The notes below the pieces were generated by a model, which was not told the DNA's origin, searched no databases, and was given only the letters and a program-made list of their open reading frames with translations. The position numbers and the translations under genes were made by a program. A stretch of DNA of 64,000 nt from Komagataeibacter xylinus (GTDB taxonomy: Bacteria > Pseudomonadota > Alphaproteobacteria > Acetobacterales > Acetobacteraceae), in NCBI RefSeq assembly GCF_031081985.1, contig NZ_JARWSK010000003.1, positions 248,001 to 312,000 of the forward strand. Direction: 5' to 3'. This document shows, in pieces, positions 1 through 64,000 of the stretch. Position 1 is the stretch's first letter; each line of letters starts with the position of its first letter.

Positions 1-220
1 CGGCTTTCAATATAAATTCGCGCTTGAGCCCGAAACCCGGACCGATGACATCGTCATTGCCGCAGGCACTGCCCGCGTGCTCGTTGACCCCGCCAGCATG
101 GACCTGCTGAGGGGGGCCGTGCTCGATTTTGATGACAGCCTGATGGGCGCGCATTTCACGGTGCGCAATCCGCAGGCGGCCTCCTCGTGCGGGTGTGGCA
201 CCAGCTTCTCGGTGGAATGA
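1..220 (+). CDS. A-type iron-sulfur carrier protein (HesB/IscA/ErpA family), C-terminal part
   Basis: The reading frame is already open at base 2 and runs to a TGA at 218-220; the start lies outside the window. The visible 72 residues have the ending typical of A-type Fe-S carriers: a segment reading LLRGAVLDFDDSLMG, then FTVRNPQA and a C-terminal CGCGTSFSV. The paired cysteines of the CGC motif, with a more N-terminal cysteine not visible here, normally hold the cluster in transit to apo-enzymes. The stop codon overlaps the ATG of the xthA gene by one base (TGATG), so the two are probably co-transcribed and translationally coupled. ErpA, IscA and SufA cannot be separated from this fragment. 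Confidence 0.85.
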   Translation, partial: GFQYKFALEPETRTDDIVIAAGTARVLVDPASMDLLRGAVLDFDDSLMGAHFTVRNPQAASSCGCGTSFSVE

Positions 221-1002
221 TGAAATTCGTTACCTGGAACGTCAATTCCATCCGCCAGCGCCTTGAGCATGTGCTTGACTACCTTGCCCGCGAGCAGCCC
301 GACGTGCTGGCCTTGCAGGAGATCAAGTGCGCCACCGAAATCTTCCCCGCCGATGCCTTCAGGGCCGTGGGCTATGACAGCATCGTGGTGGGGCAGAAAA
401 GCTATAACGGCGTGGCCATTCTCACGCGCCTGCCGCATGAGGTCACCCACACCGCCCTGCCCGGCTGGGAAACCGACCCGCCGCAGGCCCGCTACGTGGA
501 AATTCGCGCAGGCGGGGTGATTTTTGGCAATCTTTACCTGCCCAACGGCAATTCCGGCGGCAGTGCGGGCTACGACTCCAAGCTTGCCTTCATGGATGCC
601 CTTGCGCTGCACGCCCACGCCATGCTCGCGGCCGGGCAGGATTTCGTGCTGCTGGGCGACTACAATGTCTGCCCCACCGATGAGGACTGCGCGCCCGGCG
701 CGCTTGCGCCCGATGATGCGCTGCTGCGCCCGGCCACCCGTGCGGCCTTCCGCCGCCTGCTCTGGCTGGGCCTGACCGATGCGCTGCGCGCGCTGCACCC
801 GACGGGGCGCTTTTATACGTTCTGGGATTACCAGGCCGCTGCCTGGCAGCGTGACAGCGGGCTGCGCATCGACCATGCCCTGCTCTCGCCCCGCATGGCC
901 GAACGGCTGCTGACTGCCCTGCCCGCGCGCGATGAACGCGGCAAGGCCCAGCCATCGGACCACGTGCCGCTGGCCGTTACAGTGGCTTGTGCTGCGGACT
1001 GA
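220..1002 (+). CDS. xthA: Exodeoxyribonuclease III (AP endonuclease)
   Basis: This is a 260-residue member of the exonuclease III/AP endonuclease family, which cleaves at abasic sites and degrades duplex DNA 3'-5' in base-excision repair. It opens with the family start MKFVTWNVNSIR, has the metal-binding Glu in LALQEIK near residue 34, the LLGDYNV motif, and the terminal SDHVPL with the catalytic Asp-His pair. The ATG at 220 gives the canonical N-terminus and overlaps the upstream stop codon; the ATG at 217 would add one Met. The 3' end overlaps the convergent EipB-like gene by 26 bp. Confidence 0.93.
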   Translation: MKFVTWNVNSIRQRLEHVLDYLAREQPDVLALQEIKCATEIFPADAFRAVGYDSIVVGQKSYNGVAILTRLPHEVTHTALPGWETDPPQARYVEIRAGGVIFGNLYLPNGNSGGSAGYDSKLAFMDALALHAHAMLAAGQDFVLLGDYNVCPTDEDCAPGALAPDDALLRPATRAAFRRLLWLGLTDALRALHPTGRFYTFWDYQAAAWQRDSGLRIDHALLSPRMAERLLTALPARDERGKAQPSDHVPLAVTVACAAD

Positions 1003-1867
1003 GCGGGGCTGCTGACGGGCAGTGATCGGGCACGGGTAGCAGCCGGAACTCGCGCAACGTGCCCGCGAGCCTGAACTGCCCGAAATCAAGATCAAGCCGG
1101 TCGGCCACGCCGTTGGGAAAATAGCGCATGCCCTGCTCGAATATCGGCCCCATGTCGCGCGTGGTGGGGTTGTAATAGGCAATATGCACCCGCTGCGCCC
1201 CAAGGGGGGCAAGGGCTGCAAACGGCGTTGCCACCGGCGGCGCCTCGCGCGCAAGCAGCAGCACATAGGTGTTCAGCGCCCCGGTCTCGACCGTGCCATC
1301 GAACAGGGGCGGTGCGATCTCGGTCTGGCCTGCCTGGCCCGCCGCGATCACGCTGGCGGTATGCGCCACGGGGAACAGCGTGCCTGCGGGCAGCGCCACG
1401 TCATGCACGCCGGGCGCGGTATAATGCACCCTGCCGCCCGTGGGGCGCATATGGGCCTCGCCTGCTATGCGCGGGCTGGGCTGGCCGTTTTCGCTCTGGT
1501 CGGCGCGGAAGATGAGGGATGAGCCATCCTTGTCCTCCAGCACCGCGTAATCGGAATCGCTGTCATGCTCGTCCCCTTCGCGACCCACGCTGCGCACATG
1601 CAGTTGCTGCTGGGTGGACCAGGCCGTGCACATGTCAGACAGCACGAAGGTCAGCCTGCCCTCCGCCGTCACCACATCGCCATTGCCCACGGCGGAAAGG
1701 ACAAGATCATACACCGCCCGATGCGCCGCCATTGCCACGGGCGGGGCAGCATGCGCCGGGCCATGCCACAGCCCCATGGCCACCATGGCCGCGATCACGC
1801 CACGCTGATACGCCCGCCGCACCCTCATGCGGCGCGCCGTGAGGGAGGAGTCCTTCACGGCGTGCAT
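977..1867 (-). CDS. EipB/DUF1849 family periplasmic envelope protein
   Basis: A 296-residue protein with a long basic N-terminus and a signal peptide ending near AHA-APP (about residue 41), so it is predicted to be periplasmic. The body matches what I recall of the DUF1849/EipB family: AAHRAVYDLVL near the mature N-terminus, an EGRLTF segment, and a GTLFPVAHT motif in the middle. In Brucella, EipB is a beta-spiral periplasmic protein needed for envelope integrity; here the role is inferred by family. The start at 1867 has a GAAGGA ribosome site 8 bases upstream; an internal Met at 1828 would give a shorter signal peptide. It lies 5 bp after aspS and is probably in the same transcript. Confidence 0.75.
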   Translation of the reverse strand: MHAVKDSSLTARRMRVRRAYQRGVIAAMVAMGLWHGPAHAAPPVAMAAHRAVYDLVLSAVGNGDVVTAEGRLTFVLSDMCTAWSTQQQLHVRSVGREGDEHDSDSDYAVLEDKDGSSLIFRADQSENGQPSPRIAGEAHMRPTGGRVHYTAPGVHDVALPAGTLFPVAHTASVIAAGQAGQTEIAPPLFDGTVETGALNTYVLLLAREAPPVATPFAALAPLGAQRVHIAYYNPTTRDMGPIFEQGMRYFPNGVADRLDLDFGQFRLAGTLREFRLLPVPDHCPSAAPLSPQHKPL

Positions 1868-1872
1868 GACGC

Positions 1873-3669
1873 TCAGTCCTTCTTCTGGCCGGGCTTGGGG
1901 CGCGGCAGGTCGAGGGCGAGCGAGAGCTCCTTGAGCCGCTGCGGCTCGACGGGGGCAGGCGCGCCCATCATCAGGTCCTCGCCCTGCTGGTTGAGCGGGA
2001 ACAGGATCACCTCGCGGATGTTCGGCTCATCGGCAAGCAGCATCACGATGCGGTCCACGCCCGGTGCCGAGCCACCATGCGGCGGCGCGCCATAGCGGAA
2101 GGCGTTGAGCATGCCGCCAAAGCGGGCCTCGACCTCGCTGGCCGGGTAGCCTGCGATCTCGAAGGCGCGGATCATCACATCGGGCTGGTGGTTACGGATG
2201 GCACCTGAGGAGAGTTCGATGCCGTTGCACACGATATCGTACTGATAGGCCTTGATGGTCAGCGGGTCCTGGTTCTGGAGCGCGTCCATACCCCCCTGCG
2301 GCATGGAGAACGGGTTGTGCGAGAAGTCGATCTCGCCCGTTTCCTCATTGCGCTCGTACATCGGGAAGTCCGTGATCCAGCAGAAGCGGAAGGCGTTCTG
2401 TTCGATCAGGTCGAGTTCGGTCGCAACCCGCGTGCGCACGGCACCCGAGAACTTGACCATCTCATCGCCCTTGCCCGCCACGAAGAACACAGCGTCACCC
2501 GCCTTGAGGCCGGTTTTGGCGCGGATGGCCTCGATGCGCTCGGCCTCGAGGTTCTTGGCGATCGGCCCCTTGCCGCCTTCTTCAGCGAAGATGATGTAGC
2601 CCAGCCCGCCAGCACCGGACTCACGCGCCCAGTTATTGAGCTTGTCAAAGAACGCACGCGGGCGGTCACCCGCACCGGGGGCGGGAATGGCGCGGATCTG
2701 GCCACCGTCGGCTGCGATGCGGGCAAACAGGCCAAAGCCGGACCCGGCAAACGCCTCGGTCACATCCGAGAGTTTGAGCGGGTTGCGCAGGTCGGGCTTG
2801 TCGCTGCCATAGACTTCCATGGCCGTGGCGTAGGGAATGCGCTCGAACGGCCCCTCACTCACGATGCGGCCACCGCCGAACTCGCGGAACACGCCTTCCA
2901 TCACCGGCTCGAGGGTTGCGAACACGTCTTCCTGTGTTGCGAACGCCATCTCGAAATCAAGCTGGTAGAACTCACCGGGCGAGCGGTCAGCGCGCGCCGC
3001 TTCATCACGGAAGCACGGCGCAATCTGGAAATAGCGGTCAAACCCCGCCACCATGGCCAACTGCTTGAACTGCTGCGGGGCCTGCGGCAGGGCGTAGAAC
3101 TTGCCCGGATGCATGCGCGCGGGCACGAGGAAGTCACGCGCGCCCTCGGGCGACGACGCGGTCAGGATCGGGGTCTGGAACTCGACAAAGCCAAGGTCCG
3201 TCATGCGCTTGCGCAGGCTCGCGATCACCTGCGCACGCAGCATGATGTTGCGGTGCACCTTCTCGCGCCGCAGGTCGATATAGCGGTAGGTCAGGCGCAG
3301 GTCTTCGGGGTAGTGCTCGTTGCCCGCCACCTGCAGCGGCAGCACGTCGGCGCTGGACTGCACCTCGATCTCGCGCGCGCGCAGTTCGATCTCGCCGGTG
3401 GGCAGGTTGGGGTTCTTGGTCGCGCCATCGCGCAGCACTACTTCACCCGTCACGGTCAGCACGCTTTCCACGCGCACGCGCTCGGCTGTTTCCAGCACGG
3501 GGGAGCCTGCGGGGATCACGATCTGCGTCATGCCGAAATGGTCGCGCAGGTCAATGAACAGCAGGCCGCCATGATCGCGCTTGGAGTGTACCCATCCGGA
3601 AAGGCGGGCCGTCTGCCCGGCATCGGCAGCCCGCAGGGCCGCGCAGCTATGGGTACGATAGGGATGCAT
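1873..3669 (-). CDS. aspS: Aspartate--tRNA ligase
   Basis: A 598-residue class IIb aminoacyl-tRNA synthetase of bacterial length. The N-terminal OB-fold anticodon-binding domain opens with the typical [20 protein letters not shown]. Class II motif 2 ([19 protein letters not shown]) and motif 3 ([18 protein letters not shown]) are intact, and a bacterial-type GAD insertion lies between them. It charges tRNA-Asp with aspartate; whether it is discriminating or also charges tRNA-Asn cannot be decided here. The ATG at 3669 has an AGGA ribosome site 9 bases upstream. It is followed after 5 bp by the EipB-like gene. Confidence 0.96.
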
Positions 3670-3775
3670 GCTCTTGTCCTGATTCTACCAGATTGGGGGG
3701 CGCGCCCACAAAGAGCCGCACCCGGTTGCAGGCGCGACAAAGCCAATCCCGCCCGCGCCTGTCAAGGTCATAGCT

Positions 3776-3802
3776 GCATGGCCCCGGCATGCGGGGCCAT
3801 GC
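3776..3802 (-). terminator. Perfect 10-bp hairpin directly after mtnA
   Basis: GCATGGCCCC pairs perfectly with GGGGCCATGC around a 7-base loop, starting right at the mtnA stop codon. It has no run of U on the mtnA side, so it may be a weak or Rho-assisted terminator or a 3'-end stabiliser. Confidence 0.5.
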
Positions 3803-4894
<1,092 letters not shown>

Positions 4895-5112
4895 ATAAGA
4901 TTTGCCGCCATCCAAAAACCGGAACACATAAAAGGGCGTGTAGGGAAGCATCCGACCGGACCATGTTCAAGGCCCTACTGCATGAATACTTTGAATAAAC
5001 CCGCAGTTGCGGTTTTTCTGCCATAAGGCAGCAACCCGTGCCCGCATGCATTGCATCATACAGGCCATCAGCCCGCAGGGCTACCCGCCCGGCTGAAGCC
5101 TTGAAAAAAGAA

Positions 5113-5143
5113 CATCCCGCCATGCGGGGCGCATGGCGGGATG
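5113..5143 (-). terminator. Rho-independent terminator after htpG
   Basis: CATCCCGCCATGC pairs perfectly with GCATGGCGGGATG around a 5-base loop. Read on the minus strand, the stem is followed by a T-rich tract (CTTTTTTC). It lies about 30 bp beyond the htpG stop. Confidence 0.88.
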
Positions 5144-5175
5144 GTGATGATGTATCAAGTCGGCGCGGGGCCGGT

Positions 5176-7062
5176 TCAGCCCTGCGGGCCGTCCGTCAGC
5201 GGCAGGCGCGTGAGGATCGTGGTCAGGCGCTGGGCGAAGCCGGTGGGGTCCTTCGGGCTTTCGCCGTCCTGAATCCGGGCCATGTCCATCAGCGTCAGCG
5301 CAATATCCTGCACCGGGTCGCCATTCTTCACGCGGGTGGCGAGATCAGCAATCAGCGGATGGGCGGGGTTGACCTGCAGCACCGGCGCCGTGTCGGGCAC
5401 CTGCTGGCCGCTGCGCTTCATCAGGCGGATCATCTGCAGGTCCGGCCCGGATTCGGGTGCGGCCAGCACCACGGCGCTGTTGACGAGGCGGTTGGTGCCC
5501 TTCACGTCGGACACCGCATCGCCCAGTGCTTCCTTCAGCGCGGGGATCACGACTTCCAGCGCATCCTTTTCAGCCTGCGTTTCCTCCGGCGCGCCGAACT
5601 TTTCAAGATCGGTGTGGAACTGGCTGATATTGCGGATGGGCACGTCCTTGTACACACCCAGGCGCTCGGGCCAGAAGGAGTCCACCGGGTCGGACAGCAG
5701 CAGCACCTCGATGCCGCGCGCGCGGAAGCCCTCGAGCTGCGGCGATGAGGGCAGCATTTCCGTGCGGTCGCCGGTCAGGTAGTAAATGGCTTCCTGCTCG
5801 GGCTTCTTGCGCTCAAGGTAGGCATCGAGCGTGGTCCAGCCTTCCTGCGTGCTGGAGCGGAAACGGGCGATGGCCGCAAGCTCGGTGCGGTGGGTTGCGT
5901 CGTCCCAGATGCCTTCCTTGAAGGTGGGGCCGAAATTGTCCCAGAACGTCTCGAAATCCGCTTCATTCTTGCTGCGGGTCTTGAGTTCGGAGATCACGCG
6001 GTTGGTCACGGCCTTGCGGATGCGCGCCAGCACCGGGGTGGCCTGCAGCATCTCGCGCGAGACATTGAGCGGCAGGTCCTCGGTATCGACCACGCCAGTT
6101 ACAAAACGCAGCCACGGCGGCAGCAGCCCGGCATCATCGGTAATGAACATACGGCGCACATGCAGGCGGATCTGGCTCTCGCGCACCGGCTCGGCGAACT
6201 CGAAGGGCTTGCTGCCGGGAATGAACAGCAGCGCCGAGAACTCCATCGTGCCTTCGGCATGCCAGTGCAGCGTGGCCCAGGGCGTGTCGAAGTTGTGGCT
6301 CACATGGCGGTAGAACTCGTTGAGCTGCTCTTCATCAATCTCGCCACGCGGCTTGCGCCACAGAGCGGTGCCCTTGTTGGCCGAGGTTTCCTCGCCATCA
6401 TCCTTGACGATGGTGATCGGCCACGAAATGTGGTCGGCCCATTTGCGCACGATGCTTTCAAGCTGCCACGAATCGAGGAAGTCATTCGCATCTTCCTTGA
6501 TGTGCAGGATGATGTCGGTGCCCGCCTTCTCCCGCGTGGCGGGGCTGATGGTGTAGTTGCCCTTGCCGGTGGAGGACCAGCACCAGGCCTCGTCACTGCC
6601 CGCGCGGCGCGAAATTACGTCCACTTTGTCCGCCACCATGAAGGCGGCATAGAAGCCCACGCCGAACTGGCCGATCAGGCTCGGCTTGTCCTCGGGCTTG
6701 GCATTGGCCAGTTCCTCGCCAAAGGCGCGGGTGCCGGAGCGGGCGATGGTGCCGAGGTTGCGGGCAAGGTCTTCCTTGCTCATGCCCGCGCCATCATCGC
6801 TGATGGTCAGCAGGCGGGCATCCTTGTTGGGGTTGATGCGGATCTTGGCATCTTCGGGCAGGGCGCGCGCACCGTCGGTCAGGGCCTCGAAACGGCGCTT
6901 GTCGGTGGCATCCGCCGCGTTGGCGACGAGTTCGCGCAGGAAGATTTCACGCTCGGAATAGAGCGCATGCACCACAAGGTCGAGCAGGCGGCCGACCTCG
7001 GCGCTGAATTCATGCTGTTCGCCCGTGGCTTCGGGCGGGGTCGTGGTGGTCTGTTCCGTCAT
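5176..7062 (-). CDS. htpG: Chaperone protein HtpG (Hsp90)
   Basis: A 628-residue bacterial Hsp90, a dimeric ATP-dependent cytosolic chaperone. The N-terminal GHKL ATPase has the nucleotide-binding blocks [17 protein letters not shown] and [13 protein letters not shown]; the middle domain has LFIPG and the catalytic-loop arginine in LNVSREMLQ; the C-terminal dimerisation domain is full length. The start MTEQ at 7062 gives an N-terminal extension of about 15 residues before the conserved [10 protein letters not shown]. It is monocistronic, with a strong terminator. I see no clear heat-shock promoter in the 5' region. Confidence 0.96.
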
Positions 7063-7203
7063 GGCTTATCCAGTCTGTCTGTTACGATGCATCAGGTTAC
7101 AATTTGTATTGGATATGGAAATCCCGGTCGGTTTTTCAATGGCCTGCCTGCGGGTTGCGTGAACGCTGCCCGGGCGGGGATCTGGGGTTCGTTGGCCCTG
7201 CCA

Positions 7204-7245
7204 GACGCCGCCTTTTTGAAAAAAGGCGGTGCCCAAAAACTTTTA
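7204..7245 (+). repeat. Palindromic repeat element, right half only (copy A)
   Basis: The sequence holds the CCGCCTTTTT/AAAAAGGCGG hairpin followed by CCCAAAAACTTTT, i.e. the second hairpin and right outer arm of the repeat family described in the findings. The left half is missing. It sits between htpG and the NUDIX gene and can serve as a terminator for transcription entering from the NUDIX gene. Confidence 0.8.
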
Positions 7246-7276
7246 CTACTTTATCAAGCCGTTGTTTTTGAATGAT

Positions 7277-7906
7277 TCAGTCAAAATCCGTGGGCAGGTC
7301 GGGGTTGGCGGCGTGTTCGAACATGCGGATCAACTGGCTGGGAAGGACGCGGCCAAGCGACAGGTCGGTGGGCAGGCTGTCGGCTGCAAACCAGCCAATC
7401 TCCGATGTTTCGATACTGGTCTCGGCGCTACCCCCAGTCAGTTCGCAGATGAAATAGAGCGTGCAGCATGAAAACGGTCCCGGCGGGTGGCCCTGCCGGT
7501 CGCGGTCCCACACGGCGGCAAGCTTGGTCACGCGCACGTCAAACCCGCTTTCCTCGCGCACTTCCTTTACCGTGTTTTCCACCGGGGTCAGATTCACATC
7601 CGCCCAGCCGCCCGGCAGGGTCCAGCGGTCATGGTCCAGCACCTCGCGCACCAGCAGCATGCGGCCCTGCGCGTCAAACACGGCGGCGCGCACCACCAGC
7701 TTGGGCGTGGCATAACCGTCCTGATCACTGAACAGGTCCAGCACGCGCTGCATGTCGGCCTGACTGCCCGCGGCCATCATGTCGGCTGCGATCTGCCTTA
7801 TGCTTTCATAGCGTTCGCGGTCGAACGGGCTTTCGGCATAGGTCAGGCCACTCTGGGCCAACGCCTGCAGGTCGCGGGCCCAGATGAGCCATTGCGGGGT
7901 TGTCAT
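7277..7906 (-). CDS. NUDIX hydrolase with NUDIX_N domain
   Basis: A 209-residue hydrolase. Residues 1-60 resemble the helical NUDIX_N domain, and residues 65-190 form the NUDIX fold. The Nudix box is intact: GGWADVNLTPVENTVKEV followed by REESGF, giving the REUXEE metal-binding core. Proteins of this two-domain type usually act on ADP-ribose or similar nucleoside diphosphate derivatives; the true substrate is not predictable. Its start overlaps the stop of the upstream cupin gene (ATGA), so the two are translationally coupled. Confidence 0.86.
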   Translation of the reverse strand: MTTPQWLIWARDLQALAQSGLTYAESPFDRERYESIRQIAADMMAAGSQADMQRVLDLFSDQDGYATPKLVVRAAVFDAQGRMLLVREVLDHDRWTLPGGWADVNLTPVENTVKEVREESGFDVRVTKLAAVWDRDRQGHPPGPFSCCTLYFICELTGGSAETSIETSEIGWFAADSLPTDLSLGRVLPSQLIRMFEHAANPDLPTDFD

Positions 7907-8382
7907 GCGTTTTCTCCTTGTGGCGTCCAGCCGGGCGGGGCCAGTTCAAACTGGCTGAAAACAAAGGCGGGCGCCACCTGGCAGCCCATCAGGCTCCAGG
8001 CCCCCTCGCTCCGGGCCGCCTGCCATGCCCCCGGCGGCACCACCGCCTGCAGCACCTGCCCCCGCGTGGGCAGCGGGCCGAGCACGATCCGCTCGATCGG
8101 CGCGCCCTGCCCTGCCGCGATTTCAAGCACAAGCGGGCTGCCACCCTGCCAGCACCAGATCTCGGCCGCATCAACACGGTGCCAGTGCGAGCGCTCGCCC
8201 GCCGCCAGCAGGAAGCTGATGGTCGAGACCGCGCCACGCGGGCCATCGGCGGGAGTGTCGCGCCATATCTCGCGGTAGCTGCCGCCTTCGGGGTGGGGTT
8301 GCAGGCCCAGTACTTGCCGCACGGTCTCGGCAGGCGTGTTGGGGTCGCGCAAATCTGTCATGGGGGTTGTGGCTCCGGTCAT
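7903..8382 (-). CDS. DUF985 family cupin
   Basis: A small single-domain cupin of about 159 residues. Family hallmarks are LGLQPHPEGGSYREIWRD near the N-terminus, the cupin motif SHWHRVDAAEIWCWQGG with its histidines and glutamate, and the C-terminal region GCQVAPAFVFSQFEL. DUF985 cupins (for example yeast YML079w) bind an unknown ligand; no reaction is established. The start is uncertain: ATGs at 8382 and 8361 are both possible, and the longer frame to 8424 lacks support. It overlaps the NUDIX gene by 4 bp. Confidence 0.82.
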   Translation of the reverse strand: MTGATTPMTDLRDPNTPAETVRQVLGLQPHPEGGSYREIWRDTPADGPRGAVSTISFLLAAGERSHWHRVDAAEIWCWQGGSPLVLEIAAGQGAPIERIVLGPLPTRGQVLQAVVPPGAWQAARSEGAWSLMGCQVAPAFVFSQFELAPPGWTPQGENA

Positions 8383-8444
8383 GATCGCATGCTCCGGCGT
8401 AGCCCTCCTGCCGCCAGGCTGCAAACGGCAGGGGAACAGAGAAT

Positions 8445-8514
8445 AAAAGTTTCCGGGTGCCGCCTTTTTTCAAAAAGGCAGCGTTCTTTAAAGCTTTTTG
8501 GGAAAAAGCTTCAT
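8445..8514 (-). repeat. Palindromic repeat element (copy B, inverted)
   Basis: Read on the minus strand: TGAAGCTTTTT, a short loop, AAAAAGCTTT, a spacer, then a TGCCTTTTT/AAAAAGGCGGCA-like hairpin and CCCGGAAACTTTT. Both inner hairpins are present; the left outer arm is lost. It lies between the cupin and the secreted lyase-like gene, and its 3' end touches the latter's stop region. Confidence 0.82.
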
Positions 8515-9182
8515 CTCTGGCCCTGAGGCGTAAAAGCGAGGGTCTGGTCGGTATAGGTTTCCACCACCTCGCTGAACGGACGGCCCTGCCCATTACGCAG
8601 TACCGCGCGCTGGCGCACGATTTCAGCCGGAGCCACGATCATCGTGCCGCCCTGCCCTGTAACCGGTCCCGGCCACGGCGACCACAGCCGCGTAAACTCC
8701 AGCCGCTCGCGCGTAAAGTGCAGGGGCGCCACCACATGGCCGAAGGATGTGTCGGTTTCCTCCAGCGTGGCGTTCATCTGCGGGGTCAGCAAGGCGGGCA
8801 CATACCAGTTATCCGCAACCGAAAGCACATATGGCCCGCAGGCCAATCGCACCTGCCGGTGCTGCACCGGTTGCGCAGCACTTACGCCCAGATCGGCCCG
8901 CACCCGCGCGGGCACGGGGTCGGGCTGCGGCAGGGCGACCTTCTGCGCCACGACAACGGGGCGTGCTGCCATATGGTGGGTAGCGCACCAGTCCTCCAGC
9001 GCCAGCGTGGCGCTGGGGTGGGTGAGCAGGGTTATTTCCAGTTCCTGCACGCTCATCATCAGGCGCGCGCGCTCGGCTGGCGTATCGGACCATGAAAGGC
9101 TGGCCGCCAGCATGGGGCTGGCAGGCAGCAGGCCAGCCCCCATTATCGCCGCTACACATACCCCCCTGCCCATGACATCCAC
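8511..9182 (-). CDS. Secreted chorismate-lyase-superfamily-like protein
   Basis: A 223-residue protein with a likely signal peptide (hydrophobic to about residue 27, ending PMLAAS). The mature part contains an ADNWYVPALLTPQMN motif, then TDTSFGHVV and a LHFTRERLEF segment. I recall these as the pattern of alphaproteobacterial proteins related to the chorismate lyase/UTRA fold. UbiC itself is cytoplasmic, so an exported version probably does not make 4-hydroxybenzoate. It lies 2 bp downstream of bglxA on the same strand, so it may be co-expressed with the beta-glucosidase. Function is unknown and the family assignment is tentative. Confidence 0.55.
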   Translation of the reverse strand: MDVMGRGVCVAAIMGAGLLPASPMLAASLSWSDTPAERARLMMSVQELEITLLTHPSATLALEDWCATHHMAARPVVVAQKVALPQPDPVPARVRADLGVSAAQPVQHRQVRLACGPYVLSVADNWYVPALLTPQMNATLEETDTSFGHVVAPLHFTRERLEFTRLWSPWPGPVTGQGGTMIVAPAEIVRQRAVLRNGQGRPFSEVVETYTDQTLAFTPQGQR

Positions 9183-9184
9183 CC

Positions 9185-11392
9185 TCAGGGCGCCATGGTC
9201 CGGCCATGGAGGTGCATGGTGGCCTGCTGGCTGTCATCCGTAGCAGAGGATGCAAGCCATACGCGGAAGGTGCCCGACGGCACGCTCCACCGGTCGTGTT
9301 TGCCATCGAAATGCGCCAGCAGGCGCGGATCAATCTGCACCGAAACCTGGCGGCTCTCGCCCGGCGCCAGGCTGATACGCTGCCAGCCTGCCAGGCGGCG
9401 CGCGCCGCCATCGGGCAGGCCGACATAGACCTGCGGCACATCCACGCCCGCACGCGTGCCGGTATTGCGCACGTTGAACGTAGCCGTCACCTGCCCGTGG
9501 CGTTCAGCCACCTTCAGCCCATCGGTGCTGAATGTGGTGTAGGTCAGGCCATAACCGAACGGGTAAAGCGGCTTGAAATGGTTGCGGTCGAACCAGCGGT
9601 AACCGACATCGCTGCCTTCGTCATAAACCAGTTCCTGATCGGTGTGGAACTGCATCTCGAACACGTTATCTGCTGTAACGCCTGCAATATCGGGGTGGGC
9701 CAACTGCGATTCCGCCTGCGGGAAGGTCATGGTCAGGTGGCCCGAGGGCGCAACCTTGCCAAACAGCAGCCGCGCAATGGCCGGACCACCGCCAGAACCA
9801 GGGAACCATGCCTCAAGCACGCCCGCAACACTGTTGTTCCACGGCATCAGCACCGGATCGCCGGTTTCCATCACCACCACCGTGCGCGGGTTGGCGGCGG
9901 CCACTGCCGTAATCAGCGCATCGGCATTGTCATCAAGGTGCATGCTCGGCGCATCCATCCCCTCGAAGGTGAACTGCGTGGCGTACACCACCACCACGTC
10001 GGCCGCCCGCGCCGCCCGCACGGCAGAGGCGATATTGGTGCCGGAATCATAAGTGATCCGGGCGTTCGGCGCCTCGGCCTTCATGGCCCTGAGCGGCGAG
10101 GACGGGAAATAGACCGGATCGCCCGGCCATTCCTTCTTGCCCGGCCCCTTCACGGCCTCGCCCCCGATGGGTTCGACCTGGCTCGAACCCCCGCCAGAAA
10201 TCACGCCCGCATCAGCATGCCCCCCAATGACAGCAATGCGCGCGGTGGGCGAAAGCGGCAGGATGTTGCCCTGGTTGCGCAGCAGGACCGCGCCTTCCTC
10301 CTCGTCCTTCTGGGCCACGAGGGTGTCGGTCACGACATCAAGCGGGCTGCGTTGTGGCTGATGGTCCACCAGCCCCACAGCAAACAGCGAGCGGACAATG
10401 CGCTGCGCCATGTCGTTGATGCGCGCTTCCGGCACGCGGCCTGCCTTCACATCGGCTGCAAGCAGGGTGCGGAAATAGGGCCGGGCATCGGTATGGTCAC
10501 CCGCCGATTCCTGATCCAGCCCCGCCAGCGCCGCGCGCGCGGAGGAATGCGTCCCCCCCCAGTCGGACATGACAAAGCCGGGATAGTGCCAGTCCTGCTT
10601 CAGTGTGCTGGTCAGCAGGTAGGGGTTTTCACACGCATACAGGTCGTTCACGCGGTTATACGAGCACATGACTGCGCCGGGATGCCCGGTTTCAAGCGCG
10701 ATCTCGAAACCGAGCAGGTCGCTCTCGCGCATGGCCACAGGGTCGATATCGGCACTCATGGTCATGCGCGAGGTTTCGAGGTCGTTCATCGCGTAATGCT
10801 TGAGCGTGGAGATCACATGCTGCGACTGCACGCCCGCAATGGTGCTGCCCACCATGCGCCCGGTCTGCAGCGGATCCTCGCCCGCATATTCAAAGTTGCG
10901 GCCGCCACGCGGGTCGCGCGTCAGGTTGGCGCCGCCGCCAAGCAGGATGTTGAAGCCGCTCTGCCACGCTTCGCGCCCGATCATGACACCGGCCTGCCGC
11001 GCCATGTCCATATCCCACGTGCTGGCCGTGGACAGCCCGGACGGCAGGGAGACCGCCGCGCCATTCTTGCGGATATGCGCCGGGTTGCGCACGCCAAGCC
11101 CTGCATCCGAAATCTGCAGGTCTGGCAGGCCCGACCCCTTGGGCGCGCGCAGGTAAGCCGCCGAACCCAGCCCCCCCGGAGGCGCCACGCTGCCATTGAA
11201 GCCACCACCATCAACGCTGAACAGCAGGGACATCTTGTCCTCAAGGCTCATGGTGGCGAGCAGTTGCCGCGCCCGACTATCGGCCGGGTCGCCTCCACCA
11301 TCATGCGCATGCCGCGCAAAAGCGGGTGCCTGGGCCAGGGCCATGCCACACGCCACGGCGGATAACAGGAATATCTTGCGGGACAGTTTCAT
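9185..11392 (-). CDS. bglxA: Beta-glucosidase, glycoside hydrolase family 3
   Basis: A 735-residue GH3 enzyme, the length known for BglxA of K. xylinus. The start at 11392 gives a clear signal peptide (MKLSRKIFLLSAVACGMALA, cut after FARH region). The N-terminal TIM-barrel domain ends with the nucleophile segment VMSDWGGTHSS; the C-terminal alpha/beta sandwich (AAVAAANPRTVVVMETGDPV) and a fibronectin-III-like domain (GVDVPQVYVG) follow. It hydrolyses cello-oligosaccharides and is the conserved downstream member of the cellulose locus. The strong terminator after bcsD means it needs its own promoter in 11393-11535. A mutant study in K. hansenii (recalled) linked its expression to a CRP/FNR regulator. 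Confidence 0.93.
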   Translation of the reverse strand: MKLSRKIFLLSAVACGMALAQAPAFARHAHDGGGDPADSRARQLLATMSLEDKMSLLFSVDGGGFNGSVAPPGGLGSAAYLRAPKGSGLPDLQISDAGLGVRNPAHIRKNGAAVSLPSGLSTASTWDMDMARQAGVMIGREAWQSGFNILLGGGANLTRDPRGGRNFEYAGEDPLQTGRMVGSTIAGVQSQHVISTLKHYAMNDLETSRMTMSADIDPVAMRESDLLGFEIALETGHPGAVMCSYNRVNDLYACENPYLLTSTLKQDWHYPGFVMSDWGGTHSSARAALAGLDQESAGDHTDARPYFRTLLAADVKAGRVPEARINDMAQRIVRSLFAVGLVDHQPQRSPLDVVTDTLVAQKDEEEGAVLLRNQGNILPLSPTARIAVIGGHADAGVISGGGSSQVEPIGGEAVKGPGKKEWPGDPVYFPSSPLRAMKAEAPNARITYDSGTNIASAVRAARAADVVVVYATQFTFEGMDAPSMHLDDNADALITAVAAANPRTVVVMETGDPVLMPWNNSVAGVLEAWFPGSGGGPAIARLLFGKVAPSGHLTMTFPQAESQLAHPDIAGVTADNVFEMQFHTDQELVYDEGSDVGYRWFDRNHFKPLYPFGYGLTYTTFSTDGLKVAERHGQVTATFNVRNTGTRAGVDVPQVYVGLPDGGARRLAGWQRISLAPGESRQVSVQIDPRLLAHFDGKHDRWSVPSGTFRVWLASSATDDSQQATMHLHGRTMAP

Positions 11393-11535
11393 GTGGCTGG
11401 CTCTTCCTTCAGGGGCTGGATCGTGACGGCGCGGCGGCCTGCGTCCGCCATTTCTTGACCCATTTGTGAAGCACCCTGCTCCCACGCCGCATGATCTAGC
11501 GCAAAAACAGGGCAAAGAGTGGAACCCTATATGCA

Positions 11536-11580
11536 AAAACCCTGCCTACAGGGCATGAACACGCCTGTAGGCAGGGTTTT
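11536..11580 (-). terminator. Rho-independent terminator of the bcs operon
   Basis: AAAACCCTGCCTACAGG pairs perfectly (17 bp) with CCTGTAGGCAGGGTTTT around an 11-base loop. It begins 27 bp after the bcsD stop, and on the minus strand the stem runs into TTTTT. It separates bcsD from bglxA. Confidence 0.93.
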
Positions 11581-11606
11581 GACGCAAATGGCGCGACTGG
11601 CAGGAA

Positions 11607-12077
11607 TCAGGTCGCGGCGCTGCGGGTGCGCATGTAAAGGATGATCGTCTGGGCCGGAACCGAGTTCAGGTCTTCCGCGTCGATATTGCGCGTCACGACG
11701 TAATCACCAAATGCACCGGGCTGCGACGTGATCCAGCGGCCATAAAGCCCTTCCAGAACCGGGGCAAGCCACGTGCCGGCGGGCTCGCCTGCGCTGCCCA
11801 CCTGAGGCAGGTCTTCATGCACGATGCGCATGGCCTGTTCTTCCGCCAGCAGGTCCAGCTTCACGTAGCCCCAGTTGATCATGGCCAGCAGGGCGTTCAG
11901 CTCGATCTGGAGCTGGTGGATGGTGTTGCACAGCGGCGGCTGGAAACGACCAGCCATACCACGGCCGACCTCGCGCAACAGGTCATTGCGGACCTCGATC
12001 CCGGCCTGATCATCGATCTCCCAGGACAGGGCCTGCAGGAAAAGCGAAAAGTCCGGTTTTGCGTTCAAAGTTGTCAT
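11607..12077 (-). CDS. bcsD: Cellulose synthase subunit BcsD
   Basis: A 156-residue protein, the known BcsD length, recognised along its whole length (MTTLNAKPDFSLFLQALSWE at the start, TIILYMRTRSAAT at the end). BcsD forms a periplasmic octameric ring whose channels are thought to guide four glucan chains, aligning terminal complexes into ribbons; it is largely restricted to ribbon-forming cellulose producers. Its ATG overlaps the bcsC stop (TAATG), so translation is coupled. It is the last gene before the operon terminator. Confidence 0.96.
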   Translation of the reverse strand: MTTLNAKPDFSLFLQALSWEIDDQAGIEVRNDLLREVGRGMAGRFQPPLCNTIHQLQIELNALLAMINWGYVKLDLLAEEQAMRIVHEDLPQVGSAGEPAGTWLAPVLEGLYGRWITSQPGAFGDYVVTRNIDAEDLNSVPAQTIILYMRTRSAAT

Positions 12078-15000
12078 TACTGGTCCATAATAAGATAGTG
12101 TGCGGAAATCATGGCGCCGCTTTCAGTCCAGTTACCGGCCTTCTGATAGCGCCCCGAGAGATCAAGACGAACATTGCGTGTAAAGCGATAACCCACCCTA
12201 GCATTAAAGCCACCGGTAAGACCAGCAATACTATCCCCAGGATAGTAGGCGCTGTTCACCGTTTCCTCCGACAGATATTCCGCCGGCGTGGCGCTCGCCG
12301 AGTAATTCGACGCGATGGTATTGGCGCCGGACTGCAGCAGCGATGACGTGGGGAAGAAGGGCGCCGAGTGCTCGTGGAACACCTGGTAGCCCACGCTGCC
12401 CGTCACGTCCCAGTCCAGCCGCTTGTGCTGGCCCGCATAGCGCACCGGCACGGTCGCCGCGTAATAGGATTGCGGCGAGAAGTAACCACCCTGCCCGTAG
12501 GTGTAGAAATCCTCGTTCTTGGCATAACCGAAATAGGTCAGGCTCACGCCAATGCGCACCAGCATGTTGGCGTTATGCCACACCAGCGTATTGGCGCCGA
12601 TGCCCGCTTCACGCTCGCTGTTGCGCTGCACGTTCTTGCCGGTCTGGATTGCGTAGCCACCGCCACCATACAGGATGGTGTTGCCCAGTGTCGCCTCGAC
12701 CTGCCCATGGAAGTGGTTGGTCACGACGCCACCCCATTCGCTGCCCCACTGCTTGGACAGTGCCTGGCCGTAGACCTGGCGGGCATACCGGCCAAGCGCG
12801 CTGTTGTAGTTCGTGTCACGCAGGCCGCCATAGGACAGCACGCTGTTGGTGATCGACCGGCGCTCGGCACTGACACGGAAGGTGACCGGACCCACGCGCG
12901 GCGAGAACTCGACACCGCCCAGCACGTTGGTGATGGGGAAGCCGATGGGCGACGCACCCACATCGGCCCGCACCCAGCTATTGCCAAACTGCACATCCGG
13001 CGCAAACCCGGCCTCGGCCGTGCCAGCGGCGATGCGCTGCTGGTCCCTGCCCGCGTTGGTATAGCTATCGTACTGGTTATATGCCTGCACGCCCATCATC
13101 GTGCCATAACGCGGCACATCATAGACGGAACCCGTGTTGAGGTTGCCCGACCAGATCATGGTTGGCGTGATCGAGAAGGTCAGGGCGGAAGCACCGGCCT
13201 GCAGCGGCAGGCGGCCCACGATGGGAATGTTCGCTTCCGTCAGGCGGCCCATGCCATGCTCACCCGAACGCGAGCGGAACCCGAGGCCACCATCGATGGA
13301 AGGGGCAAGGTTCTCACGCAGCGTGCGGATCTGGCCTGCGATGGAGGAGAGCATCTGGTCCGACGTATCGGGCGATGCCGCCTCGGCGCTGTAGGAGCCA
13401 CCGGTCACAGGCGCGCCAAGTTCCGTCTGGTGGCCGTAGCCACGCGGGCGGAACGGGTTGGTCGAGGGCGGAGCAAGCGCATCTTCCTGCGCAGCACCCG
13501 CGCCAGACGCGGCCCGCGTGCCCTCGACCTGCTGCAGGCGCAGGTCATAGGCGCGGCGCAGATCCTCGATGGTGCGCTGCCCGTGGCCATCGGCCTGGTC
13601 AGCCACGGCCATGGCCAGCCAGGCACGGGCATCCATCGGGCTTTCCTGCACGCCATCCATGGCAAGGCGGGTGGCAAGGCTGTTGTGGTCGCTGTTGACC
13701 GCCGCCTGCACCGCAGCCTGTCGCGCATCAAGGTCCTGCGGGTTGTGGCGCAGCACCGCAAGGTCGATCTCGAGCGCCTTGCCCGGCTTGCCGTGGCCAT
13801 TATACAGCCGCGCGAGCGCCAGCTTGGGCGATGTCGCCTCCGGGTCGGCCTGCAGCGCGGGGGCCAGATGATCATAGGCCTGCGCCTGGTCGCCACGCTG
13901 GTTGAGCAGATCGGACTGCGCCACCGAGATGCCCATGCGCAGTTGCTGGAGCGTCTGCACCTGCTCGGGCAGCAACGCGCTTCCTGTAGCCGAGCCCGTG
14001 CCATCCCCCAGCGGGGCCAGCAGCCGCGCAGCGGCCACCGGGTTGCTGATCTTCATGTATTCGGTGGCATAGGACAGGCGCTGGTCGGGCGAGAGATCGA
14101 TGGTGCGCGTCGAGGCGATACGCAGTGCCATGCGGGCATGCACCATGTCGCCACGCTGGCGGAACAGGTCAGCCACCGCCACGCCGCGCGCGCCGGTCGG
14201 ATCAGGCTGGGTCAGGGCCTCGCGGATCAGCGGCACCGGGTTGGACACCATGGACAGGCGGCTGGCCAGATCCTGCTTGATTTCCATTTCCTCGGCGATG
14301 GAACGGATGGCAGGAGAATAATCCGCAGGCGACAGACCAGCCAGAAGCTGGCGGGTCATCGCATCATTGCCACTACCATAGGTATAAAGGATACCGGCCT
14401 GGCGGTCCTGCGCGGTGACGGGATTGGCCAGGATGGGCTGCATCACGCGCCCGGCTTCGGCCACGTCGCCCTGCTGCTGCAGCGCATTGGCAAGGTTGAT
14501 GCGCACCCAGGGGTCACGTGGGGCCTGGGCCATCGCTTCGCGCAGGATGGAAACCTTGCGCGCTGAATCCGATGTCTGGGACGCAGCCGCCATCAGGCCC
14601 GAAACCTCGATCTCGCCCACCTGGCTTGCATATTGCGGGCCGACACGCGACAGGAGCTGGCGTGCTTCCGCCGTGTTGCCCTGCGCCATGTCTACCCGGG
14701 CCAGCCCCATGAGGGCCAACTGGTTATTGGGCTCACGCGACAGGATGCCACGATATTCCTGCTCGGCGGCGGCAATCTGGCCGGTCGAGCGCTGCAGGTC
14801 GGCCAGCATGAGGGTCGCGCCAGTATACTGGCCGGGCTGGCGGGCCAGCGTGGCAAGCTGCTGCTTGGCCTCGGTATATTGATGGGCGGCAATCAACTGG
14901 CGAACGGAAGCATACTCGCCGCTGACGGCCATGCCCGCAAGCGCCGGGCGCCAGCGATCGGCGGTCTTGGGGTCGGCGGCCATCGCTTCTTCAAAATAGC

Positions 15001-16036
15001 GGCGCGCCTCCGCGGTATCGCCCTGCCGCATGCTTACGAGCCCCATGCCACCAAGCGAATCAGCATCATGGGAATTGATCTGCAACGCCGACTGGAAAGA
15101 CTGCTCGGCTGCGGCAAGACGGCCCGCGTTAAGCTGCTGGTAACCTGCCTGGCGCGCAAGCCCGGCCTTGTCCGGCGGACCACCGGGGGGGTGGAGCATA
15201 TGCTCGCGCAGCGCGGTATCATTGGGGTGGGCGGAAAGCCACTGCTCCATGAGGGGCTGCGTCTCAGGATTGACCGGCAGCCAGCTCAGGGTCTGGCGGT
15301 AGGACTGCGCCGCGGCGGCCGCCTCGACCGGGGCCTGGCTGCGGAAGGACTGGAGATCCTTGAGCCGGGTCAGGCCTTCCATGCGGGTCGAGGTATTATA
15401 GGTCAGGGCCTGGGCAAAGGCGAGCTGGGCGCGGTAATCCTGCGGGTTTGACGCAACGACCCCGGCAAGCCCGGCGCGGGCCTGGTCCCACTGGGCCGGC
15501 ACGCCCGCCATGGTCTGGTAGTATTCCACCGCGAGCGAATGCGGCGGCTTGCCACCGTGGAACAGCTTCTGGTAGCCCGCCACCGCCTGCGCGTTCTGGC
15601 CCGAACCCGCCAGCGAGCGGATCTGCGACAGGTCGCTTTGGGAGATGGCCCGCTCGCTGAGCAGGTCATTCAGGTTACCTGCCGCGGCACTGCCCGGCGC
15701 CACCTGCTGCAGGTGGCGCAGCGTATCGGCGGCGGCTTCGCGGTTGCCAATGGCCGTCTGGTATTCACCCAGCACTTCCAGCACGTCAGGGGAATTGGGG
15801 GCGATGCGCTCCGCGTTCTGCAAGGCCTGGCGGGCATTGTCATACTGCTGCTGCTGAAGCCAGAAGCGTGCCTGCTGCAACAGGATCTGCCGTGGTGCCG
15901 CAGTCGCGCTCGTGGCAGCGGTGGTCATGGCGGTGGAAGCCTGCTGCGCCCGCGCAACAGGAACCGCCACCAGCACCGTCATGCAACTGCTGGCCAGCAG
16001 GGCACCAGAAAGCGAAAGGACGTATCGCCTGTTCAT
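12077..16036 (-). CDS. bcsC: Cellulose synthase subunit BcsC, TPR/outer-membrane export protein
   Basis: About 1319 residues. A signal peptide (MNRRYVLSLSGALLASSC, cut near ARAQQ) leads into about 20 tetratricopeptide repeats (for example residues 45-120, 300-460), the periplasmic scaffold that couples BcsA/B to the exit pore. The last 350 residues form the BCSC C-terminal beta-barrel that carries cellulose across the outer membrane, ending in LSGRYQK...HYLIMDQ. The GTG at 16042, overlapping the bcsB stop (GTGA) with an AGGCAGAG ribosome site close by, is an alternative start giving 1321 residues; ATG 16036 is the usual annotation. No frameshift is visible. Confidence 0.95.
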   Translation of the reverse strand: MNRRYVLSLSGALLASSCMTVLVAVPVARAQQASTAMTTAATSATAAPRQILLQQARFWLQQQQYDNARQALQNAERIAPNSPDVLEVLGEYQTAIGNREAAADTLRHLQQVAPGSAAAGNLNDLLSERAISQSDLSQIRSLAGSGQNAQAVAGYQKLFHGGKPPHSLAVEYYQTMAGVPAQWDQARAGLAGVVASNPQDYRAQLAFAQALTYNTSTRMEGLTRLKDLQSFRSQAPVEAAAAAQSYRQTLSWLPVNPETQPLMEQWLSAHPNDTALREHMLHPPGGPPDKAGLARQAGYQQLNAGRLAAAEQSFQSALQINSHDADSLGGMGLVSMRQGDTAEARRYFEEAMAADPKTADRWRPALAGMAVSGEYASVRQLIAAHQYTEAKQQLATLARQPGQYTGATLMLADLQRSTGQIAAAEQEYRGILSREPNNQLALMGLARVDMAQGNTAEARQLLSRVGPQYASQVGEIEVSGLMAAASQTSDSARKVSILREAMAQAPRDPWVRINLANALQQQGDVAEAGRVMQPILANPVTAQDRQAGILYTYGSGNDAMTRQLLAGLSPADYSPAIRSIAEEMEIKQDLASRLSMVSNPVPLIREALTQPDPTGARGVAVADLFRQRGDMVHARMALRIASTRTIDLSPDQRLSYATEYMKISNPVAAARLLAPLGDGTGSATGSALLPEQVQTLQQLRMGISVAQSDLLNQRGDQAQAYDHLAPALQADPEATSPKLALARLYNGHGKPGKALEIDLAVLRHNPQDLDARQAAVQAAVNSDHNSLATRLAMDGVQESPMDARAWLAMAVADQADGHGQRTIEDLRRAYDLRLQQVEGTRAASGAGAAQEDALAPPSTNPFRPRGYGHQTELGAPVTGGSYSAEAASPDTSDQMLSSIAGQIRTLRENLAPSIDGGLGFRSRSGEHGMGRLTEANIPIVGRLPLQAGASALTFSITPTMIWSGNLNTGSVYDVPRYGTMMGVQAYNQYDSYTNAGRDQQRIAAGTAEAGFAPDVQFGNSWVRADVGASPIGFPITNVLGGVEFSPRVGPVTFRVSAERRSITNSVLSYGGLRDTNYNSALGRYARQVYGQALSKQWGSEWGGVVTNHFHGQVEATLGNTILYGGGGYAIQTGKNVQRNSEREAGIGANTLVWHNANMLVRIGVSLTYFGYAKNEDFYTYGQGGYFSPQSYYAATVPVRYAGQHKRLDWDVTGSVGYQVFHEHSAPFFPTSSLLQSGANTIASNYSASATPAEYLSEETVNSAYYPGDSIAGLTGGFNARVGYRFTRNVRLDLSGRYQKAGNWTESGAMISAHYLIMDQ

Positions 16037-16038
16037 GA

Positions 16039-18447
16039 TCACGTTCTCTGCCTTTCTTCCTGCAGCTCACGACGGCGGCGCAGAGCATGCTTGGCCAGGG
16101 CGCGCACCATGACGGCCACAATCAGAATGCACCCGAGCAGGCCCACCACGATCACGCGGCTGGGGTGGTTGTGCATATACCAGTCAGGCTCGAGCCACAG
16201 CGGCACGGTGCCAACCGTATACAGCGGCGAACTCCGGTAGGATGTCAGATCATCGCCATGCGCCAGCACAAGGTCGCCCTGGATCTTGGCCTGGTTTTTA
16301 CGCTGTGCGAGGATCTGCACAAGATTGTTGAGCCCCTGCCCGTCACCCGAAAGCAGCGCGAGCACGGTCCGGCCTGATGCCAGAGGCGATTCTGCCTCGA
16401 TCATCGCGGCTACCCCCCCGGTCAGCGTGCTCTCGACATCGGTCGGGGCCGTATTGCTGATGCCCGACATGGGATCCTGGAACAGGTTCCATACGCCGCT
16501 CAGCGTCGAGCGCAGCCCCATGTGCAGCCGCCCGTCAGAAATCTGATAGGACGATTTGCTCAGCAGTTGCGAAACATCGCCGCTATTGGCCAGCGTGGAC
16601 AGGACAATCAGGTTCCGGTCCGCCACATCATTTACATGGTCGCTCGAGACCACATCCACGCCGGACACCGGATACCATGTCGTCGCGCCCATGAAGCCCA
16701 TGAGATCAAGATAGGCGCTGACGACCATGCCATTGGGGTGGTCGGGCAGCACCACGGCCGAGCGCGACAGGTCGGCATAGGTCGTGAACGGATAGCCCGC
16801 ACTGGCCATGAAGGCGAGGTTGGGCATGCGCGTGATATGATAGGAGTTGGACAGGTCGATCGTCGAATCCGGATCAACACTCATATGGAACGTGCTCGGG
16901 CCAGGTTTGCAGCCCGGCTCGGCCATCGCCGCCATCTCGAAATAGAACAGAAGCTGGTTCTGGCCAAAAACCCGGTAGGGCGGGATGGGCATGGTGTGCT
17001 TCTGCACGCTGTCATCGCCACGGCCCAGGCCCACGCGCCGCAGGATCTGGTCCAGCGTTGAATCCGGCTCACGCAGCGGATAGGCCTCAAGATAGGTATC
17101 GTTGATACCGACGTTGAGAGACGAGCGCGACACATCGACAATCGGTCCTGGCGGTGCGCGGAAACGGACGTTCAGCTTGTACGGTCGATCACGCCAGGTA
17201 TACAGATCGGGCGAGACACGGAACGGCACCGAGAGTGCGCCCGGCGCGTATCCCTGGGCCTGCAGGGCGCTGTCTGGCACCAGTTCGCCAAGGCGGACCG
17301 GACGGTTGGTGGGAATGAAGGAGGGCGCGTCATAGGCCACACGCGCGCCCACATCAATCGGCGCCACGTCCATGCGGTTGGCTGTTGGCAGGGCGCTCGA
17401 GCCAAAGCCGATGCTCTTGCTCGCGGTGATGACTTCATCACGGTCACGCCCCGTTACGAGCAGCACCGTGCCGTTGGGGTCGGATGGATTGGCCACTTCC
17501 ATAAGCGTGGGGCCATTGACCGCCTGGCGCCCGAGGGCGGAAGGCAGTTCATCAGCCACGCCAACGACAACGGCATTGCCCGTTTGCGGAATGGTGGAGA
17601 AGACCGGGAAGGTAACGCCACGGAAATCGGTCTGCTGGCCGAACCACGATGCCAGGATGCCGGTCGCCTTCAGCACTTCGGGATCAAATGTCTGTGCAAG
17701 AACGAACGGAATGACGATCTTCTGCTTTACGTTCTTGTCGAAGAACGGCTGGGGCAGGCGCGAGAGCTGACGACGCGGGGGAAGCGGTATGGTGGTGATC
17801 TGCAGTTCGGAATGTTCGGACACGCTGGCCCAGAGCAATCCGTTGCTGGGGTCCGTGCAGCCCTTCGAGCTTGAAGCGAAGCTGAAGTTCAGCCGGTTGC
17901 CCGTGATGAAGAAGATGGGGTTGATATCAAACGAGAGCGGCCCAAATGTAGGATGGGTGGGGTCCGGGCGTAGCGTGCCGATGAACTGCTCGTTCAGCGT
18001 GATCGTGACCGCGCTGGTATCAGGCTGGAGGCTGGGCGACATCGCTCCAGACACGATAAGCCGTGCCGACGTGACCAGCTGGTCGGCCGGAATGCCGAAC
18101 TGCAGGCCCTGCAGCGTGGCGGCGCCCTGCATTTTCAGGGCACTCTGCGCACCGAGCTCCTTGAGGGAGTATGTATGCACCGTTGCCACGTCAGACGCGG
18201 CAATGGCGTTCTCGGCATTATCCACGACCGCATCAGCCGCACTGGCTGATGCGGCATCCGCCGCCGGGGCGGTTGTGGCGGGCTGGTCCGCGCTTGCCGC
18301 AGCGGGCGTGGCAGCCTGCGATGCCGCGGCAGGCAGGGGCGGCAGGTCTGAGCCTGCGGGCTGCGGGGCTGGTGCCTTGGAGGCAACAGGCGCAGCCTGT
18401 GCGCCCGTTGCAAAGACCAGCAGCGCGATCAGGGACACCATTTTCAT
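16039..18447 (-). CDS. bcsB: Cellulose synthase regulatory/periplasmic subunit BcsB
   Basis: 802 residues from ATG 18447, the known length for K. xylinus BcsB. The signal peptide starts [20 protein letters not shown]. Two carbohydrate-binding jelly-roll/flavodoxin-like repeats follow, and a C-terminal transmembrane anchor ([19 protein letters not shown], about residue 765) docks onto BcsA. An Ala/Pro-rich stretch lies at residues 20-75. It guides the nascent glucan through the periplasm and is required for BcsA activity. The start overlaps the bcsA stop region by a few bases, and the end overlaps the bcsC start, consistent with one translationally coupled operon. Confidence 0.96.
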
Positions 18448-18448
18448 A

Positions 18449-20713
18449 TCACGAGGCCGCACGGCTGATCTTTCCTTCCTGTGTCTGTCCACTCTGGATG
18501 GTTGTGGGCTCCCTGCGCTCAACCGGTAGGGCAAGTGGTTTTCTTTTTGGACGACTATTGGCCATCATTTTGCCTTTTTTGCGGAACAGCGCCTTAATGC
18601 TGAGCAGCAGGCTCCACAGACTGCGTAGCGGTCTGTCATCCTCATAATTATTCCATTGCAGCCAGGCATCGGCCCGCCCGAACACGAAGCGGACAATATC
18701 GCGTTCCGTATCAAGGTCATTATTGTCCCATGTGAACACGGCCTTGCCATTCTTGCAGCGCAGCATGGTGGCGGGAATATCGATCTCCTCGCCATCGAGC
18801 ACGGCATGAATGCGTGTCTTGACTGGTCCTGTGCTGACATCTGGCCAGGGCATGTGGACGGCAACGCCACCCATGGAGACATCCTGGGTCATGCCCGGTG
18901 TCGCATTATGGTAGGTATTGGGCTGCCCCGCGACCGGTGCTTCATAAACCGTTACCGGGATATGCGCCTCGACACGATGGTTGTAACGGACCTGCTTGGT
19001 CTCACGCCCCACGGCAATGGCGGCAAGGAGGATGATGAGACTGATCATCGCCCAGATGCAGTTCAGCAGGTAAGCACGCTTGGCAATGCCCGCGAGCTGG
19101 TTGAAGTGGAAGGTCAGTTCGAACAGACCGATCAGCAGCCCCAACGTCATGATGCCGGCAAAAATGATGTTGGGGTAGGTCGCGCCAAGGTCGAACTCTT
19201 CCTCCTCCAGCACGCCACCCTTTTCCGTCACGTTGAACTTGCCCTTGGAGGGGAACATCAGGGTGATGATGGTTACGCGCACCAGGAACAGCGCCATGGT
19301 GGTTTCGTACACTTCACTCCAGAACGAATAGCGCCAGCCCTTGTTCACCTTGGCGGCGGTCGCGATGGAGTGGAACATGTGCGGAATGGCGTAGGCCAGC
19401 ACGGCCAGCGGCGAGGCGGCGATGATGTTCTGGCCGAAAAACAGGAACGCCAGCGGCGAGGCAAGGAAGATGACGCGCGGAATGGCGAAGAAGAACGACG
19501 TCATGGCCGAGAGATAGCACAGCCGCTGCCCAAGCTTCAGGCCGCCCCCGAGCATCGGGTTGTCCACGCGGAAGATCTGGATCATGCCGCGTGCCCAGCG
19601 CATGCGCTGGCCGATATGGGTTGTCAGTCGCTCGGTGGCCAGTCCACTGGCAACGGGAATGCGCAGGTAGGCGGTGGACCAGCCACGGCGCTGCATGCGC
19701 AGGGCGGTATGGGCATCTTCCGTCACGGTTTCAACCGCGAAGCCGCCGATCGATTCAATGGCTTCACGCCGCAGGATGGCGCACGAGCCGCAGAAGAAGG
19801 TGGCATCCCAGAAGTCGTTACCATCCTGAATGACGCCGTAGAACAGGTTGCCTTCCGGCGGGGTGCGATACCCCACGGCCAAGTTACGCTGGAACGGATC
19901 GGGGGAGTAGAAGTGATGCGGCGTCTGCATCAGGGCGATCTTGCGGTCTGCGACCATCCAGCCCATCGCGATCTGCAGGAACGCGCGTGTCGGAATATGG
20001 TCACAATCCAGGATGAGGATGTAATCGCCGCTTGTCCGCTTAATGGCGTGGTTGAGGTTACCCGCCTTGGCGTGTGAACTGTCGACGCGCCCGATGTAGA
20101 GAGCGCCGCAATCCTTGGCAAACTGTTCAAATTCGGGGCGCACACCATCATCAAGGATATAGACATTCACTTTATCGGGCGGCCAGTCGATGCCCAGCGC
20201 GCCCAGCACGGTCAGGCGCACGATGCTGAGCTGTTCATCATAGGTCGGGATGAAGATGTCGACGGTTGGCCAGTCATCAACATTGTCCGGCAGGGGCAGC
20301 GGCGCGCGATGAAGTGGCTGGATTGTCTGGAAATAGCTGAGAAACAGCATGTACAGGGCATAGAGTTCGGCCATGAGCAGGGTCACGCCCAGCCCGCCCT
20401 GAATCCATGTATCGAAGTCCAACGTTTCGGTCAGGCGCCATGTCAGGTAACGCAGGGAGACCAGCGCCGAGAGCACCTCGAGAAAGATCTGGGTGCGGCG
20501 GCTCTTGCCGCGCCCGACAATAAAAAAGACGAGCACACACACAAGTGCCACAATCAGCTGCTCATTAATGGACAGCGTGACCGTGGTTGCGGCGATAAGT
20601 GCACAAAGCCCCAGCGCTCCAACTATATAGTTGGCCCCACGCAGTGACAGTATCTTGTTGGAAAAGCGGTCTAGCCTACTCTCCGCGGGTACTGGCGACT
20701 GAACCTCTGACAT
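18449..20713 (-). CDS. bcsA: Cellulose synthase catalytic subunit BcsA (UDP-forming)
   Basis: 754 residues. This inner-membrane GT2 polymerises glucose from UDP-glucose into beta-1,4-glucan and extrudes it. All catalytic motifs are intact: DDG at 188-190, DCDH at 236-239, FFCGS at about 306-310, TED at 331-333 and QRMRW at 369-373. About eight transmembrane segments flank the catalytic domain. A C-terminal PilZ domain keeps the c-di-GMP-binding arginines (RYNHR) and the DVSMGG motif, so synthesis should be c-di-GMP activated. ATG 20713 gives the known N-terminus [14 protein letters not shown] 176-bp gap separates it from ccpAx, so it may have its own promoter. Confidence 0.98.
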
Positions 20714-20889
20714 CAATAGCTCGTCCGATAATAAATACTGGTAAAACAGGTCGTTATATATTCAAAAGAAAACCGTCAGACGCATTCGGTCCGTCATGTC
20801 GCCTTTCGGCCCGCAGCGATGCGGGGCGGGGAAAACCTTCCCCCTTCTTTCCTCTGACATGCCGGGAGCAGGTCGCCCCCGGCACGGTT

Positions 20890-21915
20890 TCAGGAGTCGC
20901 CGTTCGCGTCTTCACGCTTGCGCAACAGGGCATCGCGCAGGCTGGGCTTGGGCACCAACCGGTCCGTGGCCCGACCACCAAGGGTCATGAACACTTCGGT
21001 CAGGGTCGGGGAGTTGTCGGTCGGCACGGGGCGGCCAGCCTGACTGCCATTCGGGGAAATCTTGTCAACTTTGGTCATTGTGGTCACCTTGGAAACAGGT
21101 TTTGAAACAGGCCGGGACACCGGTGCTGACTGGAACAGCCTTGCTGCGGGCGCCCGTTCGCTTCCGGCGCCGAAAAAGAAGCCTGGTCCTGTCAAACGCT
21201 GCCCACGCTGCTGCTGGGCCTTGGGCACGGGGGCCCAGTCCTCTGCCGCAACAGGAGGCGTGGCCGACGCTGTCGTGCCAAAAGCCGGAGTCGCCGGACG
21301 CGGCGCCATGAAGGAAGACACCGCAGGCCTGGTCGGGGCTGGCGACGCTACGGGCTGCTCCTGCCTTACGGGCTGGGGCGGCACTTCAGGGGCTGGCGGC
21401 GTCACGGTGGCTGCGGGCTGCGGCGGCGCGACAGGGGGCGGGGCCGACTGTGGCGCGGGCTCATATGCCGGGGCCGCTACGGCCTCAGCATGAGCAGCCA
21501 CATAGGGTTCGGAAGCTGCAGCCGGCGCGACATAGGGTTCTGGCGCGGCCTGTTCGGGCTCTGGCTGCGCGGCATAGGTATCATGCGAGGCAGGCGTGTA
21601 CGTCGTTTCCGCGTAGTCATGCATGTGCGCTGCATCCTCGGCGGATGCAGCGGGCGCTGAGTAGGTGGAATAGGTATCATCGTAAGACGAGGCCGAATGC
21701 TGTGCCGCCTCTTCAACGGCATGCTCGGTGGCGGCGGCCTGGGTTGCAGCGGACTCGTCGTGCTGGACCACGGGCTTGGGCGGACGCTTCTGCTTGAAAG
21801 CGCGATAGTGAAAACCTGCGCTGCTGACACCATAGCCATCTGTCAGCATGCGATCGACATCCTGCTGGTTGTCGGTATTCACCGGTGCTTCCACTTCCTT
21901 TTCAGGTGTGCTCAC
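20890..21915 (-). CDS. ccpAx: Cellulose complementing protein CcpAx (BcsH)
   Basis: 341 residues. The protein is low-complexity, rich in Ala, Pro and Glu through residues 60-230, with conserved ends: MSTPEKEVEAPVNTDNQQDV and, at the C-terminus, TLTEVFMTLGGRATDRLV. CcpAx occurs only in Komagataeibacter-type cellulose producers, interacts with BcsD, and is needed for terminal-complex arrangement and normal crystallinity. Its ATG overlaps the cmcAx stop by 4 bp (ATGA). No enzymatic motif is present. The length of the Pro/Ala region varies between strains, so the size is not unusual. Confidence 0.95.
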   Translation of the reverse strand: MSTPEKEVEAPVNTDNQQDVDRMLTDGYGVSSAGFHYRAFKQKRPPKPVVQHDESAATQAAATEHAVEEAAQHSASSYDDTYSTYSAPAASAEDAAHMHDYAETTYTPASHDTYAAQPEPEQAAPEPYVAPAAASEPYVAAHAEAVAAPAYEPAPQSAPPPVAPPQPAATVTPPAPEVPPQPVRQEQPVASPAPTRPAVSSFMAPRPATPAFGTTASATPPVAAEDWAPVPKAQQQRGQRLTGPGFFFGAGSERAPAARLFQSAPVSRPVSKPVSKVTTMTKVDKISPNGSQAGRPVPTDNSPTLTEVFMTLGGRATDRLVPKPSLRDALLRKREDANGDS

Positions 21916-22988
21916 ATTCCATCTCCCTGGTTCCGGGCGATATAGGCCAACATCGTCAACGCAGCCGAATAGTAGTCGGGCGCATGATCAAGCGTGGGCA
22001 GTTCGCCGGCCGATGCAAGGCCCGTGCATGATGCCACGGCCAGATAGCCCGGCGGCGCATTATAGGGCGAACGCGAGCCGTTGGTCAGGTCGACCCAGCC
22101 CGGCAGGGCGGACGCGCCATAATGGTTCCAGAACCGGCTGAAATCCGCCTGCAGCTCCGGGGTCAGCATATGCGCCCAATACAGGTAGAGCGGCACGCGA
22201 ATCGCATCATACGAGAAGCGCGGCGGCCAGCCCTTGGCAATGGAGAAGGCATTGGTGTGCAGGTTGATCGACAGCCAGTCCGGCGGAAGCTTCCACTCAC
22301 CGAATCGCCCCTTGGCGATGATGAGCAGCCCGTCGCCCATCACCTTTGTCCACTTGGCGTCACCTGTCAGCGCGAAGGCCTGCATGAGCGAGGGCATGAC
22401 ATAATAGGACAGGTTGAGGGTGACCGTATCCTTGGTCATGAACCCGACCGCGCCGGGCAGCAGCACCGTGTAGGGGCCGACGGTCTTGGTCATGAGCTTC
22501 AGCACATCGCCATAGATGGCCATAGCGTCCTGTATATAGTCAGCGCGCTTCCAACGCTTGCCGGCCCAGGCAAGACCGAGGGCGATGAGCAGGTCGCCAT
22601 CGGTTGCGTTGTTCTTGTCGGCTACAGGCGGGTTATGCCCATCAAGGTACCGCCAGGAGAACAGGGCATCATCCTTGTGCTGCAGGTTGGTGCGCGCCCA
22701 GGTCCAGATCGCCTCGAACGCCGCCCGGTCGCCTGCGGCAGCGGAGAACAGCATGCCGTAGCCCTGCCCCTCGCTGTGGGATTCGCCGCTATTGCCCGTA
22801 TCGACAATGCGCCCGTCAGGATGAAAATACTTGGTGCGGAAAATGGTCCATTGCTGGGCGATCTGGGGGTTCATGCCAATGGCGTCATCGGCCAGTGCGC
22901 CAGAAATCATGGGAAAGCTGCCTGCCACTGCCAAGGCGGACAGAAAGGAGCGGCGCCCCATTCCGGATACACGTTCTTGCAGCTTCAT
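21912..22988 (-). CDS. cmcAx: Endo-beta-1,4-glucanase CMCax, GH8
   Basis: A GH8 cellulase of about 358 residues, the BcsZ-type accessory enzyme of cellulose synthesis. The N-terminus carries a twin-arginine-like signal (GRRSFLSALAVAG), then the mature enzyme. The general-acid glutamate lies in SHSEGQGYGM (about residue 73), followed by NNATDGDLLIALGLAW and the catalytic aspartate in PRFSYDAIRVPLY. It trims amorphous or mis-assembled glucan, and its loss disturbs ribbon formation. The start is uncertain: 23003, 22988 and 22961 are all in frame. It is translationally coupled to ccpAx by a 4-bp overlap. Confidence 0.95.
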   Translation of the reverse strand: MKLQERVSGMGRRSFLSALAVAGSFPMISGALADDAIGMNPQIAQQWTIFRTKYFHPDGRIVDTGNSGESHSEGQGYGMLFSAAAGDRAAFEAIWTWARTNLQHKDDALFSWRYLDGHNPPVADKNNATDGDLLIALGLAWAGKRWKRADYIQDAMAIYGDVLKLMTKTVGPYTVLLPGAVGFMTKDTVTLNLSYYVMPSLMQAFALTGDAKWTKVMGDGLLIIAKGRFGEWKLPPDWLSINLHTNAFSIAKGWPPRFSYDAIRVPLYLYWAHMLTPELQADFSRFWNHYGASALPGWVDLTNGSRSPYNAPPGYLAVASCTGLASAGELPTLDHAPDYYSAALTMLAYIARNQGDGM

Positions 22989-23391
22989 AAAATCCAACAG
23001 CATCTACCACCACACCCTCAAGAAGTCTGAACCCATGTCATTGCCTGGCCGAACGCATGCCGCGCTCTCGATACCCTGCCGTGCCATGACGCCTTAATCG
23101 GAAACTCCCCCATCCTGCAAGTCGAAGGCGACTATCCCGGGACAGACTTCAATTATTGAAAAGGACCATAACGTCTCTTCCCCCAACGGCGAAACCATCA
23201 CCAGCGCCACGACGAGCGACAGGGAGAGAGAAGTTGCATTTTTGTCACGCAGGAGGAAATGCCCACCCAGCAAAAACCGTTTGATGATTCCTGGAAAAAT
23301 TAAAGAAGAAAATATTGCAAATGATCGCCGTTCACTATGGGGCCATCTTTCGCAAAATTAAAAGGCGGAAAATATTTTTAAATTTCATGCC

Positions 23392-23411
23392 GCATTGATC
23401 TGGATCAATGC
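23392..23411. promoter_or_regulatory. CRP/FNR-type operator
   Basis: GCATTGAT-CTGG-ATCAATGC is a perfect 8-bp inverted repeat containing the full FNR consensus TTGAT-N4-ATCAA (23395-23408). On the minus strand a TATTTT at 23374-23369 lies at about the right distance for class II activation towards cmcAx. On the plus strand TATAAG at 23438 is slightly too far. A CRP/FNR regulator affecting this locus has been reported in K. hansenii (recalled). Confidence 0.65.
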
Positions 23412-23452
23412 TTTTTAGGGCAATGGTCATCGCAGTTTATAAGATGACTTTA

Positions 23453-23713
23453 TTATATATTAATATAAAAAAGATTGCCTTGCCATAGACAGTCTACATC
23501 CAGTGCAAAAATATTTTCCGTGATACGCGCCAGCGATTTTGCCTGAAATCGCTCGATCGCCGCACGACTTGCGTATCCGCCATTGCGCCGCCACGCGCCC
23601 GGAACACCTCCGGCAGCCGGGTAACCATCATGCCCGTACACGTACTTTGCCCCCCAGCGGTCAGGGAAACCATGCGGCGTTGAATCACCAATTGAAACCT
23701 CAAGGCAGATCAT
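23453..23713 (-). CDS. Doubtful 86-codon open frame, unknown
   Basis: The frame reads in part VSIGDSTPHGFPDRWGAKYV and then YGHDGYPAAGGVPGAWRRNG, with a more genome-like base composition in 23510-23710 than its flanks. The frame stays open upstream of the Met. I do not recognise a family. The C-terminal third is AT-rich and looks non-coding. It could be the remnant of a gene lost with the decayed locus. Confidence 0.25.
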   Translation of the reverse strand: MICLEVSIGDSTPHGFPDRWGAKYVYGHDGYPAAGGVPGAWRRNGGYASRAAIERFQAKSLARITENIFALDVDCLWQGNLFYINI

Positions 23714-23962
23714 AAAAGCAGACTGATCCGGATCCCCTGTGAATCCTGTTCCTGCCCATTAAAAAATACCGCCCGACCTGACACGAAAGCCATCGTGACT
23801 TTCCCGCAGGCACGCCTGCCGAATTCCCGCATGCGGGCCGTCAGGCAGATGCGCGTTTTGCATCTGGAATAGATATATCCCATTGACACGTTTTGCTATT
23901 TGTTAGACATTCCGTGGCAGTATCGTAATAATTTTAGATATAGAAAACAAACCGCTGTTTAA

Positions 23963-24989
23963 AATAGCAATATCGAGGCGGAGTCTATCTTCATTATCAG
24001 TTGGCACTGCTGTTATTTTAGAAACTGGGACGAATACAAAAAAAAACGTTTCCTTCTTCCTGAAGGTCGTATCTGTGATACTGGCAATAAAAACATTTCG
24101 CATAGTGCAAGGCCAAGGTTACGGGCTTTTATGTGCCCAGCACTATAACGACCGCGAGACCTTCGACCTTATCCTGAAATGGACCGATCAGTGGCTGAGC
24201 CGCCCCAGCGATGCCCTGCATTCCTGGCGTTACGTGCCGGAAGGCACAGATCATGTTGCCGAGAAGCGGTGCGCGACGGATGGCGAACTGCTCATGGGCC
24301 TTGCACTGGCACGGGCTGCCTTACGCTGGAATGACACCCACCTGCGTGAACGGTCGGTCGCCATCTATACGGACGTGCTGAAACTGCTGGTCGCACGGGC
24401 TGGCGACAAAACGATACTGCGACCGGCTGATGTCGGATTTGAAACGGGCGGCACCCATACGGTCAACCTCTCTTACTACATTTTCCCCTCGCTGCGTGCC
24501 GGGGCGCAGCTATGCCCCTCCCCCGTGTGGGATACCCTGATCCGGGATGGGGCCGAACTGATGCAACTGGCCCGGTTCGGTATGTGGAAGCTTCCCCCCG
24601 ACTGGCTGCAGATTGACAACAACTCGCTGGACATGATCCCCGCGCCCGGCTGGCCGCCCCGCTTTTCATTTGATGCGATCCGGGTGCCCCTTCATGCCTG
24701 GTGGGGCAATATCTGGGACGAGAATACCGCAGGCATCTACCATCGTTTCTGGAATGCGTGGCCCGACCATAACATTCCCGCATGGGTCGACCTGGAAACA
24801 GGGGAACGCAACAATGGCGCCACGCCCGGCGGATATATGGCCGTTGCAATCTGCACCGGTCTCGAAGGCATCGGCCCCCTGCCCCAAGGCCTGCCCGATA
24901 TTACCCCATACGATGATTATTACTCTGCTTCCTTGAAAAGGCTGGCCCATATTGCATGGGATGATCGTAATAATTCTGACCCACGGTAA
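23963..24989 (+). pseudogene. Frameshifted GH8 beta-glucanase, paralogue of cmcAx
   Basis: The main open part (24075-24989) encodes a GH8 body: CATDGELLMGLALA, then VNLSYYIFPSL, PPDWLQIDNN and the catalytic-aspartate region PRFSFDAIRVPLH, ending DDYYSASLKRLAHIAW. It clearly resembles CMCax but is diverged, so it is an old paralogue. The upstream 36 codons in another frame (NWDEYKKKRFLLPEGRICDTGN, ISHS) supply the missing N-terminal part. The two frames meet exactly at the general-acid codon, where GAA has become GCAA by one extra C at 24108. No start codon or signal peptide is visible before the stop at 23960-23962. It is the first of four broken genes in one orientation. Confidence 0.85.
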
Positions 24990-24997
24990 AATATACG

Positions 24998-26294
24998 ATG
25001 AATGAAATAACAGATATTCCTTCTGAACAACCAGGAGGATTTCGCGCCAGAATACGGCAGGCGCAGGAATATTATAGAAATAACCAGGCAAAATGCCTGC
25101 GCATCCTCAAATTTGGGGGCGCAGGCACAATCATAGTCGCAACGGGTCTGGGCTTTCTGTCGCATCAGCAACTGATCATTTCATCTGATGCCGTCGTGTC
25201 AGCGTATACAACGGATGTGCGGGCACCGATTTCCGGTCGGCTCGAGGTCGCCACGCCCTCCGTCGGTACCCATGTAAAAGAAAAAAATGGCGCTTGGCCG
25301 GATCATCAACGACCGGGCTGAACATCTGACCCTGCTGCACCTACAGCAGCAGCTCGCGCAGGTCGAGACCGACCTGCAGGCCTATCAGGCTGAAAATGCG
25401 GACCTCACCCAGATGTACGATCAACTGCACAAGCGTGGTGAGGACTACAACAAGCTTGAAGCCCAGTACCTGCGCAGCGAAGTCGAGCAGGTCCGGGCGG
25501 AACAGGGGCAACAAACAGCCCGGCACGCACTGGCATCGCGCGATCTGCAGCGCCAGCAGCAGCCCGCCCAGGAAGGCTGGCTGTCCAGCGCCTATCTGGA
25601 CAAGTATCGTACCCAGCTTTCCACTTCCAGCAACGGTGTCAGTGCCAGTAACGAACGCATCAATTACCTGACGGTCAAGGCGGCGGCGGAAAACGGCTTT
25701 CAGCTTGATAGCGGCTCGAATGACACGCCCTATTCAGCCCAGCGCGCGGATGAAGTGCATCTGCGCATTGCCGATATCGCCCGCCAGATCGCCAGCCTGA
25801 CAGCCCAGCAGCATGGCCTGGAACAGGAAGTGGCCGAAGCCCGCGTCGAAGATGCGCAACTGAGCGATACGGTGCTCCAGGCCCCCACGACCGGCATGAT
25901 CTGGAATATCCGCCATCTGGGTGATGCCCGGGTGTTCCAAGCTGAAAGTCTGTTCCAGATTGTTGATGACCACAGCCTGTTTGTGCTGGCGCTCGTGCCG
26001 CAGAACCGCATTGACACCGTGCGTGAAGGGGGTTTGGCCCATTTCCGTATTGAAGGTGGCAAGAAGGAATATACGGGTCATGTCGTATCAGTAATCGGTG
26101 ACAACATCCTCAATGCCAGCAACCAGTATGCCAGCTTCCCCACCGCATCGGCTGGCGGCAGGAACGGACTGGTCAGCATTGCCATTCAGGTACCCCAGGC
26201 GGATGCCTCCAACATGATTGGCCGGACAGCGCATGTCGTACTGCCGACAACGGACAGCTCCCCCATAAAGCGGCTTTTAACCTGGCTTTGGTAA
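24998..26294 (+). pseudogene. Frameshifted HlyD-type periplasmic adaptor (membrane fusion protein)
   Basis: The first frame (24998-25321) has a short cytoplasmic N-terminus, one transmembrane segment (about residues 38-58) and the first half of a lipoyl-like domain (TDVRAPISGRLEV). The second frame (25287-26294) continues with a long coiled coil rich in Gln/Leu (about 200 residues), the second lipoyl half (TVLQAPTTGMIWNI) and a beta-barrel domain (HVVSVIGDNI). They are split by one extra A in the A7 run at 25281-25287; with six As the reading THVKEKMALGRIIND is continuous. Such adaptors link an inner-membrane synthase or transporter to an outer-membrane channel. It starts 8 bp after the GH8 stop. 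Confidence 0.85.
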
Positions 26295-26300
26295 CGATAC

Positions 26301-27205
26301 ATGGTGATCTGGGTTCTTCTTCTATGTTGCAGCTTTTTTATCGTAAATTATGGCAATGTAGATCATATAATATACAATAAGTACTTCAGGATTGCATTTG
26401 CTGTAATTTCGTTGATTATTGGCATATGGTATCTGCACTGGCGCTACTTCGATGCCGTTCCCCATTATCATTCATGGCTTGCCCAGACCTGGGTCTATCT
26501 GTTCCTGTCTTTTGAATTCGTTGCGATATGCTCAGGCTTTCTGGGTACGATTGTACTGAGCCGGACCATCAACCGCAGCAAACAGGCTGATCGTGGCCTG
26601 CTGTCCCCCCTGCAGCATGCGCCGACGGATGTCTTCATCGCTACGTACAATGAATCGTATGATATCCTGGAGCGAAGCATTATTTCCGCCTCGTCCATCA
26701 ACCACCCTGATTTACGGGTCTGGGTGCTGGATGATGGCAACCGCGACTGGGTGCGTAAACTGGCCGAGGAAAACGGGGCTCAGTATACATTCCGTATCAA
26801 AGGCAAGCATGCAAAAGCTGGCAATGTGAATAATGGCGTGAAAATTGCACGCTCCACGGGCCGGAAACCTGATTTCATTTTGCTGCTTGATGCTGACTTC
26901 ACGGTAAAAAATAATATATTACAGCGCGTTCTGCCAATATTTGAAGAAAAAGATATTGGCATTGTCCAAACCCCTCAGCACTTCTTCAATCCCGATCCGA
27001 TACAGATCAACCTCTGTGCCATACAAGCTGGCCGGATGAGCAGCGCGTTTTTTTCAATTCCATTCTTGAATCCAAGGATGCATGGAATGCGGCGTTCTGC
27101 TGCGGCACCTCGGCAGTTTTCCGGGCTGAAGCACTGGAAAAATGCGGCGGCCTTGCCACGGCAACCGTAACAGAAGACATGCTCACCAGCTTCCTCATGG
27201 CCGCA
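26301..27205 (+). pseudogene. Truncated, frameshifted GT2 polysaccharide synthase
   Basis: It starts 6 bp after the adaptor. Two or more transmembrane segments (residues 3-15, 30-48, 62-88) precede a cellulose-synthase-like GT2 domain with VLDDGN (142-147), KGKHAKAGNVN, LLDADF (195-200) and QTPQHFFNPDPIQ. At 27021-27029 the frame shifts; the new frame continues WPDEQRVFFNSIL, AFCCGTSAVFR and TVTEDMLTSF. Everything after the TED motif is gone, including the QxxRW motif, the export helices and any regulatory domain, because the sequence passes in frame into a TolC-like protein. The product cannot be a working synthase. It is distinct from BcsA at the sequence level. Confidence 0.87.
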
Positions 27206-28355
27206 CAGGGTAACAACAGCGCATTCACCCGTAATTATGATGTGCCGGGCTATGATGCGGGCCTCATGATCACGCAACCCCTTTTCCGTGGGGGCGCCAC
27301 CGTCGCTTCAACCCGCCAGGCCATCCATAATGTCCATGCGGAACGCGCCCGCCTCATGGCGACCGAACAGCAGGTGATGCAGGATGTCATCAATGCCTAT
27401 GTGGGTCTGATCGAAACCCAGAAAATTCTTGAATTTTCCATCAATAATGAAAAGTTACTGGAAGCTCAGGCAGCTGCCACGCACAGCCGCTTTGGCGCAG
27501 GCGACGTGACACGGACCGATACGGCCCAGGCCGAGACGGCCCTTTCGATAGCTCAGGCGACACGACAGGATGCGGAAGCCCCGCCGAAAATGCCAAGGCG
27601 CGCTATATGCAGGTCGTTGGTGACGAGGCGCCGGAGCATCCGATCATGCCCTCGCCTTACAAGATTGATATCAATAACGAAAAAGATGCTGTTGCCATAG
27701 CGAAGCAGAACAATCCAAATGTATTGTTTGCAACATCATCCGCCCTTGCTGCCAAAAATGCCGTTTCTATTGCCATGGCCACGTTGCTGCCAAGATCTCG
27801 ATCAATGCCGGCTATGACCACAGCATCAACCAGAGCGATGGCCGCTCGGAGCTCGACAACAAATTCGTGCTGCTGAGCGCCTCCCTTCCCCTCTATCAGG
27901 GGGGTGCGGAATATGCCGCCGTCCGGCAGGCCCGCCAGCAGTGGGAGGCCGCCCAGCGCGCCGTGGATGTGCAGAACCGCAGCGTAACGCAGCAGACCAT
28001 TACTTCATGGAACCGCATGCAGGCCTACCGGCAGGAAATCGACAGCACGCACTCCGCGGTGGAAACAAGCGTTATCGCCGTCCGCGGCGTCGAGCGTCAG
28101 GCACTGGTGGGCACGGGTACCACCCTTGCGGCATTGCAGCAGCAGCAGACAGCCCTGATTGCCCAGGTCGCCCTTGTGCGCAGCCAGAGCAACTATATCC
28201 GCTCCAGCTACGCCATGGCTGCGGCGCTGGGGCGTCTGAATGCCGAATCACTTAACCTCAATGTCCCACGTTATGATGAGAAGGCCTATTATCACGACGT
28301 AAAATACAAGCTGTTCGGTCTGGGCGATTACGCCGTCCATCAACCCGGGCGCTAG
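27206..28355 (+). pseudogene. TolC-type outer-membrane channel, N-terminus deleted, two frameshifts
   Basis: Recognisable outer-membrane efflux blocks: DAGLMITQPLFRGGATVAST, then EQQVMQDVINAYVGLIE; in a second frame AENAKARYMQVVGDEAP and NNEKDAVAIAKQNNPNVL; and in a third frame KISINAGYDHSINQSDGRSE, LPLYQGGAEYAAVRQAR and LVGTGTTLAALQQQQTALI. Frames change at about 27580-27583 (in a GCCCCGCC run) and at 27790-27792. The first 100 or more residues, including the signal peptide, are missing; the gene is joined in frame to the GT2 remnant. It is the last gene of the decayed locus and would have formed the exit pore. Confidence 0.83.
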
Positions 28356-28651
28356 CAGACCACCGGGCTTTACAGTCGGACCTTCCACCAGCGTCATGGG
28401 GCAACATGCGCTGGCTGGGCACGCGGCTGAAAGCCCGGCTGCTTCATGAACAGGGCATCACGCAACCGCCCGGCAGCCATGGCCAAGCACAGACGCAACC
28501 CTGCGGGAAGCCGTCATGTCTTACGATTTTATAATGGAAAGTCCTGACCATACCGGCTTATCCGGTCAGGCATTGCCTGTTATCTGATCAGGTGAAGACC
28601 TAAACCAGACCTGTATTCAGCTACATCATGCATGGCTCATGCGAAAGTAGC
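28356..28651. other. Intergenic region after the decayed locus
   Basis: About 300 bp between the channel remnant and tRNA-Glu. It contains an imperfect hairpin (CCTGACC/GGTCAGG, 28543-28570) without a T run. I find no gene, attachment-site duplication of the tRNA end, or mobile-element end. Confidence 0.5.
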
Positions 28652-28727
28652 TGGCGTCCCGTAGGGAATTCGAACCCCTGTTGCCGCCGTGAGAGGGCAG
28701 TGTCCTAGGCCTCTAGACGAACGGGAC
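28652..28727 (-). tRNA. tRNA-Glu (CTC)
   Basis: A 76-nt cloverleaf: acceptor stem GTCCCGT/ACGGGAC, D-arm TCGTCTAGAGGCCTAGGA, anticodon stem-loop CTGCC-CTCTCAC-GGCGG with anticodon CTC, T-arm with GGTTCGAATTCC, discriminator G and an encoded CCA. It reads GAG codons. It is intact and lies at the border of the decayed region. Confidence 0.95.
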
Positions 28728-28803
28728 AAAAGGCCGGTAGAGGCCTTCTATGCGATGTCGCGGCGGCATGCAAGCAAAGAATTATGCCCCCGCGCATTTC
28801 TGT

Positions 28804-29157
28804 TCATGGCTGCCCCAGCACAAGCCGCGCCGCGATGCGCCGCGCCAGAGGATCCCATATGATGATACGGTCCGCCACGCCGCCACCCGTCAGCGCCACG
28901 GCCAGCAGCCCGTCCGCCCGTGCCGTGACCGCGCGCACGCTCGTGCCGGGCGGCTCGTCAACCGCCAACGCTGGCTGTGCCGCCATGTCCGGCATGGGCG
29001 CCATGGGCGCCGCCACGGCCAGCGCGGGCTTTGCCGGGGGGGCAGGATGCATCATGCGATGCACCAGCACGCCCACCAGCGCCAGCGACCCGAGGAACAG
29101 CAGAACCCCCATACCGATCACTGCGGCGAGCAGCGCGCGCGAACCCTGTTTTTCCAT
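28804..29157 (-). CDS. Small single-pass membrane protein (possibly DUF6476)
   Basis: A 117-residue protein. A short N-terminus (MEKQGSRA) is followed by one strong transmembrane helix (about residues 10-33), an Ala/Pro-rich linker, and a small C-terminal domain ending ADGLLAVALTGGGVADRIII. I recall similar short proteins (DUF6476) divergently placed next to rluD in Alphaproteobacteria, but the match is by pattern only. The function is unknown. It is divergent from rluD, with 48 bp between the two starts. Confidence 0.6.
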   Translation of the reverse strand: MEKQGSRALLAAVIGMGVLLFLGSLALVGVLVHRMMHPAPPAKPALAVAAPMAPMPDMAAQPALAVDEPPGTSVRAVTARADGLLAVALTGGGVADRIIIWDPLARRIAARLVLGQP

Positions 29158-29205
29158 TCCGTGCTTTCCGTTCCCGAATACCGTTTTTTCCGATAGACAC
29201 ATGCC

Positions 29206-30177
29206 ATGAATGACACTGCCCCCCCTGCCCCGATCATCGCCACCGCCGATGATGCAGGCCAGCGCACCGACCGCTTTGTGGCCAACGCGGTGGAAAGCCT
29301 TTCGCGCTCGCGCGTCAAGTCCCTTATGGAAAGCGGGCACCTGCTGCGCAATGGCGATCCGCTACGCGACCCGGCCGAACCCGTGCGGGCAGGCATGTGT
29401 TATGAAATTCGCCTCCCCCCCGCAATCCCCGCAACGCCGCAGGGCCAGGAGATCGCACTCACCATATTATACGAGGACCGCGACCTGATCGTGCTCGACA
29501 AGCCCGCCGGCATGGTGGTGCACCCGGCACCGGGCAACGAGGATGGCACGCTCGTCAACGCCCTGCTCGCCCATTGCGGCGAGAGCCTGACCGGCATAGG
29601 CGGCGAAAAACGCCCCGGAATCGTGCACCGGCTGGACAAGGACACATCGGGCCTCATGGTGGCTGCCAAGACCGAGATGGCGCACCAGGCCCTGTCCCTC
29701 GCCTTTGCCGAGCGACGGATCGACCGCGCGTACGAGGCCCTGTGCTGGGGCATTCCCACGCCGGGCAGCGGGTCGTTCGATGGCGCGATCGGGCGCGACA
29801 AGCGCGACCGCAAGCGCATGGCGGTGGTCACCGGCGCCAGCGGCAAGCACGCGCTCACCCATTACCGGGTGCTGAACACCTTTCACGGCGGGCTTGCGCA
29901 TGTGCAGTGCAAGCTGGCCACCGGGCGCACGCACCAGATCCGGGTGCATTTTGCCCATGCGAGGCATGCGCTCGTGGGTGACCCGGTCTATCTGCGCCGC
30001 ATTCCCGCCGCCGCCCGCGCCCTGCCGCCGGCAGCAAAAACCGCAGCGCTGGATTTTGGCCGCCAGGCGCTGCATGCGCGCAGGCTAGGCTTCATTCACC
30101 CGCGCAGCGGCGAGGAGATGCTGTTCGAAAGCGCGCCGCCGGAAGACTTCCGCCAGCTTCTGGCCGATATTGCCTGA
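29206..30177 (+). CDS. rluD: 23S rRNA pseudouridine synthase RluD
   Basis: A 323-residue RluA-family enzyme. The N-terminal S4-like RNA-binding domain (residues 15-75, RVKSLMESGHLLRNG) precedes the catalytic domain with the catalytic aspartate in HRLDKDTSGL (about residue 145). The motifs DKPAGMVVHPAPG and LATGRTHQIRVHF are intact. RluD converts U1911, U1915 and U1917 of helix 69 to pseudouridine. It stands directly upstream of rpoH; a small palindrome (TGCCTGA-TTA-TCAGGCA, 30171-30187) spans its stop codon. The RluD rather than RluC assignment rests on overall similarity and the rpoH neighbourhood. Confidence 0.9.
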   Translation: MNDTAPPAPIIATADDAGQRTDRFVANAVESLSRSRVKSLMESGHLLRNGDPLRDPAEPVRAGMCYEIRLPPAIPATPQGQEIALTILYEDRDLIVLDKPAGMVVHPAPGNEDGTLVNALLAHCGESLTGIGGEKRPGIVHRLDKDTSGLMVAAKTEMAHQALSLAFAERRIDRAYEALCWGIPTPGSGSFDGAIGRDKRDRKRMAVVTGASGKHALTHYRVLNTFHGGLAHVQCKLATGRTHQIRVHFAHARHALVGDPVYLRRIPAAARALPPAAKTAALDFGRQALHARRLGFIHPRSGEEMLFESAPPEDFRQLLADIA

Positions 30178-30193
30178 TTATCAGGCATATTCA

Positions 30194-30222
30194 TTGACAG
30201 GAGCAGGAACAATGCTTATGTT
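30194..30222 (+). promoter_or_regulatory. Putative sigma-70 promoter of rpoH
   Basis: TTGACA (30194-30199) is followed after 17 bp by TATGTT (30217-30222). It is about 200 bp upstream of the rpoH start, leaving a long leader in which temperature-sensitive RNA structure would be possible but is not demonstrated. Confidence 0.45.
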
Positions 30223-30420
30223 CGATGATTGTTCGCCGGGGCCGACGCCCCCAGGCTAACTGGACGTCCTGCATGGAACTGCCCAGGATGGGGGTTGCAT
30301 GCGGGGACGTGAGAAGTCCAGTCGTGCGTCTAGCAGAGTGATGATGCAACCCGCCCGGTCACAATGACGTTGAGCCGGATTAAAGCTGCCCCCATCCCTC
30401 TGGTACAGGAGTCCGTTGCA

Positions 30421-31317
30421 ATGGCCTCTTCTGCTCTTATTTCCGGTCCCGAAAACAACCTGTCCAAATACCTTCGGGATATCCGCAAATTCCCCATGCT
30501 CTCCCCCGAGGAGGAGCTTCGCCTCTCCCATCGCTGGAAGGACAAGGGCGATACCGAAGCCGCCCACAAGCTTGTCACCTCCCACCTGCGCCTCGTGGCC
30601 AAGATCGCCATGGGCTATCGTGGCTATGGCCTGCCGGTGGGCGAGCTGATCAGCGAAGGTAATATCGGGATGATGCAGGCCGTGCGCCGCTTCGACCCCG
30701 ATCGGGGCTTCCGCCTGGCTACATATGCCATGTGGTGGATCCGTGCCGCGATACAGGAATACATCCTGCATAGCTGGTCACTGGTGAAGATCGGCACAAC
30801 CGCCGCCCAGAAAAAACTTTTCTTCAACCTGCGCCGCCTCAAGGGCCAGATGCAGGCCATTGACGATGGCGACCTCCAGCCCGAGCAGGTCAACAAGATC
30901 GCCCAGTCCCTCGGCGTGCCCGAGCAGGACGTGGTGAACATGAACCGCCGCCTCGCCGCCCCCGACCACAGCCTGAACGCGCCGCTGCGCATGGATGGCG
31001 AGGGCGAGTGGCAGGACTGGCTGGTGGATGACAACGACAACCAGGAACAGACCCTGGCCGAGAGCGAGGAATATTCCGGCCGCCAGGCGCTTCTGGCCAA
31101 TGCCATGAAGGGCCTCAACGACCGCGAACGCCACATCCTGACCGAGCGCAGGCTCAAGGATGAACCGGCTACGCTGGAAGAGCTGTCGCATGTCTACAAC
31201 ATCTCACGCGAGCGGGTGCGCCAGATCGAGGTCCGCGCGTTTGAAAAGGTGCAGACCGCGATGAAGGCCGAAGTTGCCTCCCGCCGCGCGCAGCATGCGG
31301 AAGGGACGGAAGCCTGA
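30421..31317 (+). CDS. rpoH: RNA polymerase sigma factor RpoH (sigma-32)
   Basis: 298 residues. Sigma-70 family heat-shock factor. Region 1.2/2 (NLSKYLRDIRKFPMLSPEEE; RRFDPDRGFRLATYAMWWIRAAI) is followed by the RpoH box (QKKLFFNLRRLKGQ, about residues 134-147) that distinguishes it from RpoD, and by region 4.2 with ISRERVRQIEVRAFEKV. It directs transcription of chaperone and protease genes, probably including htpG. ATG 30421 is preceded by AGGAG at 9 bases; an in-frame codon at 30364 lacks support. A strong terminator follows. Confidence 0.96.
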   Translation: MASSALISGPENNLSKYLRDIRKFPMLSPEEELRLSHRWKDKGDTEAAHKLVTSHLRLVAKIAMGYRGYGLPVGELISEGNIGMMQAVRRFDPDRGFRLATYAMWWIRAAIQEYILHSWSLVKIGTTAAQKKLFFNLRRLKGQMQAIDDGDLQPEQVNKIAQSLGVPEQDVVNMNRRLAAPDHSLNAPLRMDGEGEWQDWLVDDNDNQEQTLAESEEYSGRQALLANAMKGLNDRERHILTERRLKDEPATLEELSHVYNISRERVRQIEVRAFEKVQTAMKAEVASRRAQHAEGTEA

Positions 31318-31343
31318 AGGCTTTGCCAGAAACTTTTAAAATC

Positions 31344-31380
31344 AAAGCCCCGCAAGCCATTGGCCTGCGGGGCTTTTTCT
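31344..31380 (+). terminator. Rho-independent terminator of rpoH
   Basis: AAAGCCCCGCA pairs with TGCGGGGCTTT (11 bp) around an 11-base loop that contains a small GCC/GGC pairing; it is followed by TTTTCTTT. It starts 27 bp after the rpoH stop. Confidence 0.92.
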
Positions 31381-31409
31381 TTGAAACGCTCTAACTTTGA
31401 AAACAGGCA

Positions 31410-31490
31410 AGACGTTTTTGGTGAAGCTTTTTGCAAAAAGCTTCAAGGAAATGCCGCCCTCCAGCAAAAGGGCGACATCCAAAAACGTCT
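31410..31490 (+). repeat. Palindromic repeat element, full copy C (covarying outer arms)
   Basis: The outer arms AGACGTTTTTGG and CCAAAAACGTCT are perfectly complementary. Inside lie GAAGCTTTTT/AAAAAGCTTC and a second, weaker hairpin. Other copies have AAAG in place of GACG on both sides, so both arms changed together here. It lies between the convergent ends of rpoH and purA. Confidence 0.88.
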
Positions 31491-31502
31491 ATCCAGCCGC
31501 GA

Positions 31503-32792
31503 TCAGTCCTCGAACGGGTCGCGCATCAGGATGGTGTCATCACGCTCGGGGCTGGTGGAAAGCAGGGTTACCGGCGCTTCCACCAGTTCCTCGATGCGGC
31601 GGACATACTTGATGGCCTGCGCGGGCAGTTCAGCCCAGGAGCGCGCGCCCTTGGTGCTGTCCTTCCAGCCTTCCATCGTCTCGAACACGGGGCGGATGCG
31701 CTGCTGCGCGCCGGGAGCCGAGGGGAAGTGCTTCGTGGTCTTGCCGTCGAGTTCGTAGCCCACGCAGATGCTGATCTCGTCCAGCCCGTCGAGCACGTCC
31801 AGCTTGGTCAGGGCCAGGCCATTCACTCCGCCCACGCGCACCGCGCGGCGCACCAGCACGGCATCAAACCAGCCACAGCGGCGGGGGCGGCCCGTCACGG
31901 TGCCGAATTCATGCCCGCGTTCGCCAATGAGGCGGCCCATCTCGTCATGCAGTTCGCTGGGGAACGGCCCCTCACCCACGCGGGTGGTGTAGGCCTTGGC
32001 AATGCCCAGCACGAAGCCGATGCTCGTCGGCCCCACGCCAGCGCCGGTGCCCGCATTGGCGGCCACGGTGTTGGAGGACGTCACGTACGGATAGGTGCCG
32101 TGGTCCACATCCAGCATCACCGCCTGCGCGCCCTCGAACAGGATGCGCGAGCCGCCACGGCGGCTGTCATCAAGCAGGTCCCACACGGGCGCCATGAAGG
32201 GCAGCACGCGGGGGGCCACGGTGTTGAGGAAGTCGAGCAGTTCCTGCTTGGTGAAGGTCTCGGCACCCAGCCCCTTGAGCAGGGTGTTGTGGTGCAGCAG
32301 CAGTTCGTCGAGCTTCCAGTCCAGCGTTTCAGGCTCGGCCAGGTCACACAGGCGGATGGCGCGGCGGGCGACCTTGTCCTCATAGGCGGGGCCGATGCCG
32401 CGCCCGGTGGTGCCGATCTTGCGCTCGCCGCGGGCAGCCTCGCGCGCGCGGTCAAGCGCGCCGTGCACGGGCAGAATCAGGGGCGCGTTTTCAGCGATTT
32501 TCAGCGTCTCGGGCGTGACCTTCAGGCCCTGGGCTGTCACGCGGTCGATTTCCTTGAGCAGCGCCTCGGGATCAACCACCACGCCATTGCCGATCACGCC
32601 CATCTTGCCGCGCACGAGGCCCGAGGGCAGCAGGGAGAGCTTGTAGGTCTGCTCGCCCACAACCAGCGTGTGGCCCGCATTGTGGCCACCCTGAAAGCGC
32701 ACGACCACATCGGCGCGGCTGGCCAGCCAGTCCACGATCTTTCCCTTGCCCTCGTCACCCCACTGGGTGCCGATCACGGTGACGTTGGACAT
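31503..32792 (-). CDS. purA: Adenylosuccinate synthetase
   Basis: A 429-residue GTP-dependent enzyme joining IMP and aspartate, the first step from IMP to AMP. The N-terminus [20 protein letters not shown] holds the P-loop-like GDEGKGK and catalytic Asp; further family blocks are [41 protein letters not shown] and the GTP-binding LTKLDVLDG. The start at 32792 is the standard one; an in-frame extension to 32825 is unsupported. It follows hisZ by about 90 bp. It ends against repeat copy C. Confidence 0.96.
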
Positions 32793-32882
32793 TTCATGCT
32801 CCTTGATATGCTGCCCGGCAGCCACTGCGCGGCCAGCCAGAAAAAACGGGGTCGGTTCAGAAAAAAGAAATCAGTCGAAACT

Positions 32883-34034
32883 TCAGGCGCCATCAACCGG
32901 CACAAGCTGGCCATCCGCCACCACCAGCGTGCAGGCCAGCAGGGCCGCCTGCGCCAGCGGGTCTTCATCGGGGCCAAGGGCGCTGACCGTGGCATAGCCC
33001 GCCGCCCGCAGGGCGGCCGCCTTCTCCGCTGGCGTGCCCCATGGCAGGAAGACGCGCGTGCGGCTTGGCAGGGGCGGTGCCGCGCGCAGGATGATGTCGG
33101 GCCGCAGGGTGATACCACAGGCCGGTTCATCATCATTGGACAGGTAGCGCCCGCCCCGGCCCAGCTCCTCGCGCTGGCCTGCGGCGTAAACGCTCACGCA
33201 CACGCCGGTATGGTACTGCCAGCCCCGGAACTCCACCGGGTCCACCGTCAGGCGGATGCCGGGCACGCGGGCCTCGATGGCGGCAACAGTGGCGGCCAGC
33301 CGCTCGCTCAGAACCCGCACGGCGGGCGGCAGCTCGACCGCTGCCAGTTCGGCCAGCGCGCCCTGCGCCGGGCCTGCCGCGTGCAGGAGGCGGATCAGCA
33401 CATCGGCCAGTGCGCCGCCATGCCGCGCCACGGCGGCGGCATCCTTGCGGTCAAGCGCGCGCATGAGGGTGCTGCGCACAGTGCCCTCAAACCCGCCCGA
33501 ATCAAGCAGGGCCGTGGTGAGGGCGGGCATGGTCAGGTCGAACGAGACGCCACGCACCTGCAGGGTTGCCAGGCACTCGGCGGCCAGGGCCACGATTTCC
33601 GCATCCGCATGCGGGCCGTCGGGGCCGATCAGTTCCACGCCGGCCTGCGAGATCTGCCGATCCCCCTCGCCGCGGTTACTGGCCATGAGAATGCACGGCC
33701 CGGCATAGGACAGGCGCAGCGGGCGCGGCACGTCAGGCAGGCGCGTTGCGGCAATGCGGGCGATCTGGGGCGTCATGTCGGGCCGCAGGGCCATCATGCG
33801 CCGCGTATCGGGGTCCATCAGGCGGAAGGTCTGCGACGCCACTGCCGCCCCCGCGCCAGAAAGAAGGGTGGTCTCGAATTCCAGCAGCGGCGGGGTCACG
33901 CGGTCATAACCATGGGCTGCGAACACGCGCATCAGGGTTTCGACCCCCGCCGCCTCGGCCTCGGCCTCGGGGGGGAGCCGGTCCACGAACCCGGCAGGCA
34001 GAAGGGCGGGGTTGAACGGCGGGTCATCAGTCAT
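32883..34034 (-). CDS. hisZ: ATP phosphoribosyltransferase regulatory subunit HisZ
   Basis: 383 residues with the fold of a class II aminoacyl-tRNA synthetase (HisRS-like) but no synthetase activity. Motifs include LPAGFVDRLPPEAE near the start, RPDMTPQIARIAATRL (motif-2-like) and GGRYLSNDDEPACGITL (motif-3-like). HisZ partners the short form of HisG in the first step of histidine synthesis, so a short hisG should exist elsewhere in the genome. It lies between serC and purA on the same strand, in a loose biosynthetic cluster. Confidence 0.92.
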   Translation of the reverse strand: MTDDPPFNPALLPAGFVDRLPPEAEAEAAGVETLMRVFAAHGYDRVTPPLLEFETTLLSGAGAAVASQTFRLMDPDTRRMMALRPDMTPQIARIAATRLPDVPRPLRLSYAGPCILMASNRGEGDRQISQAGVELIGPDGPHADAEIVALAAECLATLQVRGVSFDLTMPALTTALLDSGGFEGTVRSTLMRALDRKDAAAVARHGGALADVLIRLLHAAGPAQGALAELAAVELPPAVRVLSERLAATVAAIEARVPGIRLTVDPVEFRGWQYHTGVCVSVYAAGQREELGRGGRYLSNDDEPACGITLRPDIILRAAPPLPSRTRVFLPWGTPAEKAAALRAAGYATVSALGPDEDPLAQAALLACTLVVADGQLVPVDGA

Positions 34035-34119
34035 GGCAGGGCCTATCGTGCTGCATCATGCCCCCGCGCACGCGGCTCAGGGCATGATGGATCGGACATG
34101 GAAGGGAGAAAGGGAGGAA

Positions 34120-35262
34120 TCAGGCGTGTTCGCGCCGCACCTGCTCATAAGCCCAGTCAAGCCACGGCAGCACGGCCGCAAGGTCGGCGGCCTCGACCGT
34201 GGCCCCACCCCATAGCCGCAGGCCCGGCGGGGCATCGCGGTAGCTGCCCACATCCATGGCCACACCTTCCTTGCCCAGCAGGGAAACGATCTTCTTGGCC
34301 GCCGCCGTCTGGGTGGCATGGTCAAGTGCCGTAAACCACGGGGCCACAATGCGCAGGCAGATGGCCGTGCTCGAGCGGTGCGCGGGGTTGGTGGCGAGGA
34401 ACCGTGCCCAGTCGGATTGCGCCTCCCATGCCGCGATCGTGGCAAGATTGGCCTCGCTGCGGGCAATAAGCCCTTTCAGCCCGCCAATGCCCTCGGCCCA
34501 TTTCAGCCCATCAAGCGCATCCTCGACACACAGCATCGAGGGCGTGTTGATGGTATCGCCCTTGAAGATGCCATCTATCAGGCCCCTGGCGTTGGTCAGG
34601 CGGAAGATCTTGGGCAGCGCGCGGGGGGCTGGCGTGGAGACCAGCCGCTCGACCGCGCGGGGGGAGAGCGCCAGCATGCCGTGCGCCGCCTCGCCGCCAA
34701 GCACCTTCTGCCATGACCATGTCACCACATCGAGCTTCTCCCACGGCAGGTCCATGGCGAAGGCAGCGGATGTGGCATCACAGATCACCAGCCCGTCGCG
34801 CTGCGTGGGGATGGCGGCATCATAGGGCAGGCGCGCGCCCGATGTGGTGCCGTTCCATGTCAGCACCACGTCACGCGCCCAGTCCACCTGCGCCAGATCC
34901 GGGATCTCGCCATACTCGGCCTTGAGCACGCGGGCCTCGGGCAGCCTGAGCTGGGCGATGATGTCATTGGCCCATGTGGCGGAGAAGCTCTCGAACGCCA
35001 GCACATCCACCGGGCGCGTGCCAAGGATGGACCACAGCACCATCTCCACCGCGCCCGTATCGGATGCGGGCACGATGCCGAGCACCCAGTCCTCTGGCAT
35101 GCCCAGCATGGCCTTCGAGCGGGTAATGACCTCGTTGAGCCGTGCGCGCCCCTCGGTCGAGCGGTGCGAGCGCCCCACCAGCGCCCCCGACAGGGCCTGG
35201 AGGGACCAGCCCGGACGCTTGGCGCACGGACCGGAGGAAAAGCGCGGATTGGCAGGCCGCAT
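34120..35262 (-). CDS. serC: Phosphoserine aminotransferase
   Basis: A 380-residue class V aminotransferase of the alphaproteobacterial/Methanosarcina-type SerC subfamily (start [19 protein letters not shown]). The PLP lysine is in [17 protein letters not shown], and [15 protein letters not shown] contributes to cofactor binding. It converts 3-phosphohydroxypyruvate to phosphoserine. The ATG at 35262 gives the family N-terminus; the longer open frame runs into the tRNA-Leu gene and is not credible. No serA is adjacent, although these are often linked. Confidence 0.93.
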
Positions 35263-35358
35263 GGACGGCTTTGCAGTAAGGGCTTCAGGCAAGGGAGATA
35301 ACGTCCTGTTCGCAACACGGGCATTGGCAGGGCAACACCGCCAACCGGTGCGCCAGAC

Positions 35359-35442
35359 TGGTGCGAGAGGGGGGATTCGAACCCCCATGCCTTGCGGCGG
35401 TCGATTTTGAGTCGACTACGTCTACCGTTCCGTCACTCTCGC
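35359..35442 (-). tRNA. tRNA-Leu (CAA)
   Basis: An 84-nt class II tRNA: acceptor GCGAGAG/CTCTCGC, anticodon stem-loop GTCGA-CTCAAAA-TCGAC with anticodon CAA, a long variable arm (CCGCCGCAAGGCAT region), T-arm GGGGGTTCGAATCCCCC, discriminator A and encoded CCA. It reads UUG. It is placed between argC and serC. Confidence 0.94.
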
Positions 35443-35518
35443 ATACAGGCACCCCGCCCGGAGCGGGACGGATGATACCACGGCAATCAGTCCATGGACG
35501 TCTTGCGGACCCGCTATA

Positions 35519-36454
35519 TCACACCGGCGGCGGCGGCTCCAGCCCCAGCATCAACGCCAGATTCTGGATCGCGGCACCCGAGGCCCCCTTGCCCAGATTG
35601 TCCAGCCGCGCGGTCAGCACGGCGTGGCCCAGTTCTTCATTGCCATGCACGCGCAGCTCCATCCGGTCGGTGCCTGCCAGCGCATCGGCCACCAGCTTGG
35701 CGCAGGGTTCGGCCACCGTAATGCGGTCGGAGCCTGCGTAATGCGCGGCCAGCACCCCGTGCAGGTCGGCAAGGCTGACATCGCCGGGCAGCAGGTCAAG
35801 GTGCAGCGGCACGGACACGATCATGCCCTGCGGAAAATGCCCGACCGAAGGCACGAACAAAGGCAGTTGTGCAAGGCCCGCATACAGCTTCATTTCCGGT
35901 ATGTGCTTGTGGCCAAGCCCCAGCCCGTACAGCTCGAAGGCCGGGCCGCCATCGCGCTCATGCGCCTCGATCATGCTGCGGCCGCCGCCGCTGTAGCCGC
36001 TTACGGCATTGACCGTGACGGGGTAGTCATCTGGCACCAGCCCGGCCTTGACGAGCGGGCGCAGCAGGCCCACCAGCCCCGTGGGGTAGCAGCCGGGGTT
36101 GGACACGCGCGCCGCCTTGCGGATGCGCTCCGGCTGGGCCGCATCCATTTCGGGGAAACCGTAAACCCAGGCCGGATCGGTGCGGAACGCGGTGCTGGCA
36201 TCAAGGATGCGCGGTGCATCATCCCCCATGGCGTCGGCCATGGCCACGGCTTCCTTCGCCGCCGCGTCAGGCAGGCACAGCACCACTACATCGGCGGCGG
36301 CCATCATTTCGCGCCGGGCGTCAGCGTCCTTGCGGCGGGCGGGGTCGATGGAGCGCAGCGTGACCGGCAGGTGCGCCAGCCGCTCGCGGATGCCAAGCCC
36401 CGTGGTGCCTGCCTCGCCATCGATAAAGACCGTTGCCTGTCCGTCGCTGCTCAT
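35519..36454 (-). CDS. argC: N-acetyl-gamma-glutamyl-phosphate reductase (short type)
   Basis: A 311-residue type 2 ArgC, shorter than the E. coli type. The NADP-binding N-terminus reads VFIDGEAGTTGLGIRERL. The active-site cysteine is in SNPGCYPTG (about residue 119), and the substrate-binding region GYSGGGRSMIE follows. It reduces N-acetylglutamyl phosphate to the semialdehyde in arginine synthesis. It is divergent from mazG, with 95 bp between them. Confidence 0.95.
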   Translation of the reverse strand: MSSDGQATVFIDGEAGTTGLGIRERLAHLPVTLRSIDPARRKDADARREMMAAADVVVLCLPDAAAKEAVAMADAMGDDAPRILDASTAFRTDPAWVYGFPEMDAAQPERIRKAARVSNPGCYPTGLVGLLRPLVKAGLVPDDYPVTVNAVSGYSGGGRSMIEAHERDGGPAFELYGLGLGHKHIPEMKLYAGLAQLPLFVPSVGHFPQGMIVSVPLHLDLLPGDVSLADLHGVLAAHYAGSDRITVAEPCAKLVADALAGTDRMELRVHGNEELGHAVLTARLDNLGKGASGAAIQNLALMLGLEPPPPV

Positions 36455-36549
36455 GTGCCGTGTATCCTGATAAGAACTTCCCGCTGCGGGGTGTGCGATC
36501 TATACAAAACCTGCGCCCGACCGCAACACAAACAGGCAGGACATACCCG

Positions 36550-37344
36550 ATGCAAGACGCCGCAGCCCCCCTCCAACGCCTGCTCGGCATCATGGCCCGC
36601 CTGCGCGACCCCAAGACCGGCTGCCCGTGGGACAAGGTGCAGGATTTTGCCTCCATCGCGCCCTACAGCATTGAAGAAGCCTATGAAGTGGCCGACACCA
36701 TTGCGCGCGAGGACTGGGACGGCCTGCCCGATGAACTCGGCGACCTGCTGCTCCAGGTCGTCTATCACGCGCAGATGGCCGATGAAAAAGGCCTGTTCGA
36801 CTTTGCCACCGTGGCCACCCTGATTGGCGACAAGATGGTCCGCCGCCACCCTCATGTGTTTGGCGAGGCCGAAGCCCAGGCCGGGCAGTGGGAAAACGGC
36901 AAGGCGCTCGAACGCCTCGCCCGCAACCGGCGCGGCACGCTTGATGACGTGCCCGTGGGCCTGCCAGCACTGATCCGCGCGCGCAAGCTCTCCGCCCGTG
37001 CCGCCCGGGTGGGCTTTGACTGGGATACGGTGGGCGAGGTCGCCGCCAAGGTGGATGAGGAACTCGATGAACTGAAGGTCGAGCTTGAAAGCGGCGACCG
37101 CGAAAAGATCTTTGATGAACTCGGCGACGTGCTGTTCACGCTGGCCACACTGGCCCGCAAGCTGGACATGGACCCCGAGGCCTGCCTGCGCCAGGCCAAC
37201 GCCAAGTTCACCCGCCGCTTTACCGCCGTCGAGCACGACCTGGCCGACCGGGGGCTCGCACTAGCCGATGTGGACGTGAAAACCATGGAGGAAGGCTGGC
37301 AGGCGGTGAAACGCCGCGAGCGCGCAGCAACAAAAAAGACTTAA
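36550..37344 (+). CDS. mazG: Nucleoside triphosphate pyrophosphohydrolase MazG
   Basis: A 264-residue protein with two tandem MazG domains (about 1-115 and 140-235). Metal-binding signatures are SIEEAYEVADTI with DELGDLLLQVVYHAQMA in the first domain, and KVDEELDELKVEL with DELGDVLFTLATLAR in the second. It hydrolyses (d)NTPs to NMP and pyrophosphate and is linked to nutritional stress. ATG 36550 gives the usual MazG start just before LQRLLGIMARLRDP. It ends next to repeat copy D. Confidence 0.93.
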   Translation: MQDAAAPLQRLLGIMARLRDPKTGCPWDKVQDFASIAPYSIEEAYEVADTIAREDWDGLPDELGDLLLQVVYHAQMADEKGLFDFATVATLIGDKMVRRHPHVFGEAEAQAGQWENGKALERLARNRRGTLDDVPVGLPALIRARKLSARAARVGFDWDTVGEVAAKVDEELDELKVELESGDREKIFDELGDVLFTLATLARKLDMDPEACLRQANAKFTRRFTAVEHDLADRGLALADVDVKTMEEGWQAVKRRERAATKKT

Positions 37345-37349
37345 AAATC

Positions 37350-37430
37350 AAAAGTTTTTGGTGAAGCTTTTTTCAAAAAGCTTCGAAAGAACGCCGCCTT
37401 TTTGAAACAAGGCGGCACCAAAAAACTTTC
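37350..37430 (+). repeat. Palindromic repeat element, full copy D
   Basis: Outer arms AAAAGTTTTTGG / CC-AAAAAACTTT, first inner hairpin GAAGCTTTTT/AAAAAGCTTC, second inner hairpin CCGCCTTTTT/CAAGGCGG. It lies between the convergent ends of mazG and the inositol-monophosphatase-family gene. Confidence 0.9.
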
Positions 37431-37435
37431 ATCTT

Positions 37436-38272
37436 TCAGGGCATCGTCAGCAGCAGGTCATGCAACGCCTGCCAGCTTGCCCGGTCAGGCGCGTAAAGCA
37501 GGCCGCCGCTGCGGTCGGTCACGCGATAGGGCGCCCCATCAAAATGGGCGCTGTAGCCACCGGCTTCCTGATGGATCAGCCAGCCTGCCAGATGGTCCCA
37601 CGGCAGGGTGCGGTTGAACAGCAGGAAGTGGCAGCGCCCATCGACCAGCATCAGGTATTCATGCGCCGCACAGCGGAAATCCCACGATCCCGCCACCTTG
37701 GGCAGGTTATGGGTCACGACATCACGCACGGGGGCAGGCAGGTAGCGCCATGAGGCGTTGCCCGCCATCTCGTGCGCGGGCACGGCGGGAGCGACCTGCA
37801 GGCGGCGCTCGCCCCCCCTGCCATCATCAAGCCATGCACCCTGCCCGCGCGCGGCTACGGCAGCAACATTGCAGATGGGGTCCAGAATCACCCCGCCCAC
37901 CACTTCGCCACCCGATACGGCAGATACCATCACGCCAAACAGCGGCACGCCCGCCGCGTAATTGGCTGTGCCATCAATCGGGTCGATCACGAAGGCCAGG
38001 TCAGCCATGGCCAGGCCATCAAGCAGGTCGGGACTGGCCGCCACCGCCTCCTCCCCCACCACGAGGGCTTCGGGCCATGCAGCCTGCAGGGCTGCGGTCA
38101 GGTCGCGCTCGGTGGCTTCGTCCGCCACGGTCACGATATCCATCGGCCCGCTCTTGCTGCGGATATCGGCGCGGTCAAGGCAACGGAAGGACGGCATGAC
38201 ATGGCGCTGTGCTGCTTCACGCATCATCGCCACCACCTTGTGCATATCCGCCAGTGTGATCCGTTGCGTCAT
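37436..38272 (-). CDS. Inositol monophosphatase family phosphatase (HisN/SuhB-like)
   Basis: 278 residues. The family metal site is complete: VGEEAVAASPD (first Glu), DPIDGTANYAAG (motif A, about residues 98-109), and WDHLAGWLIHQEAGG (motif B, about 223-237). Members dephosphorylate myo-inositol-1-phosphate, histidinol phosphate or PAP; which one cannot be told. In actinobacteria and Alphaproteobacteria this group often supplies histidinol phosphatase. ATG 38272 is the natural start; the open frame extends upstream to 38449 only because the repeat element E is translatable. Confidence 0.85.
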   Translation of the reverse strand: MTQRITLADMHKVVAMMREAAQRHVMPSFRCLDRADIRSKSGPMDIVTVADEATERDLTAALQAAWPEALVVGEEAVAASPDLLDGLAMADLAFVIDPIDGTANYAAGVPLFGVMVSAVSGGEVVGGVILDPICNVAAVAARGQGAWLDDGRGGERRLQVAPAVPAHEMAGNASWRYLPAPVRDVVTHNLPKVAGSWDFRCAAHEYLMLVDGRCHFLLFNRTLPWDHLAGWLIHQEAGGYSAHFDGAPYRVTDRSGGLLYAPDRASWQALHDLLLTMP

Positions 38273-38363
38273 TGCTGCCTCCGCCCCTGTCCGTTGTTCA
38301 ACCCGCCATTCCTGCGCTGCCGCCTGCATGCGAGGCCCGTTTCGCAGGAAATCTGCGATCATC

Positions 38364-38446
38364 AGAAAATTTTGGGCGAAGCTTTTTTCAAAAAGCTTCG
38401 GAGAACGCCGCCTTTTTGAAAAAAGGCGGCACCCAAAAACTTTCAT
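38364..38446 (+). repeat. Palindromic repeat element, full copy E
   Basis: Left outer arm GAAAATTTTGGG (degenerate), first hairpin GAAGCTTTTTT/AAAAAGCTTC, second hairpin CCGCCTTTTT/AAAAAGGCGG, right arm ACCCAAAAACTTTC. It sits between the hflX stop and the phosphatase gene, where it can terminate the ntr-hfq-hflX operon. Confidence 0.9.
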
Positions 38447-38466
38447 CATTTTTTATCAATGCGTTC

Positions 38467-39777
38467 CTAATCGACCAGGCAGGTTACCACGCGGCCAAAC
38501 TGCATCTCGAAACGCGCGCGGTTGGCAGGCGAAAGGCGCACAGTCATTTCGGCCCCTTCCTCCCCATCGCTCCGCTCGGTTACCTCGCCATGCTCATGCA
38601 GCCAGGCCATGGCCGCGCCCTCGGTTATGGGCACGCGGTAGCGCACGACTTCCATCGCGCGGGTCATGCGCTCGTCAATCGCGGCCAGCAGGTCGGGCAG
38701 GCCATCGCCGGTAATGGCGGAAATGACCACGTTGCCCGGTCGCGCGCCCACGGCATCGCGCCCGCCCACGAGGTCGGCCTTGTTCAGCACCTCGATCACA
38801 CGACCCTGCCAGTCGGCCTCGATCGTGCCGTTGCGCGCCATGCCCTCGAGCACCTCGATTACGTCATTGCGCTGCGATGCGCTATCGGGGTGCGAGACAT
38901 CGCGCACATGCAGGATGATGTCGGCCTCGGCCACTTCTTCAAGTGTAGCGCGAAAGGCGGCAATGAGTTCGGTGGGCAGGTCACTGATGAAGCCCACCGT
39001 ATCGGACAGGATCACCCGCCGCCCCGAGGGCAACTGGATGCCGCGCATGGTGGGGTCCAGCGTGGCAAAAAGCTGGTCCTGCGCATACACGCTGGCCCCG
39101 GTCAGGGCATTGAACAGGGTGGACTTGCCCGCATTGGTGTAGCCGACAAGCGCTACAATGGGGAACGGCACCCGCCTGCGCGCCTGCCGGTGCAGGCCGC
39201 GCGTGCGGCGCACCTGCTCAAGCTCGCGCTTGAGGCGCACGATCCGGTCGCCGATCATGCGGCGGTCGGCCTCGATCTGCGTCTCGCCGGGGCCGCCGAG
39301 GAAGCCGAAGCCACCGCGCTGGCGCTCAAGATGGGTCCAGGTGCGCACAAGGCGGCTGCGCTGGTATTCCAGATGGGCGAGTTCGACCTGCAGCGTGCCT
39401 TCACGCGTGGCCGCACGCTCGCCAAAAATATCAAGGATCAGGGCGGTCCGGTCGATCACCTTGCAGCCCAGCGCGCGCTCGAGGTTGCGCTGCTGCACCG
39501 GGGTGAGCCGGGAATCGATGATGACAACGGTGATGTTGTCGGCCTTGACCGTCTCTTTAAGCGAATCGACCTGGCCCCCGCCAAGCAGGGTGGCAGGGCG
39601 GCGCGCACGCAGCAGAAGCACCGCCTGGCACACCACCACCAGCCCGATGGAGGCGGCAAGGCCCACCGCTTCCTCCAGCCGGGCTTCGGCGGCGCGGGCA
39701 TCATCGTGCCGGTCGGGGCGCTCCCATGGCAGGATGACAGCGGCGCGCGTGGCGGATGAAGGCGCCGCCACCGTCAC
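38467..39777 (-). CDS. hflX: GTPase HflX
   Basis: A 436-residue ribosome-associated GTPase. The N-terminal HflX domain ([12 protein letters not shown], then [10 protein letters not shown]) and the glycine-rich linker [19 protein letters not shown] lead into the G domain with P-loop [12 protein letters not shown], switch [10 protein letters not shown] and specificity motif NKADLV. HflX splits stalled ribosomes under stress. It starts with GTG overlapping the hfq stop by 4 bp; the hfq-hflX pairing is widely conserved. Confidence 0.95.
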
Positions 39778-40052
39778 GACGGGCTGCCATCCGTGGCTGC
39801 CGGTTCTTCCGTATCCTCGGCCGGGGGGTCGAACAGGCTGACCGGGGTTGCGGGCATGACGGTGCTGATCGCGTGCTTGTAGACAAGCTGCGTATGCCCG
39901 TCGCGCCGCAGCAGGACGGAAAAATTGTCAAACCAGGTGATGATGCCCTGGAGCTTGACGCCATTGACGAGGAAAATGGTGACCGGCGTTTTCGACCGGC
40001 GGACGTGGTTGAGAAACACGTCCTGTACATTCTGTGAAGGTTCTTTTGCCAC
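39774..40052 (-). CDS. hfq: RNA chaperone Hfq
   Basis: 92 residues. The Sm1 motif ([19 protein letters not shown]) and Sm2 motif ([10 protein letters not shown]) are intact, with an acidic C-terminal tail ([13 protein letters not shown]). The N-terminal [14 protein letters not shown] is canonical. As a hexamer it pairs small RNAs with mRNAs. It starts with GTG, preceded by a TAAGG ribosome site. The 127-bp gap after ntrX probably contains a dedicated promoter in addition to read-through from the ntr genes. Confidence 0.97.
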
Positions 40053-40179
40053 GGCAGGGCCTTACTTGTTGTTTGTTGGGCGAAAATCAACACGGCACAG
40101 TCACGTGTCATGCTACGGCGTTGCCACCATCCGTATCACGGTTCGTTGTCTAGCAGGCATGCGTCAGGTGGGCAAAAGC

Positions 40180-41571
40180 TCATCCTGCGTTGCGGTCCTC
40201 CGATGTAACGCCAAGCTGCTTGAGCTTGCGATGCAGCGCGCTGCGCTCCATGCCCACAAAGCCTGCGGTACGGCTTATGTTCCCGCCAAAACGCAAAAGC
40301 TGTGCCTGAAGGTACTGGGTCTCGAACAGGTCACGCGCCTCGCGCAGGGGCAGGCTCATCACATCCTCGTCAGAATCGAATTTGAGCAGCGCGGGCGCAC
40401 CATCTCCCACCGTGGAAGGCAGCATGTCGGCCCGGATGGGGTCGGTGCTGTTGCCCGGCATCATGATGAGCAGGCGCTCCATCAGGTTGCGCAGTTCACG
40501 CACATTGCCCGGCCACTCGTAGCTCTGCAGCGCCGCAATCGCATCGCCCGAAAGCTCACGCATCGGCAGGCCCGCGTTTTCCGCCGCGCGATCAAGGAAC
40601 ATGCGGGCCAGTTCGGGTATGTCCTCGCGCCGCTCGCGCAGGCTGGGAATGCGCAGCGGCACGACGGCGAGGCGGTAGTACAGATCCTCACGGAAGCGCC
40701 CGAGCCCGATCTCGGCCTGCAGGTCGCGGTTGGTGGTGGCGAGTACGCGCACATCCACCTTCACCCGCCGCGAGCCGCCAAGCCGCTCAAACGTCTGGTC
40801 CTGCAGCGCGCGCACGATCTTGCCCTGCGTCTCGAGCGGCATGTCGGACACTTCATCAAGCAGGAGCGTGCCGCCATGCGCGCGTTCAAGCACGCCGGTG
40901 CGCCGGCCCGCGCCATCATCGCTGCCTTCGATGCCGAACAGTTCCTCTTCAAACCGGCCCGGGGCCAGGGTGGCGCAGTTCAGCGCTATGAATGGCCCCT
41001 CCGCCCGGCGGGAACTGGCATGGATCATCCTTGCCGCCACTTCCTTGCCGGTGCCCGCCGCCCCCGAGATCAGCACGCGCGAGCCGGTCGGTGCCACGCG
41101 GTCGATCTGGTTGCGCACGGCGGCAATGGCGGCGCTGCGCCCCTCGAGCACGGTGCCCGAGCCTGCGCGCAGGCGCAGTTCGGCATTCTCGCGCGCAAGG
41201 CGCGAGGCCTCGAGCGCGCGGCGCACCACCACGAGCAGCCGGTCGGCCTGGAAGGGTTTTTCAATAAAGTCGTATGCGCCATGCTGCAGGGCGGCCACGG
41301 CGGTCTCGATGGTGCCGTGCCCCGAGATCATGATGACCGGGACGGACGGCTCCTCCTTGTGCAGCACATTGAGGATGCCCAGCCCATCAAGCCGTGAACC
41401 CTGCAACCAGACATCAAGCACCACCAGCGCGGGCCGACGTTCCCTGAAGGCGGCGATGGCGGAATCGGAATCACCCGCCAGCCGCGTTTCATATCCTTCA
41501 TCGGCCAGAATGCCTTCGATAAGGAGCCGTATATCCGGCTCATCATCGACGATCAGGATTTCATGCCCCAT
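40180..41571 (-). CDS. ntrX: Nitrogen regulation response regulator NtrX
   Basis: 463 residues: receiver domain (phospho-acceptor Asp in LVVLDVWLQGSRLDG), AAA+ domain with a modified Walker A (ISGAAGTGKEVAA) and GGTLLLDEVSDMP, and a C-terminal Fis-type HTH (GNISRTAGFVGMERSALHRK). The sigma-54-contact GAFTGA loop is absent; the place reads FGIEGSDDGAGRRTGVLE. This is usual for NtrX and implies that it may not activate sigma-54 promoters in the classical way. Cognate kinase NtrY overlaps by 11 bp upstream. Confidence 0.93.
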   Translation of the reverse strand: MGHEILIVDDEPDIRLLIEGILADEGYETRLAGDSDSAIAAFRERRPALVVLDVWLQGSRLDGLGILNVLHKEEPSVPVIMISGHGTIETAVAALQHGAYDFIEKPFQADRLLVVVRRALEASRLARENAELRLRAGSGTVLEGRSAAIAAVRNQIDRVAPTGSRVLISGAAGTGKEVAARMIHASSRRAEGPFIALNCATLAPGRFEEELFGIEGSDDGAGRRTGVLERAHGGTLLLDEVSDMPLETQGKIVRALQDQTFERLGGSRRVKVDVRVLATTNRDLQAEIGLGRFREDLYYRLAVVPLRIPSLRERREDIPELARMFLDRAAENAGLPMRELSGDAIAALQSYEWPGNVRELRNLMERLLIMMPGNSTDPIRADMLPSTVGDGAPALLKFDSDEDVMSLPLREARDLFETQYLQAQLLRFGGNISRTAGFVGMERSALHRKLKQLGVTSEDRNAG

Positions 41572-43828
41572 GGTCGTCCTTTATCGGCAAAATCAACGTC
41601 GACACAGCTCCCCTGCCCCCGGCATTGTCCTCAAGCCCGATGCTCCCGCCATGATCTTCAAGAATCTTCTTGACGATCGCAAGGCCCAGGCCGGTTCCCT
41701 TGGGCTTGTGCGTCACATAAGGCTCGGTCAGCCGGGCGCGATCCTCGACCGGCAGCCCGATCCCGTCATCCTCGACGCGCAGGCGAACATGCGCGCCGTC
41801 ATTTTCCAATGTAATACGGATGTGGCCAATGACGCCATCCCCGCCCGGCGCCCCGCCGGGCGCGCGCATGGCAATGGCGTCGGCAGCGTTCTGCAACAGG
41901 TTGGTCAGCGCCTGGCCCACCAGCCTGCGGTCGCAGCGCACGATCGGCCCCCGGTCGGGCAGGTTGACATCATAGACCAGCTCGGGGTGGGCATTGCGTT
42001 GCAGGATCAGCGCCTCGCGCACGATGCGCGAGAGATCCTCGTTACGCATGACGGGCTGGGGCATGCGGGCAAAGGCGGAAAACTCATCGACCATGCGCCC
42101 GATATCGCCCACATGCCGGATGATGGTGTCCACGCATTGCACGAACGTATCGGGGTCGGATGAAATCTCGCGCAGGAAGCGGCGCTTGAGCCGCTCGGCT
42201 GCAAGCTGGATGGGGGTGAGCGGGTTCTTGATCTCATGGGCGATGCGGCGCGCCACGTCCGCCCAGGCCGCCTTGCGCTGCGCCACCTGCAGGGCTGTTA
42301 TGTCATCAAACGTAACCACATAGCCCTCGGCCGAGACACCGGCCACGCTGCCCTGCATTTCCGCGCCGATTCGCACCAGCAGGGTGCTGGCGCGGCCGCC
42401 TGCGAGCACCTGCACCTCGCCCGTCAGTTCGCGCGCGCCATCGTGCGCAATGCGGTCGAGCATGTCGGTGAGTTCGGGCACCACCTCGATCAGCGGCTGG
42501 CCCACGCATTCGGTCATGTCGCGGTGCAGCAGCACGCTGGCCGCCCGGTTGGGCAGTTCGATCATGCGCTGCGAATCAAGCCCTATCACCCCGGCCGAAA
42601 CACCTGACAGCACGGCCTCGGTAAAGCGGCGGCGTTCATTGATCTGGTTGTTGGCCTGGATCAGCTCGGCGCGCTGGGTGGCAAGCTGGGTGGTCATGCG
42701 GTTGAAGGCGCGTGACAGGCTGGCCACCTCGTCATCGCGGTCGCCTTCGGGCACGTTGCTGTCGAGATCGCCCTTGCTCACCCGCTCGGACGCCAGAATG
42801 AGCAGGCCGAGCGGGCGGACGATCTGGTTGGCCAGCATCAGCCCGATCAGGATGGCGGCACCGAGCACCAGCACCGCCACGAGGGCGAAGATGAGCACGA
42901 AGGTGAACTGGATCTTGCCACGGTTGCTATTGAGCCGCTGGTAGTCGGCCACCACCTGCTCGGTGCGATGCATGTGCTCGAGAATGTCGGGGTCGACAGG
43001 GCGGGCGATCATGAGCATGAGCGGCGGCGTATCGCCCAGCGTCACCACCGCGCGGACGGTCTTTTCATCCGCCGAATCCAGGATCGCGATCTCGTTGGTG
43101 CGGGCCATGAGGGTGGCGGCTGGCGGCGGCAGGTCCTTCATGTTGGCCGTGCGCCCCATCAGCCCGCCCGAGGCCACGACCGTGTTGGTGAACGGGTCGT
43201 ACACCACGGCCACGTCCAGCCCGCGCAGGGTGGCCTGCGAATCCAGCACCTGCGAGAGCGCATCGGGGTTGTGCAGCAGGTCATCGCCCGAGCCGGCCAG
43301 CGCGCTCTGGGCGCTGACCAGGTAATTGGCCAGCGAGAAGGCTTCCGTGCGGATATTGGCGTTATGCTCCTGCAGGTAACCCCGCGAGGTTTCGAGCGCC
43401 TCGTTCATCGCGGTGTTGACCCGGTCGCTGAACCAGATCTGGATGCCGTAGTGAAAGAACACGGCGGCAAACGTGCCTACAACGATGGTGGGCGCCACCG
43501 CCACGATGCCGAACAGCGTGACCAGCCGCACATGCAGCCGGGCGCCCGCCAGCCCGCTGCGCCGCTCGGCCAGAACGCGGCCCACCTTTTCGGTCAGCGA
43601 TGTGGCCAGCAGCAGCAGCACCAGAAAGTTGAGGATGAACACCAGCGCCTGGATCTGCGGGTGATGGGCCAGCGAGTTGCCGCCCGACAGCACCACGAAG
43701 GTCGCCACCCCCAGCACAAGGGCCAGCAGCACCAGCACAAGGGCCACGTTGCGGCGCACGAGCATGTCGAGCATGCGCCGCGCCAGGCGGTAGGCGACGC
43801 CGGGGCGCGACGGGGCGGGCGTGGTCAT
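41561..43828 (-). CDS. ntrY: Sensor histidine kinase NtrY
   Basis: A 755-residue membrane kinase. Three or four N-terminal transmembrane helices (about residues 28-50, 60-78, 97-125) and another near 310-335 bracket a periplasmic sensing region of about 180 residues. A HAMP segment, a PAS domain ([20 protein letters not shown]), the phospho-acceptor histidine in [16 protein letters not shown] and the ATPase G-boxes ([18 protein letters not shown]) follow. It is thought to sense redox or nitrogen signals and phosphorylate NtrX. It overlaps ntrC by 4 bp and ntrX by 11 bp. Confidence 0.94.
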
Positions 43829-45276
43829 GCCCCCCCGCGCACTACGGGAATGTCGAGATCGCGGATCTTCTTACGCAGCGTATTGCGGTTCAGCCCCAGC
43901 ATGGCGGCGGCGCGGATCTGGTTGCCGCGCGTGGCCGAGAGCATCATGGCAATGAGGGGGCGCTCCACCTCGGCAATCACCTTGTCATAGATATCGCTCA
44001 TGGGCATGTCGTCCTGCCCGGCCCCTGCTGCGAGGAAGCGCCGGAGATGGCGCTCGACCGCCTCGGCCAGGGTTTCGGTGCTGCTGCCCTCGCCCGACAC
44101 GCCGCTGCTGCTGACTTCGGCGAGTTCGGCATCGATGATGTCGGCCCCGATGCTCTCCTGCGGGTGAAGTGCCGTGATGCGGCGCATAAGGTTTTCAAGT
44201 TCGCGCACGTTGCCCGGCCAGCGATAGGCCTGCAGGCGGGCCATCGCCGCCTCATCAAGCACGCGCACGTTGCCCGCGCCATCGGCGTTCTCGTTGAGGA
44301 AGTGCCGTGCGAGCAGCGGAATGTCCTCCACCCGCTCGCGCAGGGGCGGCAGGCGCATGGGCACCACGTTCAGGCGGTAATACAGATCCTCGCGGAAGCT
44401 GCCCTCGCGGATGGCCTGGCGCAGGTCGCGATGGGTGGCGGCGATGATGCGCACATTGGCGCGGATGGGCACGGTGCCGCCCACGGTGGTAAACGCGCCA
44501 TCCTGCAGCACGCGCAACAGCCTTGTCTGGGCCTCGGGCGGCATGTCGCCAATCTCGTCAAGGAACAGCGTGCCGCCCGCCGCCTGCTCGAAACGCCCCG
44601 CCACCCGGCTCGTCGCCCCCGTAAAGGCGCCCCGCTCATGGCCGAACAGTTCGCTCTCGATCAGGTTGCGCGGAATGGCGGCCATGTTGATGGCCACGAA
44701 AGGCCCGGCGCGGCGCGGCCCGTAATCATGCAGAGCGCGGGCGACGAGTTCCTTGCCGGTGCCGCTCTCGCCCGTGATCATCACGGTCAGGTCCGAGGTC
44801 GTGAGGCGGGCAATGATACGGTAGATGTCCTGCATCACCACCGAGCGCCCGATGAGCGACATCTGCTCCTCGGGCCGGGGGGGAACGACCGCGGGCTGCA
44901 CCGGCATGGCCGGGGTTGCCAGCGCGCGGGCGACCACGGCGAGGACTTCCTTGAGGTCAAACGGCTTGGGCAGGTATTCGAACGCGCCGCGCTGTGTAGC
45001 CTTGACCGCCGTCATGAGCGTAGACTGCGCGCTCATCACCACCACGCGCAGGTCGGGGCGGATGCGGCGGATGCGCGGAATGAGGTCCAGCCCGTTCTCA
45101 TCAGGCATGACCACATCGGTAATCACGAGGTCGCCCTCGCCTTCCTCCACCCACTGCCACAGCGTGGAGGCCTGGGCCGTGGCGCGGACCTGATAGCCCG
45201 CGCGGCCAAGCGCCTGGCTCAGCACCGTGCGGATGGAGCGGTCATCATCAGCAACAAGAATGGTCGGCAGCGACAT
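43825..45276 (-). CDS. ntrC: Nitrogen regulation response regulator NtrC
   Basis: 483 residues. Receiver domain with phospho-acceptor Asp in [13 protein letters not shown], a sigma-54 AAA+ domain with Walker A GESGTGKE, an intact GAFTGA motif ([13 protein letters not shown]) and [14 protein letters not shown], and a Fis-type HTH ([20 protein letters not shown]). With RpoN it activates nitrogen-assimilation promoters on ammonium limitation. It lies 31 bp after ntrB and overlaps ntrY by 4 bp. Confidence 0.96.
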
Positions 45277-45307
45277 ACGCTATAAATCTCTCAACTCTGG
45301 CGGGGCT

Positions 45308-46453
45308 TCAGGGCGTACCCCGGTCTTCGGTCACGACAGGCAGGTGCAGCAGCACATCGGTGCGGCCGGGCTGGCTTTCCACCTCGATCACGCCGCCATG
45401 GTCGCCCACGATCTTGCCTGCAAGCGCAAGCCCCAGCCCGCTGCCCGTGGTCTTGGTGGTGAGGAACGGCTCGAACAGGTGCGGGCGGATATTCTCGGGA
45501 ATGCCCGGCCCGTTATCACGCACCGAAACCAGCAGTGGCAACTGCACGCGCTGGCTGCCCGCCCCGGTGGAAACCCAGATGCCGGGGCGGTAGCTGGTGG
45601 TGAGCGTGATCTGCGGCGGGGCGTCGCCCTCGGGGTGGTCGTGCAGGGCCTCGGCGGCGTTTTTCACCAGGTTGAGGAGCACCTGCACCAATTGGTCGCG
45701 GTTGCCCCATACCGGCGGCAGGGAGGGGTCGTACACTTCCTCGAAGCGGATATCGGCGGCAAAACCCTGCTGGGCCAGCCTGCGCACATGCTCGAGCACG
45801 CGGTGGATGTTGACCGGCCTGCGCTCGAGCGGGCGGTCGCTGAACATGTCCATCCGGTCCACGAGGTCGCGGATGCGGTTGACCTCATCCTGAATCAGCA
45901 CCGCCAGTTCACGGTCGGATTCACCCACCGAGGTTTCAAGCAGCTGCGCCGCCCCCCTTATGCCCGAGAGCGGGTTCTTGACCTCATGCGCCAGGATGGC
46001 CGCCATGCCCGCGACACTGCGCGCCGCCGAGCGGAAGGTGAGCTGGCGGTCAAGCACGCGCACGGCAGAGAAGTCATGGAACGTCAGCGCAACCGAACCC
46101 GGCTCCTCCATTACGGGGGCGCCCTGCACGGTCACGCCATCATGGCGCAGGCGCGGGCTTTCGAGCGTGACCTCGTGCTCGACCACGGTATGGTCCTGCG
46201 TGCGCACCTGCTCCATGAGCAGGAAGAGCGGACTGTCACCGGGCAGGATGTCGGTCAGGCGCATCTGCACCAGATGCGCGCGCGACATGCCAAAAAACGG
46301 CTCGGCGGCGCTGTTGACGTAGCCAATGGCGTTATCGGCGCGCACCACCACCACCGGCAGCGCCAGCGAATCGAGTATGATCCGCCCGTTGCCCGTTACG
46401 TTATCGGGCGCGCAGGGCACATGGCCGGAGGGTGCGGGCGGGGTATGGTTCAT
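45308..46453 (-). CDS. ntrB: Nitrogen regulation histidine kinase NtrB (GlnL)
   Basis: A 381-residue cytoplasmic kinase: N-terminal PAS domain ([21 protein letters not shown]), phospho-acceptor His in [21 protein letters not shown]-box [12 protein letters not shown] and G-boxes VRDNGPGIP and [12 protein letters not shown]. It relays PII protein signals to NtrC. Its start overlaps the dusB stop by 4 bp, the conserved nifR3-ntrB arrangement of Alphaproteobacteria. Confidence 0.95.
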
Positions 46454-47511
46454 GCCGCGCGTGCTGCGGCCCTTTCGGCCTCCACGGTGGAGGGGCGCGG
46501 CCCGCGCACATGGCCCGCTGCAATCTGCCCGTCATAGAATTCATGGATCATGCCGACCACGCCATCGACCGTGTCCATCCTGTTCACGGCAGCGCGGAAG
46601 CCAGCCGAACCCGGCAGCCCCGCTGAGTACCATGACACATGCTTGCGCGCGAGCCGCAGGCCGGGATGGGCGCCAAAATGGTCGATCATCATGCCGTAAT
46701 GCTTCAGCACGATGGCCTTTTCCGCCACCAGATCCGGCTCGGGAATATCCTCGCCATGCATCAGCGCGCGCGCCACCTGGGCCAGGAACCACGGGCGGCC
46801 ATAGCAGCCGCGCCCGATCATGACACCCTGCGCACCTGAACGCTCGAGTGCCACGCGGGCATCCTCCACGCTCAGGATATCGCCATTGACGATGACCGGC
46901 AGGTCCACCGCATCGACCACATTGCGCACGAAGTGCCAGTCCGCCGTGCCGTTATAGAACTGCTGGCGGGTGTGGCCGTGCACGGTTACCATGCGAATGC
47001 CCGATTCCTGTGCAATCCGGGCAAGTGTGGGGGCGTTGAGGCTGTTATGGTCCCAGCCCATGCGCATTTTCAGCGTTACGGGCACATTGACCGCGCGCAC
47101 CACGCCTTCAAGCAGGCGGCCTGCATGCGCCTCGTCACGCATCAGGGCGGAGCCGGCAAGCTGGCCCACGGCCACTTTCTTGACCGGGCAGCCGAAATTG
47201 ATGTCGATGATGTCGGCCCCGCGATCAACCGCGATCCGTGCCGCCTGGCCCATCGCCTCGGGGTCGCACCCGGCAAGCTGGACCGAATTGGGGCCATCAT
47301 CGGCCACTTCGGCCATGCGCAGCGTGGTCTCGTTCTCGCGGATCATGGCCCATGACGCGATCATCTCGGACACGACTAGCCCGGCCCCGAGGCTGCGCGC
47401 CAGCCTGCGGAACGGCAGGTCGGTCACCCCCGCCATGGGGGCGAGAATGACCGGCGCCCTGAGAATGACCCCGCCACCGAGGTCAATGGGCGAGAGCAGT
47501 TGAGACGACAT
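46450..47511 (-). CDS. dusB: tRNA-dihydrouridine synthase DusB (NifR3)
   Basis: A 353-residue FMN-dependent enzyme. [16 protein letters not shown] at the N-terminus, [11 protein letters not shown], the catalytic cysteine region [30 protein letters not shown] and [11 protein letters not shown] are all typical. It reduces specific uridines in the tRNA D-loop. As first gene of the seven-gene ntr operon, its promoter in 47512-47750 probably controls the whole unit; I see no clear sigma-54 or NtrC box there. Confidence 0.95.
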
Positions 47512-47769
47512 GAACCCTACTTCCCCGCCGGCTTTCCAGCCGCATGCGGCAATGTGGAAACAGGCCAGCTACATTATCCATCAAGAATGCTTATGATTTA
47601 GGCAGAATACCTGCTCCCGCCGCCCCGTGCAATCAGCTTCGGGGTGCGCAACAAACATTTTTGCCCGACCATGACAACCCGGAAAAGGGCGGCCCGGACA
47701 GCCCCGGCATTGCCCCTGCCCGCGCACAATGCTTGACGTGCGGCCCACATGGCCGCATTGCTCCGCATC

Positions 47770-48939
47770 ATGCGTGTTGCAGCCATTCTTCTCGCCGCGG
47801 GCCAGGGCAGCCGGTACAGCGCCCAGACCGCGACCCCCGTCGCCAAGCAGTATGTCACGCTCGGCGGCTGGCCCGTCATCCGCCACGCGGCGGATGCCCT
47901 TGCCCCTCATGTCGGCCTCATCCAGCCGGTGGGCGATCCAGCCCTGCTGGCCCGTGCGCTCGAAGGCTTTGCGCCTGAGGGCTGCGTCATCCAGCCCGTG
48001 GTGCCCGGCGGCGAAACGCGTCAGGCCAGCGTGCGCGCGGGCCTTGAGGCGCTTGACCGCCTGCCCGAGGCCGAGCGCCCCGAGCTTGTGCTGATCCATG
48101 ACGGCGCGCGCCCCTACGTGCCCGCCAGCGTGACCGAGGGCGTGATTGCGGCACTGGGCCAGCATGCGGGCGTGATCCCCGCCGTGCCGGTAGCCGATAC
48201 CATCAAGCGCGCGAAGGATGGCATCATTACCGATACCGTGCCGCGCACCGACCTGTTCCGTGCCCAGACGCCGCAGGGCTTCCGCTTTGGCCTGCTGCGC
48301 GACCTGCACCGCGCGGCCGAAGCCGCCGACGCCACCGATGACGCCGCCCTGCTGGAAAACGCAGGCCACCCCGTGGCCATCGTGCCGGGTGCGGAAGACA
48401 ATATCAAACTCACCTACAAGGAGGATCTGGTGCGACTGGAACGCCTGATCGGCCCGACCCTGCTGCCGCGCACAGGCACGGGCTACGACGTGCATGCCTT
48501 TGCCGAGAACCGCCCGCTGATCATGTGCGGCATCACCGTGCCGCACACCCGCGGCCTGGCAGGCCACTCCGATGCGGATGTGGGCATTCATGCGCTGTGC
48601 GACGCCATTTATGGCGCACTGGCGGAAGGCGATATCGGCCGCCACTTCCCGCCCAGCCAGAATGAATGGAAGGATGCCGACAGCGCGCGCTTCCTGGTGC
48701 ATGCGGGCGAGCGCATCCGCCAGCGCGGCGGCATGCTGGTCAATGCCGATGTCACGCTGATCTGCGAGCGCCCCAAGATCGGCCCGCATTCCGAAGCCAT
48801 GCGTACGCGCCTTGCCGAGCTGCTCAAGGTTGATGTCGACCGCATCTCGGTCAAGGCGACCACCTCCGAACGCCTCGGCTTTACCGGCCGCGAGGAAGGC
48901 ATTGCCTGCCTGGCCAGCGCCACGGTGCTGGTGCCCTGA
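47770..48939 (+). CDS. ispDF: Bifunctional IspD/IspF isoprenoid synthesis enzyme
   Basis: A 389-residue fusion. The N-terminal IspD (about 1-230) begins [18 protein letters not shown], the CTP-binding loop, and makes CDP-methylerythritol. The C-terminal IspF (about 233-389) begins [11 protein letters not shown] with the metal-binding Asp/His, has [18 protein letters not shown] and ends [19 protein letters not shown], and makes the cyclodiphosphate. The fused form is common in Alphaproteobacteria; IspE acts in between. The ATG at 47749 is an alternative start; neither has a convincing ribosome site. Confidence 0.94.
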
Positions 48940-48970
48940 GGCTGGGATAAAACGGACAGTCAATGTTTTT

Positions 48971-49008
48971 AAGGCCGCCTTTATTTTCGTAAAGGCGGCC
49001 TTTTTTTC
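48971..49008 (+). terminator. Rho-independent terminator of ispDF
   Basis: AAGGCCGCCTTTA pairs perfectly with TAAAGGCGGCCTT around TTTTCG, followed by six more Ts. The stem core resembles the second hairpin of the repeat family, but the flanks do not. Confidence 0.93.
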
Positions 49009-49031
49009 ATCAATGGATTGGGTGATCCGTC

Positions 49032-49478
49032 ATGGTCAATTTCAGGATTGTCACCGCCGCTGGAAAACAGATTCTGGCCCTTGCGTATGAAGACGCCACC
49101 CTCGATCCTGCCACCCTCCACCTGATTGCCGAGACATTCGGGAACGCTTTTTCCATGGAGGATGTGCCTGAGCAGGATCTGGATTTGATCCGCTCCCTTT
49201 ATGTCTGCCAGAAAATCAATTTCCCCTCCGCCAGTAGGGTCATGGCCATTCCCCTGCCCGCGAAACCCACTGAAAAGCCGCAGGTACCCAGCGGAAATAT
49301 CGATGAACTGACGGAGGCGGCAAAGATCATCGTCAAGGCCTACAATAAGGCCAGCACGTCTTTCCTGCAGCGTCATATGGGAATCGGTTACGCAAAAGCC
49401 ACCGAACTCATGGGAAGGCTGGAAGAGATAGGCGTTGTCTCCGTGCCCAACCATGTGGGCCGCCGGGAAGTCCTGTAA
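49032..49478 (+). CDS. Orphan FtsK-gamma-domain DNA-binding protein
   Basis: 148 residues. The C-terminal part (about 91-148: DELTEAAKIIVKAYNKASTS, FLQRHMGIGYAKATELMGRL, ending VGRREVL) is a clear FtsK gamma winged helix, the module that lets FtsK read KOPS sequences. There is no motor domain, Walker motif or membrane segment. The N-terminal 80 residues are unrecognised and contain one cysteine. By alignment in memory with E. coli FtsK (N1296, R1300, E1303), the three KOPS-contact positions here are Ala, Glu and Gly, so the target is probably not KOPS. It is flanked by a terminator and a repeat element, and is likely monocistronic. Confidence 0.75.
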   Translation: MVNFRIVTAAGKQILALAYEDATLDPATLHLIAETFGNAFSMEDVPEQDLDLIRSLYVCQKINFPSASRVMAIPLPAKPTEKPQVPSGNIDELTEAAKIIVKAYNKASTSFLQRHMGIGYAKATELMGRLEEIGVVSVPNHVGRREVL

Positions 49479-49482
49479 CAGG

Positions 49483-49564
49483 AAAAGTTTTTGGTGAAGC
49501 TTTTTGCAAAAAGCTTCAAAAAGAACGCCGCCTTTTTGAAAAAAGGCGGCACCCAGAAACTTTT
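49483..49564 (+). repeat. Palindromic repeat element, full copy F
   Basis: Outer arms AAAAGTTTTTGG / CCAGAAACTTTT (one mismatch), first hairpin GAAGCTTTTT/AAAAAGCTTC, second hairpin CCGCCTTTTT/AAAAAGGCGG. It lies between the convergent ends of the FtsK-gamma gene and the ATP12 gene; its right end abuts the ATP12 stop. Confidence 0.92.
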
Positions 49565-49565
49565 A

Positions 49566-50324
49566 TTACTCAGCCCGGCACAGTTGAAGGAAGCGCGCCG
49601 CATCCTCCACTTCCGCTGCCTGCAAGCGCAGCACTTCGAGCAGTTTTGCGTCCTCGCCCCATATTTCCATCTGGCTGCGCTCGTCCACGCTGGCAATCAC
49701 GGCAGCCTTTGCCGCGGCCAGCGCGCCCGTTACCACTGCCGACCCCAGCACGATGCTTTTCATCGCGGGCACCATCACGCCCAATGCAGCAAGCGTCGCG
49801 CTGTCCATCGGTGCCAGCAGCGCCCGCCACGCATCATGCACGGCGGGTGACTGCACGAGCGGCATGATGCCCGTGGTCACTGCCATGTCGATGCCATGAC
49901 GCGCGCGCAGCCATGCAAGCTGCGGGTCCCACTCCGCCTGCTGCTGGCGGCACAGGGGGGCTGGATAATCGGCGCGGTAGCACAGCAGTTCCCCATCCAC
50001 GTATTGCAGCAGGGCCGCGACCTGTGCCGCGCGATCAGGGGCCACGCGCTCGATCATGGTGCCCGCGATGCGCGTCATGGGCAGGTCATCGGGGGTGAAA
50101 TGGCCGCCCTTTTCCCCGCCCGCCTTCATCCATTCATCAGCAATGGCCTGTGCGAGCGCGCGCGAGGGCACGCACAGCGCCGTGCCGCCGGGCAGGCGGA
50201 TGCCCCGCCCGTCAAGTTCCACCGCAAAACCGCCCCCGGCAACCGGGCTGACCGCGGCCGTGGCCCAGAACCGCCGGCGCTTGCCTGCGGTCTGGGGCGT
50301 GGGGGGGCGTACGCCATCCTTCAT
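49566..50324 (-). CDS. ATP12-family F1-ATPase assembly chaperone
   Basis: A 252-residue homologue of mitochondrial Atp12, the chaperone for the F1 alpha subunit, conserved in Alphaproteobacteria. Typical segments: RRFWATAAVSP, VELDGRGIRLPGG, AIADEWMKAGG, DDLPMTRIAGTMIERV, and LLCYRADYPAPL, followed by W-D-P and the C-terminal IASVDERSQMEIWGEDAK. The ATG at 50324 overlaps the stop of the asmA-like gene (ATGA). It is the last gene of the rarA operon. Confidence 0.88.
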   Translation of the reverse strand: MKDGVRPPTPQTAGKRRRFWATAAVSPVAGGGFAVELDGRGIRLPGGTALCVPSRALAQAIADEWMKAGGEKGGHFTPDDLPMTRIAGTMIERVAPDRAAQVAALLQYVDGELLCYRADYPAPLCRQQQAEWDPQLAWLRARHGIDMAVTTGIMPLVQSPAVHDAWRALLAPMDSATLAALGVMVPAMKSIVLGSAVVTGALAAAKAAVIASVDERSQMEIWGEDAKLLEVLRLQAAEVEDAARFLQLCRAE

Positions 50325-52810
50325 CATTTGAGGATGCCCAGCCCCTTGAGCAGCCCGCCCACCTTCTTCACGTCGGGCGAGGCCTTGGAGTTGCCAATCA
50401 GGCCAGCCGCGCCATTGGCACTGCCTTCCGCCTTGGGCGCTGCCGTGGTGGGCTCGGGGCCACTTGCCCCTTCACGCGCGGCCTTGAGGGTAGCCGGGCA
50501 CGGATCGGCCACGGCATTGCTGTTCGAGCCGCCAAGCAGCAGGCCGATGGCGTAGCGCCCGTCAGACCCTGCATCCATCTTGGGGCGCGGCGCGCCGAGC
50601 GTGCCGCCTACGCGCAGCGGCACGGAAGCCCCGGTGCCGCTGATCATGAGCTGCGGCACCAGATGCAGGTCAAGCGCCTGCGACACCATGCCCACCGTGC
50701 CCTTGCCGGTTACGGTCAGGGCATTGGTCTGCACGCCGATGGTATCGACATTGGCCGTGCCATCCGCCATGGCCATGTGCAGGCCAAAGCAGCGCAGCGC
50801 GATCGGGCCGGAACCCAGCGCGCCACGCGCGGCATCACCAAGCAGGTCGCCCAGCGCGGTGCCGCTGACCGTGCCATTGACCATCGACACGCCCAGATGC
50901 CCGTTCATGCCGTTACGCAGTTCGGTGCGGGTGTTGCCCTGCGTCCTGACCGAACCGACCACCTGCAACGCACCCTGCACCATGTTCGAAAGTCCGGCCT
51001 TGCTCTCCAGCCAGGCGGCGGGCAGCACCAGCGTGCCGATCGTGCCTGAAACGGTAGGCGTCTTGCCCGCCGTTGCATCCACCTCGAACTGCCCCGACAG
51101 GCGGCGGCCCGTGCCTTCGGCCTGCAGGGGGTCAACCTTCAGCAGGCCGCCGCGCAGGTTGATGTGGGTCAGGGCATTGCGATACGTATCGCCCTCGAAT
51201 TCCATCTGCGCGACACTCAGGCGCAGGTCCATGTCCAGCTTGCGCAGTTCACCAAACGGCAGGGCCTCATCATTTGCCTGGGCCTGCGCGGGGCTGGCGG
51301 TCACCTTTTTCGCATCCGCCTGCGCGGGCGGCCCCATCAGGGCATCCGCGTTGAGCCAGCTTGCGTCGATCGCACCGCTGACCAGCGGCACCCCGCCTGC
51401 ACCACCATGCACTGACAGGTCAAGCCCGCCCTTGAGCGCAAGCTGCGTGCTCTTGACCATCAGGTCGGAAAGCTGGAAATGCGCGCCGTTATCCTCGCTC
51501 ACCAGATGGGTCGAGGCATCGAGATGATCGAGCACCGCGCCATTGGGCAGCGGCAGTTGCCCTGCCGTGGCCGTGACATTGACCACCGCGCGCGAACCGC
51601 CCAGCGTGCCCGCCACCCGCAGCGAGCCCGGCTCGCCCGACAGGTCGAGCGATAGCGGCAGCGCCTCGGCAAGGTGCGACATCACCGCCGCATCAAGCTG
51701 CTGCAGCGAGCCGAGGGTTCCGGTCAGCTTCAGCCCCTTGCCCTGGAACTGGCCCTGGCTGTTGATCGTGACCGCATCCTTCGGCCCCGGCGCATCGATC
51801 GACAGGCCCTGCAGGGTCAGGCCCGACAGGTACTGCCCCGCATCGACCGCGCCCGTATCGAGGTGCAGGGAGTTGAGCAGCGGTGTGCTGCCTTCCTTGT
51901 CGGCAGCACTGCCGTCAACCACATTGGCCTTGAGCGTGAGGCGGCGCACGTCGGGCAGGCTCAGCCCCGGCACGAAGGCGTCGATCGCCTTGAGGCTGGC
52001 GATGTTGCCATCAACCGTGAGGTTATAGCCCTTCATGTGGTCGGGATCGGCCACGGTGCCATCAAGCGCCACCTGCCCCACCTGCTCGCCACCGGCCTTG
52101 AAGGCGGCCTTGAGCGCCACCGGCCAGCCGGAGCGCGCGGTGGAGGTGAGGTTGATCGACCCCGTATGCCCCGCCAACGTAAAGCTGCCGGTATCGTTAT
52201 GGCCCGCGACATCGACCTCGGGCTTGCTGCCATCCACATCGGTCAGGTTGATGTGGTCGAGCACGACCTTGCCCTTGCTGCCTGAAAGGCGGTCATCCCA
52301 GTCCACATCGGCATTGCTGATGCGGATGCTGCCAATCTGCACCTTCCAGTCCGATGCCGCCTGCTGGGTTGCGGCATCAGGCTTTGCGGTGGCCTGCGCG
52401 CCGGTGGGGGTGAGGCGCCAGTTGGCCATGCCCTGTGCGGTGCGCTCAAGGTGGATGACCGGATGGTCAAGCTTCAGGCCATCAAGCTGGATCTCGTGGT
52501 GCAGCAGCGCCATCAGGCCCACGCTGGCCTGCAGGCTGTCCGCCGTGACCATGTCGGTATAGGCCCCGCCCGCCATGTCAGACAGGCCCACATCCTTCAC
52601 CGAAAGCGAAAGGGTGGGGAAAACGCTGAACTCCAGCGCACCCATGCGCACTTGGCGGCCGGTCTGTTTCTCAATCGCGGCGATGGCCTTGGCGCGCACG
52701 GCATCGGGGTCGAGCATGGATTTGAGCACCAGCCCCCCGCCGCCCGCTATCACCACAAGGGCGACCGCGCCCCCGATCAGGATCCGTTTTGCATTTCCGT
52801 TCTGTGCCAT
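50324..52810 (-). CDS. AsmA-family envelope protein
   Basis: An 828-residue protein with one N-terminal transmembrane helix (residues 8-30) and a long periplasmic body of repeating beta-rich segments. The N-terminal AsmA domain is recognisable by DAVRAKAIAAIEKQTGRQV and GLKLDHPVIHLERTAQGMANW; the C-terminal AsmA_2 region contains NGHLGVSMVNGTVSG and KGTVGMVSQALDLHLVPQ. AsmA-like proteins form lipid-conducting bridges between the membranes. The last 40 residues are a low-complexity, probably disordered tail. Confidence 0.87.
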   Translation of the reverse strand: MAQNGNAKRILIGGAVALVVIAGGGGLVLKSMLDPDAVRAKAIAAIEKQTGRQVRMGALEFSVFPTLSLSVKDVGLSDMAGGAYTDMVTADSLQASVGLMALLHHEIQLDGLKLDHPVIHLERTAQGMANWRLTPTGAQATAKPDAATQQAASDWKVQIGSIRISNADVDWDDRLSGSKGKVVLDHINLTDVDGSKPEVDVAGHNDTGSFTLAGHTGSINLTSTARSGWPVALKAAFKAGGEQVGQVALDGTVADPDHMKGYNLTVDGNIASLKAIDAFVPGLSLPDVRRLTLKANVVDGSAADKEGSTPLLNSLHLDTGAVDAGQYLSGLTLQGLSIDAPGPKDAVTINSQGQFQGKGLKLTGTLGSLQQLDAAVMSHLAEALPLSLDLSGEPGSLRVAGTLGGSRAVVNVTATAGQLPLPNGAVLDHLDASTHLVSEDNGAHFQLSDLMVKSTQLALKGGLDLSVHGGAGGVPLVSGAIDASWLNADALMGPPAQADAKKVTASPAQAQANDEALPFGELRKLDMDLRLSVAQMEFEGDTYRNALTHINLRGGLLKVDPLQAEGTGRRLSGQFEVDATAGKTPTVSGTIGTLVLPAAWLESKAGLSNMVQGALQVVGSVRTQGNTRTELRNGMNGHLGVSMVNGTVSGTALGDLLGDAARGALGSGPIALRCFGLHMAMADGTANVDTIGVQTNALTVTGKGTVGMVSQALDLHLVPQLMISGTGASVPLRVGGTLGAPRPKMDAGSDGRYAIGLLLGGSNSNAVADPCPATLKAAREGASGPEPTTAAPKAEGSANGAAGLIGNSKASPDVKKVGGLLKGLGILK

Positions 52811-52841
52811 TTCACTTCCTGTCCTGTGGTGCCGGGCGGCG

Positions 52842-53819
52842 TTATTTGCGCCGGGCCGGTGCGGCGGCCGGGGCTATGAACCCGATCTGCCTGAATGTCT
52901 CGCGCATGTGGGGCGAAAGCTCCGCCTCGACCACCAGCGTACCGCCAGCGGGGTGCGGCAGTTCCAGCCTGCGGGCGTGCAGGTGCAGCCTGTCGGCAAA
53001 GCCTGCGACATGCGCCTTGTCGCCACCGTATTTCGGGTCGCCCAGTATGGGGTTGCCCAGCGCCTCGCAATGCACGCGCAACTGGTGGGTGCGGCCTGTC
53101 AGCGGCGAGAGGGCCAGCCACGACATCTTGCGCGCTGCCGCATCGACCACCTCGTATTCCGACAGGGCATGCACTGCATCCGCATCCCCCCGCTCGGCCA
53201 CCACGCTGATGGCCCCGGCACCCGCGCCGAGCTTGGTCAAAGGCTGGTCGATGATGCCGGTGGCAGGCGACGGACGCCCCACCACCACGGCCCAGTAGAC
53301 CTTGCGCACGTCACGCCCCCTGAAGGCGGCAGCCAGCTTGGCGGCAACGCCGGGCGTGCGGGCCACCAGCAGCAGGCCCGACGTGTCACGGTCGATGCGG
53401 TGGACCAGGCGGGGGCGCGGGTCATCGGGGTTTTCACGCAGGCCGTCGAGCAGCGCGTCGATATGGTGGGTGATGCCGGGGCCGCCCTGCACGGCAATGC
53501 CCGCGGGCTTATTGAGCACGATCAGATGGTCATCACGGTACAGCACCATCTTGTTGATCTCGCGCACCTGCCGCTCATCAAGCGGCTTGACCGCGAGCGG
53601 CGGGGGGCGGCTGGCATTGGGGATGGGCGGCACGCGCACGGCCTGGCCGGGTGCGAGCCGGGTGGCGGCGGTGGCGCGCTTGCCATCCACGCGCACCTGC
53701 CCCGTGCGGCACAGCTTTTGCAACGCGCCCTGCGTCAGGTGCGGGTAATGCCTGCGGAACCAGCGGTCGAGGCGGATATCGGCTTCGTCATCGCTGACGG
53801 TAAGGGTAACGACACTCAT
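52842..53819 (-). CDS. rluC: RluC-type ribosomal large subunit pseudouridine synthase
   Basis: A 325-residue RluA-family synthase with an N-terminal S4 domain (IRLDRWFRRHYPHLTQGALQ) and the catalytic aspartate in HRIDRDTSGLLL. NKPAGIAVQGG and SPLTGRTHQLRVHC complete the active site. RluC modifies U955, U2504 and U2580 of 23S rRNA. ATG 53819 overlaps the rarA stop by 4 bp and is preferred over the track-longer frame from 53849, which lies inside rarA. The C-terminus is rich in Ala, Pro and Arg. Confidence 0.88.
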   Translation of the reverse strand: MSVVTLTVSDDEADIRLDRWFRRHYPHLTQGALQKLCRTGQVRVDGKRATAATRLAPGQAVRVPPIPNASRPPPLAVKPLDERQVREINKMVLYRDDHLIVLNKPAGIAVQGGPGITHHIDALLDGLRENPDDPRPRLVHRIDRDTSGLLLVARTPGVAAKLAAAFRGRDVRKVYWAVVVGRPSPATGIIDQPLTKLGAGAGAISVVAERGDADAVHALSEYEVVDAAARKMSWLALSPLTGRTHQLRVHCEALGNPILGDPKYGGDKAHVAGFADRLHLHARRLELPHPAGGTLVVEAELSPHMRETFRQIGFIAPAAAPARRK

Positions 53820-55204
53820 GACCCACGGCTTTCGCGCACTCTGTTCCAACTGTCCAGCCGTCGCGCGACTTCGCGTTCATATCCCCGGTCGGTCGGCTGG
53901 TACAGTTTCGGCCTGCGCATGCCATCGGGGAAGTAGTTCTGCCCCGATATGCCGCCCTCCGCATCATGGTCGTATTCATAGCCCTTGCCGTAGCCGATAT
54001 CCTTCATCAGCGTGGTCGGCGCATTAAGGATATGGGCGGGCGGCATGAGGCTGCCGGTGGCGCGCGCGGCCTGGCGGGCCATGTTGTAGCCCTTGTACAC
54101 CGCATTCGATTTGGGCGCCGTGGCCAGATGCACCACGAGCTGTGCAAGGGCCAGTTCCCCCTCCGGCGAGCCAAGGCGCTCGAAGGTCTCCCATGCCGCA
54201 ACTGCCAGCGGCAGGGCCTGGGGGTCGGCCATGCCCACGTCCTCGGCGGCGAAGCGGGTGAGCCTGCGGGCGATGTAGCGCGGGTCCTCGCCGCCTTCGA
54301 GCATACGGGCAAACCAGTAGAGTGCTGCATCGGGGTCGGAACCGCGCAGGGATTTATGCAGCGCCGAGATGAGGTTGTAATGCTCCTCGCGGTCCTTGTC
54401 ATACAGGGCGGCGCGGCGGGCGAGCAGGCGCGACAGGGCTGCGGGGTCAAGCAGTTCACGCTGGTGCGGCAGGGCCAGAAGCTGCTCGACCATATTGAGC
54501 AGGTAGCGCCCGTCGCCATCGGCCATGGCGCGCAGGGTTGCGCGGGCCTCGGGCGTGAGCGGCAGGGACCTGCCGGTGGTGGACTCGGCGCGGTCGAGCA
54601 ACTGCTCCATCGCCGCGTCATCCAGCCGGTGCAGCACCAGCACCTGACAGCGCGACAGCAGGGCGCTGTTGAGCGCGAAGGACGGGTTCTCGGTCGTGGC
54701 GCCGACCAGCACCACGGTGCCATTCTCCACAACCGGCAGGAAGCCATCCTGCTGGGCGCGGTTGAAGCGGTGGATTTCATCAACGAACAAAAGCGTGCCA
54801 CCGCCCGAGGCCGCCATGCGCCGGGCCTCATCAAACGCGCGCTTGAGGTCGGCAACACCCGAGAACACGGCCGAAAGCTGCACGAAGCGCAGGCCAGCGG
54901 CGGCGGCAAGCAGGCGGGCGATGGTGGTCTTGCCCACCCCCGGCCCGCCCCACAGGATCAGGCTGGCGAGCGAGCCGCGGGCCAGCATCTGGCGCAGGCT
55001 GCCATCGGGGCCGAGCAGGTGGTCCTGGCCTACAACTTCATCAAGCGTGGTGGGGCGCAGGCGGTCGGCCAGGGGCTGGTTGCGGGCGGGCTGGGCGGAG
55101 GGGGCCTGCGGAAATGCTACCGGGCCACGCGCGGGGGGCTGCGGGGCCGCATTGCCAAACAGGTCCGCCGGGCCATCATCCATGCTGTCTCGCCTGCCTG
55201 CCAT
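53816..55204 (-). CDS. rarA: Replication-associated recombination protein RarA (MgsA)
   Basis: A 462-residue AAA+ ATPase related to the clamp loader, acting at stalled forks. Walker A is in LWGGPGVGKTTIARLL, Walker B in LLFVDEIHRFNRAQQD, sensor 1 in VGATTENPSF, and the C-terminal MgsA tetramerisation region includes KSLRGSDPDAALYW, EDVGMADPQAL and PKSNAVYKGYNMA. The ATG at 55204 has an AGGAG site 5-7 bases upstream; further upstream in-frame Met codons lack one. It is first gene of the unit rarA-rluC-asmA-atp12. Confidence 0.95.
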   Translation of the reverse strand: MAGRRDSMDDGPADLFGNAAPQPPARGPVAFPQAPSAQPARNQPLADRLRPTTLDEVVGQDHLLGPDGSLRQMLARGSLASLILWGGPGVGKTTIARLLAAAAGLRFVQLSAVFSGVADLKRAFDEARRMAASGGGTLLFVDEIHRFNRAQQDGFLPVVENGTVVLVGATTENPSFALNSALLSRCQVLVLHRLDDAAMEQLLDRAESTTGRSLPLTPEARATLRAMADGDGRYLLNMVEQLLALPHQRELLDPAALSRLLARRAALYDKDREEHYNLISALHKSLRGSDPDAALYWFARMLEGGEDPRYIARRLTRFAAEDVGMADPQALPLAVAAWETFERLGSPEGELALAQLVVHLATAPKSNAVYKGYNMARQAARATGSLMPPAHILNAPTTLMKDIGYGKGYEYDHDAEGGISGQNYFPDGMRRPKLYQPTDRGYEREVARRLDSWNRVRESRGS

Positions 55205-55336
55205 ATGCTCCTGCCTGTACGTGGTGCAACCATGCCCCATTATGGGCTGTATCTGCATAGATTGGGAAGCATCATGGCCAATACCAGTCCCGGCGGCATG
55301 ATACTGGCGTATGTTATCTTGAAAAACAGGGTTTTC

Positions 55337-55371
55337 TGAAGCTTTTGGGAAAAAGCTTCACCAAAAACTTC
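55337..55371 (-). repeat. Palindromic repeat element, left half only (copy H, inverted)
   Basis: TGAAGCTTTT-GGGA-AAAAGCTTCA followed by CCAAAAACTT: the first hairpin and outer arm of the family, read on the minus strand. The second hairpin is missing. Confidence 0.8.
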
Positions 55372-55439
55372 CTTCCGGTTTCTGGCAGGTTTACAGACCG
55401 GGTTTTAAAATTTCATGGATCAAGCAATGAACATCATAA

Positions 55440-55640
55440 AATAAGGACATTATCCGATCAGGTGAATACGAGGGATGGAAGATCGAAATTGATGACGACA
55501 CGACTGATAATACAACCAGTTATTACATATACATAAAGAACATGAAAACGGAACCCAATACTGGTTATGATTTGTGGTTCCTGAATATGGAGGAACTCAA
55601 AAACGAATTGACATTTTTTGCTGTCGATCGGGATGCGTGA
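55440..55640 (+). pseudogene. Acidic gene fragment of foreign composition
   Basis: A 66-residue open frame without any ATG, GTG or TTG near its start; a stop lies just upstream at 55437-55439. It reads in part GEYEGWKIEIDDDTTDN, YYIYIKNMKTEPNTGYDLWF and LNMEELKNEL. The acidic, aromatic-rich composition and the AT-rich codons are unlike the neighbours. It reminds me of small immunity proteins of toxin systems, but this is only an impression. The N-terminus appears lost, so it is probably a remnant of acquired DNA. Confidence 0.4.
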
Positions 55641-55672
55641 GGATTTCAATATATCCACACAATGAAACGAAT

Positions 55673-55715
55673 AAACGTTTTTAGGTGCTTCCTTTTTTCA
55701 GGAAAGGCGGCATTG
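55673..55715 (-). repeat. Palindromic repeat element, decayed right half (copy I, inverted)
   Basis: AAACGTTTTTAGGTG is followed by a CTTCC-TTTTTTCA-GGAAAG-like hairpin and GGCGGC. This corresponds to the outer right arm and second hairpin with several substitutions. The ACG in the arm matches copy C rather than the AAG of the other copies. Confidence 0.65.
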
Positions 55716-55728
55716 CCTGCACAGGCTT

Positions 55729-57105
55729 TCAGAACTGGAAATAGATGAACGCCTCCGGCGGCCTGCCCCCCACCAGAAACACCAGCAGCACGAAGGCGAC
55801 CCCGGCTGCCACCGCAAGCCACGGCGTGGGCCGCACGCGTTCCAGCACCACCTGCTGCGAGGCGGGGCCAATGACCGCAATGACCAGCGCAAGGCCCAGC
55901 ACCACAGGGTGGCCCACCGCCACGCCACCGCCGCCATGCGCGCCCAGCATTCCTGCCAGCATGCGCCCTGCCGTGGGCAGGTCGGCAGCGCGGAACACCA
56001 CCCATGTCAGCAACACGAAGGTCATGGTCAACCCGTAGCCCATGCCCCGTGGCAAAGTGCGCCCGGTGCGGTCCCATCCGTGAGCGGTGGTGAGGGCTGC
56101 GCCATGCAGCAGGCCCCATACCACGAAATTCCACCCCGCCCCGTGCCACAGACCGGCCAGCCCCATGGTGGCCATGACGTTCGCCGCCTGCCGCGCGGGC
56201 GGGCAGCGGTTGCCGCCCAGCGGGATATAGACGTAATCACGCAGGAAGCGTGACAGCGTCATGTGCCACCGCCGCCAGAAGTCACGCACCGAGACGGCGC
56301 GGTAAGGCGCATTGAAATTGAACGGCAGGCGGATGCCCATCATCAGCGCCATGCCGATCGCCATGTCAGAATAGCCGGAAAAGTCAAAATAGAGCTGGAG
56401 CATGAAGCTCACGGCGGCCAGCCACGCCGCCCCCAGCGCCGGGGCATGGCCCATATGGGCGGCCTCGAACACCGGCGTGCAGATGCTGCCCAGCGTATCG
56501 GCCAGCCCCACCTTCTTGCCCAGCCCCACCAGCAGCAGCAGGAAACCGCGCCCGAGATTCTCCCACATGGCGGGACCACGCGGGCTGGCGTCAAATTGCG
56601 GGATCAGTTCGTTATGCCGCACGATGGGGCCAGCCACGAGTTGCGGGAAGAAGGTCACAAACTCCATAAAATCCGCCAGCCGGTACACCCGCGCCTGCCC
56701 GCGCCCGAGGTCAACAAGGTAGGATATTTTCTGGAACACGAAAAACGACAGCCCCAGCGGCAGGATCACTGACCACGGCGCATATGACCTGCCCATGGCC
56801 GCCAGCACGCAGCCCGCCACCCAGCCCGCGTATTTGAAGCCGAACAGCACCGTAAGGTTGCCCGCAATGCCCAGCCACAGCCAGCCCCGCCACCGGGTGC
56901 GCCCCCACAGCACGGCAACCCCCTGGCTGAAGCCGGTCATGCCCAGCAGCAGGGGCACGAACCGCCAGTCCCACACCCCGTAAAAGACAAGGGAGGCGGC
57001 AATGAGCACGGCCTGGCGGGCAGACCTGCTGGCGGCTACGGCATAATACAGCCCCAGCACCAGCGGCAGGAAAACGAGGAGGAAAGGCTGGCCCGCAAAC
57101 AGCAT
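55729..57105 (-). CDS. MBOAT family O-acyltransferase (AlgI/PatA-like)
   Basis: A 458-residue polytopic membrane protein with about ten helices. The conserved core is present: FFPQLVAGPIVRH, LYFDFSGYSDMAIG, DFWRRWHMTLSRFLRDYVYI and the catalytic histidine in GLWHGAGWNFVVWG. Such proteins pass acyl groups across the membrane to acetylate polysaccharide or peptidoglycan, usually with an AlgX/AlgJ-like SGNH partner; none is present nearby. Its start directly abuts the stop of the YhiN-type gene, so the two are co-translated. Substrate unknown. Confidence 0.9.
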   Translation of the reverse strand: MLFAGQPFLLVFLPLVLGLYYAVAASRSARQAVLIAASLVFYGVWDWRFVPLLLGMTGFSQGVAVLWGRTRWRGWLWLGIAGNLTVLFGFKYAGWVAGCVLAAMGRSYAPWSVILPLGLSFFVFQKISYLVDLGRGQARVYRLADFMEFVTFFPQLVAGPIVRHNELIPQFDASPRGPAMWENLGRGFLLLLVGLGKKVGLADTLGSICTPVFEAAHMGHAPALGAAWLAAVSFMLQLYFDFSGYSDMAIGMALMMGIRLPFNFNAPYRAVSVRDFWRRWHMTLSRFLRDYVYIPLGGNRCPPARQAANVMATMGLAGLWHGAGWNFVVWGLLHGAALTTAHGWDRTGRTLPRGMGYGLTMTFVLLTWVVFRAADLPTAGRMLAGMLGAHGGGGVAVGHPVVLGLALVIAVIGPASQQVVLERVRPTPWLAVAAGVAFVLLVFLVGGRPPEAFIYFQF

Positions 57106-58338
57106 TCAGCCGCGACGTTCGGCCACGGCCTGCCCCGCCGCATGCCCGCTCGCCCATGCCCACTGGAAGTTGTAGCCCCCCAGCCAGCCGGTCACGTCCA
57201 CCGCCTCGCCCACCATGAACAGCCCCGGCACGTCGCGCGCTTCCATATCGCGTGAGGAGAGGCTGGCCGTATCCACGCCGCCGCGCGTGACCTCGGCCTT
57301 CACGTAGCCTTCCGTGCCATGCGGGTTGAGCCGCCAGGCCCCGAGCATGCCGGCCATATCGGTCAGCACCGAATCGGGCAGGCCCGCAAGCTGGCCTTCG
57401 GGCAGGCCGGAGCGCGCAAAAAACTGGGCCAGACGCTGCGGCAGCAGCATGGACAGCATGGCAACCCCGCCCGCGCGTGGGCGGTCGCGCTTGATCTCGA
57501 GCAGCCGGGCCGCCGCATTGATGCCGGGCAGCAGGTCGATCTCGAGCACCTCGCCCGGCTGCCAGTACGATGATGCCTGCAAGATGGCAGGCCCCGACAG
57601 ACCGCGATGGGTGAACACCATGCCATCGCGGAAGGTGACATGCCGCGCCTGCCGCCCCGCGCCATCCTGGCAGGCAATGCCCACATTGACCGAAAGCCCG
57701 GCCAGCGGTTCCATCCAAGCCATGTCGCGCGCGCCAAAGGTGAGCGGCACGAGGGCGGGCGCCGGGGCCACCATGCCCAGACCGAAGCGGCGCGCGAGAT
57801 CATGCGCCAGCCCCGTGGCGCCAAGCTTGGGAATCGACAGGCCACCCGTGGCCACGATCAGGCTCGGCGCATGGAACACGCCATGGTCGGTCTCGACGCG
57901 GTACTGCCCCGCCCCGTCGCGCGCCACGTCTATGATGCGGTGCGACAGGCGCATTTCCACCTGACCTGAGGCACATTCGCGCATGAGCATGTCCACGATG
58001 TCGCGCGCCGAACGGTCACAGAAGAGCTGGCCTGCCGCCTTCTCGTGCCAGGGAATGCGGTGGCGCTGCACAAGGGCCAGAAAATCGGCGGGCGTGTACC
58101 GCGCCAGCGCCGACTTGGCAAAATGCGGATTGGCGGACAGGAACTGCCCCGCCCCTGCATCCATGTTGGTGAAGTTGCACCGCCCGCCGCCCGAGATGAG
58201 GATCTTGCGCCCCGCATGCTGCGCATGGTCAAGCACCACCACGCGCGCGCCACCCTGCCCCGCCGTGGCAGCCGCCATGAGGCCCGCGGCCCCCGCGCCC
58301 AGCACGATGGCGTCATGCCCGGCCCCTTGCACTGTCAT
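57106..58338 (-). CDS. YhiN/HI0933-family FAD-dependent oxidoreductase
   Basis: A 410-residue flavoprotein. The N-terminal dinucleotide motif GAGAAGLMAA, the family signature GRKILISGGGRCNFTN and the C-terminal FLMVGEAVDVTGWLGGYNFQ with WAWASGHAAG are clear. The group is widespread, and its general role is poorly defined; one branch (BaiN) acts on bile-acid intermediates in gut bacteria, which is not relevant here. It lies 3 bp after the fzlA-like gene and abuts the MBOAT gene. Confidence 0.88.
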   Translation of the reverse strand: MTVQGAGHDAIVLGAGAAGLMAAATAGQGGARVVVLDHAQHAGRKILISGGGRCNFTNMDAGAGQFLSANPHFAKSALARYTPADFLALVQRHRIPWHEKAAGQLFCDRSARDIVDMLMRECASGQVEMRLSHRIIDVARDGAGQYRVETDHGVFHAPSLIVATGGLSIPKLGATGLAHDLARRFGLGMVAPAPALVPLTFGARDMAWMEPLAGLSVNVGIACQDGAGRQARHVTFRDGMVFTHRGLSGPAILQASSYWQPGEVLEIDLLPGINAAARLLEIKRDRPRAGGVAMLSMLLPQRLAQFFARSGLPEGQLAGLPDSVLTDMAGMLGAWRLNPHGTEGYVKAEVTRGGVDTASLSSRDMEARDVPGLFMVGEAVDVTGWLGGYNFQWAWASGHAAGQAVAERRG

Positions 58339-58341
58339 GCG

Positions 58342-59010
58342 CTAGAAATCCAGGTCCGCGTAATGGGCGGGCGGCGTAAAGCCCGAGATCCGGTCCTGCA
58401 GCACGGAGCGGAAGCACGGCCTGCTCTTGACGCGGGCATACCAGTCCTTGGCGGCAGGCGCGCGCGACCAGTCCACGTCATCAAGGAAGTCGAGGCAGGA
58501 CAGATGCGCCGCCGCCGCAAAATCGGCCAGCGAAAGCTGGTTGCCCCCCAGCCATCGCCGCGTTTCCGCCAGCCAGTCGATATAGGACAGGTGGGTGCGG
58601 ATATTGGCATATCCCGCCCGCAATGCGGCGCCATCAGGGTTGCCGGTGCCGGAGATGCGCTTGTACACCTTCTCGGTCAGCAGGTTGCGCGAGACCTCGC
58701 GGCCGAATTTCTCGTCAAACCACACCACCAGCCTGCGCACCTCCACCCGCTCGGCCAGCGTGCGGCCCAGCAGCGGGGTGTCGGGATAGGCTTCCTCAAG
58801 ATATTCGCAGATCACCCACGAATCCGGAATGCACAACCCGGTATCTTCCTGCAGCATGGGCACGGTGCCCGCGGGGTTGCGGTCGAGATACTCGGGGCGC
58901 TGTTCCCACACCCGTTCGATCTTGAGTTCAAACGGCAGCCGTTTTTCGCCCATCACGAGGCGAACCTTGCGGCAATAGGGCGAAAGGGGAAGGTGGTACA
59001 GGATGCGCAT
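58342..59010 (-). CDS. fzlA: Glutathione S-transferase-fold protein, FzlA-like
   Basis: 222 residues. A thioredoxin-like N-terminal domain (MRILYHLPLSPYCRKVRLVM) and an all-helical C-terminal domain. It resembles Caulobacter FzlA, a GST homologue that binds FtsZ, curves protofilaments and is needed for constriction: the AGTVPMLQED motif, IPDSWVICEYLEE and the C-terminal GFTPPAHYADLDF are as I recall for that family. Its position divergent from minCDE supports a division role. A metabolic GST (maleylacetoacetate isomerase-like) remains possible. Confidence 0.72.
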   Translation of the reverse strand: MRILYHLPLSPYCRKVRLVMGEKRLPFELKIERVWEQRPEYLDRNPAGTVPMLQEDTGLCIPDSWVICEYLEEAYPDTPLLGRTLAERVEVRRLVVWFDEKFGREVSRNLLTEKVYKRISGTGNPDGAALRAGYANIRTHLSYIDWLAETRRWLGGNQLSLADFAAAAHLSCLDFLDDVDWSRAPAAKDWYARVKSRPCFRSVLQDRISGFTPPAHYADLDF

Positions 59011-59189
59011 GTTTCCGCTTTATTGCATTGCCACGCCCTTCGCCAAGCCCCGAGTAAGCCCCATGCCACACATCCCTGCAAAACCGGTACTGCATATCCA
59101 TGAAAAGACAGGATTCCCTCGACAGTCAGGCTACGGCGCGGTAGCTGAAAACAGACAGGCCCATTGACCCAGAGCAGGACAGGAACACG

Positions 59190-59924
59190 TTGCCAGACGA
59201 ACTGCGTCCCACACCCAAGATCCGCGCCCGTGGCCGGTCCTTCCTGGCCCTGGTCCTCTCGCCCGAACCCCTGCTGGCCGACTGGCTGGCAGGGCTTGAT
59301 GCCCAGATCGCGCGCTCGAGCGCCTTTTTTGCGGGCAAGCCGGTCATTCTCGACCTCTCCCTGCTCGAGGCCGGGACCGAGGGGCTGGCCGAACTTTACC
59401 CGGCGCTGCGCGCGCGCGGCATCCGCATCATCGGCATCGAAGGCGGCGACACGAACTGGCCCGCCTGCGCCGGGTGGGACTGGCCCGCAAGCTTTCAGGG
59501 CGGACGCGCCTCAGGTGCGGTTGACATCCCTGATGACACGGCGCCTGCGCCCGTCGAGCCGCCACGCGGGGGTTCGCTGATCATCGAGCAGCCGATCCGC
59601 TCGGGCCAGGTGATCATGAACCCCGATGGCGACATCATCATCCTCGGCTCGGTCGGCTCGGGGGCGGAGGTGACGGCAGGCGGGTCGATCCATGTCTATG
59701 GCCCGCTGCGCGGCCGCGCCATAGCAGGCATGAACGGGCAGCCCGATGCCCGCATCTTCGCCCATTCCATGCAGGCCGAGCTGCTGGCGATCGACGGTTA
59801 TTACATCACCGCCGAGGAAATCGACCCGCGTTATGTTGAAAAACCGGCCCAGATCATTCTCAATAATGACACACTTGTGGTCCAGCCGCTTGTGCCGCCC
59901 ACCATCAGGGGCCGCAAACCCTGA
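59190..59924 (+). CDS. minC: Septum site-determining protein MinC
   Basis: 244 residues. The N-terminal FtsZ-inhibiting domain (about 1-105) is linked by a Pro-rich stretch to the C-terminal beta-helix that binds MinD and itself: QVIMNPDGDIIILGSVGSGAEV, GSIHVYGPLRGRAIAG and DARIFAHSMQAELLAIDGYY. It blocks Z-ring assembly away from midcell. The start is an unusual TTG at 59190 with AGGA about six bases upstream; no ATG gives a full N-terminus. First gene of minCDE. Confidence 0.94.
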   Translation: MPDELRPTPKIRARGRSFLALVLSPEPLLADWLAGLDAQIARSSAFFAGKPVILDLSLLEAGTEGLAELYPALRARGIRIIGIEGGDTNWPACAGWDWPASFQGGRASGAVDIPDDTAPAPVEPPRGGSLIIEQPIRSGQVIMNPDGDIIILGSVGSGAEVTAGGSIHVYGPLRGRAIAGMNGQPDARIFAHSMQAELLAIDGYYITAEEIDPRYVEKPAQIILNNDTLVVQPLVPPTIRGRKP

Positions 59925-60036
59925 ACTTTAAGTCCCGCCCCCGTTGCGCATCATGCGCGCCCATCCATATTACAACCGTATCCATCAGGTCATGAACAAG
60001 AAAACACCCCCCAAAAGCGCACAAGGAACTACCTCC

Positions 60037-60849
60037 ATGGCAAAAGTGCTGGTTGTCACATCCGGCAAGGGCGGCGTCGGCAAGACAACGTCCACGGCGG
60101 CACTCGGCGCGGCATTGGCACAGACAGGCCAGAACGTGGTGGTGGTCGATTTCGATGTCGGGCTGCGCAACCTCGACCTGGTCATGGGGGCCGAGCGGCG
60201 CGTGGTGTTCGACCTGATCAACGTCATCCAGGGCGATGCCAAGCTCTCGCAGGCGCTGATCCGCGACAAGCGGATCGAGACGCTGTCCATCCTCCCCGCC
60301 TCGCAGACACGCGACAAGGACGCCCTGACCGCCGAGGGCGTGGCCAGCGTGATGGCGCAACTGCGTGAAAAGTTCGACTGGGTGGTCTGTGACAGCCCTG
60401 CAGGCATCGAGCGCGGCGCGCAACTGGCCATGTACCATGCCGACCATGCCATCGTGGTGACCAACCCCGAGGTCTCGTCGGTGCGTGACAGCGACCGCAT
60501 CATCGGCATGCTCGACAGCACGACCGAGAAGGCCAAGGGCGGCGGCAAGATCGAGAAGCACCTGCTGCTCACCCGCTACGACCCCGCCCGCGCCGCCCGT
60601 GGCGAGATGCTGCGCATAGAAGACGTGCTCGAGATCCTGTCCATCCCGCTGCTCGGCATCATTCCTGAAAGCGAGGAAGTGCTGCGCGCCTCCAACCTTG
60701 GCGCGCCGGTTACGCTGAGCAGCCCCGACAGCCCGCCCGCCCGCGCCTATGCCGAAGCCGCGCGCAGGCTGGAAGGCGAGAAGCTGGAAGTAACCGTACC
60801 GGTTGAACGCAAGGGCCTGCTGGCACGCCTGTTCAAGGGGAAAAGCTGA
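60037..60849 (+). CDS. minD: Septum site-determining ATPase MinD
   Basis: A 270-residue ParA/MinD-family ATPase. The deviant Walker A ([13 protein letters not shown]) is at residues 8-20, with [14 protein letters not shown], the Walker B-like [17 protein letters not shown], and a C-terminal amphipathic membrane-targeting helix ([11 protein letters not shown]). It binds the membrane with ATP, recruits MinC and oscillates with MinE. ATG 60037 has an AAGGA site. Its stop overlaps the minE ATG by one base. Confidence 0.97.
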
Positions 60850-61127
60850 TGAGCCTGTTCGGTTCCTTCTTTGGCCGCAGTTCCAAGACCTCGGCCCCCG
60901 TCGCGCGTGACCGCCTGCAGATCCTGCTGGCCCATGAGCGCACGGGCAATGGCAACGAATCCGACCTGCTGAACAAGCTGCAGGCTGAAATTCTCGAAGT
61001 GATCAAGCGGCATATCGCCGTGGATCAGGACAAGGTTCAGGTCAAGCTCGACCGGGGCAATTCCGTCTCGATGCTGGAAATCGACATCGAAGTGCCGGAG
61101 CAGATGCGCCCCTCGGGCCGGCCTTAA
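60849..61127 (+). CDS. minE: Cell division topological specificity factor MinE
   Basis: 92 residues. Short amphipathic N-terminus ([11 protein letters not shown]) for membrane contact, the MinD-activating segment [15 protein letters not shown], and the dimerising topological domain ([17 protein letters not shown], then [11 protein letters not shown]). It stimulates MinD ATPase and sets pole-to-pole oscillation. Translationally coupled to minD. Confidence 0.97.
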
Positions 61128-61151
61128 GGCGGCCCGAGGCAACCCCGCCGG

Positions 61152-61826
61152 TTACGACAGGCGGGGCTCGATCCAGCGCCGCGCATGCTCGAAATCGCGC
61201 GTGACCGCCGCCTGCGCCGCCGTCACGTCGCGCTGGCGCAGGGCCGCGATCAGGTCTTCATGCGGGTGGGTGCGGCCTTCATGCTCGACCTGGATCATCG
61301 GGCGTGACAGGGCATAGATCGGCCCGATCCGCATCCACAGGTTGCGCAGGATGTTGGCCGTAAGTGGCAGTTCGGCCAGGGTGGCCACCGTGGTGTGAAA
61401 ATCGGCGTTGAAAGCCGCCATGCCCCCGTCATCACGCGCGCGTGATGCATCCATGAACTGATGCTGCAGGATGACCAGCGCCTCGATGCCGTGGGAAGAG
61501 GCGCGCTGGGCGGCGGCGGCGGCAAGGCGCATTTCAAGATCCATCCGCAGATCATGGATCTCGGCAAAGCTGCGCTGGGTCATGGCGGGCACGACGGCGG
61601 TGTTGCGGTCGTTGAGTTCGAGCGCATGCTCGGACACAAGCCGCAGCAGCGCCTCGCGCACCGGCGTGGGGCTCAGCCCGAGTTCAGCGGCAAGCGGACG
61701 CAGGACAAGCCGTTCGCCCGAGCGATACCGGCTACGGATCAACCCACGACGCACATGATCATAGGCTTCCTCGCTCAAGGCGCGGCGGGGAAGCTTTTCG
61801 GGCTGGCCTGCGGTGAATGCTACCAT
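61152..61826 (-). CDS. GntR family transcriptional regulator (FCD subfamily)
   Basis: 224 residues. The N-terminal winged helix (EEAYDHVRRGLIRSRYRSG; LAAELGLSPTPVREALLRL) is followed by an all-helical FCD ligand domain whose metal-binding Asp/His pattern is partly visible (DFHTTVATLAELP, HEDLIAAL). FCD regulators respond to small carboxylic acids; the ligand is unknown. It is divergent from the ferritin-like gene, and a palindrome in the shared region is a candidate operator. Confidence 0.9.
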   Translation of the reverse strand: MVAFTAGQPEKLPRRALSEEAYDHVRRGLIRSRYRSGERLVLRPLAAELGLSPTPVREALLRLVSEHALELNDRNTAVVPAMTQRSFAEIHDLRMDLEMRLAAAAAQRASSHGIEALVILQHQFMDASRARDDGGMAAFNADFHTTVATLAELPLTANILRNLWMRIGPIYALSRPMIQVEHEGRTHPHEDLIAALRQRDVTAAQAAVTRDFEHARRWIEPRLS

Positions 61827-61866
61827 GCGCTTGAGTCATCCTTAATGCAAATAGGTCTTATTAATT

Positions 61867-61884
61867 CAGATCAATAATGATCTG
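61867..61884. promoter_or_regulatory. Candidate GntR operator
   Basis: CAGATCA-ATAA-TGATCTG is a perfect 7-bp inverted repeat with 4-bp spacing, 41 bp upstream of the GntR start and in the divergent intergenic region with the ferritin-like gene. FCD-type regulators commonly bind short palindromes near their own promoter; that this one is the target is inference. Confidence 0.45.
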
Positions 61885-62073
61885 GCCGTGAATGGCAACG
61901 CCTGTGCAGGCGAAAAACCTGCCTCAGCCCCCATTTTCTCGGGTTTATGGGCGTTTTGTCATGAAAGGTGGCCCATTTGGGGGGAACCACGCGCTCTTTC
62001 GGCCCGTTACGTCAGCAACCCCTTTCAACTGGCCTGCACCATGTGCGGGCCGCCACATACAGGGAAACCCATC

Positions 62074-62640
62074 ATGGCCGATATTGCTGAAAATACGTTC
62101 CTGACCGACGTGAAGACCCTGCGCGAACGCGCGAAAAAAGCCATTGAAAAGGGTGCGCTCACCCCCGCCTATCAGGGCAATGTGCAGACCGCCATCGACC
62201 TGTTGCAAACCGTGGTGGCGACCGAGCTTGTGTGCGTGCTGCGCTATACGATGCACTCCATCTCCGTCGAGGGCATTACCAGCGAGAGCGTGGCCGCCGA
62301 GTTCGCCACCCACGCCAAGGAAGAACGCGCCCATATGATGTGGGCTGCCGCGCGCATCGACCAGCTTGGCGGCGTGCCCGACCTCTCGCCCGAGGGGCTG
62401 GCCACCCGCTCCGCCACTGAATACGGCAATGGCGGCAACCTTGTTGAAATGGTGCGCCAGAACCTCGTGGCCGAACGGCTGGTGATCGAGCATTACCGTG
62501 AACTGATCCGCTATTTCGCCGATCATGACCCCACAACGCGCATCATGCTCGAAAAGATCCTGGCGGAAGAGGAAGAGCACGCAACCGACATGCACGACCT
62601 GCTCGTTGCCCATGAGGGGCGTCCGTTCCTCGAATCCTGA
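62074..62640 (+). CDS. Ferritin-like/bacterioferritin-type diiron protein
   Basis: A 188-residue four-helix protein. Diiron ligand pattern: Glu in VVATELVCVLRY, ExxH in KEERAHMMW, Glu in VAERLVIEHY and a second ExxH in EEEEHATDMH. It probably stores or oxidises iron and protects DNA or enzymes from peroxide in the manner of bacterioferritin or Dps-like proteins; no haem-ligating Met is obvious. ATG 62074 is preferred; the frame is open upstream to 61888 without homology. Confidence 0.85.
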   Translation: MADIAENTFLTDVKTLRERAKKAIEKGALTPAYQGNVQTAIDLLQTVVATELVCVLRYTMHSISVEGITSESVAAEFATHAKEERAHMMWAAARIDQLGGVPDLSPEGLATRSATEYGNGGNLVEMVRQNLVAERLVIEHYRELIRYFADHDPTTRIMLEKILAEEEEHATDMHDLLVAHEGRPFLES

Positions 62641-62752
62641 ACCTGGCCCCGCCGTTACTGACAGCCCGCGCGCACCCACCCTGCCTCCTTGCTACGGGGC
62701 GCGGGTGGCCTTGCCGCGCGCCATGACATGCCCGCACAAGGAAAACCGGATC

Positions 62753-64000
62753 ATGATCCATATCTCGGCCAAACCGAAAACCTATGACCTGTTCATCAAT
62801 GGAGACTGGCGCAAGCCGGGCACGTCCGGGTGCGACACCATCCACAACCCCGCCACGGGCACTGTTCTGGCCACGGTGGCCGTGGCGAGCGAGGATGACG
62901 TCAACACCGCACTTGAGGCGGCACAGGCGGCTTTTCCCGCATGGAGCAGGCGGGTCGCAACCGAGCGGGCGGATTATCTCTATCGCCTGATTGAACTGAT
63001 CAGGCGCGACAGCGAAAAGCTGGCCCGCATCATCACCCTGGAGAACGGCAAGCCGCTGAAGGAAGCCCGCATCGAAGTGGGCTTCGCCATCGAGCTGATC
63101 CGCTTTGCCGCCGAGAACGTGCGCCGGCTTGAAGGCAACATCATTCCCGGTAGCCGGCCGGGCGAGAAAATCCTGATCGAGAAGATCCCCCACGGCGTGG
63201 TGGCGGGCATCTCGGCATGGAATTTTCCGCTTGCGCTGACCGCGCGCAAGCTTGGCCCGGCATTGGCCGCTGGCAACACATTCGTCATCAAGCCGCATGA
63301 ACTCACCCCGCTTTCCACCTTTGCGCTGGCCGAACTTTCGGTCGAGGCAGGCTTCCCCAAAGGCGTGTTCAATGTCGTGACCGGCGGCGGCGCCACGGTG
63401 GGCAATGCGCTGGTGACCAATCCCATCACCAAGCTCATCACCATGACCGGCAGCACGCCCGCAGGCCGCAAGATCATGGCCGCAGCCTCCGAAGGGCTGA
63501 AGGAAGTGCGGCTTGAACTCGGCGGCAAGGCCCCGTTCATCGTGATGGAGGATGCCGATATTGAAAAGGCGGTGGATGCAGCCGTTGCCGCGCGCTTCAT
63601 GAATTGCGGGCAGGTCTGCACGGCCAACGAGCGCACCTATGTGCACACCGCCGTGTATGACGAATTCCTCAAACGCCTGCGTGAAAAGGTGGCCGCGCTG
63701 AAAACCGGCAACCCGCTTGATGAAGCCACTGACATGGGCCCCAAGATCAGCGCCGCCGAACTCGAGAAGGTCGATGCCATCGTGCAGAAAGCCATCAGCC
63801 AGGGGGCGAAGGTCGAACTCGGCGGCAAGCGGCTGACCGGCGGCGCGTATGACCAGGGCAATTTCTACGCGCCCACCCTGCTGACGGGGGTGACGGCGGA
63901 GATGGACATTGCGCAGGACGAAGTGTTCGGCCCCGTGCTGTCGCTGATCCGCGTGAAAGACTTTGATGATGCCATAGCCCAGGCCAACAACTCGCGCTAT
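62753..64000 (+). CDS. Aldehyde dehydrogenase, AldA-like (3' end outside window)
   Basis: 416 codons are visible and open to the window edge. It is an NAD(P)-dependent aldehyde dehydrogenase: FINGDWRKPG at the N-terminus, ISAWNFPLALTARKLGPALA, IKPHELTP, GSTPAGRKI, the catalytic-base motif LELGGKAPFIV (Glu near residue 257) and the nucleophile in NCGQVCTANERTYV. The CTANER variant resembles lactaldehyde/glycolaldehyde dehydrogenase AldA, so glycolaldehyde, lactaldehyde or succinate semialdehyde are possible substrates. It follows the ferritin-like gene by 112 bp. Only about 60-70 C-terminal residues are missing by family length. Confidence 0.9.
   Translation, partial: MIHISAKPKTYDLFINGDWRKPGTSGCDTIHNPATGTVLATVAVASEDDVNTALEAAQAAFPAWSRRVATERADYLYRLIELIRRDSEKLARIITLENGKPLKEARIEVGFAIELIRFAAENVRRLEGNIIPGSRPGEKILIEKIPHGVVAGISAWNFPLALTARKLGPALAAGNTFVIKPHELTPLSTFALAELSVEAGFPKGVFNVVTGGGATVGNALVTNPITKLITMTGSTPAGRKIMAAASEGLKEVRLELGGKAPFIVMEDADIEKAVDAAVAARFMNCGQVCTANERTYVHTAVYDEFLKRLREKVAALKTGNPLDEATDMGPKISAAELEKVDAIVQKAISQGAKVELGGKRLTGGAYDQGNFYAPTLLTGVTAEMDIAQDEVFGPVLSLIRVKDFDDAIAQANNSRY

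Follow-up and report, generated by a model that had tools for sequence, protein, structure and literature searches.

The window analysed here is a 64,000-nt stretch of the Komagataeibacter xylinus genome (contig NZ_JARWSK010000003.1, positions 248,001 to 312,000). Between window positions 23964 and 28355, on one strand, lie the remnants of four genes, for a GH8 protein, an adaptor of the HlyD type, a GT2 synthase and a channel of the TolC type (Table 1). All four are recognised by Pfam, as GH8 (PF01270, 3.9e-39), HlyD_3 (PF13437, 1.4e-8), Glycos_transf_2 (PF00535, 1.2e-16) and OEP (PF02321, 1.2e-18 and 1.9e-13); no separate Pfam match covers the adaptor's first piece, of 107 aa. The intergenic gaps are 8 bp between GH8 and HlyD and 6 bp between HlyD and GT2. 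These matches and measured gaps bear out the first-pass annotation, which had described four broken exporter genes in one orientation, spaced by 6–8 bp where intact.

Frame-by-frame comparison with the proteins of Komagataeibacter sp. FXV3 (see below) yields five frame changes, at the positions given in Table 1. The same five, and one deletion, had been counted earlier; to these is now added a second, short deletion that also shifts the frame, in the part of GH8 that encodes the signal. In the adaptor, the docking motif carries an L-to-P substitution.

It is very improbable that errors of sequencing or assembly account for the frame changes and that the genes are intact in the organism: one of the five lies at a seven-A run and one beside a four-C run, but there are also two deletions, one of which takes about half of the GT2 and a fifth of the TolC, and a missense change inside the docking motif, and all seven large ORFs of the neighbouring 13.8-kb bcs operon (9185–23003) are open where, by an arithmetic estimate, about 16 frame changes would be expected at the density seen in the cluster. 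The decay, already taken to be real in the first-pass annotation, is thus upheld, and the window copy of the operon is, judged by its sequence, dead.

Table 1. Features of the decayed cluster and its surroundings (window coordinates)
Feature	Position	Strand	Remarks
GH8 gene of the bcs operon (operon intact)	21912..23003	-	left neighbour of the insert, outside the cluster; ORF list and Pfam
Inserted segment, ~5.1 kb	23520..28651		same site empty in 12 congener genomes; right end = 3' end of tRNA-Glu
GH8 pseudogene	23955..24989	+	Tat-like signal; deletion ~24017-24023; frame change ~24107, at the glutamate of SEGQGYG; Pfam
HlyD/EmrA-type periplasmic adaptor pseudogene	24998..26294	+	frame change ~25280; docking motif RQQQPAQEGWLS; Pfam
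GT2 synthase pseudogene, 5' part only	26301..27200	+	frame change ~27014; ~54% of the protein deleted; Pfam
Deletion junction	27191..27211	+	GT2 residue ~300 fused to TolC residue 110
TolC-family outer-membrane channel pseudogene	27200..28355	+	first ~109 residues gone; frame changes ~27581 and ~27793; Pfam
tRNA-Glu(CTC)	28652..28727	-	ARAGORN; 3' end = right edge of the insert

The FXV3 operon and its distribution

A relative of the kind that had been envisaged exists: FXV3 carries GH8, HlyD, GT2 and TolC together in an operon without the lesions of the window. Block by block, the window and FXV3 proteins are 84–94% identical (84% over 297 residues for the GH8, P0003), and the dN/dS values between the two copies, 0.033–0.097, indicate purifying selection. 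A scan of the FXV3 operon for promoters and terminators returns little above the level of shuffled sequences (15 vs 10.2; 8 vs 6.0).

The GT2 is present in two of 19 Komagataeibacter genomes, FXV3 and the window genome, and among the genomes and loci searched only these two have all four genes together. An HlyD gene precedes the GT2 in all of 80 loci, but a linked TolC is found in one and a linked GH8 in two of the 80, only 50 of which cover 3 kb or more past the GT2 and 5 kb or more ahead of it. The four parts therefore do not form a conserved unit, and a conserved four-gene family is ruled out among the genomes and loci searched. Rebuilding the OEP profile from 21 sequences, the one-sequence version being weak, leaves this census unchanged. 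Three loci (L026, L028 and L030) have HlyD and GT2 with no GH8 or OEP found. Two genomes of the family, the one with L030 (G322) and the window genome, stand outside the 80 loci.

The synthase and its partners

In the GT2 the three D positions, QxxRW and FxVTxKG are all conserved; its closest folds are those of BcsA, namely E. coli 9b8v (E 2.6e-43) and the c-di-GMP-bound 4p00 (TMq 0.85). It is nevertheless not a BcsA that has lost its BcsB. In trees of 61 and 30 rows, BcsA forms one clade with support of 100 and the FXV3 GT2 falls outside it; grouping the two is rejected (p-AU 0.0024); and the FXV3 GT2 (P0001) scores 345 bits against TIGR03030 (CelA), below the cut-off of 699, compared with 878 for the BcsA of the window. 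The placement outside BcsA, for which a phylogenetic check had been proposed, is therefore confirmed. The genes adjoining the FXV3 GT2 are HlyD and TolC. No BcsC is found in any of the 80 loci by a profile that recovers it in all three control loci. BcsB is likewise found in none of the 80, by a weak one-sequence profile that recovered one of two controls (Kozakia) and missed the annotated BcsB of Gemmobacter.

The descent of the GT2 among the remaining synthases is less sharply drawn. BgsA branches beside BcsA with moderate support (93 in the 61-row tree, 90/94 in the 30-row tree), and a tree that unites the GT2 clade with BgsA gains no support but is not rejected either (p-AU 0.085). An exclusive pair of the FXV3 GT2 and BgsA is rejected (p-AU 5.3e-5), a result of little weight, because the FXV3 GT2 has a clade of its own. 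The non-BcsA synthases taken as one side of the tree are not rejected (p-AU 0.299), and the HlyD-linked synthases show two to three label changes in the trees, a single clade not being demonstrated. The FXV3 GT2 has a long branch (0.92) and an odd composition, and is 34% identical to the GT2 of Sinorhizobium meliloti.

At the channel entrance, the positions of RsBcsA N298, E299 and Y302 are Q, R and F in 80 of 80 HlyD-linked GT2 and in none of 13 BcsA; similarly, QTPQ occurs in 79 of the 80, against QTPH in all 13 BcsA. The entrance residues are of the CrdS/BgsA type and lean towards a glucan with (1,3) bonds. At the positions of RsBcsA 309, 412 and 480, the FXV3 GT2 has K, D and G.

In a Pfam scan of four HlyD-linked GT2, only that of FXV3 passes the PilZ cut-off, and barely (PF07238, 23.9 bits vs 22.5). 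It also has RxxxR and DxSxxG motifs, and its model ends in a six-stranded C-terminal barrel (pLDDT 91.6). The motif pattern is loose, matching 56 of the 80 HlyD-linked GT2, 10 of 13 BcsA and also the Agrobacterium pusense protein L139; therefore, the PilZ assignment rests on Pfam and the model.

In the adaptors, the RLS/RLT docking motif has its R aligned in 77, its L in 76 and all three residues in 62 of 80 proteins, the full motif being missing from the other 18; R199 and L203 are two of seven invariant columns among 43 aligned adaptors. In the AlphaFold model of the FXV3 adaptor (pLDDT 88), the motif RxxxLxxxxxx[S/T] is situated at the hairpin tip, between helices 124–205 and 211–246. Substitutions in this motif weaken or abolish TolC binding in E. 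coli HlyD (PMC3391258). The closest solved folds of the adaptor, by Foldseek, are EmrA and EmrAB-TolC, and the FXV3 channel (P0004) passes TIGR01844 with 264 bits against 225.15. The adaptor therefore probably docks on a TolC-family channel. The EmrAB-TolC pump has the same adaptor fold class, the RLS motif and a TolC-family channel, but the inner-membrane partner in FXV3 is a processive glycosyltransferase and not a transporter.

The nearest solved structures of the FXV3 GH8 are the endoglucanases 6vc5 and 1wzz, and it is 44% identical to CmcAx. The GH8 of a Caenispirillum locus (L099) is no nearer to it than CmcAx is. The GH8 was therefore probably recruited separately, and an old pairing of GH8 with GT2 is unsupported. 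No in-frame ATG, GTG or TTG is present upstream of the signal sequence of the FXV3 GH8, so this protein may be poorly exported as well.

The proposed system and its alternatives

The operon probably encodes, with good but not full confidence, a beta-glucan synthase controlled by c-di-GMP, with export through the adaptor and a dedicated TolC and trimming by the GH8, a system that is dead in the window. The GT2, a PilZ protein of the inner membrane, would polymerise UDP-glucose into a linear beta-glucan at high c-di-GMP and pass the chain through its own membrane channel. The EmrA/HlyD-like adaptor would take the place of BcsB, receiving the chain and docking with its hairpin tip on the TolC-family channel, which in turn would take the place of BcsC and carry the chain out. 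The GH8 may remove stalled or misfolded chains in the periplasm.

The Bcs operon of Komagataeibacter, with CmcAx, has the same GT2 fold, PilZ and a related GH8; it differs from the FXV3 system, whose GT2 has no BcsC nearby and separates from BcsA in the trees and on TIGR03030. A match in all four functions is the cyanobacterial XcsA-XcsB-XcsC system with TolC, which as described comprises a PilZ GT2, an HlyD-like adaptor, an endoglucanase and a TolC-like channel (PMC12430437). Since the parts agree and the structures nearest to the GH8 are endoglucanases, the operon may instead be one more cellulose machine, whose GT2 makes plain (1,4)-beta-glucan in the way suggested for Thermosynechococcus XcsA. 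We regard this as a lesser though substantial possibility, for the Q/R/F entrance, which XcsA may also have, is shared with BgsA and the CrdS-like protein and not with the 13 BcsA. No cyanobacterial XcsA is found among the plasmid matches listed (60 of 504 records).

The operon is unlikely to belong to the bgsBA system and to make an alternating (1,3;1,4) mixed-linkage glucan. The bgsBA loci of S. meliloti and Rhizobium etli, whose glucan synthase is activated by c-di-GMP (PMC5567048, PMC9495663), have the same two-gene core, HlyD followed by GT2, and the same Q/R/F; the S. meliloti proteins further agree in the G at the position of RsBcsA E480 and in an RLT motif of the adaptor. The S. meliloti pair (L120) is taken to be bgsBA from its gene order and plasmid, the record saying only glycosyltransferase. 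The union of the GT2 clade with BgsA is unsupported, however, BgsA standing beside BcsA; positions 309 and 412 are unlike those of BgsA; and the C-terminal domain of BgsA is reported to be without the PilZ motifs (PMC5567048), in contrast to the FXV3 GT2. No GH8 or TolC is among the features listed for an 18-kb S. meliloti stretch, the PLSDB gene tables being incomplete. Of the bgsBA likeness drawn in the first-pass annotation, the gene order stands; the mixed-linkage product is conjectural.

The curdlan (crd) locus offers a similar partial likeness. The A. pusense protein L139, whose identity as CrdS is based on three residues and which matches the PilZ pattern although CrdS is reported to be without PilZ motifs, has Q/R/F, a K at the position of RsBcsA L309 and an upstream HlyD_3 protein. 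CrdS of A. tumefaciens has Lys270, His374 and His442 (PMC6821405); the FXV3 GT2 has K, D and G at these positions, with D/G instead of H/H at 412/480, so it does not carry all three CrdS residues.

More broadly, the balance tips towards export via TolC, a path apart from BcsB/BcsC, for the whole class of beta-glucan synthases linked to HlyD, with BgsBA among them. The FXV3 operon would be the sole one found with its own TolC paralogue and GH8, and the housekeeping TolC would serve most others. The XcsAB-TolC model is presented in a 2025 review as being without experimental validation, with its genes outside a single operon (PMC12430437), and those of T. vulcanus are scattered, in contrast to the one operon in FXV3. 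The term TolC is absent from the available text of two bgsA papers (PMC5567048, PMC9495663). Joining synthase, adaptor, TolC and GH8 in a cellulose-producing genus, the FXV3 operon resembles both systems and, by its gene content, appears distinguished from them by having all four parts in one operon. If the proposal is true, it is a self-contained machine for a gene-by-gene test of the proposed XcsAB-TolC mechanism, and the docking motif, present in 62 of 80 adaptors, is a handle for a point-mutation test. Komagataeibacter has, or had, a probable glucan machine besides bcs, and pellicle composition could change with it.

The insertion site

Set against five close empty sites by blastn, the junctions lose homology on the left at 23488–23519 and regain it on the right at 28641–28651. 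The left neighbour of the insert, the GH8 gene of the bcs operon, is presumably of the cmcAx/bcsZ type. No clear copy of a tRNA-end repeat is seen at the left edge, no plasmid matches 23500–24030, and an 86-aa ORF at 23453–23713 has no Pfam match; these three checks, all around the left edge, give no sign of insertion by a recognisable element. The exact boundary at the tRNA end is the sole pointer to site-specific integration, for which it speaks. The first-pass annotation had also remarked on the position next to the cellulose operon. This holds in the window, but in FXV3 the cluster sits at a different genomic site; therefore the adjacency appears to be an accident of insertion. The GC content of the cluster is 0.552, compared with 0.637 for the window.

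Remains of the cluster and a lesion-free congeneric operon

The first-pass annotation described a wrecked four-part cluster of a GH8, a periplasmic adaptor (HlyD), a GT2 synthase and a TolC-type outer-membrane channel (OEP). Pfam recognised remnants of all four, in this order, on contig C11 of the 3.53-Mb window genome (16 contigs). The lesion-free version sought in relatives is present, all on one strand, in a genus mate, Komagataeibacter sp. FXV3 (contig NZ_VWPI01000044.1, 100% match). It comprises GH8 (339 aa from its ATG), HlyD (446 aa), GT2 (648 aa) and TolC (497 aa); HlyD is separated from GT2 by 6 bp, and GT2 from TolC by 54 bp. The FXV3 GH8 carries a Tat-like signal (SRRKLS...ARAQ), ahead of which no in-frame ATG, GTG or TTG was found; a CTG occupies the equivalent position in both copies.

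Frame-by-frame comparison with the FXV3 proteins confirmed the five frame changes and one deletion counted earlier, and disclosed a further deletion, short and accompanied by a frame change, within the GH8 signal region. The larger deletion fuses GT2 residue ~300 to TolC residue 110; the residues FLM are present in both partners at the joint, so this common stretch may have mediated the deletion. A GH8 frame change falls on the glutamate of SEGQGYG, which we take to be the catalytic acid, and the docking motif of the adaptor has an L-to-P change. The adjoining bcs operon (gene names presumed from gene order, except bcsA and the GH8 gene) is spanned by seven open ORFs over 13.8 kb; therefore, the decay is local, as had been proposed.

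Protein identity between the two copies is 84-94%, block by block over aligned blocks. The dN/dS values are 0.081 for GH8 (293 aligned codons), 0.097 for HlyD (227, the portion after a one-residue gap omitted), 0.057 for GT2 (300) and 0.033 for TolC (381), which indicates purifying selection on all four genes during most of the separation. Because dS is 0.9-1.8, close to saturation, a recent transfer of one copy from the other is contradicted by these estimates.

Features and their coordinates
Stretch	Coordinates	Strand	Feature
Window	23488-23519		End of homology to five close empty sites
Window	23530-23930		Left insert flank, no recognised genes
Window	23964-28355	+	Remnants of GH8, HlyD, GT2, OEP
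Window	28356-28640		Right insert flank, no recognised genes
Window	28641-28651		Restart of homology
Window	28652-28727		tRNA-Glu(CTC)
L019 (FXV3 cluster)	4259-5911		OLD-type nuclease (AAA_21 plus OLD TOPRIM)
L019 (FXV3 cluster)	12607-13173		Transposase remnant
L037 (relative)	5401-5973	opposite to HlyD-GT2	Separate PilZ-domain protein near HlyD-GT2 pair
L197 (congener)	2443-11650		cmcAx to tRNA-Glu interval: BcsC, GDSL lipase
L209 (congener)	2320-10733		cmcAx to tRNA-Glu interval: BcsC, GDSL lipase, acyltransferase

Gene neighbourhood and predicted adaptor docking

The GT2 and the second GH8 are present in the same two of 19 Komagataeibacter genomes, and GT2 matches at E 1e-60 or better occur in 14 of 397 Acetobacteraceae genomes, the window genome and FXV3 included. 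The window genome also encodes, besides the synthase of the window operon, three more of BcsA type with very long open frames (1501-1564 aa), on contigs C9, C12 and C11 (L115-L117).

The neighbourhood was surveyed in the best 80 of 349 relatives, retained from a scan of genome contigs. An HlyD gene lies upstream of GT2 on the same strand in all 80 loci, split across two frames in one (L064) and cut by the contig end in several. None of the 80 gave a BcsC hit (control loci positive, 3/3) or a BcsB hit, but for BcsB the control loci were positive only in 1/2. An OEP is linked in one locus (FXV3) and a GH8 in two (FXV3 and Caenispirillum, L099), counts limited by the fact that only 50 of the 80 extend 3 kb past GT2 and 5 kb ahead of it. 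TolC of the FXV3 type occurs at E 1e-70 or better in 361 of 397 family genomes (at most three candidates scored per genome); that of the FXV3 cluster is an extra copy, a second FXV3 TolC showing 53% identity. The common TolC could be the partner of adaptors without a neighbouring one. One HlyD-GT2 pair of the alphaproteobacterial clade is on a Solirubrobacterales 70-9 contig (L036) filed under Actinomycetota, perhaps by a binning error.

In the FXV3 adaptor model (pLDDT 88, pTM 0.63), a long helix spans 124-205 and helices 211-246 and 260-304 follow; R199, L203 and S210 are at the turn after the first. These residues constitute the RLS/RLT motif, which according to PMC3391258 mediates TolC binding in AcrA, MacA and HlyD. 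Among the 80 aligned adaptors (best 80 of 349 relatives), 77 have R and 76 have L at the corresponding sites, and 62 have the complete trio; anywhere in the sequence, the pattern is present in 72, versus 33 after residue shuffling. Of the seven columns that are invariant across 43 adaptors picked from the 80 by length, two are R199 and L203. The motif is shared by the S. meliloti adaptor but missing from the adaptor encoded upstream of the A. pusense CrdS-like protein. Among solved structures the fold is nearest to EmrA and EmrAB-TolC, a likeness that concerns the fold class only, because TM-scores normalised to query length are low (0.25-0.40). The nearest PDB structures to GH8 are the endoglucanases 6vc5 and 1wzz.

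Identity of the synthase and known systems

In a 61-row tree the FXV3 GT2 falls within an 18-row set of HlyD-linked synthases (support 100; two rows identical) from Acetobacteraceae, Beijerinckiaceae, Acidobacteria and others, and outside the BcsA clade (11 rows, 100). A careful 30-row tree is concordant (100/100 for both). Grouping of the FXV3 GT2 with BcsA is rejected (AU test, p 0.0024). A union of its 18-row clade with BgsA (p 0.085) or with the CrdS-like protein (p 0.168) is not rejected, nor is one side for all non-BcsA synthases (p 0.299). The HlyD-linked synthases form no single clade in either tree, and BgsA stands beside BcsA in both with moderate support (93; 90/94).

Residues distinguishing BcsA from CrdS and BgsA are named in a part of PMC6821405. 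At RsBcsA N298, E299 and Y302, Q, R and F occur in 80/80 HlyD-linked GT2 (best 80 of 349 relatives) versus 0/13 BcsA, and also in S. meliloti BgsA and the CrdS-like protein. QTPQ is found in 79 of the same 80 and shared by BgsA and the CrdS-like protein; QTPH is found in 13/13 BcsA. Positions 309/412/480 are K/D/G in FXV3, R/P/G in BgsA and K/H/H in the CrdS-like protein. The channel residues thus lean toward a product with (1,3) bonds, without deciding the linkage.

The PilZ match of the FXV3 GT2 is barely over the Pfam cut-off, and its model has a six-stranded C-terminal barrel; the three other HlyD-linked GT2 scanned are below the cut-off, and BgsA, in contrast to FXV3, has no PilZ according to a section of PMC5567048. 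By fold, the FXV3 GT2 matches BcsA structures best.

Among described systems, bgsBA and the cyanobacterial XcsAB-TolC proposal come closest; the latter, according to PMC12430437, lacks experimental validation, and the same source treats as open whether operon-organised clusters work alike. Among the papers retrieved on HlyD with cellulose synthase and Komagataeibacter, none concerns such a cluster by its title, nor does any of the further papers listed by title or abstract. FXV3 is credited in a portion of PMC12735843 with up to three times the cellulose output of K. xylinus, which is not evidence for the four-gene operon. The earlier interpretation as a beta-glucan system outside Bcs is supported apart from the linkage; the genes predict a variant form of the HlyD-linked beta-glucan synthase systems.

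Insertion site

The surroundings of cmcAx, the GH8 gene of the intact bcs operon, were compared in 16 stretches from 15 of 18 other Komagataeibacter genomes (G391, G397 and G398 left out). In 12, including one of FXV3 (L206), cmcAx is followed by tRNA-Glu 0.6-1.1 kb on, then rluD and rpoH; these represent the empty site or a near equivalent. A second FXV3 contig (L207) lacks these anchors. Three stretches from more distant congeners (L197, L208 and L209) have 8-9 kb between cmcAx and tRNA-Glu; from the contents of two, this interval seems a place where cellulose-export genes come and go.

In the window, homology restarts where the tRNA has its 3' end, and GC is 0.552 in the cluster versus 0.637 in the window. 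These features fit integration at a tRNA end; neither an integrase nor a left repeat was found at the insert, and the left flank gave no plasmid match. The FXV3 cluster is at a different site, flanked by the remnant of a transposase and by the gene of an OLD-type nuclease that has no match in the window genome. Therefore, the reported closeness to the cellulose operon holds for position in the window but is probably not ancestral.

The tRNA-Glu has one base unlike its counterpart in five close congeners. As read, this base is in the T-stem pair adjoining the loop (G-C to G-U), not far from the 3' end where the insert starts; the tRNA may have arrived with the insert.
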